DNA of 52,573 nucleotides. Source: an uncultured Porphyromonadaceae bacterium (lineage in GTDB: Bacteria; Bacteroidota; Bacteroidia; Bacteroidales; Muribaculaceae). Below, one piece after another: positions 1 to 52,573 of the stretch. A program made the translations under genes and the position numbers. The notes beneath the pieces are model-generated. The model worked only from the letters and a program-made list of their open reading frames with translations. It did not search any database and was not told the DNA's origin. Numbering within the stretch: the first letter of the stretch is position 1; the number at the start of each line of letters is the position of its first letter. The stretch is from contig CAMWLC010000016.1 in the NCBI GenBank assembly GCA_947174995.1, positions 1-52,573 of the forward strand, written 5' to 3'.

Positions 1-1709
1 AGGTGGTTTCGCTTTAATTCGACTACAAGGCATACTGACTTCACACTTAATCCTGCAACTGTAAGTACAAAAATAGTTATCTCCTTCTCTGAAAGAAATG
101 AACATTCATTTCTAAAGAGAGAAGCGATACCGTCCAAATACTTATCTACAATACTTTCGATGCCTCTTATCGATGCAGGTGACTTGAAGCGGCTGATCTC
201 AATCTTTAAATTCTTGAGAACAGCCATATCTTCATATCCTAAATCATAATATTGCCCACATAAAGTATTTAGAGTTGTCCATCTCTCCTTGAGCATTTTG
301 GCAACAGCGTTTTTTGCTTCGAGTACACGTCTGTCGGAGTCTACAAGAGATGTGGAAACCGACTCAAGTTCCTGAGTGACCTTTCCGAGTTCTTCTGTCG
401 CTAATTCAAGTTCACCCGCAAGTTTATACTTGTCTCTTTCAATGGAGGAATTTCGTATTTCAAGATTTCTCAAATTTTCCAATACCACTTGGAGTTTAGT
501 TAGCTGTAAACGGGACTTAACCCGGTGATATGCTATCAGGAGCAATATAATCAAAACTGCACAGATGCTGATTATCCAGACAATGCGTATAAGACCTGAA
601 CTACGCTTTTCAGCAGCATAACTTCGCATCTTATAACGATCCCTTTGTATCGAGGGAATGGATTGTCTCAGTTTTTCTGTCAATACTCGATTTTGTGCTT
701 GAATAACACTGTCGGAAAATTCAGATACCCCTTTGCAATCACCCATCTTCGCGCAAAGATCCTTCAACTCAAAAAAATAATTTCCCTTACGAACATCATC
801 TGTGGCGTGAGGTATTGCATCCTGCAAAATACTCCGTGCACGATCATAGTCTCCAAAATTAATAGCTAAGCATAAATCATTGATGGAGTCCTCTAATGTT
901 GCGTAAGTCCTGAAGCCAAGCTGTTTCTGCGCTTCGCGTGCCGAGTTTGCTTCATAATACCGTCTTGCTTCAAGATAAGCTCTTATCTTGACACGATAGC
1001 AATATTCAAGCAATGCGGAATCTGCGGGTTCACTCTCGGCAACCCGGTTGATACTATCCAATAGGGCGATACTTCTATCAGCTTGGTCCAGGAAACCCAA
1101 TTGTTCCGCATAATCGACGGCCGAAAACAGTTGATTCCTGTGTTTACCTGCCAATTTATATTCTTCCGATGCCTCTTTGTTAAATTTCAACGCATTGTAT
1201 GAATCGTATTCCATTCCATGTATCAAACCCATTATTTCAGCTGTTCTGGCTCTCCACAAGTGATTTTCTGTGGAATTGAAATATTCATACGCTCTGGTAG
1301 CGGGTGGTACAGCTTCGAGGTTGTCATGGCCGCCGGCAAACCGTTTGGCTTTGAAATAGTCAGCCTGTGCAATTCTGAATGAATCTGTTGTGGAAGAATA
1401 ATAATCAATTGCAATATTCTCTAATGAATCCGAATCTTCTACATATCCAAATTTGTAATTCAATCCGATTTTGATTAATGCCAACAGTGCTTTATCTCCG
1501 TCAGTCAACCTGTTATAACTCTCAAGTGATTCTACTACCACAGCAGCCGAGTCGGGATTTTCCTCTACCAGCAACTCTGCTTGCAATAATGACTGATTTA
1601 TTTTCGATCGCTTGAAATAACCATAAAACAATATTGCACCCATACATATTAGTACGAGCGAAAATATACCGATATATCTCAATTGCCGTTTGGTTACTTT
1701 ATTATCCAT
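1..1709 (-). CDS. membrane-bound TPR regulator, partial (runs off left edge)
   Basis: Reading the minus strand from the ATG at 1709 gives 569 codons without a stop, up to the window edge, so the 3' end is missing. Visible order: short cytoplasmic N terminus, TM helix about residues 11-30, a long alpha-helical TPR-like region about 40-350, a second TM helix about 373-394, a charged coiled coil about 400-465, and a C-terminal part. The C-terminal part contains the stretch LSEKEITIFVLTVAGLSVKS (539-558). It resembles the helix-turn-helix-like end of Bacteroidetes membrane TPR regulators, whose DNA-binding part would continue outside the window. The gene is clearly more A+T-rich than everything to its right. 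It lies just behind the nuo-atp terminator on the same strand. The ligand and target genes cannot be told. Confident as a real gene, moderate on function. Confidence 0.85.
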   Translation of the reverse strand, partial: MDNKVTKRQLRYIGIFSLVLICMGAILFYGYFKRSKINQSLLQAELLVEENPDSAAVVVESLESYNRLTDGDKALLALIKIGLNYKFGYVEDSDSLENIAIDYYSSTTDSFRIAQADYFKAKRFAGGHDNLEAVPPATRAYEYFNSTENHLWRARTAEIMGLIHGMEYDSYNALKFNKEASEEYKLAGKHRNQLFSAVDYAEQLGFLDQADRSIALLDSINRVAESEPADSALLEYCYRVKIRAYLEARRYYEANSAREAQKQLGFRTYATLEDSINDLCLAINFGDYDRARSILQDAIPHATDDVRKGNYFFELKDLCAKMGDCKGVSEFSDSVIQAQNRVLTEKLRQSIPSIQRDRYKMRSYAAEKRSSGLIRIVWIISICAVLIILLLIAYHRVKSRLQLTKLQVVLENLRNLEIRNSSIERDKYKLAGELELATEELGKVTQELESVSTSLVDSDRRVLEAKNAVAKMLKERWTTLNTLCGQYYDLGYEDMAVLKNLKIEISRFKSPASIRGIESIVDKYLDGIASLFRNECSFLSEKEITIFVLTVAGLSVKSVCLVVELKRNH

Positions 1710-1804
1710 GATAATAAAACTGACAATTAGCTGTCAAATTGTATGTAAGCAGATCTCAAACTGATTAGATAGTCTCAAATCAAGTTATGAAATTTAAAAA
1801 CAAA

Positions 1805-1840
1805 TGCCGGGGATATGATTTGCAAATCATATCCCCGGCA
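1805..1840 (-). terminator. perfect 36-nt palindrome, terminator of the nuo-atp operon
   Basis: Positions 1805-1822 and 1823-1840 are exact reverse complements (TGCCGGGGATATGATTTG and its complement), with no unpaired spacer in the DNA. On the minus strand the hairpin is followed by TTTGTTTTTAAATTTC, a fair U-tract. On the plus strand it is followed by CTTGTTTTTA. It sits 32 nt behind the nuoN stop, so it is the likely end of the 18-gene transcript, and it separates that transcript from the TPR regulator gene starting at 1709. Confidence 0.85.
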
Positions 1841-1872
1841 CTTGTTTTTATATTTCTAATATCAGAATAGTC

Positions 1873-3351
1873 TCACTGGAGCACGAAGGCCAGTGCGTTG
1901 GGGAACGAGGTGAGAACCGCGTTGTAGAGCCAGTCGTAGATGGGGCTTACGAGACCGAAGAACACTATTCCGAGCACACAGAGCGAAAGGGACACCTTCA
2001 TGCAGCGGCTGCTCTTGAAGCTCTCCACTTTCGGAGCGTCGGCGCTGATCCACATCGCCTTCACCACCAGCAGGTAGTAGTAGAGCGAGATGATGGTGTT
2101 GATCAGGGCTACCAGCACGAGCATGTACAGGGCCATGCTTCCCGTCGAGGTCACTGAGGTGAAGATGAGTATCTTCGAGAAGAATCCGGCGAAGGGGGGG
2201 ATACCGGCCAGCGAGAACATGGCGAGCGTCATGGCAAACGAGAGCCAGGGATTCGTGACATGGAGTCCGTTGTAGTCCGTCATGCTGATCTTGCCCGTCT
2301 TGTCCTCGATGGTGGAGATCACGGCGAAAGCGCCGAGATTGCTCACCACATATACGAAGATATAAAACATCATGGAGGTCAGGCCGAGTCCGTTGCCCGC
2401 CATCACGCCGAGCACGATGTAGCCGGCCTGGGAGACGGAGGAGAAGGCCATGAAGCGCTTCATGTTCTTCTGACGCATTGCGAAGAGGTTGCCGACGGTG
2501 ATGGTGGCGATGATGACGGCGTAGGCCATCCATTCCCATGCGTCGCTGTAAACGGCTCCGAAACACTGTACGAAGATGATGAAGAAGGCGAAAGCCGCAG
2601 CTCCCTTGGAGAGAACGCTCAGATAGGCGGTGACGGATGTGGGCGCTCCCTCATATACGTCGGCAGTCCAGAGATGGAAGGGGACGAGGGAGAGCTTGAA
2701 GCCAAGTCCGGCCATCACGAAGGCGAGGGCCACAAGGAGCAGTCCGCTCATCTCCCCCTGCGTCACGGAGAGGGCGATGTCGTTGAAGTAGAGCGAGCCT
2801 CCCGAGAAGGCGTAGACGAAGCTGAGGCCCATCAGCAGGATGGCGGAGGAGAAGACGGCGGTCAGGATATACTTGATGGCCGCTTCATGGCTCTCGTATT
2901 TGTGCTTGTTGAAGGCTACGAGAGCCGCCAGAGGGAGGGAGGCCGACTCGAGGCCGATGATGAAGAGCAGGAAGTGGCGGGCGGAGATCATGAGATACAT
3001 GCCGAAGAGGGTGACGAGCAGAAGCTCGAGGAACTCACCCTTGCGCACGGCCATCACTTCGCTCTCCACCCATTCATGGGCCTGGAGCACCACGAGGAAG
3101 AAACCTACGCTGAGGATGCACTTCATGGCGCGCGTGGCGGTGTCGGAGACATACATACCTCCGAATACGGCCTCACCGCAGGAGGGCACGATCCAGATGG
3201 CCACTGTCGCAAGCAGGGTCAGGACAGCCGTCATGGGGGTGAGGATCTTCTTGCCCGCCGCGCCGGAGAATGTATCGACCAGGAAGACCAGCAGGAAAAT
3301 CCCCAGTACTATGAGTTCGGGCAGCATTGCCCCAAATTGTGAATAGTCCAT
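1873..3351 (-). CDS. nuoN: NADH-quinone oxidoreductase subunit N
   Basis: Membrane-arm, antiporter-like subunit of complex I that takes part in proton translocation. The 492-residue product is almost entirely hydrophobic helices, as expected for a family with about 14 TM segments. The antiporter-family signature FHLWTADVYEGAPTSVTAYL is visible about one half of the way through, with a conserved lysine shortly after it (LSKGAA). It is the last gene of the nuo-atp run. The gap to nuoM is 36 nt, without promoter or terminator. The length is normal for the family and no defect is seen. Confidence 0.96.
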   Translation of the reverse strand: MDYSQFGAMLPELIVLGIFLLVFLVDTFSGAAGKKILTPMTAVLTLLATVAIWIVPSCGEAVFGGMYVSDTATRAMKCILSVGFFLVVLQAHEWVESEVMAVRKGEFLELLLVTLFGMYLMISARHFLLFIIGLESASLPLAALVAFNKHKYESHEAAIKYILTAVFSSAILLMGLSFVYAFSGGSLYFNDIALSVTQGEMSGLLLVALAFVMAGLGFKLSLVPFHLWTADVYEGAPTSVTAYLSVLSKGAAAFAFFIIFVQCFGAVYSDAWEWMAYAVIIATITVGNLFAMRQKNMKRFMAFSSVSQAGYIVLGVMAGNGLGLTSMMFYIFVYVVSNLGAFAVISTIEDKTGKISMTDYNGLHVTNPWLSFAMTLAMFSLAGIPPFAGFFSKILIFTSVTSTGSMALYMLVLVALINTIISLYYYLLVVKAMWISADAPKVESFKSSRCMKVSLSLCVLGIVFFGLVSPIYDWLYNAVLTSFPNALAFVLQ

Positions 3352-3387
3352 TGTTGAAATCAGTTGTTTCGTTGATTCAATACATTC

Positions 3388-4908
3388 TTAGAAGGCACCT
3401 CCCTGTATGGCCGCGATGATGGGGGCGAAGCTGTGCTGTATGGTTTCGCTGATCCAGTTGGGGAAGCAGCCGATTCCGGCGATGCACACTATCAGGGTGA
3501 CGGTAGAGAAGCGCTCGAACCAGTTGGCGTCCGTCAGAGTGAGGTGATGGTCGTCATAGACGGGACCGAGGAGGAGCTTGCCCACGACGCGCAGGATGTA
3601 GACCGCGGTCGTGACGATAGCGCTGCATGCGAGGATGACGAAGATACGGTGGAACGTATCGGCATCCTGGAAGGAGCCCACGAATATCGTCATCTCGGCC
3701 ACGAAGCCGGAGAGACCCGGCAGACCGAGAGAGGCGAAACCGGCTATCATGTAGCAAACGCCCAGATAGGGCATGATCTTCATGAGGCCACCCATCTGGC
3801 GGATGTCACGCGTGTGAGTGCGTCCGTATATCATACCGATGAGGGCGAAGAAGAGTGCCGTCATCAGACCGTGGGAGAGCATCTGCATGATGGCGCCGGT
3901 CATGGCGGTGGTGTTGAGCATCAGAAGGGCGAAGAGCACCATGCCGCAGTGTGACACCGACGAGTAGGCGTTGATATACTTCAGGTCGGTCTGCACGCAG
4001 GCCGAGAAGGCTCCGTAGACGATGCTGATGCCGGTGAGGATGATGAATATCCATGCCAGCTCGTTGGCTGCCTGCGGGAGCAGGTAGATGGCGATGCGGA
4101 AGCAGCCGTAGCCGCCGAGCTTCATGAGTACGCCGGCGTGGAGCATCGACACGGCGGTCGGGGCGCATGCATGACCGTCGGGGCTCCAGGTGTGGAAGGG
4201 GAACATGGCGCCGAGCACGCCGAAGCCCACGAAGGTGAAGCAGAAGAGGAGACGCTGCCAGCTCGGGTCTATCTGAGCCTGGCGGGCTATCTCGAGGATA
4301 TTCCATGTCGGCACGCCACCTTCGGGTGCGGAGTGCCAGAATATGCCGAGAAGACCCAGCATCAGGAAGGCGGAGCCACCCATGAGCATCAGGGTCAGCT
4401 TCATGGCGGAATATTCCTTGCGGCCCGTGCCCCAGAAGCCAATGAGAAGATACATCGGGATGAGGGCCACCTCATAGAACATGAACATGGTGAACATGTC
4501 TATCGAGATGAAGAAGCCGAAGACTCCGGTGGAGAGAAGCGTGAACCAGAGGAAGAAGTTCTTGGGCAGGGGGTTGATTTTCCAGGATGCGAATGTGCCG
4601 GCGAAGACGATGATGGCTGAGAGCATCAGCATCAGCACGGAGATGCCGTCCACACCCACGGCGAGGTGGATGTTGAGGGGGGCGTACCACATCCAGGAGC
4701 CCGTGTAGAGCATCTCGGCGTCAGCGCCGTTGTGGCGCAGGCAGAGGAAGTCGACACAGAGCCATACAGCCAGTGCGAGCAGCAGGGTCGAGCCCACCAC
4801 CATGACCGCGCGGATGGCGTTCATGCTGCTGTTGCGGCACAGCCCGAGTCCGGCCATCATGAGCACCGGAATGACGACAAACCAGATTAGCAAATTGTCG
4901 AATATCAT
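3388..4908 (-). CDS. nuoM: NADH-quinone oxidoreductase subunit M
   Basis: Second antiporter-like proton-pumping subunit of the complex I membrane arm, 506 residues with about 14 hydrophobic helices. The conserved helix-5 glutamate region is visible in MFMFYEVALIPMYLLIG. The family signature after it reads FPFHTWSPDGHACAPTAVSM followed by LHAGVLMKLGGYG. The gene is 33 nt from nuoL and 36 nt from nuoN and belongs to the same transcript. Length is normal for NuoM. Confidence 0.97.
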   Translation of the reverse strand: MIFDNLLIWFVVIPVLMMAGLGLCRNSSMNAIRAVMVVGSTLLLALAVWLCVDFLCLRHNGADAEMLYTGSWMWYAPLNIHLAVGVDGISVLMLMLSAIIVFAGTFASWKINPLPKNFFLWFTLLSTGVFGFFISIDMFTMFMFYEVALIPMYLLIGFWGTGRKEYSAMKLTLMLMGGSAFLMLGLLGIFWHSAPEGGVPTWNILEIARQAQIDPSWQRLLFCFTFVGFGVLGAMFPFHTWSPDGHACAPTAVSMLHAGVLMKLGGYGCFRIAIYLLPQAANELAWIFIILTGISIVYGAFSACVQTDLKYINAYSSVSHCGMVLFALLMLNTTAMTGAIMQMLSHGLMTALFFALIGMIYGRTHTRDIRQMGGLMKIMPYLGVCYMIAGFASLGLPGLSGFVAEMTIFVGSFQDADTFHRIFVILACSAIVTTAVYILRVVGKLLLGPVYDDHHLTLTDANWFERFSTVTLIVCIAGIGCFPNWISETIQHSFAPIIAAIQGGAF

Positions 4909-4941
4909 GATTTTAAGTTTTTACTGTGTTGCAACATTGGG

Positions 4942-6885
4942 TTAAACGAGACAGAGCCATGTGATGCCGGCCAGGGCCACTGCTCCGAGGAAGAACCAGA
5001 TTACGTATGCCTGGACATTGCCGCTCTGCATACCCTTGATGGAGTTGGAGGCGACGTTGGTGACCTTGGCCATGCCGTCCATTGTGGCGTCGATGACGTG
5101 GCGGTCAAACCATGCGATGCTCCGGCAGATGATGCCGAAGATGATCTTGTGGACCACGAACTGGTAGATCTCGTCCCAGTAGAAGCGACGGTGTGCAGCC
5201 TCCCAGAGGGTGGGCCAGAAGTTCTTCACCTTCGTGGGCAGATCGTTCTTGACGCGATACATCTTCGTGGCGAGCAGGATGGCGATGACGGCGACGCTCA
5301 GGGAGGTGGCGGCCACGGGGAGCTCGATGTGGATATGGTAGGGGACGCCGTCCCAAGTGACGAGTTCACCGAAGGGGATGAAGCCGGCTACGCAGCTTAC
5401 GAGGGCGAGGAAAATGAGGGGAAGCGACATCTGCCAGGGGGCGTCATGAGGCTTGTGCTCCTTGTAGTGGGGATTCTCCTCCCACCAGAAGATGAGATAG
5501 TAGAGGCGGAACATATAGAACGCCGTCAGACCGGCCACCATCGTCATCCATGCGCCCCAGAACCAATGACGGGCGAACATGGCGGCGAGCATCTCGTCTT
5601 TGGAGAAGAAGCCCGAGAAGGGCCAGATGCCGGCGATGGCGAGACAGCCGATGAGGAATGTCCAGTGGGTGATGGGCATATACTTGCGCAGGCCACCCAT
5701 GGCGGTGTAGTTGTTGGAGTGCACTGCATGGATCAGGGCGCCGGCTCCGAGGAAGAGGAGGGCCTTGAACATGGCGTGGGTGAAGAGGTGGAACATACCG
5801 GCCATGTAGCCGAGTCCGGCGTAGTGCACACCCTCGATCGGACGGTCGTAGGCCACGCCGAGCGAAACCATCATGAAGGCGATCTGCGAGATGGTGGAGA
5901 AGGCGAGCACGCGCTTGATGTCGATCTGGGCGCAAGCCACTACGGCGGCATAGAAGGCCGTGATGGCGCCGACAACGCAGATGAAGGTCATCGCGGCATC
6001 AACCACGCAGTAGACGGGGAACATACGGGCCACCAGATAGACACCGGCCACGACCATCGTGGCGGCGTGGATCAGGGCCGATACGGGCGTCGGACCCTCC
6101 ATGGCGTCGGGGAGCCAGATATGGAGAGGCATCATGGCCGATTTACCCATGCCACCGGTGAAGATGAGCACCATGGCCCAGGTCAGCACGGAGGCTCCCA
6201 TGAAGGTGGCGCCTCCGGTGGAGGTCAGCACCGCCTCGGGATTGGAGGTGAGGTTGATGAAGTTGAAGGTGTCGGTATAGTAGGAGAGAATCAGGATACC
6301 GATGAGGAAGCCCAGGTCGGCGAAACGCGTCACGATGAAGGCCTTCTTGGAGGCTGACACCGCGCTGGGGAGCTTGTAGAAGAAGCCGATGAGCAGATAG
6401 GAGGAGACACCCACGAGCTCCCAGAAGATATACATCTGGAAGATGTTGGTGGCCACTACCAGGCCGAGCATCGAGAAGGAGAAGAGGGAGAGGAAGGCGT
6501 AGTAACGCTGGAAGCCCGGCTCATGCTCCATGTATCCCCATGAATAGAGGTGCACGAGGAAGGAGATGGTGGTGATGACCACGAGCATCATGGCCGAAAT
6601 CGGATCGAGAAGGAAGCCGATGTTGACTATGAGCTTCTGGGTGAAGGCGAGCCAGGTGACGTCAAACACCTGATACTGCAGGCGCACGCCGTCGATGATG
6701 AAGTCGGGGTTGCCGCTGAAGAAGTAGGTGAAGGCCACGATATACGCCAGGGTGGCCGTGGTGCCCATGCCGAGTATGCCGAGCACGCCCGCCACCTTGC
6801 GCGACATCTTCACTCCGCCTATCCCTAAGATCAGGAACATGGCGATCGGAAGAGCCAGAATCAGAATTGGTAATGTGATGTCCAT
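4942..6885 (-). CDS. nuoL: NADH-quinone oxidoreductase subunit L
   Basis: Distal antiporter-like subunit of complex I, 647 residues, about 16 TM helices. Visible signatures: IFWELVGVSSYLLIGFFYKL (helix-5 glutamate), then MPLHIWLPDAMEGPTPVSAL with IHAATMVVAGVYL, the classic NuoL motif. The C-terminal third contains the long amphipathic lateral-helix region and a last TM helix at the very end. It lies 6 nt downstream of nuoK, which suggests translational coupling. No anomaly seen. Confidence 0.97.
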   Translation of the reverse strand: MDITLPILILALPIAMFLILGIGGVKMSRKVAGVLGILGMGTTATLAYIVAFTYFFSGNPDFIIDGVRLQYQVFDVTWLAFTQKLIVNIGFLLDPISAMMLVVITTISFLVHLYSWGYMEHEPGFQRYYAFLSLFSFSMLGLVVATNIFQMYIFWELVGVSSYLLIGFFYKLPSAVSASKKAFIVTRFADLGFLIGILILSYYTDTFNFINLTSNPEAVLTSTGGATFMGASVLTWAMVLIFTGGMGKSAMMPLHIWLPDAMEGPTPVSALIHAATMVVAGVYLVARMFPVYCVVDAAMTFICVVGAITAFYAAVVACAQIDIKRVLAFSTISQIAFMMVSLGVAYDRPIEGVHYAGLGYMAGMFHLFTHAMFKALLFLGAGALIHAVHSNNYTAMGGLRKYMPITHWTFLIGCLAIAGIWPFSGFFSKDEMLAAMFARHWFWGAWMTMVAGLTAFYMFRLYYLIFWWEENPHYKEHKPHDAPWQMSLPLIFLALVSCVAGFIPFGELVTWDGVPYHIHIELPVAATSLSVAVIAILLATKMYRVKNDLPTKVKNFWPTLWEAAHRRFYWDEIYQFVVHKIIFGIICRSIAWFDRHVIDATMDGMAKVTNVASNSIKGMQSGNVQAYVIWFFLGAVALAGITWLCLV

Positions 6886-6891
6886 GTCGTC

Positions 6892-7212
6892 TTAGTGTTT
6901 CAGTTTGTTGGTTTCGGTCACCTCGGTGCTACCGATAGAGCGGTAGATGTTGATGATGATGGCGATGGCAAGCGCTGTCTCGGCAGCCGCGATTGCGATT
7001 GCGAAGAGAGTGAATACCATCCCCTCCATAGAGCCGGGGAAAAGGAAACGGTTGAATATCACGAAATTCAGATCGGCCGAGTTGAGCATCAGCTCAAGGG
7101 AGATGAGGATGGCCACCATGTTCTTGCGGGTGATGAACCCGTATACGCCGCAGACGAACATAATCACGCTGGGCACGAGATACCATAAAATACTCAGGTC
7201 CATAGCAGTCAT
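6892..7212 (-). CDS. nuoK: NADH-quinone oxidoreductase subunit K
   Basis: Small complex I membrane subunit, 106 residues, three TM helices. The two conserved membrane glutamates of the family are visible in LISLELMLNSADLNFV and AIAAAETALAIAI. The start codon at 7212 overlaps the nuoJ stop in an ATGA arrangement, so translation is probably coupled. A start three codons later (MDLSILW) is possible. NuoK connects NuoJ and NuoN in the proton-transfer chain of the membrane arm. Confidence 0.97.
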   Translation of the reverse strand: MTAMDLSILWYLVPSVIMFVCGVYGFITRKNMVAILISLELMLNSADLNFVIFNRFLFPGSMEGMVFTLFAIAIAAAETALAIAIIINIYRSIGSTEVTETNKLKH

Positions 7213-7736
7213 TCTTTACGGGCGATGGTCACGCCGCCGATTATACATGCGAGAAGGAGCACGCTCACGGCCTCGAAGGGGAGCAGATACTGATAGCGCT
7301 CCGTGCCGGTGAAGGCATGGCCGATGTCGGTCATGGTGATCATGGCCGAGCCGCCGATGGCTTCGCTCAGGGAGATGCCGTTGATGAGGGGCATCTCGAA
7401 GAGGGCGAAGAGGAGCAGCACTGCGCCGAGCACGCTGCACAGGATGCCCGTGCGACGGCGGTGCTGGCTGAGGGGAGCGGCCTTCTCGTTGGGTTTGTGG
7501 GTCAGAAGAATCGAAAACACGAAGAGCACCATGATGCCTCCCGCATAAACCGCGATCTGCACCGCACCTAAGAACTGATAGCCGAGCTGGAAATAGAACA
7601 CGGCTGTCGATATGAGGGCAAAGAGCAGATAAGTCGCGGCACGCAGGATCTTGGTGCTGGTGACGGCCATGAAGGCGCTTGCCACCATCGCGATCGCTAC
7701 GATGAAGTAGAGGATGATGTTACCTACAGATTCCAT
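7209..7736 (-). CDS. nuoJ: NADH-quinone oxidoreductase subunit J
   Basis: Complex I membrane subunit of 175 residues with five predicted TM helices. The typical third-helix region with a conserved tyrosine and a glycine pair is seen in AVQIAVYAGGIMVLFVFSIL. It ends in an ATGA overlap with nuoK and begins 6 nt after the nuoI stop. Function: structural and conformational coupling between the quinone site and the antiporter-like subunits. Length is normal. Confidence 0.96.
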   Translation of the reverse strand: MESVGNIILYFIVAIAMVASAFMAVTSTKILRAATYLLFALISTAVFYFQLGYQFLGAVQIAVYAGGIMVLFVFSILLTHKPNEKAAPLSQHRRRTGILCSVLGAVLLLFALFEMPLINGISLSEAIGGSAMITMTDIGHAFTGTERYQYLLPFEAVSVLLLACIIGGVTIARKE

Positions 7737-7742
7737 TATGAC

Positions 7743-8249
7743 TTATTTGTTATCGTTGTTTTCAGTCGCGGGCTTGGGAGGCGCCGGTGCGTCGGGCACC
7801 TCGGGACGGTAGTTGAGCTGCTTGACGAGCTTGTCTCGCGTGAAGACGGCCTGTTCGAAATCGTTGGTGAACTCAAGGGCGTCCTGCGGGCACGTGGTGA
7901 CGCATAGCATGCAGAAGGTGCAGCTCCCCAGGTCGTACATATACTTGTCGAGCTTGCGCTTCTTCTTGCCATCGGGAAGTTCCACCATTTTGGTGGTCAG
8001 CTGGATGGTACCGTTGGGGCAGTTCATCTGGCAGATGCCGCAGCCGATGCACTTGTGGCGCCCTTCGGCGTCGTACTTCAGGGTCAGCTCCGCGCGGAAG
8101 CGGTCCGAGATGTCGAGAGTGGCGCGGTTTTCGGGATACTGCTCCGTGACCTTGGGAGTGACGAACTCCTTGCCGGTCACGGCCATGCCCGTCGCAAGAC
8201 TCTTGAGTCCCTGGCCGACCTGTGAAAAGTATTCTTTAATACTACTCAT
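7743..8249 (-). CDS. nuoI: NADH-quinone oxidoreductase subunit I, two [4Fe-4S] clusters
   Basis: Ferredoxin-like peripheral subunit that carries electrons to cluster N2 in NuoB. The 168-residue product has two complete C-x2-C-x2-C-x3-C motifs: Cys 67, 70, 73, 77 (CIGCGICQMNC) and Cys 110, 113, 116, 120 (CTFCMLCVTTC). The C terminus is proline-rich and charged. It is the first nuo gene after the embedded ATP synthase genes, 40 nt behind atpG, with no promoter-like element in the gap. In an enzyme without NuoEFG, NuoI is close to the surface where an electron donor such as ferredoxin would dock; this last point is inference. Confidence 0.96.
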   Translation of the reverse strand: MSSIKEYFSQVGQGLKSLATGMAVTGKEFVTPKVTEQYPENRATLDISDRFRAELTLKYDAEGRHKCIGCGICQMNCPNGTIQLTTKMVELPDGKKKRKLDKYMYDLGSCTFCMLCVTTCPQDALEFTNDFEQAVFTRDKLVKQLNYRPEVPDAPAPPKPATENNDNK

Positions 8250-8289
8250 AAATACAATATTGTAATTTCTTGGTTTGCTATTGTGAGTG

Positions 8290-9183
8290 TCATCGCTCCA
8301 CCTGTCCGCCCAGGATGTCGAGCAGTTCGGTAGTAATGCCCTGCTGGCGCAGCTTGTTGTATTCGAGTTGGAGGCCTTCGAGGAGCTTCTTGGCGTTGTC
8401 GTTGGCGCTCTGCATGGCCATGACGCGGGCGGCCATCTCGGAGGCGCGGTTCTCGATGGTGATCTCCTGCATGAGGGAGAGCACGTACATGGGGAGCACC
8501 TCGTTGAAGATGCGGTTGGGGTCAGGCTCGAAGATGTAGAGCTTGTCGGCGCCGCTTCCCTGTTCTCCCGCCTCGGCCATGATGGCTTTGTGGCTCACGG
8601 GATAGAGCTGGTCGACGGTCAGACGCTGCCGGCTGATGGACTGGAACTGCATGTAGACCACCTTCACCAGGTCGAGGTCTCCGCTTATGAACTTGCCGCG
8701 CAGCGCGGAGGTGAACTCCGTGACGCGGTCTCCCTCCATCTTGGAGCTGACGCCCTCGAAACGCTCGATATTGATTCCGTTTCCCTGAATCTTCTCCACG
8801 GCCTTAGCTATCTTCTTGCCGACAGGATAGACCGTGATGGCCACATCCTTGCCGTAAGCATCGCGTACGGCGTTAATCTCGACGAGAAACTGCTTGAAGA
8901 TATTCATGTTGTAAGCGCCGCAAAGACCGTCGTCACTGCCGAAGACCACCATTCCTACATGATGCACCTCACGCTCCTCGATCAGGGGTGAGGAGAATGT
9001 GGTGCCTGATTGCAGTATGTGGCCCATGATGGAGCGTATCTGGTTCTTGTAGGGCAATAGTCTGCGGAGCGCCTGCTCGAATTTGTGGACCTTCGCAGAC
9101 GAAATCATCTTCATGGCGCCGGTGATCTTCTCACTCGACGACACGGAGCCGATTCGTGTCTTTAATTCCCTCAGGGTGGCCAT
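8290..9183 (-). CDS. atpG: F1 ATP synthase subunit gamma
   Basis: Central rotor shaft of F1. The 297-residue product starts with MATLRELKTRIGSVSSSEKI, the typical N-terminal coiled-coil helix (contains KIT/AMKMI), and ends with the C-terminal helix ITIENRASEMAARVMAMQSA and a run of Asn, Lys and Leu. The middle Rossmann-like domain includes FGSDDGLCGAYNMN. The gene is separated from atpA by 144 nt holding a strong hairpin, the largest gap within the atp set. It is the last atp gene before nuoI. Confidence 0.97.
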   Translation of the reverse strand: MATLRELKTRIGSVSSSEKITGAMKMISSAKVHKFEQALRRLLPYKNQIRSIMGHILQSGTTFSSPLIEEREVHHVGMVVFGSDDGLCGAYNMNIFKQFLVEINAVRDAYGKDVAITVYPVGKKIAKAVEKIQGNGINIERFEGVSSKMEGDRVTEFTSALRGKFISGDLDLVKVVYMQFQSISRQRLTVDQLYPVSHKAIMAEAGEQGSGADKLYIFEPDPNRIFNEVLPMYVLSLMQEITIENRASEMAARVMAMQSANDNAKKLLEGLQLEYNKLRQQGITTELLDILGGQVER

Positions 9184-9225
9184 AAGTCAGTTGTTTCTGT
9201 GATGTTTTGTTGTTGTTAAATTCGC

Positions 9226-9255
9226 GGACGGACCGTCGGTCAGGACGGTCCGTCC
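9226..9255 (-). other. strong hairpin in the atpA-atpG gap
   Basis: Positions 9226-9237 (GGACGGACCGTC) and 9244-9255 (its exact complement) form a 12-bp stem with a 6-nt loop. The G+C-rich stretch beside it (about 9260-9295) can also fold. On the minus strand the hairpin is followed by GCGAATTTAACAACAACAAA, with no U-tract, so it does not look like an intrinsic terminator. It probably acts in the mRNA, for example as a stability or processing element between alpha and gamma. Confidence 0.6.
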
Positions 9256-9327
9256 ATTCATGGCCGCCGGCCGGCCACGGATGGCCCCCCGGCGGATATT
9301 TGCGTATATGCTTGCGAATGTGCGGCC

Positions 9328-10908
<1,581 letters not shown>

Positions 10909-10909
10909 T

Positions 10910-11455
10910 TCAGTTGCTTCTTAAGAGTTTTAGACTTAGTTGTTCTAGTTCGTTCCTCACCGAGGCGTCGAGGCGGTAGCCGTCGACGTCCACCACGAAG
11001 CCGCCGATAAGAGCGGGGTCCACCTTCTGGCGCCACTCCAGCTTGAGAGCCGGATAGGCCTTGGCCACGATGTCCCTGATCTTGTCGGTCTCGGCCTCGC
11101 CGAGAGGGGCTGCGGTCACGAGGGTGGCCTCCGCGATACCGTGCGCACGGCGGTAGATGTCGCGGTAAGCCAGGGCCATCAGACGCGCATACTCCTCACG
11201 GTGATGATCGAGCACGAGCCTCACGAAGCCACGGTAGTCATCCTCCGCCTTGTCTCCGGCAGCAGTCTCGAGGAGCCGGGCCTTGTCGTCGCGCCCCACG
11301 AAGGGGTTGGCGAGCACCTTGGCCAGCTCGGGATTGCGGTCGAACGCATCGGCTACCTCCCGCATCTCTTCATACACGGAGTCGGTGGTGCCCTTCTCCT
11401 CTGTCAGCTTATAAAGCGCCTTTGCATAGCGCTGGGGAATCAGACCGTTGCTCAT
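10910..11455 (-). CDS. atpH: F1 ATP synthase subunit delta
   Basis: Peripheral-stalk subunit that joins F1 to the b subunits, 181 residues. The N-terminal six-helix domain begins with [18 protein letters not shown], the family's conserved start. The C-terminal part ends in [20 protein letters not shown] followed by [13 protein letters not shown], the usual ending. Its start is 4 nt from the atpF stop, in the standard order F-H-A. Confidence 0.96.
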
Positions 11456-11459
11456 CGGT

Positions 11460-11954
11460 TCAGTTCTTCTCTATTTCGTCCAACATTTTGTTGACAAGCT
11501 CCTGCTGCGACTTGTCGTCCTGAAGCTGCTTGCGCACCATCTTCTCGGCAATGTCAAGCGAGAACTTGCTCACTTCGTTTCTGAACTGAAGTTCAGCTTC
11601 CTTGCGTGACTGTTCTATCGACACTTTGGCAGCCTCCATGACCTTCGATGCCTCGGCGGAGGCCTCTTTCTTGGCCTCCTCGATGATCTGGGACTTCATC
11701 TTGGCTGCATCACGCAACATCTCAGCCTGACGCTCCCGGGCTTCCTCGACATATTTCTGGGCCTCGGCGCGGGCGTTGTCAAGCTGCTCCTTGGCCTCGC
11801 GGGCGTATTCGACTCCCTTGTCGATGGTGTCGGCCCTGGAGTCCATGCTCTTCAGAATCACGGGCCATCCCCACTTCGCAAGCACGAGGAAGAGGAGAAT
11901 GAAGGCCACGAACATCCAGAAGACCAGGCCAAAATCGGGCGTGAATAATTCCAT
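11460..11954 (-). CDS. atpF: Fo ATP synthase subunit b
   Basis: Peripheral-stalk subunit of Fo, 164 residues. One N-terminal TM helix (about residues 8-28: FGLVFWMFVAFILLFLVLAK) is followed by a long charged, alanine-rich helix rich in E, K, A, Q and R that would form the dimeric right-handed coiled coil, ending in LVNKMLDEIEKN. Only one b gene is present, so a homodimeric stalk is expected. It starts 26 nt behind the atpE stop. Confidence 0.96.
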   Translation of the reverse strand: MELFTPDFGLVFWMFVAFILLFLVLAKWGWPVILKSMDSRADTIDKGVEYAREAKEQLDNARAEAQKYVEEARERQAEMLRDAAKMKSQIIEEAKKEASAEASKVMEAAKVSIEQSRKEAELQFRNEVSKFSLDIAEKMVRKQLQDDKSQQELVNKMLDEIEKN

Positions 11955-11980
11955 TTGTCAGAATTTTGCGGGTGTCGAAA

Positions 11981-12268
<288 letters not shown>

Positions 12269-13558
12269 TTATGCTGCTTTGTGCTCCGAGGCGTCGTGGT
12301 GCTCATGCTCGGCCACGGCCATCGAGATGAAGATGGTGGCCAGCATGGTGAAGACGTATGCCTGGATGAAGCTCACCAGGACGTCGAGCGCGAGCATGAA
12401 GATGGAGAAGAGCACCGAGATGACCACCGAGCCTCCGGTAGCCGCCACTCCGAACGCCGCGAAGATGAAAATCAGCAGCGTCAGGGTGATGACAATCATG
12501 TGGCCGCCCATCATGTTGGCGAAGAGACGCACGCACAGGGCGGCGGGCTTGGTGAACATTCCGAAGATCTCGATCATCTGCATGATGGGGAGGGGACACT
12601 TCAGCCAGATGGGGACATCGGGCCAGAGAATCTCCTTCCAGTACTCCTTGTTGCCGTTGATGTTGGTGACTATGAACACCAGCACGGCAAGCACGAGCGT
12701 CACGGCGATGTTGCCCGTAAGGTTGGCGCCGCCGGGGAAGATGACGATAAGGCCGAGAAGGTTCATCACGAGGATGAAGAAGAAGCAGGTCAGCAGGAAG
12801 GGGGCGAACTTCGGGGCCTTGGGGCCTAAAGTGTTCTTGATCACGCCCTCATAAATGAAGTTGACGAGCATCTCCATGAAGCCCATCCCCTTGCGGGGGG
12901 CCTTCATGCCTTTGCGGCGGTAGTATCTCACCAGGCTCATGACCATGGCCGTCACGACGACGGCGGCTATGAGCAGGGCGAGGACATTCTTGGTGATGGA
13001 GAAGTCGAGGGGACGGTATTCCTTGAAATACTTTCCGGTCGTGGCGTCATAGGCATATCCGGAGATTGCGACGCTATGCTCCGCCTTCTTGGGGTCAGCC
13101 TTGGTCTCGGCGATGGCGCGGGCGTGAAGCTCGGCCTGCTCGGCGTCGGTCAGGGGCCAGACCTGTACCACCTTGCCGGCGTTGTCGCTGACATGGGGAA
13201 GCATGAAGTGGTATTCCTTGCCGTTCTTCTCAGCGGTATAGATGGCCTGCGAGAGATATTCCGACTTCTTGCCGTCGGCCATATCCTCCTCCACCGTCAC
13301 GTAAGTGAGCTTAGAGGAGGAGAAGCAGAACCATGCGCCATCCTGGGCGCGCACAATCACCGGAAGGGGAATACGGTAGACATGGCTGAATGGAACTTCC
13401 CAGCCGTAGCCATCGCCGAGGTGGTGGAAGATGATTTCCTTCACGTCCACACCCTCCTTCTCGGAGTCACCGTGTCCGGCGGCGCGCGCCGGAGCGGCAA
13501 ACCCGATCAGCAGGGCCGCCAACAGCATGAGTATTGAAAATCTTTTGTTCATCGCCAT
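12269..13558 (-). CDS. atpB: Fo ATP synthase subunit a with long N-terminal periplasmic part
   Basis: Stator subunit that forms the proton half-channels next to the c ring. The product has 429 residues, against about 270 in Escherichia coli. The extra length is N-terminal: a signal-peptide-like segment (residues 1-27, ending PARAAG) and a hydrophilic region to about 185, before the first family TM helix at about 190-208. The essential arginine is Arg344 in AALCVRLFANMMGGHM. The start at 13558 (MAMNKRF) lies 5 nt behind the atpC stop; an upstream ATG at 13576 would overlap atpC. No atpI gene lies in front. Confidence 0.94.
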   Translation of the reverse strand: MAMNKRFSILMLLAALLIGFAAPARAAGHGDSEKEGVDVKEIIFHHLGDGYGWEVPFSHVYRIPLPVIVRAQDGAWFCFSSSKLTYVTVEEDMADGKKSEYLSQAIYTAEKNGKEYHFMLPHVSDNAGKVVQVWPLTDAEQAELHARAIAETKADPKKAEHSVAISGYAYDATTGKYFKEYRPLDFSITKNVLALLIAAVVVTAMVMSLVRYYRRKGMKAPRKGMGFMEMLVNFIYEGVIKNTLGPKAPKFAPFLLTCFFFILVMNLLGLIVIFPGGANLTGNIAVTLVLAVLVFIVTNINGNKEYWKEILWPDVPIWLKCPLPIMQMIEIFGMFTKPAALCVRLFANMMGGHMIVITLTLLIFIFAAFGVAATGGSVVISVLFSIFMLALDVLVSFIQAYVFTMLATIFISMAVAEHEHHDASEHKAA

Positions 13559-13563
13559 TCCGG

Positions 13564-13800
13564 TTAATAGATGCACACCGACACCACGTTGTTGTCAACA
13601 TCGACAAGACCGCCGTTGATATGATAGCTGTGTTCCTTGTCTCCCTCCTTGCGGAAGCGGATGTCTCCCGGCACGAGCACCGAGATAATCGAGGCATGGT
13701 TGCGCAGCACCGTGAAACGGCCCATCTCGCCGGGGAGGGTCACCATGTCGGCGTCCCCTTTGTAGAGCACCTCGTGAGAGGATATGATTTCGAGTGTCAT
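13564..13800 (-). CDS. atpC: F1 ATP synthase subunit epsilon, short form
   Basis: Central-stalk subunit, only 78 residues. It contains just the N-terminal beta-sandwich domain: MTLEIISSHEVLYKGDADMV, the conserved GRFTVLRNHA loop and the GGLVDVDNNVVSV strand. The C-terminal two-helix domain, which inhibits ATP hydrolysis in longer homologues (about 130-140 residues), is absent. The gene is intact, with normal spacing to atpD (31 nt) and atpB, so the shortness is a lineage trait rather than a truncation. Confidence 0.95.
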   Translation of the reverse strand: MTLEIISSHEVLYKGDADMVTLPGEMGRFTVLRNHASIISVLVPGDIRFRKEGDKEHSYHINGGLVDVDNNVVSVCIY

Positions 13801-13831
13801 CTGTGGTTGATTCTTGGGGGATGGATAGCTA

Positions 13832-15358
<1,527 letters not shown>

Positions 15359-15397
15359 TTAAATATTCTCGATTCTAAGGATTTGCTCTTCGCTTCA

Positions 15398-16474
15398 TCA
15401 GAAGTGCCAGCCCAGGGCCACACAGACGGCCATCAGCACAAGGTTGAGCAGGGAGAGGGGCATGAGGTATTTCCACTCGAAGGCAAGCATCTGGTCGATA
15501 CGAACGCGCGGGAAGGTCCACTTGAACCAGATGATGACAAACGAGATGAAGAAGGCCTTGGCCAGGAACCACACGGGACCGGGGATATAGTTCATGATCT
15601 CATTGAATCCATCCCAGCCGGGGACATGGAAAGGCATCCAGCCGCCGAGGAACATCAGGGAGGCGATGCCGGAGACGATGAAGAGGTTGAGGTATTCGGC
15701 GAGGTAGAAGAAGCCGAAGTGGATGCCGGAATACTCGGTGTGATAACCGGCCACCAGCTCATGCTCAGCCTCGGGAAGGTCGAAGGGGCCGCGGTTGGTC
15801 TCGGCCGTGGCTGCCACGATGTAGATGAGGAAGGCGATGATGGCGGGGATGTGTCCGCGGAAGAGGAACCATGCGGACTGCTGCTCGGCCACGAGGTCGG
15901 TGATGTTCATGGTGCCGGCGAAGACCACTATGGAAATCAGGGCGAGACCGAGGGAGATCTCGTAGGAGATCATCTGGGCGCCGCTTCGCATGGCTCCGAT
16001 GAGGGTGTACTTGTTGTTGGAGGCCCAGCCTGCGAGCAGGATACCGAGCACGCCCACCGAGGAGACGGCGAGGATGAAGAAGATACCGATATTGTAGTCG
16101 ATGATCTGAAGGCCGTTGCCCCAGGGGAGACAGGCCAGCATCACCACGGAGGAGGTGATTATTATGTAGGGGGCGAGCTTGAAGAGGAAGCGGTCAGTGC
16201 CTTTCAGGGATATGAGCTCCTTGATGAGGATCTTGAACATATCAGCGAAGACCTGAAGCAGTCCCCAGGGACCCACGCGCATCGGGCCCAGACGACACTG
16301 GAACCATGCGCAGAGCTTGCGTTCATAGAGGATGTAGAAGAGGGCGAGCACCGTGTAGGCGAGTAGTACGCATACACCGATGATGACGCACTCCACAAGC
16401 ACAGCGGCCCATGAGGGCAGGAAGCCCATGAGCAGGTCGTTGACCCAATTTGTGACTATGCTGAAATCAAACAT
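15398..16474 (-). CDS. nuoH: NADH-quinone oxidoreductase subunit H
   Basis: Membrane subunit that forms the quinone chamber with NuoB and NuoD, 358 residues, about eight TM helices. The conserved loops are visible: GPMRVGPWGLLQVFADMFKI near the N terminus and GPFDLPEAEHELVAGYHTEY with SGIHFGFFYLAEY, the acidic quinone-site loop. It is the last gene of the first nuo half. The next gene downstream is atpD, not nuoI. Confidence 0.97.
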   Translation of the reverse strand: MFDFSIVTNWVNDLLMGFLPSWAAVLVECVIIGVCVLLAYTVLALFYILYERKLCAWFQCRLGPMRVGPWGLLQVFADMFKILIKELISLKGTDRFLFKLAPYIIITSSVVMLACLPWGNGLQIIDYNIGIFFILAVSSVGVLGILLAGWASNNKYTLIGAMRSGAQMISYEISLGLALISIVVFAGTMNITDLVAEQQSAWFLFRGHIPAIIAFLIYIVAATAETNRGPFDLPEAEHELVAGYHTEYSGIHFGFFYLAEYLNLFIVSGIASLMFLGGWMPFHVPGWDGFNEIMNYIPGPVWFLAKAFFISFVIIWFKWTFPRVRIDQMLAFEWKYLMPLSLLNLVLMAVCVALGWHF

Positions 16475-16526
16475 GACTGTTAATTAGATTTGGTTTTCCT
16501 GTGAAAGTAAGTCTTGGGACCCGCTG

Positions 16527-18158
16527 TCATCTGTCGATGTCGGGAATCACGAAGTCGAGGGCCGCGCCGATGGTGATGAGGTCGGCGATCATGTTGCCCC
16601 GGCAGCAGAGATCCATCACGCCCACGAGGTTGAAGCAGGGGCTCTGGAAGTGCACGCGGTAGGGGGTCTTGCCGCCGTCAGACTCGATGTAGACGCCGAA
16701 TGTGCCGCGGCTCGCCTCGACCTGCTGATACCAGCGTCCCACGGGGAGCTTGATGATCTTGGGCACCTGCGCGCGGATCGGGCCTTCGGGGATGCGGTCC
16801 ACAAGCTGCTCGAGAATCTTGACGCTCTCCTCTATCTCGCGCATACGCACCATGTAGCGGGCGTAGGAGTCGCAGCCATATTCGAGCACCTCCTCGAACT
16901 TCACTTGTGGATAGGCACCGTAGGGGTGCTTCTTGCGGCAGTCGCAACTCCAGCCGGAACCGCGTCCGCTGGGACCGGTGATGCAGTAGTTGACGGCATC
17001 CTCGAGGGGGAGCATACCCACTTTCTTGAGGCGGTTCATGGCGATGATGTTGCCGGAGAACACCTTATGGTATTCCTTGATTCTCTCGGGCATGATGCGG
17101 ATAAGCTCCTTGACATCCTTCACGAAGTCGGGATGCAGGTCGGCTATGACGCCGCCGATGACGTTATAGTTCATCGACATGCGGGCTCCGCAGGTCTTCT
17201 CGAAGATGTCGAGTACCTGCTCGCGCTCGCGGAATCCGTAGAAGAAGGCGGTGGTGGCGCCCAGGTCCATCGCAGTGCAACCGAAGGCAAGGAGATGAGA
17301 GGATATACGCATCAGCTCGTCCATCATGGCGCGTATCACCACGGCACGCTCGGGCACCTCAAGGCCCATGGCCTTCTCGATGCACATACAGAGGCACTCG
17401 CGGTTCTGATGGGCGGACATATAGTCCATGCGGTCAGTGAAGTGGAGTATCTGGGGATAGCCGAGTTCCTCGCAGAGCTTCTCGATGCCGCGGTGGATAT
17501 ATCCGGAAACGACGTCGACCTTGGTGACGATCTCGCCGTCAACGGCGCAGCGGAAACGCATCACGCCGTGGGTGGAGGGGTGCTGCGGGCCGACGTTGAC
17601 CACGTAGTCGCCGGGGGCGAACACCTTGCCGGGCACGCAGGTCACCTTTCCCTTCTCATCCTCGACGTAGGAGCGGGTGTCATCCTCGTTTTTCTCGTCA
17701 TCCTTGGGGATGGGATTGAGCTTGGGGTCGGCGTCATAGTCCTTGCGCAGGGGGAAGCCCTTCCAGTCGTTGCGCAGGAACATGCGGCGCATGTCGGGAT
17801 GGTTGATAAACTTGATGCCGAAGAAGTCGTAGACCTCGCGCTCCTGAAAGAGAGCCACCTTCCAGAGGCTGCTCACGGAGTGGATCATGGGGTCCTTGCG
17901 GTCCGGGGCCTCCACCTTGACGCAGACAACGTCCCAGTCATGGGTGGTGCTGGTGAGATAGTACACCACTCCGTAAGCCTCCTTCCAGTCCATGCCGACA
18001 ACGGCGGTCAGCACGTCGAAATTCAGCTCGCGGTCCTCCTTCATGGCCTTGGCCAGGGGGAACCAGTCCTTGTCGGCCACGTTGATCTGGAGGTATTCAC
18101 CCTCCTCGAAGGTCGCCGAGGGACAGATGGAGAGAATTTTTTCTTTTATGTCGTTCAT
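16527..18158 (-). CDS. nuoCD: NADH-quinone oxidoreductase fused subunits C and D
   Basis: Fusion protein of 543 residues. The NuoC (30-kDa) domain is at about 1-145, with the signature EREVYDFFGIKFINHPDMRR and then GFPLRKDYD. A charged linker follows at about 146-182. The NuoD (49-kDa) domain runs from 183 to the end, with QHPSTHG at 192-198, part of the quinone site, and a C-terminal DFVIPDIDR. The fusion is known in several lineages, including Bacteroidetes and enterobacteria. Gap to nuoB is 34 nt and to nuoH 52 nt. Confidence 0.97.
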   Translation of the reverse strand: MNDIKEKILSICPSATFEEGEYLQINVADKDWFPLAKAMKEDRELNFDVLTAVVGMDWKEAYGVVYYLTSTTHDWDVVCVKVEAPDRKDPMIHSVSSLWKVALFQEREVYDFFGIKFINHPDMRRMFLRNDWKGFPLRKDYDADPKLNPIPKDDEKNEDDTRSYVEDEKGKVTCVPGKVFAPGDYVVNVGPQHPSTHGVMRFRCAVDGEIVTKVDVVSGYIHRGIEKLCEELGYPQILHFTDRMDYMSAHQNRECLCMCIEKAMGLEVPERAVVIRAMMDELMRISSHLLAFGCTAMDLGATTAFFYGFREREQVLDIFEKTCGARMSMNYNVIGGVIADLHPDFVKDVKELIRIMPERIKEYHKVFSGNIIAMNRLKKVGMLPLEDAVNYCITGPSGRGSGWSCDCRKKHPYGAYPQVKFEEVLEYGCDSYARYMVRMREIEESVKILEQLVDRIPEGPIRAQVPKIIKLPVGRWYQQVEASRGTFGVYIESDGGKTPYRVHFQSPCFNLVGVMDLCCRGNMIADLITIGAALDFVIPDIDR

Positions 18159-18192
18159 TGCGAAAATGTTACGATTCTGGGTTTTACAATAG

Positions 18193-18804
18193 TCAGTCTA
18201 TCTGTCCTCTCTCCTCGGGGTGCTGGCGGAAAAACTCCTCCACTTTCTCCTGGCGGTTGACACCGCCGAAGAATTTCTGCACCTTAATTTTGCGCTGGAG
18301 CTGCATGAGGCCGTAGAAGAAGGCTTCAGGACGCGGGGGGCATCCGGGGATGTAGACGTCAACGGGGAGAATCTGGTCCACGCCGTTCACGACACAGTAT
18401 GATTTCTTGAAGGGGCCGCCCGACACCGCGCATCCGCCGCAGGCGATAACATACTTGGGCTCGGCGAGCTGCTCGTAGAGACGCACGAGCACCGGGGCCA
18501 TGCGGTGGACGATGGTGCCCTGCACCATGATGTAGTCTGCCTGGCGCGGGGAGTTGCGGGCCACCTCGAAACCGAAACGGGCCATGTCGTAGCGTGCGGC
18601 TCCGAGGCTCATAAACTCGATGGCGCAGCAGCTCGTGCCGAAGGTGAGGGGCCAGAGCGAGTTGGATATGCCCCAGTTGATGAGCTGGTCGAGCTTGCCC
18701 ACGGCCACGTTGGCGCCGGTGGCGTTGAGTTCCTCGACGAGCTTGTCGATATATTCGTTGTCCTTGAAGTCCTCGCGCTTCATCGACTTGATATTCACTT
18801 CCAT
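18193..18804 (-). CDS. nuoB: NADH-quinone oxidoreductase subunit B, cluster N2
   Basis: Carries the terminal [4Fe-4S] cluster N2 that reduces quinone. With the start at 18804 the product has 203 residues. The cluster ligands Cys59, Cys60 (TSCCAIEFM), Cys125 ([12 protein letters not shown]) and Cys155 ([10 protein letters not shown]) match the family spacing. The frame is open upstream to 19023, but that extension overlaps nuoA and has no NuoB character, so I use the internal ATG, which overlaps the end of nuoA by 10 nt. Confidence 0.96.
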
Positions 18805-19166
18805 TGCAGCGCTCCTTTCCGCCAGGCGTATGCCAAGCCTAAAATGAGAATAAACATGAAGATGGCGATGCAGAGAAGACCCTGCACTCCAAGACCGCGC
18901 GTCACGACTGCCCAGGGATAGAGGAAGACCGTCTCGACGTCGAAGATCAGGAAGAGAATCGCAAAGATGTAGTATCCCGCCTTGAACTGTATCATCGACT
19001 CTCCACGGGTCGGTATACCACATTCATACGGCTCCGATTTCTTCACTGAATACGATTTCGGTGAAATCAGCCTGGCTATCAGCAGGGCGGCAAACACCAG
19101 CGTGATGCCCGTCAGGGTCGCGGTGATGGCAAGTTCGCCATTGCTTATTTCCATCAATAAATTCAT
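18795..19166 (-). CDS. nuoA: NADH-quinone oxidoreductase subunit A
   Basis: Small complex I membrane subunit, 123 residues, three TM helices. The conserved hydrophilic loop [20 protein letters not shown] is present, followed by the acidic helix [20 protein letters not shown]. It is the first gene of the 18-gene nuo-atp run. A consensus promoter sits about 75-105 nt upstream. The last codons overlap the nuoB start. Confidence 0.97.
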
Positions 19167-19240
19167 ATAATCGCTTTATAATAAATTAGTTAGTCTAACA
19201 GGTCAGCGCAATTCCCCCGAAAGTATGCAGGAATTTGCCG

Positions 19241-19272
19241 CAAAGATACTTAAAAAATCTTAATAACCCAAA
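19241..19272 (-). promoter_or_regulatory. Bacteroidetes-type promoter of the nuo-atp operon
   Basis: On the minus strand TTTG (19272-19269), 20 nt, then TATCTTTG (19248-19241) match the Bacteroidetes primary-sigma consensus TTTG-N19-21-TAnnTTTG at every defined base. Transcription would start near 19235, leaving a leader of about 65-70 nt before nuoA. This is the best promoter match I found in the window. Confidence 0.8.
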
Positions 19273-19298
19273 TTATTTATCATGCTTTAAGACAGCAT

Positions 19299-19328
19299 CT
19301 ACCCGGGACGTTTTTTCATCCCGGGTAG
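19299..19328 (-). terminator. hairpin behind the receptor-lipoprotein genes
   Basis: CTACCCGGGA (19299-19308) pairs perfectly with TCCCGGGTAG (19319-19328) around a 10-nt loop. It lies between the lipoprotein stop (19399) and the nuoA promoter, so it probably ends the receptor-lipoprotein transcript. The T-run is in the loop and no clear U-tract follows on the minus strand, so the call is moderate. Confidence 0.5.
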
Positions 19329-19398
19329 ACATCGCGCCATATTCATGAGGCGCATTGTTTCGGTCTGGCTATGATACCGGCTATGTGTCGCGGGCGCA

Positions 19399-20319
19399 TC
19401 AATCCTGCGGGATCCAGACGTAGGAGCCCTTGAAGAGGCCGTGGAAGCGTCCGGCGACGGTGTATTCCACCGTGGCTTCGGTCATGTCGGCTGAGGTGGT
19501 GGTCATCTTGATTTCGGTGAAGGGGAAGCCGGGCACAGGGGTGACGGAGCCGTTCTCCACGGAGCCGGCGGTTACGTTCTCGCCCGTGATGGTATAGCCC
19601 GAGCGGGTCCACTCCACGTCGAGATTCTGAAGGAGCAGGGCGGTCATGGCGGGCATGTGGGGATCGAACTGCGCCTGGTATATCACCATCGAGGCCTTCT
19701 TCTTCTCCCAGTCTATCACGACGCGATACTGGGGCGCGGAAGTCTTGAAGGGCTCGGCCGTGGCGGAGGCGGTGGTGCTCGTCTCGCCGGAGAACATCAT
19801 GTCGGGATAGAAAGTGGTGATTTTGTAGAGGTTGTTGTAGTTGTAGCTGAGCACCGTGCGGGACAGGCGGGTGTCGAGCATGGGGCCGAGGACGGGCACG
19901 TCGAGCATGTTGTTAAAATAGAACACGTCGGTCATCAACCCCTTGAATCCCGTGACGGGCACGGAACCGGTAGCCGCGACGTTACCCTCGGCACTCTGCC
20001 AGCGGAACACCTGGCCGATGTATCCCCCGACATTGTAGGCGCCTGCCTTGAAGGTCATGCTGGTGGTGGAGAAGGAGTGGTCGGTGTTGTCATAGCGGAT
20101 TGACTTGCTGGAGACGGACACGAGTTTCTTCACATTGTCAAACTGCATGTAATATTCCCCTTTGGAGACCACTACGTCGTCAACGCCGTTGATGGGGGCG
20201 ATGTGGTTGAGCATCGTGCGCGATACGTTGGAGAGGCTGACGGGGTCGTCGCCCGTGCCGCATCCCGTGAGCCCTGCGGCGAGGACCGCCGCGGCCATGA
20301 ATCCATAAATCTTTTTCAT
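19399..20319 (-). CDS. lipoprotein paired with a TonB-dependent receptor
   Basis: 306 residues from the ATG at 20319, chosen because it gives a clean lipoprotein signal peptide with lipobox LTGC (MKKIYGF...LAAGLTGC) followed by GTGDD. The frame is open to 20361, but that extension precedes the signal. The mature part looks beta-rich, with aromatic and threonine-rich strands, and the C-terminal half (VEWTRSGYTITGENVTAGSV onward) recalls calycin-like or DUF4840-type Bacteroidetes lipoproteins; that resemblance is from memory and weak. It starts 29 nt behind the receptor stop, so the two are likely one operon. A substrate-binding partner for the receptor is plausible but not shown. Confidence 0.85.
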   Translation of the reverse strand: MKKIYGFMAAAVLAAGLTGCGTGDDPVSLSNVSRTMLNHIAPINGVDDVVVSKGEYYMQFDNVKKLVSVSSKSIRYDNTDHSFSTTSMTFKAGAYNVGGYIGQVFRWQSAEGNVAATGSVPVTGFKGLMTDVFYFNNMLDVPVLGPMLDTRLSRTVLSYNYNNLYKITTFYPDMMFSGETSTTASATAEPFKTSAPQYRVVIDWEKKKASMVIYQAQFDPHMPAMTALLLQNLDVEWTRSGYTITGENVTAGSVENGSVTPVPGFPFTEIKMTTTSADMTEATVEYTVAGRFHGLFKGSYVWIPQD

Positions 20320-20348
20320 GATAGGTATATGTTTGTTTTCAGTTGTAT

Positions 20349-22712
20349 TCATAAGTTCCATCGCAGGGTCACGCCCGCCGTGAGAGGTTTGCCGAGCTGC
20401 ACGAATTCATTTCCCATAGACATGAAATAGAATGTGTGGTAGCGCGTGGAGGTGAGGTTTTTGCCCCAGAGCATGAGGCTCCAATCTTTTCCGGAGAGCG
20501 TTATCCCGGCGCCGAGCAGGAAATACATGGGCTGGCGCAGGGTGTTGGACTCGTTCCACATTATGTCGCCCGTGCCCCTCAGGTTCAGGTCGAGTTCAAG
20601 ACTCCTCACGCTCTGCGAGGCAAATTCAAACGTGTAGAGTCCCTGGAGGAAGAGGGTGTTGGAGGGGGCGTATGGCAGACGTTTGCCGGCGTAGTCATTG
20701 ATACCGTCGTAAAACCTGACGAAGCGGGCGTTGGTGTAGCCGTAGGAGGCGTTGGCCGAGAACCCTCCGGCCGGATTCCAGCGCAGGGTGATTTCACCTC
20801 CGAAACTGCGCGTGCGCCCGGCGTTGGTCATGATGCGTCCGGTGGTCTGGCCGTCGGGAAACATGGTGAGCTGCTGGTCGCGGCAGTCAATGTAGAAAAG
20901 GGCCGCGTCGGCTCCGAGAGAGAGGTCGGGAAATTCGGTATGCGCCCCGATCTCATAGTTCCAGCTCGATTCCGGTTTATACCCCACGATGTCGTCAACA
21001 TCGTATTTCGAACCTATGCCCATGAGGTTCATCAGACGCTGCTGGAGCACGTCGCTGAACATCTGCGTGTTGAAACCTCCCGTCTTGTAGCCGCGCGAGA
21101 TATTGAGATACGTGTTGAGATTCCCCTCTGAATCCCATGTCCTGACAATGCCGAGTTTCGGCATCACGACCCAGTAATCGCGGTGAAGTTTTCCACGGTC
21201 ATCTATATCTATATGCACGTTCCGATAGGGTGTGAGCGATGAGAAATCGACTTGGGAGAGATCACCGGAAGGGTTTTCATATATGGTGTATCCGGTGTCG
21301 CAGAAGCTGTGGTAGTCCATCGCGGAGCGTTCGTAATCAAGTCGTATCCCGGCGGTGAGCTTCCATCCGCTGACCTCCACTTCAGACTGATGGTAGAGGG
21401 CGAGGCCGTAGGTGGAGAGGGTGAACTCGCTGTTCAGCGGGAACGTACGCGAGTCCCAGTGTATCGGGAAATAGGGGTTGCCGTGGTTGCGGTGAGATTC
21501 TATAAGGGTGGAGATTCCGGCATCCTGGAATGTCACCGGGGCCTCCATGGAGGTGTGTTTGTAGAATCCGAAGAGTCCGGCAAGCCAACGGTATATCCCC
21601 TCCCCTTGCGGCGAGCGGAAAAGGAGATCCTCCGTGAATCCCGTCTCGCGCTTCTTCTGCGTGAGTGTGAAGTATGATTCCGGAAGAAAGTCCTGGTCGA
21701 GGGTCATGTTGTCGTCGATATACTGCACGCTGGTGATCGACGTGGCCGAGAAGCGGGAGTGGACTTTGCGGAGAGTCAGGCCGTCCGAGAGGGTGAAGCG
21801 GCGGTAGAAGCATGTGTCGTTGTAATTCACCTCTCCCGTGGGAATGTATTCGTAGGGATACCCCCCCTGGCGGAGCACGGAGGTGGACAATACATTCTGA
21901 AGGCTAAGACCGGCGCGGGGATGCCATTCGGCCTTGACGCGCCCTCCGAGGCTGCGCTCCCTGTCGGTTTTCTCACCGGTGTGGAGATTGCGGAAGAATC
22001 CCGCGCCATAGTTGCCGTTGGCCGTCACAGCCATACCGAAACGGCGCGAGAATTTATGATACCATCCCGCCGAGGCGGAGAACGACGGACCGTTGCCCCC
22101 TCCGGCCATCAGTCTCCATCCCTGATAACGCATCGGGGAGAGTGTGGAGACGGAGATGAGGCCCCCCATGGTGTTTCGTCCGTAGAGCGTGGACTGCGGG
22201 CCACGGAGCATCTCGACCGAGGCTATGTCGGCCACATCGAAATCGTAGGCATCCTTGTTGAGCACCGGTACATTGTCCACCGTCAGACCCACGGCGGGCT
22301 GGTCCATGCGGGCGCCGATGCCGCGCACGTAGATGGAGGATGTGATGCGCGAGCCGTAGTCCGGGATATAGAAATTTGGCACGACGTCGGAGATTCCCTT
22401 GATGGTGACAGCATCGAGGCGCTCCAGTTCTACACGCCCGATGACAGTGGCGGCGAGGGCTTCGCCTCGCAGACGGTCTTCCTGCTTGATGGCAGTGACG
22501 TTGAGCTCTCCGAGCGTCACTTCCCCTCTCCCCTGCTCCGCACTCACACTGTCGCTCCGGGCCTCATCATGTTTGGCTACCCCGGAAAAGATTCCGGAAT
22601 CTCCGGCACACGCCGCCACCCCCTCCGTCGGGAGGGAGAAACCGGTTGCCCCGCCATTAAGAAAAGCGGATAACAGCGTGGTAGTCAGAAACATCTTGCC
22701 AACTATTCTCAT
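20349..22712 (-). CDS. TonB-dependent outer-membrane receptor
   Basis: 787 residues from the ATG at 22712 (MRIVGKMFLTT), chosen because the promoter just upstream would start transcription near 22735, inside a longer frame starting at 22736. Signal peptide, then a plug domain with VTIKGISDVVPNF, the conserved VRGIG and DNVPVLN strands and SVEMLRGPQSTLYGRNTMGG. The rest is a 22-strand-type barrel ending in GVTLRWNL. There is no N-terminal carboxypeptidase-D-like domain, and the partner gene is a lipoprotein without SusD features, so this is not a polysaccharide-utilisation pair. The style is closer to siderophore, heme or vitamin receptors. The ligand is unknown. Confidence 0.93.
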   Translation of the reverse strand: MRIVGKMFLTTTLLSAFLNGGATGFSLPTEGVAACAGDSGIFSGVAKHDEARSDSVSAEQGRGEVTLGELNVTAIKQEDRLRGEALAATVIGRVELERLDAVTIKGISDVVPNFYIPDYGSRITSSIYVRGIGARMDQPAVGLTVDNVPVLNKDAYDFDVADIASVEMLRGPQSTLYGRNTMGGLISVSTLSPMRYQGWRLMAGGGNGPSFSASAGWYHKFSRRFGMAVTANGNYGAGFFRNLHTGEKTDRERSLGGRVKAEWHPRAGLSLQNVLSTSVLRQGGYPYEYIPTGEVNYNDTCFYRRFTLSDGLTLRKVHSRFSATSITSVQYIDDNMTLDQDFLPESYFTLTQKKRETGFTEDLLFRSPQGEGIYRWLAGLFGFYKHTSMEAPVTFQDAGISTLIESHRNHGNPYFPIHWDSRTFPLNSEFTLSTYGLALYHQSEVEVSGWKLTAGIRLDYERSAMDYHSFCDTGYTIYENPSGDLSQVDFSSLTPYRNVHIDIDDRGKLHRDYWVVMPKLGIVRTWDSEGNLNTYLNISRGYKTGGFNTQMFSDVLQQRLMNLMGIGSKYDVDDIVGYKPESSWNYEIGAHTEFPDLSLGADAALFYIDCRDQQLTMFPDGQTTGRIMTNAGRTRSFGGEITLRWNPAGGFSANASYGYTNARFVRFYDGINDYAGKRLPYAPSNTLFLQGLYTFEFASQSVRSLELDLNLRGTGDIMWNESNTLRQPMYFLLGAGITLSGKDWSLMLWGKNLTSTRYHTFYFMSMGNEFVQLGKPLTAGVTLRWNL

Positions 22713-22740
22713 GGTGCCGGTGGAGGTCAGTATCACATCG

Positions 22741-22772
22741 CAAAATTACATCTTCCATCCCCGCCCCACAAT
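22741..22772 (-). promoter_or_regulatory. promoter of the TonB receptor gene
   Basis: On the minus strand ATTG (22772-22769), 20 nt, then TAATTTTG (22748-22741). The -7 box matches TAnnTTTG fully and the -33 box matches three of four bases. The predicted start near 22735 gives a short leader of about 20 nt before the ATG at 22712. Confidence 0.65.
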
Positions 22773-22907
22773 CCCCATTTCTTATGATTTTTCACTCCCC
22801 CATGATGAATTTCTAAAATATACTCCCGCTTGAATCAGTTATATATGTGTGGCTGCATGTATTTCGGCCCTGCAGCCGATAACCGCATAACCATCTAATT
22901 CCGAATC

Positions 22908-24125
22908 ATGAAGTCCATCAAGGAAATCTACCGCATAGGCACCGGCCCCTCGTCGAGCCACACAATGGGTCCGCGAAAGGCGGCCGAAAGTTTTCTGTCA
23001 ACACATCTCGGGGCGCATGGCTTCGAAGTGACGCTCTTCGGAAGCCTGGCCGCTACCGGAAAGGGCCACATGACCGACGAAGCGGTGATTGATGCCCTCG
23101 GCAAGACCGGTATTCCCGTCAAGATTGTCTGGAAACCGGACGAGTTCCTCCCCTATCATCCCAATGCGATGACCATCCGCTCGCTTGATTCAGAGGGTTT
23201 CCCCACTGATGTGCAGACCTATTACAGTGTCGGTGGCGGAGCAATCGAGGAGGAGGGAAAGCCCCACGAGACCGCTTCGGAAATCTACCCGCACGACACT
23301 CTTGAGGAGATAATGGCCTACTGCGAACGCACGGGGCGCACTTACTGGGAGTATGTGGAGCAGATCGAAGGTCCCGGTCTCTACGATCATCTGCGCGAGG
23401 TGTGGAAGACCATGCGCGAAGCCGTCGAGCGGGGTCTTGATGCCGAGGGACGCCTCCCCGGGCCGCTCAATCTCCAGCGCAAGTCTCACGCCTACTACGT
23501 GAAGGCCGGGGGCTACCGCGACAACCTCCGTTCGCGCGGCTACGTATTCGCCTACGCCCTTGCCGTCAGCGAGGAGAACGCTTCGGGCGGCGTTATAGTC
23601 ACGGCTCCCACTTGCGGCTCCTGCGGCGTGCTTCCCGGTGTGCTTTACCATCTCTGGAAAAGCCGTAATTTCACCGAAATGCAAATGCTCCATGCCCTCG
23701 CCACGGCAGGACTCTTCGGCAATATAGTTAAGCAGAACGCCTCCATCTCCGGAGCCGACGTAGGTTGCCAGGGGGAGGTGGGCGTGGCCTGCGCAATGGC
23801 GGCGGCCGCCGCGAGTCAGCTCTTCGGCGGCAGCCCTGCCCAGATAGAATATGCAGCAGAAATGGGTCTGGAACACCATCTCGGCATGACCTGCGACCCG
23901 GTGTGCGGGCTGGTGCAGATACCCTGCATAGAGCGCAACGCCTACGCGGCGGCGCGTGCGCTGGACGCCAACATCTATTCCAATTTCTCCGACGGCAGTC
24001 ACCGCGTGTCGTTTGACAAGCTCGTGAGGGTGATGAAGGAGACGGGGCACGACCTCCCCTCCCTCTATAAGGAGACCGGCACCGGAGGTCTGGCCAAGGA
24101 TTACAAACAGATGACCCGTAAATGA
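22908..24125 (+). CDS. sdaA: L-serine ammonia-lyase, iron-sulfur type
   Basis: Converts L-serine to pyruvate and ammonia in the cytoplasm. The 405-residue single chain has the N-terminal domain (IGTGPSSSHTMGPRKAAESF) fused to the catalytic domain. The three [4Fe-4S] cysteines are Cys287, Cys329 and Cys340, spaced 42 and 11 residues apart as in characterised one-chain enzymes. Conserved blocks TAPTCGSCGVLPG and VKQNASISGADVGCQGE are intact. No ACT domain is seen. The stop overlaps the ribonuclease Z start (ATGA), so the two are coupled. I found no convincing promoter in the 195 nt between this gene and the divergent receptor gene apart from the receptor's own. Confidence 0.96.
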   Translation: MKSIKEIYRIGTGPSSSHTMGPRKAAESFLSTHLGAHGFEVTLFGSLAATGKGHMTDEAVIDALGKTGIPVKIVWKPDEFLPYHPNAMTIRSLDSEGFPTDVQTYYSVGGGAIEEEGKPHETASEIYPHDTLEEIMAYCERTGRTYWEYVEQIEGPGLYDHLREVWKTMREAVERGLDAEGRLPGPLNLQRKSHAYYVKAGGYRDNLRSRGYVFAYALAVSEENASGGVIVTAPTCGSCGVLPGVLYHLWKSRNFTEMQMLHALATAGLFGNIVKQNASISGADVGCQGEVGVACAMAAAAASQLFGGSPAQIEYAAEMGLEHHLGMTCDPVCGLVQIPCIERNAYAAARALDANIYSNFSDGSHRVSFDKLVRVMKETGHDLPSLYKETGTGGLAKDYKQMTRK

Positions 24126-25045
24126 GCAACGCCCCTGATTTCACCATTCATTGCTTAGGATGCGGGTCCGCCAAACCGAGCCTTCGCCATAATCCATCCT
24201 CTACGGTGCTCGACTGCCGGGGAAACCTCTTCATGATAGACTGCGGCGAGGGGGCGCAGCGCACTTTCCAGCAGCAGCGCCTCAAGTTCTCGCGCCTGGG
24301 CCATGTATTTCTCACGCATCTGCACGGCGACCACGTGTTCGGACTGCCGGGCCTCATCGGCACACTCGCCCTCTCCGGCGGCGGGGGTTCCATCACCATC
24401 CACACCTTCGAGGAGGGGAAACGGATTCTGACCGACATCTTCGATTATTTCTGCCGAGATACTCCCTTCGACATCCGCTTCAACGTCTTATCCCCTGCAG
24501 AAGAGACAGTGATTTTTGAGAACAATGCCATGACGGTGCGCACCATTCCGCTGAGCCACAGGGTGCCGACCGTGGGATATGTGTTTGAAGAAAAACCCGG
24601 ACTGGCGCATATCAACCGTGAGATGTGCGATTTCCACGGAGTGCCCATATCGCAGATGAGGGCCATAAAGGGGGGAGCCGATTTCGTGAAGCCTGACGGC
24701 ACGGTCATTCCGCACGCGATGCTGACGCGACCCGCCGACCCGCCGCGCAGCTACGCCCATATCGGCGACACGAAATATATGCCGACTCTTGCCGATAAGA
24801 TACGCGGGGTGTCGCTGCTCTATCACGAGACCACTTATCTGGAAAGCGACAAGGCCCTGGCGGGACCGCGCGGCCATTCCACGGCCCTCCAGGCGGCCAC
24901 AGTGGCCCGCGATGCCGGAGTCGGAGCCCTGCTCACGGGCCATTACTCCTCGCGCTATCACGACGACGCCCTCTTCGCCGCCGAGGCGAAGGAAGTCTTC
25001 CCCACGGTCATCACAGGCCGGGAGGGCCTCCGCATACCTCTCTGA
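24122..25045 (+). CDS. rnz: ribonuclease Z
   Basis: Metallo-beta-lactamase-fold endonuclease that matures the 3' end of tRNA precursors. 307 residues. The metal motif HLHGDH gives His66, His68, Asp70 and His71. The short-form RNase Z pattern follows: the flexible-arm region, TIPLSHRVPTVGYVFEEKPG, then HIGDTKY and LLTGHYSSRY with the later ligands. It overlaps the sdaA stop by 4 nt. A strong bidirectional terminator lies 38 nt behind it. Confidence 0.95.
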   Translation: MSNAPDFTIHCLGCGSAKPSLRHNPSSTVLDCRGNLFMIDCGEGAQRTFQQQRLKFSRLGHVFLTHLHGDHVFGLPGLIGTLALSGGGGSITIHTFEEGKRILTDIFDYFCRDTPFDIRFNVLSPAEETVIFENNAMTVRTIPLSHRVPTVGYVFEEKPGLAHINREMCDFHGVPISQMRAIKGGADFVKPDGTVIPHAMLTRPADPPRSYAHIGDTKYMPTLADKIRGVSLLYHETTYLESDKALAGPRGHSTALQAATVARDAGVGALLTGHYSSRYHDDALFAAEAKEVFPTVITGREGLRIPL

Positions 25046-25083
25046 TCGGGAGGAAGTGCCTTCCGGCGATAACCAAAGGGCAG

Positions 25084-25125
25084 AAAATCCGGTCCCTATG
25101 CTTTTGAGCATGGGGACCGGATTTT
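25084..25125. terminator. bidirectional terminator between rnz and the Omp28-like genes
   Basis: An 18-bp stem (25084-25101 with 25108-25125, one T-G wobble at the inner end of the CCC run) and a 6-nt loop. On the plus strand it ends in ATTTTTT, on the minus strand in GGATTTTCTG. It lies between convergent genes ending at 25045 and 25168 and would serve both. Confidence 0.85.
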
Positions 25126-25167
25126 TTGATGCCTGCGAATAAGCAGTGGCTGATGCCGGGCTGCGAA

Positions 25168-27180
25168 TCAGCGGAGCTTGAAGGCCTGCACGCCGTCGGA
25201 ATCAGCGACTTTGACTATCACTACTCCGGCAGGGACTGCGATCCTTGCGCTTCCCTTCACTTCCACACGCGCCAGGGCTATGCCGTCGGGGGTGTATACC
25301 ACGGCTTCGCCGCTCTCGGCACAGACAGTGACCTCGTTGCCGTTTCTGCTGACGCTGACTCCGCTGTCGGCAACATTTGCCACGCCGCTGAGCGCGCCAT
25401 ATTCGGAAGCGGGGATGATGTCGGAAGCCACGATGGCGTTCGACTCTCCGTCGATAAGAAGCACTATCACTTCCGTCTCTTTGAGGTTATGGATAGCTTC
25501 GGGCACTTTGAATTCCAACGTGCCGGCGCGGGCTTCGTCCTTCACCCAGGCTCCTGCCATGGGCTCGCCATAGAAAGAGGGCCAGATGCCGCGGGCCACG
25601 TGATGATACACCATCTTGCTGAAGGGTATCATTTCAACACCCCACTCCCCTCCGGAAAGATACTTCTTCATGTAGGGAAGGAGGAAGTCGCCGTAGTTGG
25701 AGGAGATATAGGATTCGGTGCGGTTGTAGAATCCGTTGGTCTGCGTGTAGCCGGAGTCGTTGCCGGTCACATTGTTCTCAATCATAACGGCGGCGGCGCG
25801 GATGTCGATGCCATCGGCGTCGTATGCGTTACGGGCCTCGAAATCCACCTTCACGGTCTTGCCCCAGGGATTCTCCTCCGTGGCGTCGGTGGAGACTCCG
25901 GTGATCTTGACGAGATTGTAGCTTCCGGCCTCCATCTGCTTGGCAAACTCGGCGCGTCGGTCCGGAGTCAGACCGCGTGTGGCGCGGTTGAACATAGCCT
26001 GAGGATAGCTCGTCGTGCCGTTGAGATCCATCGTGTTGAGCAGATACTCCGCTGTACCCTCCGACATGGGGTCGTAATAGTTGATGAAGCCGTGGATGGC
26101 TATTCCGATGAACTTGTTGAGGCCTTCCTCATTGCCGGGATAATTGTCGGTATAATACTGAAGGCTGGCGGTGCCCGATGGGCAGGCCTGGCAACCTGTG
26201 GCAGTCACCTCCTCCACCACCACATTGGCGGGATAAGAGAAAGTCGGCACACCGATGGAGCCGGTGAGCACCGTGGAGGGGGCACCCTCGTAGTCGGGAG
26301 TGATGGTGACGGTGTAATGTCGGGTCTTCTCGCCATCGATGGTGATGGGGTCGAACTTCACCAGCTGATAGATGAGCACATTTCCGGTATTGCCGAACGG
26401 CTTCTTGTAGTAGGTCTCCACCTTCTCGCCGTCAAGGTCGAGCGTGGCCGTGAAACCGGGACACGCTACAGGGGTTTTCATGCCGACATTGACGGAGACA
26501 GTCACCTGTTTGCCCATCTCGGTGACTTTGGGGGTCTTGTTGTCGAGCGTCACCGCGTAATTGCCCAGGCTGATGTTGGTGAATCCGGTCATGCCGAGGT
26601 CCTCGCCCGTGCTGACGAAGGCGAGGCGCACCTTCTTTCCGCCGAACCCGTTGAGTGGACACACGACGTCACGCGTGGCGATTTCCTGCGTGCGGCTTCC
26701 GCTCACGGTGGCCTCAAGCACGGGGACCTCGGAGAAATCCTCCTTGGCAAATCCGCCGTTTTCCGATACAAGCACCTTGTAGGGATTCTTGCCTTGCCCC
26801 CACAATCCGCGCAGACAGTACACGGCTGCCGTGAAGGAGAGCTCCACGTTGTCGGAGGGAATCTCTATCTCGGGCGTAACGAGCCACTGGTCGGCCGCCG
26901 TGGAGGGGGTGAAGTTGGTGCAGCTGAAGGGTATGCACTGGCTGCCGTAGTTCAGCAGGATGTAATACGGGCCTGATCCGTCGGCGTTGAAGTAGTTGGT
27001 CATATCGGAGGAGGGGGTGGCGCCGTTGCCGTAGGTGTACCACCCGTCGGTGAGATAGTCACCCTCCTGACCCATCTTGACGAAATTTTCCGAATAAAAC
27101 TCGGGGGTCGTGATTTCGGCTGCCGCAGCCGAGGCGATTGCCGCCCCGGCCACCAGCAGTGATGTCTTGAGAATATTCAT
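25168..27180 (-). CDS. secreted Omp28-like protein, C-terminal sorting-like domain (copy 1)
   Basis: 670 residues with an N-terminal signal peptide (MNILKTSLLVAGAAIASAAA). The N-terminal third is a beta-rich, jelly-roll-like region. The middle holds an Omp28/thioredoxin-like part with a CxxC motif in EEVTATGCQACPSGTASLQY. The last 70 residues look like a type A sorting domain of type IX secretion cargo (ending AGVVIVKVADSDGVQAFKLR). It lies 10 nt behind a paralogue with the same layout. Function is not established; the CxxC suggests redox or metal binding. Secretion by type IX is inference, because no secretion genes are in the window. Confidence 0.88.
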   Translation of the reverse strand: MNILKTSLLVAGAAIASAAAAEITTPEFYSENFVKMGQEGDYLTDGWYTYGNGATPSSDMTNYFNADGSGPYYILLNYGSQCIPFSCTNFTPSTAADQWLVTPEIEIPSDNVELSFTAAVYCLRGLWGQGKNPYKVLVSENGGFAKEDFSEVPVLEATVSGSRTQEIATRDVVCPLNGFGGKKVRLAFVSTGEDLGMTGFTNISLGNYAVTLDNKTPKVTEMGKQVTVSVNVGMKTPVACPGFTATLDLDGEKVETYYKKPFGNTGNVLIYQLVKFDPITIDGEKTRHYTVTITPDYEGAPSTVLTGSIGVPTFSYPANVVVEEVTATGCQACPSGTASLQYYTDNYPGNEEGLNKFIGIAIHGFINYYDPMSEGTAEYLLNTMDLNGTTSYPQAMFNRATRGLTPDRRAEFAKQMEAGSYNLVKITGVSTDATEENPWGKTVKVDFEARNAYDADGIDIRAAAVMIENNVTGNDSGYTQTNGFYNRTESYISSNYGDFLLPYMKKYLSGGEWGVEMIPFSKMVYHHVARGIWPSFYGEPMAGAWVKDEARAGTLEFKVPEAIHNLKETEVIVLLIDGESNAIVASDIIPASEYGALSGVANVADSGVSVSRNGNEVTVCAESGEAVVYTPDGIALARVEVKGSARIAVPAGVVIVKVADSDGVQAFKLR

Positions 27181-27190
27181 GGCATTATGG

Positions 27191-29152
27191 TTATTTCACG
27201 GTTTTGAGAGTGGTGCGTCCGGCGGCATTGGCCACATTCACGATGGAGAGGCCCTCGGGAAGCTCGAAGGAGCTGAATCCGGCGGCTACCTCGGCTCGAA
27301 CCACGAGCGAACCGTCGGCGCCGAAGATCTCGACATAACCCTCGCTGTCGCTCTCCACACTGAGGATTCCGTTCTCAATGCCAAGACGCGGCGCTCCGGC
27401 GCAGTCGGCCACACCCTGCACACCGGAAAGCTCCTTGCCGTAGTCGGCGGCGTTCACGCGGTCGGCGCTTATAACCTCTCCAGTGAGAGTATTGGAAAGC
27501 ACCACGATGATGGCGGTGTTGGCTTCGTCAACCACCGATATAGGCATGGTGAACTGCAGGGTCTCGGTGCGCTCGGTGTCGGCTGTCCAGGCACCCTCGA
27601 GAGGCTTTCCGGCGTATGAGGGGAATACATCGCGCACCACCTCGTTGTAGACCATCTGGGTGTAAGGCACCACCTGCTGGCCCGGACGGTTGACGTATAT
27701 CTCCATATAGGGAAGCATCTCGGCTCCGAGCTGCTCGACAATATCCTTGGAGGTGAAATTGCCGAAGTTATTGGTCTGGCTCCACTGCGAGTTCTTGCCG
27801 GAGAGCTCGTTTTCAATCACTATGGCGGAGATGCCCAGTCCGAGTCCGGGGGAGTTGAAGGAGATGCGCGGGGCACAGGTGAGCGTCATGGTGCGCGTGT
27901 TGTCATCGTAATCGGCTCGCTTCAGGGCGATGCGACCGTAGGTCTTGCCGCTCATCAGGGCATCGATGTCGATGCTGGCGGGATGCAGGACCACGCGGCG
28001 GTTGAGCATCGCCGAGGGATAGCCCTGGAAGCCATATTTCTGAGCAAGTGACATCGCGGGGTTGTAGTAGGTGGCGGGAGCCTGCATCGGGTCGCCGTCA
28101 TGCACGGCGGCCATGAAGAAGCGGGCGCCGTCGGCACGTGTGCCGTCATAGTAATCGCTGTAATAGCTCAGGTAGGCCGCGCCCAGGGGGCAGTAGCCGC
28201 ACCAGGTGCCGGTAAACTCCTCGGCGAGCACCACCGGAGGATAGATACGTTCGGCGTTGATGAGCGTGCCCGTGATGTAGGTGGGTTCGAGAGACTCGTC
28301 GTTGAGAGTGACGGTGACGGTGTAGTTCACCTGCGCCTCACCCTTGAAATCTATTCCTGAGAAGACGGGTGACACCGTGGTGAACATCCCCTGCGTGATG
28401 TTGCCGGCATATTCATACGTGTACTCCTCCCCGTTCTCCAGATGTAGCACGGCCTTGAGACCGGGCACCTTGAAGGGTGTCGACACCTTCATCTTGAACT
28501 CCATCTTGGACTCGGTGCCGTCGAGAATCATGTTCTCGAGCGCCTCCTCGTCATCCACGCTCAGGAAATAGGGGGCGACGCTGATGCCGTTGAAGCCCAC
28601 GATGCCGGAACTGTTGTCGAGATTGACCAGGGCGAGACGCACGCTCTTGCCGGCATATCCCTCCAGGACTATGCGGCGCGTGACGGTATTGATTCCCCCG
28701 TTGCCCTGCAGGGCAGTCTTGAGCAACTGGGTCTGGCGGAAATCATCCTTGGTACCCTCCCCTCCCTCGCTGAGATAGACGGCGTAGTTGTTTTTGATAT
28801 TGTTTCCGGATACGGCTACCGTGAAACAGAGAAGCTCGGCATCCTTGCCGACGGTAAACTCCGGCGTGATCAGCCATTCGTCAGACTTGCTGCCGTCCGT
28901 GAACTGCGAGGGGCTGAACGCCGTGGGGGCGAGAGTGGCCGCGCTCAGCACGGTGTAGCAGTTGGCAGGGGTGTATTCATCGAAATAGTTGGCAAAATCC
29001 CCCGTCGGGGTTGCGTCATGGCCTATCATCGTCCATCCTGCGGGCACGACATAGTCGCCAAACTCTCCCACGAAGGATGTGGTGTGTGTCACGGTCGCGC
29101 CTGCGCCCAGGGCAAACGCGAGCATCGCGCCGGAAAGTAAAATCTGTCTCAT
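27191..29152 (-). CDS. secreted Omp28-like protein, C-terminal sorting-like domain (copy 2)
   Basis: 653 residues from the ATG at 29152 (MRQILLSGAMLAFALGAGA), chosen because it starts a clean signal peptide; the upstream in-frame ATG at 29215 lies inside a hairpin. Same architecture as the gene behind it: beta-rich N-terminal part, Omp28-like part with a thioredoxin-like CGYC in EEFTGTWCGYCPLGAAYLSY, and a C-terminal sorting-like tail (GLSIVNVANAAGRTTLKTVK). The two copies look like an old tandem duplication. The cysteine motif differs (CGYC here, CQAC in copy 1). Confidence 0.88.
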   Translation of the reverse strand: MRQILLSGAMLAFALGAGATVTHTTSFVGEFGDYVVPAGWTMIGHDATPTGDFANYFDEYTPANCYTVLSAATLAPTAFSPSQFTDGSKSDEWLITPEFTVGKDAELLCFTVAVSGNNIKNNYAVYLSEGGEGTKDDFRQTQLLKTALQGNGGINTVTRRIVLEGYAGKSVRLALVNLDNSSGIVGFNGISVAPYFLSVDDEEALENMILDGTESKMEFKMKVSTPFKVPGLKAVLHLENGEEYTYEYAGNITQGMFTTVSPVFSGIDFKGEAQVNYTVTVTLNDESLEPTYITGTLINAERIYPPVVLAEEFTGTWCGYCPLGAAYLSYYSDYYDGTRADGARFFMAAVHDGDPMQAPATYYNPAMSLAQKYGFQGYPSAMLNRRVVLHPASIDIDALMSGKTYGRIALKRADYDDNTRTMTLTCAPRISFNSPGLGLGISAIVIENELSGKNSQWSQTNNFGNFTSKDIVEQLGAEMLPYMEIYVNRPGQQVVPYTQMVYNEVVRDVFPSYAGKPLEGAWTADTERTETLQFTMPISVVDEANTAIIVVLSNTLTGEVISADRVNAADYGKELSGVQGVADCAGAPRLGIENGILSVESDSEGYVEIFGADGSLVVRAEVAAGFSSFELPEGLSIVNVANAAGRTTLKTVK

Positions 29153-29199
29153 ACAGTAAGTAGGTCTTGTGTTTTGAACGTTCTCTGAAAAATGTAATT

Positions 29200-29242
29200 G
29201 GCCGGATTCGGGCAATCATGCGCTGACTGCCCGAATCCGGCC
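29200..29242 (-). other. 15-bp stem hairpin upstream of the Omp28-like pair
   Basis: GGCCGGATTCGGGCA (29200-29214) pairs exactly with TGCCCGAATCCGGCC (29228-29242) around a 13-nt loop. On the minus strand CAATTACATTTTTC follows. It may end the alpha-2-macroglobulin transcript (stop at 29371), or, if the candidate promoter at 29244-29275 is used, form the very 5' end of the Omp28-like mRNA. Confidence 0.6.
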
Positions 29243-29243
29243 A

Positions 29244-29275
29244 CAATATTACAACTTTTTTTTGAAAAATTTAAA
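29244..29275 (-). promoter_or_regulatory. candidate promoter of the Omp28-like pair
   Basis: On the minus strand TTTA (29275-29272), 20 nt of A/T-rich DNA, then TAATATTG (29251-29244): three of four bases at -33 and five of six defined bases at -7. The spacing is ideal. Transcription would begin near 29238, in the arm of the adjacent hairpin. Confidence 0.4.
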
Positions 29276-29370
29276 TCTTTCGGCTTAAAATCTCCAAAAA
29301 GATGATTTAAAACATATAAGGACGTCTTCAACAAAGTGATGTGACCTCATCTTACAAGAAATGCCGGGCG

Positions 29371-32300
29371 TTATTTCACTTTGAGCAACACTCCTGCCGA
29401 GCGGGCCGTCATCAGAGGGGAATACTGCGACTGCACCGTGGCCACACCCGCCGCGAACTCTCCGGCCTCCATCACGCGGCAGTCATACGAGAATACATGA
29501 GTGCCCTTGGGGAGACGGTCGAAGAAGAGGTTAGTGGCTGCGGTGCGGACATCCATATAGCATCCTACGCCGTCCGTGAGGGTGTAGCCCGAGAGGGCCT
29601 TGACAGGCTCCAGACATGCGGCACGGCTGTCGGTTATGGCCACATAGTCCATATCGCGGTCGCAGACCACGGTGATGGTGACGCTGACGCGGTCGCCGAC
29701 ATTCAGCTCGGCTGCCCGAGAGGCGTTCCCCTCGTTGTCAATGAGGTAAACATTCTTTTCCACCGACAGCGGAGGAATGGAGGCTGCCTTCACATCCTTC
29801 ACGGGAGCTATGCGGGCGCTTACAACTCCGCCCCATGCCGGGCTGCCGGAAGTGCGCGATACGCTGAGTTTGGCACCGGAGGCATCAGAGGGATTCAGGT
29901 CAATCGAGAGGCAACCCCCGGGAGCCTTCACGGATGAGCTGTCCACCCGGCGTCCGCGCAGACGTATCTCGGGAGCGGGGAGGTCAAGGAGAGTCCAGTC
30001 GGTGCCGGTCGAGAGGATGGCACGCACCACGGGAGCGGTGGAGAGCGTGCGTCCCCAATCCTGCACCTGACGCTGCATCACGAGCCACTGACGGAGCATA
30101 TCCACCTGCGGAGCGTCGGGAGAGACGGCAGCGTAGGCCTCCAGGACACGGGCCGTGATCACAAGCGGGGTCTCGGAGGTGTAGTCACCCTCAAGGGTGT
30201 CGAACCACATCCCCTTCTCCGGCGACGTCAGGGCCGTGGAGGCGAGGGATTCGAGTATCGCGCGCGCAGCAGTCTCGCGCCCCGAGTAATGCAGGTTTAG
30301 CGCGGCCGTTGCGCGGTCGTAGATTCCGAGAGTGTTCCAATCCTTCTCAAGCGTGGCGATGACGTCACGCACAAGGTCGCTCCAGCCGGAAGCCTTGACT
30401 TTAACATCCCCCGCCGCACCACGACGCTCGAGAAGCCAGCGGTTCATCTCCACAAGGCCGAAGGGATGGCTCTCACCTTTGCGGCTTCTCTTTAGATACT
30501 CCTCAAGCAGGGCATGGTCCACGTATGCCACACCTCTCTTCACCATACCGCCGAGTTCCTCATCGGCAAATCCGCACATGTCCGAGGCAGGAGCGAGGTC
30601 GGTCACCACCTGCCGGGTCATCCATACCGATCCGGGCATTCCCTTGCACCAGCTCCAGCTGCCGTCCGCGTTCTGAAGCGAGGCGAGTCGCTGAGCCGTG
30701 GCAGTGATGACGCGCCTCGCCTCCACGCTGTCAAGCAGAGCGCCGAGGGAACGCATACGCTCCGTCTCCCCCTGCGCGTCCGGGAGCCAGGGGGTGGCCA
30801 TGAGCGCCACGCTCTTCACCTCCCCGTTTCGCTCCAGTGGAGAGGTCAGCGGGGACCCGGCTTCATCACCTGAGGAAAGCATGGAGGAGAGGCCCTCGCG
30901 GAGCGTGGCGGATGAACCGAGCAACCTGATGGCGGTGCCGTTACCGAAGAGTGAGCACGAGAGCGAAAGGGCGTTGTCACTGTCGGGAGAGGTGAGCGCC
31001 GGGAGAGCGGTCAGGCAGGTCCAGGCGGGATTGTCGCAGTAATTGAGGGTCAACATGCTCCCCTTTTCAAACTTCGGAAGCGTTATCTCGAATGTCTCCG
31101 TGCCTGGAGCAAGCCAGAAGGGCACGGATTCCACCACAGGCTCCGATGATGGCATAACGGGGATTATGGACTCCTCGCCGTCGGAATGGTCGTCGCCGTA
31201 TGCGTATGCACGCACGCTGACATTCATCATGTCGGAGGGTGCGGTCAACTCAAGGGTTATGACGCGGCTGCCGGACGCCGGGAGTTTTTCACCCTTGTAC
31301 TTACGGGTGGCAATCATCTTGCCGTCCGCGCCGAGTACATCGATGCGGCCCGATACGGAGAGGGGAGATTCCGTGTTGTTGTAGAGCGTAGCGGCCAGTA
31401 GGGCGCGGTCGCCGGTTCTCATGAATCTCGGCGCGTTGAGCCGGGCCATGACTTTCTTGGAGGCGACTGTCTCCATGACCTTCACGGCCCCCTCCACCTC
31501 TTCGTCGTAGCCCATGATGCGGAACTGCCACGTGGTGTTGAAGTCCGGCACTTCAAATCTCACTTCCGTCAGTCCGTCGGCGTCACTCTCAAGCATGGGC
31601 ATGAAGAAGGCGACGGGGAGTTCGGAGGGACGAAGCGGCACATTCGATTCGGGCTGTTCATCACCCGATGCTCCACCCGCATCGGCTGTTTCCTCGGCCT
31701 TCTCCTCCTCGGCCATTCCATACACCGGAGCTGCGGCAGCCTCGGTCATCATTACTCCGTTGGCCATCGGGGCCGCGAAGTCCGCCATCTCATCCTCAAC
31801 CACTGCATATCCCTCCGTGACGCCGTCTCCCCTGCTCACGGCTCCGGTCAGGGCACGCTTCATCATGAGGGGATATACCCTCTCGGGTGAGAGTGAATAG
31901 CCCCATGTGTAAAACTGAGGATTGACGGGCTGGTCCTGGGTCTTGTATCGCAGGGCATTGAAGCGCTTGCTGAAAGAGAGGGTTGCGCCCAGAGAGGAGG
32001 ATATGCTGAGGCTTACCCTGCCGAAACGGTCAAACGCGGTGCCTGGGGCACGCCACACCAGAGGCTGGAGGGAGTTGAGGGCGAAGTCGGTCATGGCGGC
32101 CATCACGGCGGCACGGACGGGGACACTCCCCTTCCTGAAGCGGAATTTCCACACCTCCCTGTCTCCCGCCGAGATAGCGGGGCGGAAAGTCTCGGTCTCC
32201 ACCTCCACGCTTTCCGTGAGACTGCGCGGTATGATTTCCACACTTCCCTGCGTCCATTTCATATCGCGCATGGCGCAGACGTTGACCCACACCGTACCGT

Positions 32301-35217
32301 TTTCCGAGGGTGCGTCAACATCGAATGTGACGTTTTCCTTCCCGGTCTTCACCCACTTGAAGGCGCTGTTACCTTCAAGATCGGATATCTCGCAAAGCAG
32401 CCAGTTACCGGGGCTATCGCTGCCGACAGTCACGGGGACTACAGTCTCCTCCGAATCGGAGAGTATGCGCGTCTTCGGCAGCCAGAGCAGAGTGCCGGAG
32501 GGAGCGGTGCGCTCGTCGGCGCGGTAGAAGATAGTTTCGACTTCCCGTGCGCTTCCGCTCCGCCCCTCCTTATCTTCGGCAAGGCGCAGGGTGAGGTTAT
32601 ATTTTCCGGAGGGGAGACGGTCAGCCGGAATGATGAGACGGGGGGTGGTGAAGGGTATCTCAAAAGCGGGGGTATCGTTCCCCTGCGCTCCGCTGACACG
32701 ACATATCGCATCACGCACAGCCGGGAGTCCGGCGGCGTCAATGGCCGTGACATTGAGAAGGACATCCCCTCCGGTTATTTCGGTGCGCGAGGCTATTTCG
32801 GGAGCAAGCGAGAATCCCTTGGCGAAACTGAAATCATATCCCGGGGCCTCCTGCGTCTCTCCGGCATTGTCGGTGACGGTGGCCGTGAGGCGAAAACCGC
32901 TGTCAGCATACTGTGTGCCCTTGATAGAGTCGGGGCTGATGAGTATTCGGAATGTGCCGTCCGCCGATGTGCGTGTCCGCATGGTGCATCTGCCGTCAGG
33001 TATGTAGCCACCCCACATTCTCCAATAGGGATTGCGGGTGACGACACTGATTTCCACGCGGGCGTCCGCCACAGGCATACCGGAGAATGTGGCGGCCTTT
33101 CCTTCAAGCACAAGATTTCCGGAGTCATCGGCGGCAGGATTTTCATTGCGGTCAAGCGTCACGGTAAATGTGGGAAGATGATATTCCTCTACACGGAGTG
33201 TGGTTGCGCCCAGGGTGCCGTAGCGCGGAGCATCCTTCTCTTTCACCACGATCGACCAGTGTCCGTTCATCCTCCCCTCGGGGATAGTAAACTCTCCCGT
33301 GGCGCGTCCCCACTCATCCGTCACGACGCTTATCGTGTCCACAGGCTGGTAGGAGGCATCGTTGAGTACCACATCCAGGGGGTGGTTATCCTGCAGGGTA
33401 TTGCGCATGTTTTTGTAGCTCCACGCCACAACGGCGAATTTCACGCTGTCGCCGGGTCTGGCGATGGCCCGCTCGACATATACGGAGGCCTGGGTGCCCC
33501 CCTCGTCGGAGGTGCGGTCCCAACCGCGCCTCACGTTCCCCTGATACAGTTCGTCGCCATAAATCACGCGCACGTATGAAGTCTCGGCGGGAAGGGGCAC
33601 GCTACCGTCGGTAGCGGACTTCACCGTGCCGAGGCTCACGAGCCCGTTGCGCGAGTTGAGACGGTAATCTCTCTTGTAGGCCTGTACGGTCGCTCCCTCC
33701 ACGGGCTGCTGATCGGAGAGGCGCACCACGAAGAAGAGGTCGTTTGTCTTCCTGCCCGTGGTGACACTCAGCCCGGTGATGGCGCTCACGGTCATCACGT
33801 CATACACCCTGTTGCCGGAGGTGCTTCCAAGCGCTCCCCGCAGCGAACCGTCGGTGGAGGAGAGTATGACGTATGTACCCGGGTCAAGGGAACCGATAGA
33901 GATGGTATCGGTGGCGCGGAAGGGTACGGTTCGGTCGAATTTCACGTCAAATGTGCGCACCACCTTGCCACTGCTGCGTATGGTTTTGGTATCGACTCCG
34001 TTCTCTTCCCCGGCGGGCACGCGTATCACGGCAAACTTTCCCTCGGTGACATTCTCGGAAGTCACGACGGCCATGATTTCCCTCCCGGGCATGGCCGTGG
34101 CAGGGAGTGTGCCTCGCAGGGAGGGAGCCGTAAGTGTGGTGATGATATTGCTGACACCGGGAGCCGCAAAACTGCCCGGATGCGCTTTCAATGCGTTCTG
34201 AAACAGTCGGTATCTTGCCTCGGGAGTGGCCCAGGACGGAATATCCTCAGATGATTTTCCTTCCCCGCTCCGGGCGTTTTCAATGAGCTGCGTACAAGCG
34301 TTATTGAAAGGATTGAGGAGATACAACGATGCGGGATAAGCGCTCCATTCCTGATATTTGCCGTAAAGCCACGGGGCTTTTTCGCTTTCGTTCATGGTGT
34401 CGGCCTTACGTATAGCCGCGAGCACCGCCGGCACCGTGCCGGGATGCCGGGAGGCACTCTCAAGCCAGGTGTCAAGCACCCTGTCGGCAAGACTCTGAGC
34501 CTCACCCTGTACACCCGGTTCCTTATCCGCGCTCCGGGGAAAGAAGGGGATGGTCAGCGAGTCCTCACTCCTGCCGGGGTGGCAGTCAAAGGCCGCAAGA
34601 CACTCAAGGATAACGGAGGCCGTGAAGTCGGAAAGCGTAAACTCCACTTCGCCGGGAGCTTTCGGCACGCGTGACTTTCCCTGAGGCATTTCATTATGGA
34701 AAGTGACGGCGCCCCCGAGTATCGAGAGTTTCTCATCGCCATATCCGGACGTAAGACTGAGGGCGGAGTCGCAAAGTTCCGTGACACGATGCAGGAATAT
34801 GTCGCGGCTCCACTCCAGGCAACTCCCCGGCACATCCGTCAGGGGGAGTGTGCGCTTGGAGTATGTCCACGAGTCTGACGAATATTGCGCGGTATACAAA
34901 TTGGCCTTCATCAGCTCCACCACGCCGCTGTACGGTCGGGGAAGATGGTTGTATGCCGAGTCCATCAGTGCGATGCTGCTGTCGGTGCCGGTGCTGCTGC
35001 GCCGGGCCTCGGCCACGGCGTTCTCAAGCAGGGCAGTGAGTGCGTCGGCATACCGGCCCGATGAAAGCGCGGCATCCAGACGCGCACGGGAGTCCTTCAC
35101 GACTTTCGCGGGATACGCGAAGTCGGGTGATTTCACTGTCGCGCTCACCGCTGTGGAAATAAAGACAAAGGTGGCCAGAACTCCGGCCACCATTTTCAGG
35201 AATATATTACGCTTCAT
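29371..35217 (-). CDS. alpha-2-macroglobulin-like protein without thioester
   Basis: 1948 residues with an N-terminal signal peptide and no lipobox, so periplasmic or surface-exposed. Macroglobulin-type blocks are visible in order: YVERAIARPGDSVKFAVVAW (MG2-like), REEYHLP-type strand at VEEYHLPTFTVTLDRNENPA, the alpha-2-macroglobulin core block VPFWLAPGTETFEITLPKFE, then a helical-toroid region with NADGSWSWCKGMPGSVWMTR, and the C-terminal strands THVFSYDCRVMEAGEFAAGV. Where thioester forms have CxEQ, this protein reads PAWTCLTALPALTS, so the covalent trap is absent. A role as a protease-bait or envelope-stress protein is inference. A repeat array lies directly upstream. Confidence 0.9.
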   Translation of the reverse strand: MKRNIFLKMVAGVLATFVFISTAVSATVKSPDFAYPAKVVKDSRARLDAALSSGRYADALTALLENAVAEARRSSTGTDSSIALMDSAYNHLPRPYSGVVELMKANLYTAQYSSDSWTYSKRTLPLTDVPGSCLEWSRDIFLHRVTELCDSALSLTSGYGDEKLSILGGAVTFHNEMPQGKSRVPKAPGEVEFTLSDFTASVILECLAAFDCHPGRSEDSLTIPFFPRSADKEPGVQGEAQSLADRVLDTWLESASRHPGTVPAVLAAIRKADTMNESEKAPWLYGKYQEWSAYPASLYLLNPFNNACTQLIENARSGEGKSSEDIPSWATPEARYRLFQNALKAHPGSFAAPGVSNIITTLTAPSLRGTLPATAMPGREIMAVVTSENVTEGKFAVIRVPAGEENGVDTKTIRSSGKVVRTFDVKFDRTVPFRATDTISIGSLDPGTYVILSSTDGSLRGALGSTSGNRVYDVMTVSAITGLSVTTGRKTNDLFFVVRLSDQQPVEGATVQAYKRDYRLNSRNGLVSLGTVKSATDGSVPLPAETSYVRVIYGDELYQGNVRRGWDRTSDEGGTQASVYVERAIARPGDSVKFAVVAWSYKNMRNTLQDNHPLDVVLNDASYQPVDTISVVTDEWGRATGEFTIPEGRMNGHWSIVVKEKDAPRYGTLGATTLRVEEYHLPTFTVTLDRNENPAADDSGNLVLEGKAATFSGMPVADARVEISVVTRNPYWRMWGGYIPDGRCTMRTRTSADGTFRILISPDSIKGTQYADSGFRLTATVTDNAGETQEAPGYDFSFAKGFSLAPEIASRTEITGGDVLLNVTAIDAAGLPAVRDAICRVSGAQGNDTPAFEIPFTTPRLIIPADRLPSGKYNLTLRLAEDKEGRSGSAREVETIFYRADERTAPSGTLLWLPKTRILSDSEETVVPVTVGSDSPGNWLLCEISDLEGNSAFKWVKTGKENVTFDVDAPSENGTVWVNVCAMRDMKWTQGSVEIIPRSLTESVEVETETFRPAISAGDREVWKFRFRKGSVPVRAAVMAAMTDFALNSLQPLVWRAPGTAFDRFGRVSLSISSSLGATLSFSKRFNALRYKTQDQPVNPQFYTWGYSLSPERVYPLMMKRALTGAVSRGDGVTEGYAVVEDEMADFAAPMANGVMMTEAAAAPVYGMAEEEKAEETADAGGASGDEQPESNVPLRPSELPVAFFMPMLESDADGLTEVRFEVPDFNTTWQFRIMGYDEEVEGAVKVMETVASKKVMARLNAPRFMRTGDRALLAATLYNNTESPLSVSGRIDVLGADGKMIATRKYKGEKLPASGSRVITLELTAPSDMMNVSVRAYAYGDDHSDGEESIIPVMPSSEPVVESVPFWLAPGTETFEITLPKFEKGSMLTLNYCDNPAWTCLTALPALTSPDSDNALSLSCSLFGNGTAIRLLGSSATLREGLSSMLSSGDEAGSPLTSPLERNGEVKSVALMATPWLPDAQGETERMRSLGALLDSVEARRVITATAQRLASLQNADGSWSWCKGMPGSVWMTRQVVTDLAPASDMCGFADEELGGMVKRGVAYVDHALLEEYLKRSRKGESHPFGLVEMNRWLLERRGAAGDVKVKASGWSDLVRDVIATLEKDWNTLGIYDRATAALNLHYSGRETAARAILESLASTALTSPEKGMWFDTLEGDYTSETPLVITARVLEAYAAVSPDAPQVDMLRQWLVMQRQVQDWGRTLSTAPVVRAILSTGTDWTLLDLPAPEIRLRGRRVDSSSVKAPGGCLSIDLNPSDASGAKLSVSRTSGSPAWGGVVSARIAPVKDVKAASIPPLSVEKNVYLIDNEGNASRAAELNVGDRVSVTITVVCDRDMDYVAITDSRAACLEPVKALSGYTLTDGVGCYMDVRTAATNLFFDRLPKGTHVFSYDCRVMEAGEFAAGVATVQSQYSPLMTARSAGVLLKVK

Positions 35218-35256
35218 TGGAATGAGTGTTCAACTTTTGCATCTTTCTCAAATGCT

Positions 35257-35352
35257 ACTCGTGTCCTTGTCAATTACTACTTGTGCCTTGTTTCTCTATG
35301 CTTGTTTGCTTGTCAATTAAACTTGTATCCTTGTCAAACGTCACTTGTGTCG
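35257..35352. repeat. degenerate 21-22 bp tandem repeat upstream of the macroglobulin gene
   Basis: Four and a half units start at 35257, 35279, 35300, 35321 and 35343, so spacing is 22, 21, 21 and 22. The unit is close to ACTTGTGTCCTTGTCAATTA; on the minus strand each unit reads roughly TTGACAAGGACACAAGT. The last partial unit runs into the stop of the Spy-like gene. Two helical turns per unit would place all copies on one DNA face. Confidence 0.7.
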
Positions 35353-35820
35353 TTTCCCCTTCTTCTCGGAACACATCTGCTCCATCTTGCGCCTGAACTG
35401 CATTTCTGCATCCTTCATCTTGTAGCGCTGCTTGGGAGTGAGGAACTGTGCGAATAGGGTGTCGTATTTCTTTTCGAGAGAAGCGCCCTTGGCCTTTCCT
35501 TCGATGAGCACGGCGTTGAGTTGTTCATACTCGGCGTCGGTGAGGTTCTTGTCCTCCTTGAGCTTCCGCTGGGCTTTCCAAATTTCTTTCCATATCGCCT
35601 CCTCCTCAGTCATCATGCGGCCGTAGACCTCGGTAAACTTCTCGCGCTGATCGTCGCGCAGCTCGATTTCTTGCGCCACGAATTTCATCTTGAACTCCCG
35701 TATCTCACGGCGCATCTCATCGCGGTCTTTCCCCGACTTCGGCCCGGCGAGGGCGAAGTTGAGACCGGCCGCGAACACCAGCAAGAGCAGACAGATTCTT
35801 TTCATCATTACGTTTTTCAT
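35341..35820 (-). CDS. Spy-like periplasmic helical protein
   Basis: 159 residues from the ATG at 35820 (MKNVMMKRICLLLLVFAAG), chosen for its signal peptide. An in-frame ATG at 35850 would overlap the stop of the previous gene (ATGA) and is a real alternative. The mature part is very charged and helical, with two LTxxQ-like segments: IELRDDQREKFTEVYGRM and FAQFLTPKQRYKMKDAEM. This resembles the Spy/CpxP group of envelope-stress chaperones and metal sensors. It sits directly behind a one-TM anti-sigma-like gene and in front of the macroglobulin gene, which suggests an envelope-stress cluster. Confidence 0.8.
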   Translation of the reverse strand: MKNVMMKRICLLLLVFAAGLNFALAGPKSGKDRDEMRREIREFKMKFVAQEIELRDDQREKFTEVYGRMMTEEEAIWKEIWKAQRKLKEDKNLTDAEYEQLNAVLIEGKAKGASLEKKYDTLFAQFLTPKQRYKMKDAEMQFRRKMEQMCSEKKGKRHK

Positions 35821-35846
35821 ATAGGCATGATTCAAGGCCCGCTCAG

Positions 35847-36287
35847 TCATTCACCGAGAGAGGCGTATTTCGGATCTATCTCCACCCCGAAGTCGGCTTC
35901 GAACTCGTCGATGGAGGAATAACGGTCGCTCAGAGAATATATCAGCTCCGTGTCCTCGATATCGGAAGAGGGGGCTATCCAATTCTCGTCGTGAAGATCC
36001 GCCACGGCCAGGGCCACTGAATTGGGCACCCTGTCGAGGCTTATCTCCGCGCTATGGCTCATGGTATGAAACATCTTCATCATGCACCATATTCCGGCGA
36101 ACATAGCGGCCATATACACGTATGGCCTTATCTTCTGCCAAAGGGTGAGCGGCGGCGCGGCGGGGATGGCGGTACGCTTCGGAAGCTCGGCGAGCACTTC
36201 CTGCCTGAGAGTCTCGAAATAACCCTCCGGCACGCGATACCCGGTGTCCCGGCCATATCTGGTGATTATTTTATCTTCTTCGCGCAT
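35847..36287 (-). CDS. one-TM putative anti-sigma protein
   Basis: 146 residues. The N-terminal cytoplasmic part (MREEDKIITRYGRDTGYRVP, then EGYFETLRQEVLAELP) is of the kind seen in small Bacteroidetes proteins that follow ECF sigma genes. One TM helix is at about residues 55-71 (VYMAAMFAGIWCMMKMF). The periplasmic part is short and acidic. No sigma gene is adjacent: the nearest is at 39144-39713, beyond the M6 protease and barrel genes. The anti-sigma role is inferred from family pattern only. No classic zinc-binding ASD motif is visible. Confidence 0.75.
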   Translation of the reverse strand: MREEDKIITRYGRDTGYRVPEGYFETLRQEVLAELPKRTAIPAAPPLTLWQKIRPYVYMAAMFAGIWCMMKMFHTMSHSAEISLDRVPNSVALAVADLHDENWIAPSSDIEDTELIYSLSDRYSSIDEFEADFGVEIDPKYASLGE

Positions 36288-36417
36288 ATTGTGGTAAAAG
36301 TGTGTCGATGTGAATATCAGTTTTGGATTTAGGATTTAAATTTTTGACAATCCACTTTGACAAAGGTTTAACCGACACTCTCATTCCACCCTCTCACTGC
36401 CATGCAGCACGCTTCGT

Positions 36418-38100
36418 TCACCGTGCGAGATACTTCGACGCGCCCGCCGGAGAAACGATTATGACAGCGCCGAGGCCCGTGAGGTCGCGTGTCTCACCCG
36501 GATTGAGATGCGCTACCGCCATTCCGCCGAGATTATAGACGCTGACCGGGGCCACGGCCGTGAGCATGCCGTCGCTCACCTGCCAGTCCGATTCGCCGGT
36601 CACGCCGTTGATTCCGGAGCCTTCGCCGGTGACGGTGAAGGTGACGGTGCGGCCGTTGAAAGATATGTCGGAGAGCTCGAAGCCCACCCATTTACCCTGC
36701 CATGACTCGAAGGCCGGGAGGGTGGTCTGTGCGAAAGACCTGATGCCGGAGGTGCCGGGGAAGGCGTCGCCCGGGCGTGTGGCTCCGGTCTGGCGGTTGT
36801 CCGCCTCCACAAGGTCCACGCGCTGATGGTTGCGCTCGTTGTTCACGGTATTCTCATACCATGCCGTCTCATCATAGTCCACATGCCACACGAGCATCCC
36901 CTCTCCCGGGATATATCTGTCATAACCCTTCCTGACGCGACACTCCAGCAGGAAATATTCATCGGGCGAGTCGGTGGGCACGAAGTATGCGTGATTGCTC
37001 TCGTTGACAGCCTCCAGGGTGTGCGTTCCTGCCGAGAGGTGCTCGGGCTGAAGCCAGCCTAAGGCGAAACGCTCGTAGGCGGAATAATAGGGAGGGGTGC
37101 GACCTTCGTTGTTATACGGGCCGGTGTCGAGCGTGCTCCATTCGCCGGGGGTGAAGGCATTGTTGTAGACGGTGCTGTAAAGGTCGGGGAGTCCGAGCAC
37201 GTGACTGAACTCGTGGATGAAAGTTCCGATGCCGTCGGGACGCTCTCCGGAGTATGTTTCCATCGTCTCGTTGGAGCAGGCGTAATGGTTGAGGCGCACG
37301 CCGTCAAACTCGAATATGTCATCGCGCAAGTCGGAGATGTCGGCGGAATGGGGCCAGACGGTACCGGCTGAGCCACCGCTGTTCTCACCCTTGGCGGCAT
37401 AAAACACGAAGATGTTGTCAATGAAACCGTCGCCATCCTGGTCGTAGTCGTTGAAGTCTATGATGTCGTCAAGCTGGCGGCAGGCTTCGATCGCCATCTC
37501 CTCGGGCGCGGCGTCGTCGCCCCAGGCGGTGTTCTTGCCGTAATGGATGCGGTTGTATTCGAGAGTGAGCGGGCCGAAGACATCAAACTGCGGCTTGAAC
37601 TGGCCCATGGAATTCTCGATGAAGAAGTCGCGCACGGAGCCGGTGGCACCATAGTCCTTGAAGCCCTCCTCATTGAGCATCCGCGAGAAATAGTCGTGGG
37701 GATCCTCGCAATCGAATTTAACATCCTTATATTCCACGAGCACCACAAGAGCCCTCCCCTCCCCCTTGGCGGGGAAAGAGGCCGGACAGATGCCGGGATT
37801 GAATGATGTGCCGTCGGCCGAGACCGTCATGACGGAGGGTGCGGCCTTGCGCTTCAGGCGCGGAGTCCCCTCACGTTTCAGATCCACCTGCGCGAGGGGC
37901 ACGAGGCGTCCCGTGCCGTCATCTGCAAGCTCCGTGCCGTCTGCGGCGAATATTCTGTGGCCATATTCGTCGCCGGTCATGGATATTGTGATTCGGGTGC
38001 CGTCAGGCTGGGTGTATGTAAACAGGCCCGGACGCGCGGGAGCGGCCCAGGCCGTCGCGGCCATTCCGAGGGCCGCTATGCCGAGTATGGTTTTCTTCAT
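36418..38100 (-). CDS. M6-family secreted metalloprotease
   Basis: 560 residues from the ATG at 38100 (MKKTILGIAALGMAATAWAA), which opens a signal peptide ending AWA-A. An N-terminal propeptide-like part is followed by the M6 catalytic domain (GRALVVLVEYKDVKF; then RDFFIENSMGQFKPQFDVFG) and the zinc motif HEFSHVLGLPD (HExxHxxGxxD). The C-terminal part is beta-rich, ending in GLGAVIIVSPAGASKYLAR, which resembles a type IX sorting tail. Immune inhibitor A-type proteases are the named relatives. Flanked by short A+T-rich gaps, it looks like a separate transcription unit placed between the sigma factor and anti-sigma-like genes. Confidence 0.9.
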   Translation of the reverse strand: MKKTILGIAALGMAATAWAAPARPGLFTYTQPDGTRITISMTGDEYGHRIFAADGTELADDGTGRLVPLAQVDLKREGTPRLKRKAAPSVMTVSADGTSFNPGICPASFPAKGEGRALVVLVEYKDVKFDCEDPHDYFSRMLNEEGFKDYGATGSVRDFFIENSMGQFKPQFDVFGPLTLEYNRIHYGKNTAWGDDAAPEEMAIEACRQLDDIIDFNDYDQDGDGFIDNIFVFYAAKGENSGGSAGTVWPHSADISDLRDDIFEFDGVRLNHYACSNETMETYSGERPDGIGTFIHEFSHVLGLPDLYSTVYNNAFTPGEWSTLDTGPYNNEGRTPPYYSAYERFALGWLQPEHLSAGTHTLEAVNESNHAYFVPTDSPDEYFLLECRVRKGYDRYIPGEGMLVWHVDYDETAWYENTVNNERNHQRVDLVEADNRQTGATRPGDAFPGTSGIRSFAQTTLPAFESWQGKWVGFELSDISFNGRTVTFTVTGEGSGINGVTGESDWQVSDGMLTAVAPVSVYNLGGMAVAHLNPGETRDLTGLGAVIIVSPAGASKYLAR

Positions 38101-38220
38101 GATGTGCGTCATATTCAGACCTCATCCCGCAGGAAATGAGGTATTTTCCTATATAACGCAAAATCCCTCAATAAATTATATGACAACTCCGGTCATAACA
38201 GCGGTGCCTGATTATCATTC

Positions 38221-38320
38221 CATTCGGACGTGGCACGCCACGCGGACATTGCACCCATTCGGACGTGGCACGCCACGCGGACATTGCACCCATGCGGACG
38301 TGGCACGCCACGTCCCTACT
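38221..38320. repeat. 35-bp tandem repeat with internal palindrome
   Basis: Unit 1 (38221-38255) and unit 2 (38256-38290) are identical; unit 3 starts at 38291 with one change (CATG for CATT) and departs after CACG. Each unit contains GGACGTGGCACGCCACG; in unit 3 it is completed to GGACGTGGCACGCCACGTCC, a 9-bp stem with a 2-nt loop. It lies in the 298-nt gap between the M6 protease and barrel genes. It looks like a REP-type intergenic element. Short frames through it are repeats of the same peptide and are not coding. Confidence 0.85.
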
Positions 38321-38398
38321 AATCATCTCAATACCATGAATATACCCCTCCCAACACAAAACACTGACAACTGTTCACTAAACACTAAATACTAAACC

Positions 38399-39055
38399 TT
38401 ACCACTCATACGAGAGATTCACTCCCAGCATATTGAGAGGCTTGTTGCCGGAATTGAGATACCAGTAGTTGGTGGCCAGCAACTGGTAGCTGACTCCGAT
38501 GTTGACAGCCTGCTTGGGATTCTGCGGATTCATGGGGATACGCACACCCAATGTGGGGCGCAGATAGAAATACTCCGAATTGGTGAGATACCCCTGCGAA
38601 ATGCGCAGGTAGTCGGTATTGACGAGGAATGAACATCCCACTTTCAGATCGATGAAGAAAGCCGCAGTGGAGGGGTTGCCTATATTGAAGCGAAAGTCGG
38701 TGAAGAGAGGTATCATCACGCCCGTGGTGGTGCTGTCATGATAGTCGTTGGGGTTCCAGCCGTCGCCCCAACCCTTGTCGGGATGCGAGAAGAGGAGATC
38801 CACCCCGAGACCGGCACCCATGTAAAACCATGTGGAGTATGCGAATCCCTGCGAGGTGGAGATGCCCACGAGGTCGGCGTTCAGCGAACCGAGACCCTTG
38901 GCGTATGAAGCCTCCACGAACCCCTTGTAGCGGGTGGAGCCTGAGAGGGCCGGCTGCAGAGCGTTGGCCACCTGGTTGGCGATGCTGTAATATTGCGCGG
39001 AGGCGGAAATTGCCGTCGCTCCGGTCAGGGCTGCGGCGAGGAGTATGCTTTTCAT
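38399..39055 (-). CDS. outer-membrane beta-barrel protein
   Basis: 218 residues with a signal peptide (MKSILLAAALTGATAISASA, then QYYS). The mature part has alternating hydrophobic and polar strands with many aromatic residues and ends in NMLGVNLSYEW, the aromatic C terminus usual for outer-membrane barrels. About eight strands would fit. Specific function unknown. It begins 88 nt behind the ECF sigma stop, with an inverted repeat in between, and may be a target or partner of that sigma factor; this is inference. Confidence 0.82.
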   Translation of the reverse strand: MKSILLAAALTGATAISASAQYYSIANQVANALQPALSGSTRYKGFVEASYAKGLGSLNADLVGISTSQGFAYSTWFYMGAGLGVDLLFSHPDKGWGDGWNPNDYHDSTTTGVMIPLFTDFRFNIGNPSTAAFFIDLKVGCSFLVNTDYLRISQGYLTNSEYFYLRPTLGVRIPMNPQNPKQAVNIGVSYQLLATNYWYLNSGNKPLNMLGVNLSYEW

Positions 39056-39064
39056 AGCGACATG

Positions 39065-39091
39065 GGTTTTAAGTTTATATTACTTAAAACC
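39065..39091. promoter_or_regulatory. inverted repeat just upstream of the barrel gene
   Basis: GGTTTTAAG (39065-39073) and CTTAAAACC (39083-39091) are exact complements separated by 9 A/T-only bases. The element ends 10 nt before the barrel gene's ATG. It may be a protein-binding operator or a leader hairpin covering the start. A four-codon frame ATG TCG CTA TGA overlaps the real start. Confidence 0.45.
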
Positions 39092-39143
39092 ACACAGGCT
39101 CCCGTATGGTTCAACCACTCGGGCACACTCTTGGGGGGATATA

Positions 39144-39713
39144 TCAGCCGTCGATGGCGGAGATATGGTCGGTGATTTTCTTGACGGCGTGGTGATACGA
39201 GGCTTTGAGGGCACCGACGGAGGTGCCCAACACATCGGAAATCTCCTCATATTTCATTTCATCGAAATAGCGCATGTTGAACACCAGTCTCTGCTTCTCG
39301 GGGAGCGAGGCTATGGCCCGCTGGAGCTCGGCTTTCAGCGCGTCGCCATCGAAATAGGGGTCTGCCTCTATATTGTTGAGCAGATACTCGTCTCCCTCCT
39401 CGTCAGTGGCTGTGAGCTGGTTGCGCTGACGCTCCTTGTTGAGGAAATTGATGGATTCGTTGACAGCTATCTTGAACAGCCATGTGGAGAGTTTGGCGTC
39501 TCCACGGAAATTGGGCAGATTCTGCCACACCTTCACGAATGCGTTCTGAAGCAGGTCGTTGGCGTCGTCATGGCTCACCACCATACGCCTTATCTGCCAG
39601 TACATCTGCTCGCCGTAGATGCGCATGAGGGTATCGAACGCCTGCGCGGCCGTGGACTCGTCCTGCAGCTGCCTGACCAGTTCCTTCTCATCTATGGGCG
39701 GGGTGTATGCCAT
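39144..39713 (-). CDS. ECF-type RNA polymerase sigma factor
   Basis: 189 residues from the ATG at 39713 (MAYTPPIDEKELVRQL); the frame is open to 39758 but the extension is not sigma-like and overlaps the -10 side of the leader. Region 2: DANDLLQNAFVKVWQNLPNF and LSTWLFKIAVNESINFLNKE. Region 4: LPEKQRLVFNMRYFDEMKYE and EISDVLGTSVGALKASYHHA, a helix-turn-helix. Binds core RNA polymerase and directs it to a small promoter set. The usual downstream anti-sigma partner is not adjacent; a candidate is 3 kb away at 35847-36287. Confidence 0.93.
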   Translation of the reverse strand: MAYTPPIDEKELVRQLQDESTAAQAFDTLMRIYGEQMYWQIRRMVVSHDDANDLLQNAFVKVWQNLPNFRGDAKLSTWLFKIAVNESINFLNKERQRNQLTATDEEGDEYLLNNIEADPYFDGDALKAELQRAIASLPEKQRLVFNMRYFDEMKYEEISDVLGTSVGALKASYHHAVKKITDHISAIDG

Positions 39714-39781
39714 TGTCCGATATTTCCTCGTTGTTATGATTCTGCCTACGGCCCGCAATGGGGCACTCTGCGGATTTTATG

Positions 39782-39789
39782 CAAAGTTA
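39782..39789 (-). promoter_or_regulatory. candidate -7 element of the sigma factor gene
   Basis: TAACTTTG on the minus strand matches TAnnTTTG exactly. It would start transcription near 39776, about 63 nt before the ATG at 39713. No good TTTG is found at the right distance upstream, so the promoter may depend on an activator or on another sigma factor. Confidence 0.45.
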
Positions 39790-39891
39790 TGAATTTTTCT
39801 TTTACCACACATCATCTTTTGAAAAAAATCCATCGATTTTTGAGAATCGCTTTTAAAATTCATTGCCCTGCGGCAAAAAAACAGGGCAAAA

Positions 39892-39919
39892 AAACGGCTG
39901 ACCTTCCGGCCAGCCGTTT
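39892..39919 (-). terminator. terminator of the dnaJ transcript
   Basis: AAACGGCTG (39892-39900) pairs with CAGCCGTTT (39911-39919), and CC with GG inside after one A-C mismatch. On the minus strand TTTTTTTGCCCTG follows, a good U-tract. A second hairpin, GCCCTG with CAGGGC (39865-39887), also followed by further sequence in the same direction, may act as a back-up. Confidence 0.8.
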
Positions 39920-39980
39920 CAATTGCTATTCCTCTCTCCGCAAAGGTAATCAATGCAGGGAGGGAGTGTATTTCATAAAG

Positions 39981-41180
39981 TCACTCGCCGCGGTTCTCCT
40001 TGTTGAATATGTGGCGCAGACGCGAGAAAATCCTCTTGGAGGTGGATTCGGTCGGAACGATGTTCGGCTGCTCCTTCAGGCTCTCCACGGCTGCCTTCTC
40101 GGCATCCGTGAGGTTTTCAGGCACGTAGACCATCACGTTGACCAGAATGTCTCCCTTCACGGATGGATTGTTGAGCTGCGGCAGACCCTTGCCGCGCAGA
40201 CGGAGCACCTTACCCGGTTGCGTACCGGCCGCTATCTTCACCTTGGCGCGACCGTCCACCATCGGTATCTCGGCCGAGCCGCCAAGCGCTGCCGTCGGGA
40301 AGTCGAGCATGAGGTTGTAGATGAGGTCGAGGCCGTCGCGTATCAGTTCGGAATTTTTCTCCTCCTGGATCACGATGAGCAGATCGCCGTTTATGCCGCC
40401 GTGGCGCGGGGCGTTGCCCTGGCCGCGCAGAGTAAGCACGGTGCCGTCCTCCACTCCTGCGGGGATGTGGAAGCTGACGATCTCATCCTTCTTGTTGATA
40501 CCCGTGCCGTGGCAATAGCTGCACTCCTCGGTGATGACCTTACCCTCGCCGTTACACTCGGGACACACGGCCTGGCTCTGCATCGGGCCCATGAAGGTCT
40601 GCTGCACCGTGGTGACATATCCAGTGCCGTGACAACGCTCGCAGGTGTGGAAGGCTGTGCCGTCCTTGGCGCCGGTGCCGTTGCAGTGGTCGCAGGCCAC
40701 CCAGCGGGGTATCTTGAGCTTCTTGTCGACACCGTTCATCACATCATTGAGCGACACCTTCACGGTGATGCGCAGGTCGGTGCCCTTGTTGACGTGCTTG
40801 CGCGGCTGCCGTGTACGGCCTCCGGAGCTGAATCCGCCCCCCATGTCGCCGAAGATGTCGCCGAAGTGGGCGAAAATATCCTCCATGCTCATGCCGCCTC
40901 CGCCGAAACCGCCGAAGCCTCCCCCGTAGGAACCACCTCCGCCGAAGCCCTGCGGACCCATGGAGTGGCCGAACTGGTCATACTTCTGGCGCTTCTCGGC
41001 GTCGCTGAGCACATCGTATGCCTCGGCGGCCTCCTTGAATTTTTCCTCGGCCTCCTTGTCGCCGGGATTCTTGTCGGGGTGATACTGGATGGCCTTCTTG
41101 CGGTAGGCCTTCTTTATCTCGTCTGCCGTAGCGTTTTTACTCACGCCCAGCACTTCATAGTAATCTCTTTTCTCTGCCAT
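39981..41180 (-). CDS. dnaJ: chaperone DnaJ
   Basis: Hsp40 co-chaperone that delivers substrates to DnaK and stimulates its ATPase. 399 residues: J domain 1-70 with HPD in YHPDKNPGD, a Gly/Phe-rich stretch with many GGG and FGG repeats (about 75-115), then four zinc-binding CxxCxGxG repeats ([32 protein letters not shown]), and the C-terminal peptide-binding domains. The gene follows grpE by 45 nt. dnaK itself is not in the window. No CIRCE element is seen. Confidence 0.98.
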
Positions 41181-41225
41181 GGTGATACGTCTTTAAGTGG
41201 AAGATTTCATTGGTATGATGCAGCA

Positions 41226-41825
41226 TCACTGCCCCACCACCACCTTGGCATGACGGAGCACCTTGTCATTGATGGTATAACCCTTCTCCACGGTGTCGAT
41301 CACCTTCCCCTTGACATCCTCCGAGGGAGCCGGCACGGATGCTATGGCCTCATGGCTGTCGGCATCGAAAGGTTCGCCGTTGGTGGCCATCTCCTTGACA
41401 CCGTTCTGCTCCATGTATTTCTTGAGTTTCTGATATATCAGCTCCATTCCCTCGCGCACGGAGGCCACGTCAGTGGCTCCTTCGGCAGCCTTCAGGCCGC
41501 GCTCGAAGTCGTCCATCACCGGGAGAAGCCCCTTGAAGACATTCTCTCCGGCGTTGCGGATTATCTCCGACTTCTCGCGGATGGTGCGCTTGCGGAAATT
41601 ATCAAATTCTGCCATCAGGAACATATACTCCTTCTTCTCCTTCTCCAGTGCCTCCTGAGCGGATGCAAGCTGGTTCTCGAGGGTATTGACCTCCTCTTCG
41701 GCCTGTGTATCCTCGGCCTCTTCCACGGGATCTGCCACTACCGCCTCCTCCGCTCCGCTGACTTCCGCTTCATCGCGGCGTACATCCTCGGGATCCGTAT
41801 ATCCTTGTTTTTTGTCGTGTGCCAT
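41226..41825 (-). CDS. grpE: nucleotide exchange factor GrpE
   Basis: Releases ADP from DnaK. 199 residues from the ATG at 41825 (MAHDKKQGYTDPEDVRRDEA); the frame is open to 41903, but the extra 26 residues are unlike GrpE. Acidic N-terminal tail, long coiled coil (LENQLASAQEALEKEKKEYM), the conserved AEFDNFRKRTIREK and VMDDFERGLKAAE segments, and the C-terminal beta domain with DADSHEAIASVPAP and VEKGYTINDKVLRHAKVVVG. It lies between ispE and dnaJ on the same strand. Confidence 0.96.
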   Translation of the reverse strand: MAHDKKQGYTDPEDVRRDEAEVSGAEEAVVADPVEEAEDTQAEEEVNTLENQLASAQEALEKEKKEYMFLMAEFDNFRKRTIREKSEIIRNAGENVFKGLLPVMDDFERGLKAAEGATDVASVREGMELIYQKLKKYMEQNGVKEMATNGEPFDADSHEAIASVPAPSEDVKGKVIDTVEKGYTINDKVLRHAKVVVGQ

Positions 41826-41915
41826 TTTTATAATGTTTTTGATTTTATTCAGCAAATTCCGAGCCAAAATCAGCATACGGTTCATTTTGTCATGAACTGC
41901 CATCGTTCGGCTACG

Positions 41916-42848
41916 CTAATTAGTCAACAAACAAGGGGTGCATACGGTTTGCAACGATTCCCGGCGAATGGTTTCCGAGGCGGCGAGAGCCTCGTCACGC
42001 GTGGCGTACAGGCCGTAGAGGGCCGAGCCGCTCCCCGACATGGAGGCGTACACGGCCCCGGAGGCGTACATCATCTCTTTTATAAGGGCAAATTCCGGAT
42101 GGACAGGAAAGAGGGAGGACTCGAAATCGTTGACAATCCGTCCGCGCCACTCCTCCACAGGGAGCTGAATCAATGAGCGCAGGGGCTCATCGGGGCGACG
42201 TGGCGTTACACCGGCGAAGGCCTCGCGGGTGGAGACATACACATCGGGCTTCGCTATGAGACACCACCATCCGGACAGGTCAAGTGACACCGGTTCAAGC
42301 CTCTCCCCCACCCCCTCGGCGTATGCGGGCTTGTTGGCCACGAACACCGGGCAGTCCGCCCCCAGCTTCAGCGCCATCTCCTCCAGTTCGTACCGTGTGA
42401 AAGGTGCCGTGCCCGCTTCACTGCGGTGCAGGTCGTTGAGGAGCGTCAGCACTCCTGAGGCGTCGGCGCTTCCCCCGCCCAATCCGGCACCGTCCGGAAG
42501 ACACTTCCTCAGCGTGACCGATATGTATGGGTTCGGATTCTCTCCGCGTCTACGCAGAGCCTCGGCAAAGAGCGTTCCGGCCTTCACAACGAGATTCTTC
42601 TCCGGCGGACAGTCTATTCTCCTTCCGGTGAAGAAATAATCGATTCCTACGGCAGAGAAGTCTGGGTCGGGTCCGCTGTCCACACCCCAGCACCCTTCGA
42701 GGATGTCGCAGAAGGGTTCGGGGTTACCGGGTGTACCGTTCATCACCCCCACGGGATAAAACACCGTCTCCAGATCGTGATAGCCGTCAGGACGGCGGCA
42801 CACTATATTCAGACCTATATTTATCTTGGCGTTTATAAACTTTATCAT
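41916..42848 (-). CDS. ispE: 4-diphosphocytidyl-2-C-methyl-D-erythritol kinase
   Basis: GHMP-family kinase of the MEP isoprenoid pathway: phosphorylates CDP-methylerythritol at the 2-hydroxyl with ATP. 310 residues, with the N-terminal block INAKINIGLNIVCRRPDGYH, the ATP-binding motif LPDGAGLGGGSADASGVL, and the C-terminal motif ASMSGSGSALYGLY. Somewhat longer than the Escherichia coli enzyme (about 283). It is 90 nt upstream of grpE and 39 nt behind the MATE gene, all on one strand. Confidence 0.95.
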   Translation of the reverse strand: MIKFINAKINIGLNIVCRRPDGYHDLETVFYPVGVMNGTPGNPEPFCDILEGCWGVDSGPDPDFSAVGIDYFFTGRRIDCPPEKNLVVKAGTLFAEALRRRGENPNPYISVTLRKCLPDGAGLGGGSADASGVLTLLNDLHRSEAGTAPFTRYELEEMALKLGADCPVFVANKPAYAEGVGERLEPVSLDLSGWWCLIAKPDVYVSTREAFAGVTPRRPDEPLRSLIQLPVEEWRGRIVNDFESSLFPVHPEFALIKEMMYASGAVYASMSGSGSALYGLYATRDEALAASETIRRESLQTVCTPCLLTN

Positions 42849-42887
42849 CTGTTAAGTAAGTGTTAAGAAGGGAGGTGACGGGCCATG

Positions 42888-44231
42888 TCAACGTGAAACG
42901 ACAACACCGGGGAGCATGGCTCCAAGCACAAGCGCGCGGATGGACAGATAGGACAGGAACGCAGTCCAAAGCAGGGCGTTGGGTGCCAGGGGTGTATGCA
43001 GGGGAAGGAAGGAGATAACGAAAAATATGCAGGCGGCCGTGACCGTGGCGGCGAGGAGACGTCCGGTATCTGTCAGCCCGATATAGAAGCCGTCGAAGAC
43101 GAAGGCCCCGACGGAGAGGGGAGGTATCAAGATGAAGGCCCATGAGTAGCGGGCTATCTCCATTCTCACGGCCTCGTCGTCGGTCAGCATCCGGGCAATC
43201 GGCATCCCGGCGAGGAGGTACACGCAGAAGAAAAGCAGGGCCATACACACGCTCCACCCCAAAATGCGACGTATACTGCGGCGCATCTCCATCCAGTCCC
43301 CGGCTCCTTTGTATCGTCCGCAGAGAGCCTCACCGGCGAAGGCGAAGCCATCCATGAAATAGGAGAAGAAAATAAAGAACTGCATCATCACGGCATTCGC
43401 CGCCAAGGTGATGTCGCCGATACGCGCTCCGACCGCGGTGACGGTCATGGAGACAGACATTATGCACACTGAGCGGAAGAAGAGATTGACGTTGACCTTG
43501 AAGTATCGTCCCAACCCGCCTCCGGCAACGAGGGAACGCCATACTTTCGATGCCCCCCTGCTGAAAAGCGGGGTATACGTTCCGCCGAGTCTGCACGAGA
43601 AGATGATGGAGAGCACAAGTCCGCACCATTGCGCCACAAGGGTGCCGTAGGCCACGCCTGTGAATCCCAGTCCGATACCGAAGACGAATGTCAGGCTTCC
43701 GGCTATGTTGATGATGTTGGTGATGATGGCTACGGTCATTGGGAGCCCCGTGGACTGGTTTCCTATCATCCATCCCGTCAGGGCCATGGTGCCCAGGAGC
43801 GCCGGGGCGCCGCAGATGCAGATGTCATAATAATCCCTTGCCAGGGCGGCCACTTCCGGCTCTGCCCCCGCAAGGTGAAGTATGAGGGCACCCAAGGGTC
43901 CGCGCAGACAGATGAGGGCAATCCCGATGAGAAGGCCGAGCCCCAAGCCGCGAAGAAGCACCGATTGAAGCGTATCGCGGTCGCCGGAGCCGAAGGCTTC
44001 TGCTGTGAGGCCCGTGGTGCCCATGCGCAGGAAGCCGAACAGCCAGTAAGCCACGTTGAGCATCATCGTTCCCACGGCTATGGCGCCAAGAGGGGCGCTG
44101 CCGCCTAAATGGCCCGAGACGGCAGTGTCACACAGGCCCAGCAGGGGGACCGTCACATTGCTGACGATGGCCGGAACGGCCAGGCGCAGTATCGACTTGT
44201 CGATAGCTTTCAATGACAGTGCCCCGCTCAT
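42888..44231 (-). CDS. MATE-family efflux transporter
   Basis: 447 residues with 12 predicted TM helices in two related halves. The N-terminal start IDKSILRLAVPAIVSNVTVP and the stretch LLGLCDTAVSGHLGGSAPLG with AIAVGTMMLNVAYWLFGFLR match the DinF-like branch. Exports organic cations, drugs or metabolites by proton or sodium antiport; the substrate cannot be read from sequence. Gene order behind it is ispE-grpE-dnaJ. Confidence 0.92.
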   Translation of the reverse strand: MSGALSLKAIDKSILRLAVPAIVSNVTVPLLGLCDTAVSGHLGGSAPLGAIAVGTMMLNVAYWLFGFLRMGTTGLTAEAFGSGDRDTLQSVLLRGLGLGLLIGIALICLRGPLGALILHLAGAEPEVAALARDYYDICICGAPALLGTMALTGWMIGNQSTGLPMTVAIITNIINIAGSLTFVFGIGLGFTGVAYGTLVAQWCGLVLSIIFSCRLGGTYTPLFSRGASKVWRSLVAGGGLGRYFKVNVNLFFRSVCIMSVSMTVTAVGARIGDITLAANAVMMQFFIFFSYFMDGFAFAGEALCGRYKGAGDWMEMRRSIRRILGWSVCMALLFFCVYLLAGMPIARMLTDDEAVRMEIARYSWAFILIPPLSVGAFVFDGFYIGLTDTGRLLAATVTAACIFFVISFLPLHTPLAPNALLWTAFLSYLSIRALVLGAMLPGVVVSR

Positions 44232-44259
44232 GATGATTGCCCGCTAAAGCAGATTTCAA

Positions 44260-44682
44260 TTACTGTTCTCCCCCCATGAAAGTGGAGAGCGCGTCCGTGA
44301 CGAGGGGCCCGAGTGTCTTCTCCTCCTCGAGTTCCTGCACGGTCATGGCCTTGGCTGCGGCAGACTGCTCGGGAGTCATTTTCTGCCCACCGGCTGCCAT
44401 CAGCTGCTCCATGATGTTCCACAGGCTGTTGCCGAGGGCCTCGCGCGATTCGGCGTCAAGCGCCGTGGCCGAGGCTGTGTAGGGAAGGAGCTGCATGATC
44501 GTGGAGGTAGGATCCACAGACTTTCCCGAGTTAATCTGGCCGAGCTGATCGGCCACGGTGTCGAAAATCACACATACTGCCTTGACATCCTCAGGCACAG
44601 CGGCAGAGGCGTCTGTTGCCGTGCAACAGAGTCCGGTCAGGGCCATCGTCAGGGCCACAAGGTAAAATTTCACTTTTTTCAT
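44260..44682 (-). CDS. small secreted protein of unknown function
   Basis: 140 residues from the ATG at 44682 (MKKVKFYLVALTMALTGLCC), which opens a signal peptide; the frame extends to 44766 but that part crosses the promoter region. Cleavage after ASA is likely, though Cys19/Cys20 could also be a weak lipobox. The mature part is helical, alanine-rich and without recognisable motif. It starts a possible transcript with the MATE gene (28 nt apart). I do not recognise the family. Confidence 0.75.
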   Translation of the reverse strand: MKKVKFYLVALTMALTGLCCTATDASAAVPEDVKAVCVIFDTVADQLGQINSGKSVDPTSTIMQLLPYTASATALDAESREALGNSLWNIMEQLMAAGGQKMTPEQSAAAKAMTVQELEEEKTLGPLVTDALSTFMGGEQ

Positions 44683-44763
44683 ACTCAGATGATTTAGGGT
44701 TGATAAATTTCTTTCGGCGCTCCCGTGTCTGCCGACAGAGGGTAGAGGGGGCCTCTTTGGTCG

Positions 44764-44771
44764 CAAAGTTA
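44764..44771 (-). promoter_or_regulatory. candidate -7 element of the small secreted protein gene
   Basis: TAACTTTG on the minus strand fits TAnnTTTG exactly and lies about 80 nt before the ATG at 44682. No matching -33 box is seen. It is back to back with the promoter of the divergent DUF3822 gene (44789-44820). Confidence 0.4.
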
Positions 44772-44788
44772 ACTAAAAAATCCCAATA

Positions 44789-44820
44789 ATTGGCCATTTC
44801 ATGGATTTTGGTTATTTTTG
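44789..44820 (+). promoter_or_regulatory. promoter of the DUF3822-rsmD pair
   Basis: ATTG (44789-44792), 20 nt, then TATTTTTG (44813-44820): a full -7 match and three of four at -33. Predicted transcription start near 44826, giving a leader of about 45 nt before the ATG at 44871. It supports that start over the in-frame ATG at 44790. Confidence 0.65.
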
Positions 44821-44870
44821 CAGACAGTTTCGGCAAACCCGGGGTTTGCCGTCGGAATAACTCAACCTCA

Positions 44871-45716
44871 ATGGGAGACACCTTTTCTTCGGTTGCGGCC
44901 GCCGATATGGCCGATACGGGACAATGGAGGCTCGAAGCCGCTATCTCGCGCTTCGGCATCCACGCGCTGCTGCGGGCCATCCGGCGCCCGGGCGTGCCCG
45001 TCAGGCCCCTTCTCGATGCCTCATGGTCCGAGGAGAGCGAGGGACTGCTCAAGCGCATCGAAAATGCCGTATATGACCATCCCCAGGTGCTCGATGACTA
45101 CTCGGCCCGCATCATCATAGACACACCCCTCACCGTCTGGTGTCCTTCCGCTCCTGGAGATACCCCGGAGCCGGATGCAGGATTGTTCACTTCCATCTAT
45201 GGCGGGAGTCCCGACGATGTGATGTGCGATGTCTCCTCACCCGAAAGCCCCGTGTGCCTCTACTCCCTCGTGGCCGGACTGAAGGCCTTTTTAGGCCGCA
45301 CATTCCCCGGCGCTATCGTGAAGCCGTTTCAGTCGCTTCTTCTCGACCGCGCTTTCCGACTCTTTCCCGATTCCGAGGGGATACTTGTGGTGATGCGTCC
45401 TAAAGCCACAGACTTCGTGGCCGTCTCTAAAGGCACCCTCTCGGCGATAGCCACACGCCCTGCCCTCTCCCCATCGGATGTCGCATACCACGCGCTCAAC
45501 ACGCTCAACACCCTGAGGTTCAGTCCCGAGTCAGCCTCCGTGGCGGTCATGACCGAAAATTACCCTCCCCTCTCCGACCTATCGGGAGACTCCGACGATG
45601 ACGACTTCGGCGCCGCTGGATGTGTCGCCATAATAAGGCAATTCTGCCCCGCCGCCTACCTTCTCCACGACGATATGTCACTCCCTCCGCACACCACTAA
45701 TCCCCGACCGCAATGA
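44871..45716 (+). CDS. DUF3822-family protein
   Basis: 281 residues from the ATG at 44871 (MGDTFSSVAAADMADTG). The N-terminal part resembles an actin/ASKHA-like fold as described for DUF3822, with repeated short strands (WRLEAAISRFGIHALLRAIR). The family is found in Bacteroidetes right upstream of rsmD, as here; its stop overlaps the rsmD start (ATGA). Function is unknown; a link to ribosome or tRNA modification is suggested only by the neighbour. An upstream in-frame ATG at 44790 lies within the promoter and is rejected. Confidence 0.8.
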   Translation: MGDTFSSVAAADMADTGQWRLEAAISRFGIHALLRAIRRPGVPVRPLLDASWSEESEGLLKRIENAVYDHPQVLDDYSARIIIDTPLTVWCPSAPGDTPEPDAGLFTSIYGGSPDDVMCDVSSPESPVCLYSLVAGLKAFLGRTFPGAIVKPFQSLLLDRAFRLFPDSEGILVVMRPKATDFVAVSKGTLSAIATRPALSPSDVAYHALNTLNTLRFSPESASVAVMTENYPPLSDLSGDSDDDDFGAAGCVAIIRQFCPAAYLLHDDMSLPPHTTNPRPQ

Positions 45717-46279
45717 GAATCATCAGAGGAAAATATGGCAAGCGTCGCTTTGACGTGCCGAAAAACATCACCGCCCGCCCCACTACGGATTTCGCGCGTG
45801 AAAATATCTTTAATGTAATAGAGAACATCGTGGACATCGAGGAATGTCGAGTGCTTGACCTTTTTGCGGGCACCGGCGCCATTTCGCTGGAATTTCTCTC
45901 ACGCGGCGCCACCGAGGTGACGGCCGTGGAGATGGCCCCGGTGCAATCCAAGTTCATCTGCTCCGTGCGCGACACTTTAGGCGATACGGCCCTGAAGGTG
46001 GTCAGGGGGGATGTGTTCCGCTTTCTCTCCTCATTCTCCGGCAAACCTTATGACATCGTATTCGCCGATCCCCCCTATGACCACAAGCGTTTCGCCGAAA
46101 TACCGGAGCTTATTCTCTCATCCGGTGTAGCCTCTCCGGGTGCACTCGTGATAGTGGAACACTCCAAAAACCACGATTTCTCCTCCCTTCCCGGATTCCG
46201 GGAGCAGAGGGTATACGGCAGCGTCAATTTCTCCATATTCGAGATTCCTGTGACGCCGGACACTCTCCCGGAGGAATGA
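45713..46279 (+). CDS. rsmD: 16S rRNA (guanine(966)-N2)-methyltransferase
   Basis: Methylates G966 of 16S rRNA in the small subunit, using S-adenosylmethionine. 188 residues. Begins with MRIIRGKYGKRRFDVP, the usual RsmD start. SAM-binding motif I is DLFAGTGAISLEFLSRGA and the catalytic motif IV is FADPPYDHK. Overlaps the DUF3822 gene by 4 nt. Length is typical. Confidence 0.94.
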   Translation: MRIIRGKYGKRRFDVPKNITARPTTDFARENIFNVIENIVDIEECRVLDLFAGTGAISLEFLSRGATEVTAVEMAPVQSKFICSVRDTLGDTALKVVRGDVFRFLSSFSGKPYDIVFADPPYDHKRFAEIPELILSSGVASPGALVIVEHSKNHDFSSLPGFREQRVYGSVNFSIFEIPVTPDTLPEE

Positions 46280-46381
46280 GGATACAATATTCACTTCGCG
46301 CCGAACGATTCGGGGCAAATAATCCCAACCAAACAATCCAAGCATTTTTTATCACCATATTTCTGATTTTGACAAAGATAT

Positions 46382-47599
46382 ATGACTGACCGTATAAAAC
46401 TCGATACAATCGAAGAGGCCCTTGAGGATTTCCGCAACGGAAAATTCGTGATCGTGGTTGACGACGAGGACCGCGAGAACGAGGGCGATCTCATAATGGC
46501 CGCCGAGAAGGTAACACCAGAGGATGTGAACTTCATGCTCAAGAATGCCCGTGGTGTGCTCTGCGTGCCGATGCCTATCTCCCTGTGCCGCCGCCTGGAG
46601 CTTGACCGCCAGGTGGACGACAACACCTCCGTGCTCGGCACCCCCTTCACCGTGACCGTCGACAAACTCGAGGGATGCTCAACGGGAGTGTCCATCCAGG
46701 ACCGCGCGGCCACCATCCGCGCACTCGCCGACCCCGCTTCCAAGCCTGAGACTTTCGGACGCCCCGGACACATCAATCCCCTCTATGCCCAGGACCGCGG
46801 CGTGCTCCAGCGCTCCGGCCACACGGAGGCCGGCGTGGATCTGGCACGCCTTGCGGGGCTTCAGCCCGTGGCCACCCTTATGGAGATAATGAGCGATGAC
46901 GGCTCCATGGCACGTCTTCCCGAACTCCGCCGCCGTGCCGACGAGTGGGGCCTCAAGCTCATAAGCATCCGCGATCTCATCGCCTACCGTCTGCGCCATG
47001 ATTCCATCGTGGAGCGCGGCGAGGAGGTACACCTCCCTACAGCATACGGCGATTTCCGTCTCGTCCCCTTCCGCCAGAAGGACAACGGCCTGGAACACAT
47101 AGCCCTGATCAAGGGGGACATCCACTCCGATGAACCCCTCCTCGTGCGCGTGCACTCATCATGCATGACGGGCGACATCTTCGGCTCGATGCGTTGCGAG
47201 TGTGGCGAGCAGCTCCATAAGGCCATGCAGCTCATCGAGAAGGAGGGTCGCGGCGCCATCATCTACCTCAACCAGGAGGGTCGCGGCATCGGTCTGATGG
47301 ACAAAATCAAGGCCTACAAGCTCCAGGAGGAGGGTATGGACACTGTCGATGCCAACCTCCACCTCGGCCACCGCGCCGACGAGCGTGATTACGGCGTGGG
47401 GGCGAACATACTCAATTCCCTCGGAATCTCCAAGATGCGCTTGCTCACCAACAACCCCACCAAGAGAATCGGGCTCGAGGGCTACGGACTCGAAATCGTG
47501 GAAAACGTTCCCATCGAGGTGGAGCCCAACGAATACAACCGCTACTATATGCACACCAAGAAGACCCGAATGGGCCACGATCTGCATAAAGTGGACTGA
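46382..47599 (+). CDS. ribBA: bifunctional DHBP synthase / GTP cyclohydrolase II
   Basis: Provides both precursors of riboflavin. 405 residues. RibB domain, about 1-200: [20 protein letters not shown] and [20 protein letters not shown]. RibA domain, about 205-400: zinc cysteines Cys261, Cys272 and Cys274 in [19 protein letters not shown], then [20 protein letters not shown] and [17 protein letters not shown]. Preceded by 102 nt of A+T-rich DNA with no clear FMN riboswitch and no full-consensus promoter. The S9 peptidase gene follows after 33 nt. Confidence 0.97.
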
Positions 47600-47632
47600 C
47601 CCTCCATTACCTTCACTAACCTGCACCCTATC

Positions 47633-50488
47633 ATGAAGACCAATCTCATCCCGGCCCTCGCCATGCTCCTCCTCGCTTCGGGAGGGGCCGCCGGCAAGAA
47701 GGCCCTCGACCATGATGCTTTCGATTCCTGGAACATCGTGAAAAACCTCCCCGTCTCCAATTCCGGCGAATGGGAGGCCTTTACCGTCAATCCCCAGGAG
47801 GGCGACGGCACTCTGACTTTCTACAATTCACGCACCGGACGCCGCATAGAGATTCCACGCGGCTACCAGGCTACATTCTCCAATGATTCGCGCTGGGCCG
47901 TGGCCCTTATCAAACCCTTGTTCAAGGACTCCCGCCAGGCTAAAATCGACAAGAAAAAGGATTTCGACGCTCCTCAGGACTCACTGGCCATCATCGACCT
48001 CAGAAAGGGGACTGTGGAGCGCATACCTGACGTCATCGGATACCGCCTCGGCAAGGAGGGGGGCGACTGGGTGGCCTACCAGAGCTGCGACACCACCCTC
48101 ATCACCCCCATGGCCCTGAAAGACAAGAAGGCGGGACGCCCCCTCGTGCTCCGTCATCTGCCGAGCGGCACGAAGAAAACCATCAGATGGTCGAAGGACT
48201 ATGTGTTCTCACGCGACGGCCGACGCCTCGCCGTCACCCTTGCCAACAACAAAAACGATTCCACCGCCACGGACGGCCTCGGCATCGTCAATTTCCCCGA
48301 CACCACTTTCTCACTCATCGACCGCGAGGCGCGTCATTACGGCACTCCCGTGTTTGACCGGGCCGGCGACCGCCTTGCCTACACCCTCTCCAATGATTCG
48401 GCCGATTCCGGCACTCGCCACACTCTCCTCTTCACGGCCGATCTGAGCCACGGCATACCTCAGCCGGAGGAGATCACCGTGATCCACTCTACGGGGAAGG
48501 CCCCCCATCTTGCCCTCCCCCACTCTGAGGACCCCGAAGTGCAGGCACGCCTGGAGAAGGAATATGCCGAGACCATGCGCAGGGAGGCGGGTGAGCAACT
48601 GGTGCTCAACCAATACACCGTGCCGCAGTTCTCTCACGACGGCAAGCGCCTCATAGCCGGTGTGGCTCCCGCCGTGGCTCCGAATGACACCACTATCATA
48701 GATTTCGAGTCCCCCACTCTCGACATCTGGCGCTGGGACGCACCCTATACCCCGCCCCAGGAAAACCATGAGGTGGAAAACCTGCGCAGGCACACCTTCC
48801 CCGTTGTGATTGACCTCGAAACGGGCCATCAGATCCTGCTCACCACCAACCCCCTCGCCATAGTGGACGCCCCCGACCGCTGGGACGCCGACTGGGCTTT
48901 GCTGCATGACCCCTCGAAAAACATAGTGTCACACCAGTGGGACTACTACGCTCCCGAGGATATCTCCATCGTGAATGTAAATGACGGAGCTCGACGCGCC
49001 ATCGGCTCCGTCTACAAGGAGACGGCGGAACTGTCGCCAGAGGGAAAATTCGTGGTGTGGTTTGACGATAAGGACTATTACTCCTACGAGATAGCCACGG
49101 GTGTCACCCGCAATCTTACCTCCGGACTCAACGTGACGATGTGGGACGAGAAGGATGATCACCCCATGGTGCCCCAGCCCTACGGGATGGCAGGATGGAG
49201 CGAGGGAGACAAGGCGATGCTGGTATATGACCGCTACGACATCTGGAGCCTCGACCCCACAGGCGCGAAGGCTCCTGTGAATCTCACCAAGGGTGAGGGA
49301 CGGCGCACCGACCGCCGTTACCGTTATGTGAAGACCGACCCGGAGAGCCGTTTCGTGCGCCCCGGGGAGGAGATGCTGCTCAGCGTGTTCGATTACGCAG
49401 ACAAGCGCAAGGGCCTCGCTTTCCTGCGCTACGGCGCCCCGGCTGTCCCTACCCTCAAGATCCTTGACGGCTATTCCTTCACTCAGATCCAGAAGGCCAA
49501 GGACAATCAGACATATAGCTTCGTCAAGTCGAATTTCTCCGCCATCCCCAACGTGTTCGTGGCGACAAAGGGTGATTTCGCAAAGGCAAAGCAGGTGAGC
49601 GACGCCAACCCTCAGCAGAAGGATTACCGCTGGGGCACGGCTCAGCTTGAGAAATGGTATGCCTACGACGGCACCCCCTCCGAGGGTGTGCTTTATGTGC
49701 CGGAGGATCTCGATCCCACGCAAAAATACCCGATGCTCTGCGTCTTCTACGAGACGGGAAGCGAGGAACTGTACACACACTACACTATGGAGCCCTCATG
49801 GAGTTGGGTCAACTATCCCTTCTATGTGAGTCGCGGATATGTGGTGTTCGTGCCGGACATTCATTACACCGCAGGCATCCCCGGCGAGTGTGCATACAAT
49901 TTCGTCTGCTCCGGAGCCGAGGAGATGTGCCGCAGATACCCCTGGATTGACAAGGATCGCATCGGCATCGACGGCCAGAGCTGGGGAGGCTATCAGACTG
50001 CCTACCTCGTGACGCGCACCGATATGTTCGCCTGCGCCGGATCCGGGGCTCCCGTCTCAAATATGACCTCCGCATACGGGGGCATACGATGGGGCACGGG
50101 GGATTCCCGCATGGCCCAGTATGAGATGGGCCAGAGCCGCATAGGAGCCACCCTGTGGGACGCGCCGGAGCTGTATATCAAGAATTCTCCCGTCTTCCAC
50201 GCCGACCGCGTGCATACCCCTCTGCTCATCATGCACAACGATGCCGATGGAGCGGTGCCCTGGTATCAGGGTATCGAATACTTCATGGCCCTGCGCCGTC
50301 TCGGCAAACCGGTGTGGATGCTGCAATACAACGGCGAGGCCCACAATCTCAAGGAGCGCCGCAACCGCAAGGACATCACGCGCCGCCTCCAGCAGTTTTT
50401 CGACCACTACCTCAAGGGAGACCCCATGCCCGAGTGGATGCGCGAGGGGATACCCGCCGTCCGGAAGGGGCAGGAGTTCGGATACTGA
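47633..50488 (+). CDS. S9-family serine peptidase (prolyl oligopeptidase type)
   Basis: 951 residues with a signal peptide (MKTNLIPALAMLLLASGGAA), so periplasmic or exported. A long N-terminal beta-propeller-like region (to about 640) is followed by the alpha/beta hydrolase domain. The nucleophile is Ser783 in GIDGQSWGGYQTAY; Asp872 (MHNDADGAVPW) and His904 (YNGEAHNLK) complete the triad by alignment with dipeptidyl peptidases. It is larger than classical DPP IV. It follows ribBA closely and probably shares its transcript, without evident functional link. Confidence 0.92.
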   Translation: MKTNLIPALAMLLLASGGAAGKKALDHDAFDSWNIVKNLPVSNSGEWEAFTVNPQEGDGTLTFYNSRTGRRIEIPRGYQATFSNDSRWAVALIKPLFKDSRQAKIDKKKDFDAPQDSLAIIDLRKGTVERIPDVIGYRLGKEGGDWVAYQSCDTTLITPMALKDKKAGRPLVLRHLPSGTKKTIRWSKDYVFSRDGRRLAVTLANNKNDSTATDGLGIVNFPDTTFSLIDREARHYGTPVFDRAGDRLAYTLSNDSADSGTRHTLLFTADLSHGIPQPEEITVIHSTGKAPHLALPHSEDPEVQARLEKEYAETMRREAGEQLVLNQYTVPQFSHDGKRLIAGVAPAVAPNDTTIIDFESPTLDIWRWDAPYTPPQENHEVENLRRHTFPVVIDLETGHQILLTTNPLAIVDAPDRWDADWALLHDPSKNIVSHQWDYYAPEDISIVNVNDGARRAIGSVYKETAELSPEGKFVVWFDDKDYYSYEIATGVTRNLTSGLNVTMWDEKDDHPMVPQPYGMAGWSEGDKAMLVYDRYDIWSLDPTGAKAPVNLTKGEGRRTDRRYRYVKTDPESRFVRPGEEMLLSVFDYADKRKGLAFLRYGAPAVPTLKILDGYSFTQIQKAKDNQTYSFVKSNFSAIPNVFVATKGDFAKAKQVSDANPQQKDYRWGTAQLEKWYAYDGTPSEGVLYVPEDLDPTQKYPMLCVFYETGSEELYTHYTMEPSWSWVNYPFYVSRGYVVFVPDIHYTAGIPGECAYNFVCSGAEEMCRRYPWIDKDRIGIDGQSWGGYQTAYLVTRTDMFACAGSGAPVSNMTSAYGGIRWGTGDSRMAQYEMGQSRIGATLWDAPELYIKNSPVFHADRVHTPLLIMHNDADGAVPWYQGIEYFMALRRLGKPVWMLQYNGEAHNLKERRNRKDITRRLQQFFDHYLKGDPMPEWMREGIPAVRKGQEFGY

Positions 50489-50498
50489 ATCCCATACT

Positions 50499-50552
50499 CG
50501 CGAAAATAAATCCGCCGCGCTCACCGATGAGCGCGGCGGATTTATTTTCGCG
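50499..50552. terminator. 25-bp stem bidirectional terminator
   Basis: Positions 50499-50523 and 50528-50552 are exact complements with a 4-nt loop (CCGA). The stem carries AAAATAAA and its complement, so the arms supply T-rich ends on both strands. It lies between the convergent S9 peptidase (stop 50488) and asparaginase (stop 50589) genes. Confidence 0.85.
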
Positions 50553-50560
50553 GATATTCA

Positions 50561-50577
50561 GCGGATTTATTTTCGCG
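50561..50577. repeat. extra copy of the terminator arm
   Basis: GCGGATTTATTTTCGCG (17 nt) repeats the right arm of the adjacent hairpin (50536-50552) in direct orientation, 8 nt behind it. It could pair with the left arm instead of the right one, giving an alternative fold. Confidence 0.75.
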
Positions 50578-50588
50578 GGCCTATAATT

Positions 50589-51629
50589 TCAGACCGACAG
50601 CTCGCCGCAGAGAGAGGTTTCCATGAGTTTCTTCACCTCTGACGCGTCATATCCCCTGCCGAAGAGATACATCAGCTTCGTTATGGCAGCCTCCGAGGTC
50701 AGGTCGTGACCCGCCACGGGGCCGCATTTGGCAAGGTCCGCACCGGTGAGATAACGCATGGGAAGCACCGAGCCGTTGCTGCACTGCGTGATGTTGACCA
50801 CCACTATGCCGCGGTTGACGGCATCCTTCACGGCATCCAGGAACCAGGGGTCGTTGGGTCCGTTGCCCGCTCCGAATGTCTTGAGCACGAGTCCCTTCAG
50901 TCCGGGTGTATTGAAGAGATGGCGCACGATGTGCTCCGGTATTCCGGGAAAAAGATCCACATACATCACGTTGGTGTCCATCTCGTAATGCACCTTCAGA
51001 GGATTCTCCCCACGGTCGCGCAGCAACGCCCCGCGATGATACTGTATCCCCAGGCCGATAGTGGCCAAGGGCTGGTAGTTGTTGCTCTTGAAGGCATCGA
51101 AGTTGTCGGCGCTGTGCTTCGTGGCGCGGTTGCCGCGCCAGAGATAGTTCTGAAACAGTATAGCCACCTCCTTCACCGTCTGCTCCCCGTTCGGCTCCCT
51201 GGCGGCGGCTACCTGAAGGGCCGCTATCAGATTCTCCTCGCCGTCGGTGCGCACTTCGCCGATTGGCAGCTGCGATCCGGTGATGATCACCGGCTTGTCG
51301 AGATTCTCCAGCATGAAGCTCAGGGCCGAGGCCGTGTAGGCCATGGTGTCCGTGCCGTGGAGCACCACAAACCCGTCGTATTCATCATAATGCTCCTCTA
51401 TCACACGCGCTATGTCGCCCCAGTGGCGGGGATTCATCGCCGAGGAGTCAATCGGCTTCTCAAAGGGGTAGCTGTCAACATCGAAGTCAAGCATCTTGAG
51501 CTTGGGCACGTTGTCGATGAGATGATCGAAATCAAACGGCTCAAGAACCCGCGTGTCGGGATTCTCCATCATGCCGATAGTGCCCCCGGTGTAGATGATG
51601 AGTATTTTCGGACGGGTAGAAATAGTCAT
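50589..51629 (-). CDS. ansA: type I L-asparaginase
   Basis: Hydrolyses L-asparagine to aspartate and ammonia. 346 residues with no signal peptide, as in cytoplasmic type I enzymes. The two catalytic threonine motifs are present: TGGTIGM with Thr17, and LHGTDTMAYTASAL with the TDT triad. The conserved lysine region follows (SQLPIGEVRTDGEENLIAAL). It has its own consensus promoter at 51702-51733. Confidence 0.95.
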   Translation of the reverse strand: MTISTRPKILIIYTGGTIGMMENPDTRVLEPFDFDHLIDNVPKLKMLDFDVDSYPFEKPIDSSAMNPRHWGDIARVIEEHYDEYDGFVVLHGTDTMAYTASALSFMLENLDKPVIITGSQLPIGEVRTDGEENLIAALQVAAAREPNGEQTVKEVAILFQNYLWRGNRATKHSADNFDAFKSNNYQPLATIGLGIQYHRGALLRDRGENPLKVHYEMDTNVMYVDLFPGIPEHIVRHLFNTPGLKGLVLKTFGAGNGPNDPWFLDAVKDAVNRGIVVVNITQCSNGSVLPMRYLTGADLAKCGPVAGHDLTSEAAITKLMYLFGRGYDASEVKKLMETSLCGELSV

Positions 51630-51701
51630 GGTGTCAAATCTGAGGTTTGGTTGTAGTCAGTTGTTTGTATACAGCTTATGTTGCTATTTTGATTTCGAGT
51701 G

Positions 51702-51733
51702 CAAAGTTAGCATTTTGCAACCATACCTGCAAG
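51702..51733 (-). promoter_or_regulatory. promoter of the asparaginase gene
   Basis: On the minus strand CTTG (51733-51730), 20 nt, then TAACTTTG (51709-51702): full match at -7 and three of four at -33. The start would be near 51695, giving a leader of about 65 nt. A short inverted repeat (TTGCA, TGCAA) lies in the spacer region. Confidence 0.65.
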
Positions 51734-51750
51734 ATTTTACCGTAATTTTT

Positions 51751-52494
51751 TCATCCCCACATTACATTTTTCCAAAACACCCGACTCAAATCGTCAATAA
51801 TCTCCCCGGCAAGCATACTTTCGGGAAGTACAAGAGATTGTGGGCTTATATTCCGGCCCTCGTCACTCAGCATGTACGTTTTCCACCCCAATGCGCGGGG
51901 ATGAAGGAAATCCTTGGCCGGATTGTCGCCGATGTAGGTGTATGATCTCGCGCCCGGATACCTGCGCATCACCTCTTCGAAGGGATACGCATGATGCTTG
52001 TCAAAGCCCGTTTCGCCTGAGATGAATATGGCATGCGGGTCAAGATACCGGTAAAGGCCCAACGAGGCGATCTTGTTGCGTTGCGTGAGGCTCCGTCCGT
52101 CAGTAATCAAGCAGCAAGTCGTGCCGGCGTGTCTCAGTGCCGTAAGGAGCCACCGGGCGTCCGGTCGCAGCTCGTAGCCCGCATCCGGATAATGGTTGCG
52201 GCAGACCCTCACCACCTCGCGCATATCCACGCTATCCGTGAGACCGCTGGCTTCGAGGAGCTTCTCAAGGGCTGAATAGTGGTTTCTCCTCCTTTCGGCC
52301 GCTTCATTCATCCGTCTTTCGGCCTCGACGGCAAATTCCTCACCGACGGTGCGGGAGAGTTTATGCTTCAAGGCTCTGAATCCCGAGCGCAGGAACTCCC
52401 GCTCCGGGGCGAGTGTGTCATCGAGATCAAACACCATCACATCGCCCAGTTCCTCCATGCGGGGACTCATCATATAATTCAATACTCCGTCCAT
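51751..52494 (-). CDS. HAD-family hydrolase
   Basis: 247 residues. HAD motif I is FDLDDTLAPE with nucleophile Asp23 and Asp25; motif II is the Thr in CLITDGRS; motif III is the Lys in FDKHHAYPF; motif IV is YIGDNPAKDF. A helical cap lies between motifs I and II. The pattern fits a phosphatase of small phosphorylated metabolites, substrate unknown. The start at 52494 is used; internal ATGs at codons 8, 9 and 13 are possible. It is not followed by a good terminator before the asparaginase promoter. Confidence 0.9.
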   Translation of the reverse strand: MDGVLNYMMSPRMEELGDVMVFDLDDTLAPEREFLRSGFRALKHKLSRTVGEEFAVEAERRMNEAAERRRNHYSALEKLLEASGLTDSVDMREVVRVCRNHYPDAGYELRPDARWLLTALRHAGTTCCLITDGRSLTQRNKIASLGLYRYLDPHAIFISGETGFDKHHAYPFEEVMRRYPGARSYTYIGDNPAKDFLHPRALGWKTYMLSDEGRNISPQSLVLPESMLAGEIIDDLSRVFWKNVMWG

Positions 52495-52531
52495 ATCCCG
52501 GCTATTAATGCTTCGATTATAAGTAAGTGTT

Positions 52532-52539
52532 CAAATTTA
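52532..52539 (-). promoter_or_regulatory. candidate -7 element of the HAD hydrolase gene
   Basis: TAAATTTG on the minus strand matches TAnnTTTG. It would place the transcription start near 52525, about 30 nt before the ATG at 52494. No matching -33 box is found at 19-21 nt upstream, so the call is weak. Confidence 0.35.
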
Positions 52540-52573
52540 ATTTATACAATATGCGAGCCTGTTTTTTAGACGA

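Follow-up and report, generated by a model that had tools for sequence, protein, structure and literature searches.

In the window, as we call the whole 52,573-base stretch of DNA analysed here, the eight genes of an F1Fo ATP synthase stand inside a complex I operon, between nuoH and nuoI. Judging from promoter comparisons, all 18 genes are likely co-transcribed as one unit, and gene trees suggest that the arrangement probably stems from one ancestral insertion common to Muribaculaceae and related families. The nesting itself is already known. Ormerod et al. 2016 reported a complex I locus with ATP synthase genes nested in it for 30 'Ca. Homeothermaceae' (S24-7), a name that equals Muribaculaceae in the NCBI taxonomy, and in the available part of that paper the locus resembles ours in having 11 of 14 complex I subunits, no NuoEFG, and a nested ATP synthase (PMC4936053). 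Gene order, promoter, and distribution beyond the family are not given in that part, and all three are given here. The preliminary description of this DNA was largely right in its interpretation; the layout is real, and for Muribaculaceae it has been in print since 2016. Within the literature found, which covered few subscription journals and was partly available as excerpts, PMC4936053 alone reported the nesting, and in none of these papers did we see the wider spread, the single clade, or the promoter comparison.

Layout of the locus and the encoded complexes

The source genome, which we take to belong to Muribaculaceae (family code f1), comprises 2,451,308 bases in 82 contigs. We assigned the genes of the locus from open reading frames and Pfam matches, which were obtained for every one of the 18 nuo and atp genes. 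They lie on the minus strand between 1873 and 19166 in the order nuoA-B-CD-H, atpD-C-B-E-F-H-A-G, nuoI-J-K-L-M-N, the same order that the preliminary description had read from the sequence, and the gene coordinates reproduce its gaps at the two junctions. The features, in the direction of transcription, are as follows.

19241..19272, minus strand: Bacteroidetes-type promoter match before nuoA, TTTG-N20-TATCTTTG, a full match to TTTG-N19-21-TAnnTTTG
18795..19166, minus strand: nuoA, PF00507
18193..18804, minus strand: nuoB, PF01058, likely start at 18804 or 18783
16527..18158, minus strand: nuoCD (C and D fused), PF00329 and PF00346
15398..16474, minus strand: nuoH, PF00146
15335..15397, minus strand: nuoH-atpD junction, 63 nt, between the nuoH end at 15398 and the atpD start at 15334
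13832..15334, minus strand: atpD (F1 beta), PF00006, TIGR01039
13564..13800, minus strand: atpC (F1 epsilon, 78 aa), PF02823, TIGR01216
12269..13576, minus strand: atpB (Fo a), PF00119
11981..12223, minus strand: atpE (Fo c), PF00137
11460..11954, minus strand: atpF (Fo b), PF00430
10910..11455, minus strand: atpH (F1 delta), PF00213
9328..10908, minus strand: atpA (F1 alpha), PF00006 and PF00306
8290..9183, minus strand: atpG (F1 gamma), PF00231
8250..8289, minus strand: atpG-nuoI junction, 40 nt, between the atpG end at 8290 and the nuoI start at 8249
7743..8249, minus strand: nuoI, 4Fe-4S Pfam families, TIGR01971 at 105.9 bits, below the cut-off of 113.05
7209..7736, minus strand: nuoJ, PF00499
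6892..7212, minus strand: nuoK, PF00420
4942..6885, minus strand: nuoL, PF00361 and PF00662
3388..4908, minus strand: nuoM, PF00361, named from its position between nuoL and nuoN
1873..3351, minus strand: nuoN, PF00361, named from its position
1799..1846, minus strand: terminator-like hairpin after nuoN, which includes a perfect 36-nt palindrome (1805-1840) followed by T-rich sequence

The longest nuoB frame (18193-19023) probably starts too early, since homology sets in only near its residue 76; the ATG at 18804 or 18783 is the likely start. An Rfam scan of the window at gathering scores returned no family.

The locus holds nuoA, B, C, D, H, I, J, K, L, M and N, with C and D fused, and thus encodes an 11-subunit complex I; no NuoE, NuoF, or NuoG was found in it. 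A genome-wide search, which covered NuoF only, gave no match to the NuoF domain PF10589 in this 92% complete genome, with matches in 7 of 14 control genomes; NuoE and NuoG were looked for at the locus only. With NuoEFG absent from the locus and no NuoF-type match in the genome, an NADH-driven pump is unlikely, and the complex is probably supplied by another donor. A similar machine is found in Bacteroides fragilis, where an 11-subunit complex I without NuoEFG is likewise encoded in one nuo operon and its authors infer an unknown electron donor, according to the text available (PMC7002350). Unlike the locus described here, the B. fragilis operon has no atp genes inside; it runs over ten consecutive tags, BF638R_0850-0841, which leave no room for eight atp genes. 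The statement in the preliminary description that nuo and atp are separate loci in model Bacteroides is thereby upheld for B. fragilis, as far as the available excerpt goes.

All eight subunits of the ATP synthase (alpha, beta, gamma, delta, epsilon, a, b, c) are present, with epsilon reduced to its N-terminal domain. Across the genome, PF00006 matched strongly at two places, which are both in the locus, and less well at a third on a different contig, a pattern in which no second F-type alpha/beta pair is seen. The c subunit reads IEGVALF at its carboxylate. Sodium-binding c subunits carry Gln and Ser as ligands beside the carboxylate, a set that we take the atpE product to lack, and coupling to H+ is therefore likely. 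The order of the nested block equals that of a minor atp transcription unit of Bacteroides and Prevotella, beta-epsilon-a-c-b-delta-alpha-gamma (PMC5709465). The words 'nuo' and 'NADH dehydrogenase' do not occur in the portion of that paper at hand, and nesting is not discussed there.

Transcription signals along the locus

We scanned the window for TTTG-N19-21-TAnnTTTG, which we take to be the Bacteroidetes promoter consensus. The match upstream of nuoA, running from 19272 to 19241 on the minus strand, is the only full match on either strand, and 100 shuffled windows gave a mean of 0.04 full matches, with one match in each of four shuffles. The 200 nt before each gene were then searched across nested loci with a strict and a loose form of the motif. 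In 45 of 86 loci the strict form preceded nuoA, whereas it was found upstream of no other gene among the 18 (atpD 0/94, nuoI 0/82). The loose form preceded nuoA in 57 of 86 loci, versus 1.85 expected from base shuffles; elsewhere it was seen before atpD (3/94, 1.15 expected), atpA (2/92, 0.5) and nuoH (1/94, 0.3), and before none of the remaining genes. In 29 of 86 loci not even the loose motif was found upstream of nuoA, an observation that runs against a reading from one promoter.

According to the preliminary description, neither a promoter-like box nor a terminator interrupts the junctions. The part on terminators stood, since no terminator-like minus-strand site was found at nuoH-atpD or atpG-nuoI. 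The part on promoters stood less well: a weak sigma-70-like site (9 of 12) spans the atpG-nuoI gap at 8287-8259, which likewise counts against a single promoter. The sigma-70-type scan of 1500-19500 yielded 9 sites versus 8.9 expected. The full-consensus promoter before nuoA and the perfect palindrome after nuoN, both noted earlier, were recovered as described. Under a strict rule, applied without a shuffled control, 13 of 23 other nested loci also showed a clean hairpin past nuoN. The single respiratory transcription unit proposed earlier is likely on these grounds, the sole full match lying before nuoA and the strict motif preceding no other gene of the nested loci.

The atp genes could instead be nested in place only, with an internal promoter of a type that our scans miss, an output largely independent of nuo, and a layout that is a frozen accident. 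Cells need ATP synthase where nuo may be low, and B. fragilis nuo is reportedly poorly expressed in anaerobic rich medium, in the part of the report available (PMC7002350); our scans were limited to simple consensus forms, and the few loose motifs before atpD might be read in the same sense. Against it stand the complete absence of the strict motif before atpD and nuoI, and the shortness of the junctions, whose median lengths in nested loci are 52 nt (17-143) and 44.5 nt (6-247). We consider such an internal promoter unlikely.

Occurrence and origin of the nested order

We examined whether the nesting recurs among relatives. In Muribaculaceae, NuoH was found in 147 and AtpG in 146 of 149 genomes. 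In 124 of 149, the two share contig and strand and are separated by 5846-6877 bp (median 6018.5), a distance used here as a proxy for gene order. Among the other 25 genomes, 21 have a nested junction (nuoH-atpD, atpG-nuoI, or both), and the remaining four stay outside judgement, two because the contig ends within 140 nt past nuoH (G045, G047) and two because no stretch was read (G075, G116). No stretch read from these 25 genomes contradicted nesting. Of 80 named loci, 67 have both junctions, 11 have nuoH-atpD and end before nuoI, and 2 end right after nuoH. The gene-order comparison proposed in the preliminary description thus upholds the nesting for the family. It also bears on an assembly error that fused two loci, for which one could cite the spread of the genome over 82 contigs and a relative, G104, whose locus is broken inside atpF. 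Exactly 100 N stand on both contigs at that break, which is hence read as a scaffold gap, and the identical order recurs in many separate assemblies. We therefore reject an assembly error, to which we give practically no chance.

Outside the family, 151 of 247 genomes of the order gave a NuoH-like match. One locus, and with it one NuoH copy, was inspected from each of 60 NuoH-positive genomes of 54 family codes. The nested order was present in 6 of the 60, one each from f22, f28, f60, f68, f88, and f109; in 53, nuoH is followed directly by nuoI, and one locus ends at nuoH (L143). Eight further genomes of these six codes comprised seven that are wholly nested and one (G336) split with one junction on each of two contigs, which brings the nested order outside the window's family (f1) to six further family codes and 14 genomes. 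In ten non-nested loci measured, the nuoH-nuoI gap is 1-33 nt. The prevalence of direct nuoH-nuoI contact supports the view that an atp unit came to lie between two genes otherwise adjacent. Among 20 atp loci from non-nested genomes, D-C-B-E-F-H-A-G is contiguous in two (f106, f9); in five, C is followed by a gap of about 0.4-0.5 kb, ten lack D and C nearby, two have D or D-C after G, and one is cut by a contig end. In a sample of 148 genomes of the phylum, NuoH was found in 131 and AtpG in all 148. The NuoH-AtpG distance was compared in 123 of these (the window's own included; 8 of the 131 NuoH-positive genomes fell outside the comparison), and among the matches listed it was below 30 kb in two, the window's own and G414. 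The latter does not look like an independent nesting, with weak NuoH and NuoI matches (40% and 31%) and plus-strand frames between atpG and nuoH.

Trees of joined proteins were built with FastTree and midpoint-rooted; they are gene trees only and include no independent species marker. In the Nuo tree (68 loci, 3026 columns; local support 1.0) all 18 nested loci fall into one clade, and the same 18 do so in the Atp tree (37 loci, 2196 columns; support 0.997). This agreement points to a single ancestral insertion, so that the insertion proposed in the preliminary description gains support, probably as one event. The outside neighbours of the clade are f106, f24, f59, and f9 in the Nuo tree and f106 in the Atp tree, in which f59 and f9 are placed elsewhere; this difference speaks against the reading we prefer.

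Several separate nestings, or a transfer of the complete nested locus from family to family, would also account for the distribution. The evidence for descent comes from gene trees rather than a species tree, and only some f106 genomes carry nuo and atp (NuoH in 26 of 56, one of them weak; AtpG in 46 of 56), so the order does undergo gain, loss, or transfer. Yet the Nuo and Atp trees share the 18-member clade, with broadly matching inner branching, and we judge repeated nesting or transfer to be quite improbable. In f106 both genes lie on one contig in 9 of the 23 genomes compared, 18-64 kb apart in five and at least 106 kb apart in four, and in G552 and G554 the nuo and atp units stand in tandem, with atp ahead of nuo in one genome and behind it in the other. 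The shorter distances enter into a bolder idea, which we regard as tentative and possible rather than probable: the super-operon would have arisen a single time, in an ancestor common to at least seven Bacteroidales family codes, perhaps out of a state with atp already close to nuo, and selection for a joint dosage of pump and synthase would have kept it. In these gut bacteria, losing complex I would then mean losing the ATP synthase as well.

Implications for Muribaculaceae

Our preferred reading as a whole, to which we assign a probability of about 0.8, is one old, retained atp insertion, with one promoter and one messenger for nuo and atp. A contiguous operon atpDCBEFHAG would have existed before its placement; an ancestor shared by Muribaculaceae and at least six other Bacteroidales family-level groups would have received it between nuoH and nuoI in a single event, and it would have been retained since. 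Transcription of the 18 genes would probably run from the Bacteroidetes-type promoter before nuoA to the hairpin terminator that follows nuoN. One messenger may then serve both the 11-subunit complex I, which lacks NuoEFG, and the ATP synthase driven by the gradient of that complex. The joint absence of both complexes from one genome, H5, given in the available text of PMC4936053, also speaks for this reading. We infer the single messenger, joint regulation, H+ as the coupling ion, and an electron donor other than NADH.

The closeness of nuo and atp in f106 offers a way to approach the assembly of such an operon. Across a dominant group of bacteria of the mammalian gut, two large respiratory machines are encoded in one apparent operon. 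If they are read as one transcript, nuo and atp could be neither regulated nor disrupted separately, which would matter for mutant work and for the reading of Muribaculaceae transcriptomes.

Frames flanking the nuo-atp locus and the AtpB frame

The locus, in which the atp block lies between nuoH and nuoI, is flanked by two minus-strand frames, and a further large minus-strand gene is located elsewhere in the window.

Minus-strand frames outside the nuo-atp locus
1-1708, minus strand: open frame, running from 1708 to the window edge, 3' of the predicted terminator after nuoN
19399-20361, minus strand: 320-residue frame, directly upstream of the putative nuo promoter
29371-35217, minus strand: alpha-2-macroglobulin-like protein, 1948 residues

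The frame at 19399-20361 (minus strand) overlaps the terminal part of a frame for a TonB-dependent receptor, and matched no family in Pfam or NCBIfam. Within the locus, the AtpB frame (12269-13576, minus strand) encodes 435 amino acids, with about 200 residues located N-terminal to the conserved domain; this longest form of AtpB overlaps atpC.

Apparently shortened nuo units in other genomes

The nuoL gene was the apparent last gene of the nuo unit in two genomes of family f30 (loci listed: L104, L149 (f30), L187 and L188), where no nuoM or nuoN matches were found in at least 10 kb after nuoL. The apparent last gene was nuoK in G238, a genome of 1.2 Mb (loci L120 and L189).

Proximity of nuo and atp units in family f106

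In five genomes of family f106 (G253, G549, G552, G554 and G585), the nuo and atp units are separated by 18-64 kb without nesting, and their orientations differ. AtpG was higher-scoring and apparently different in the f106 genomes that lack a strong NuoH match.
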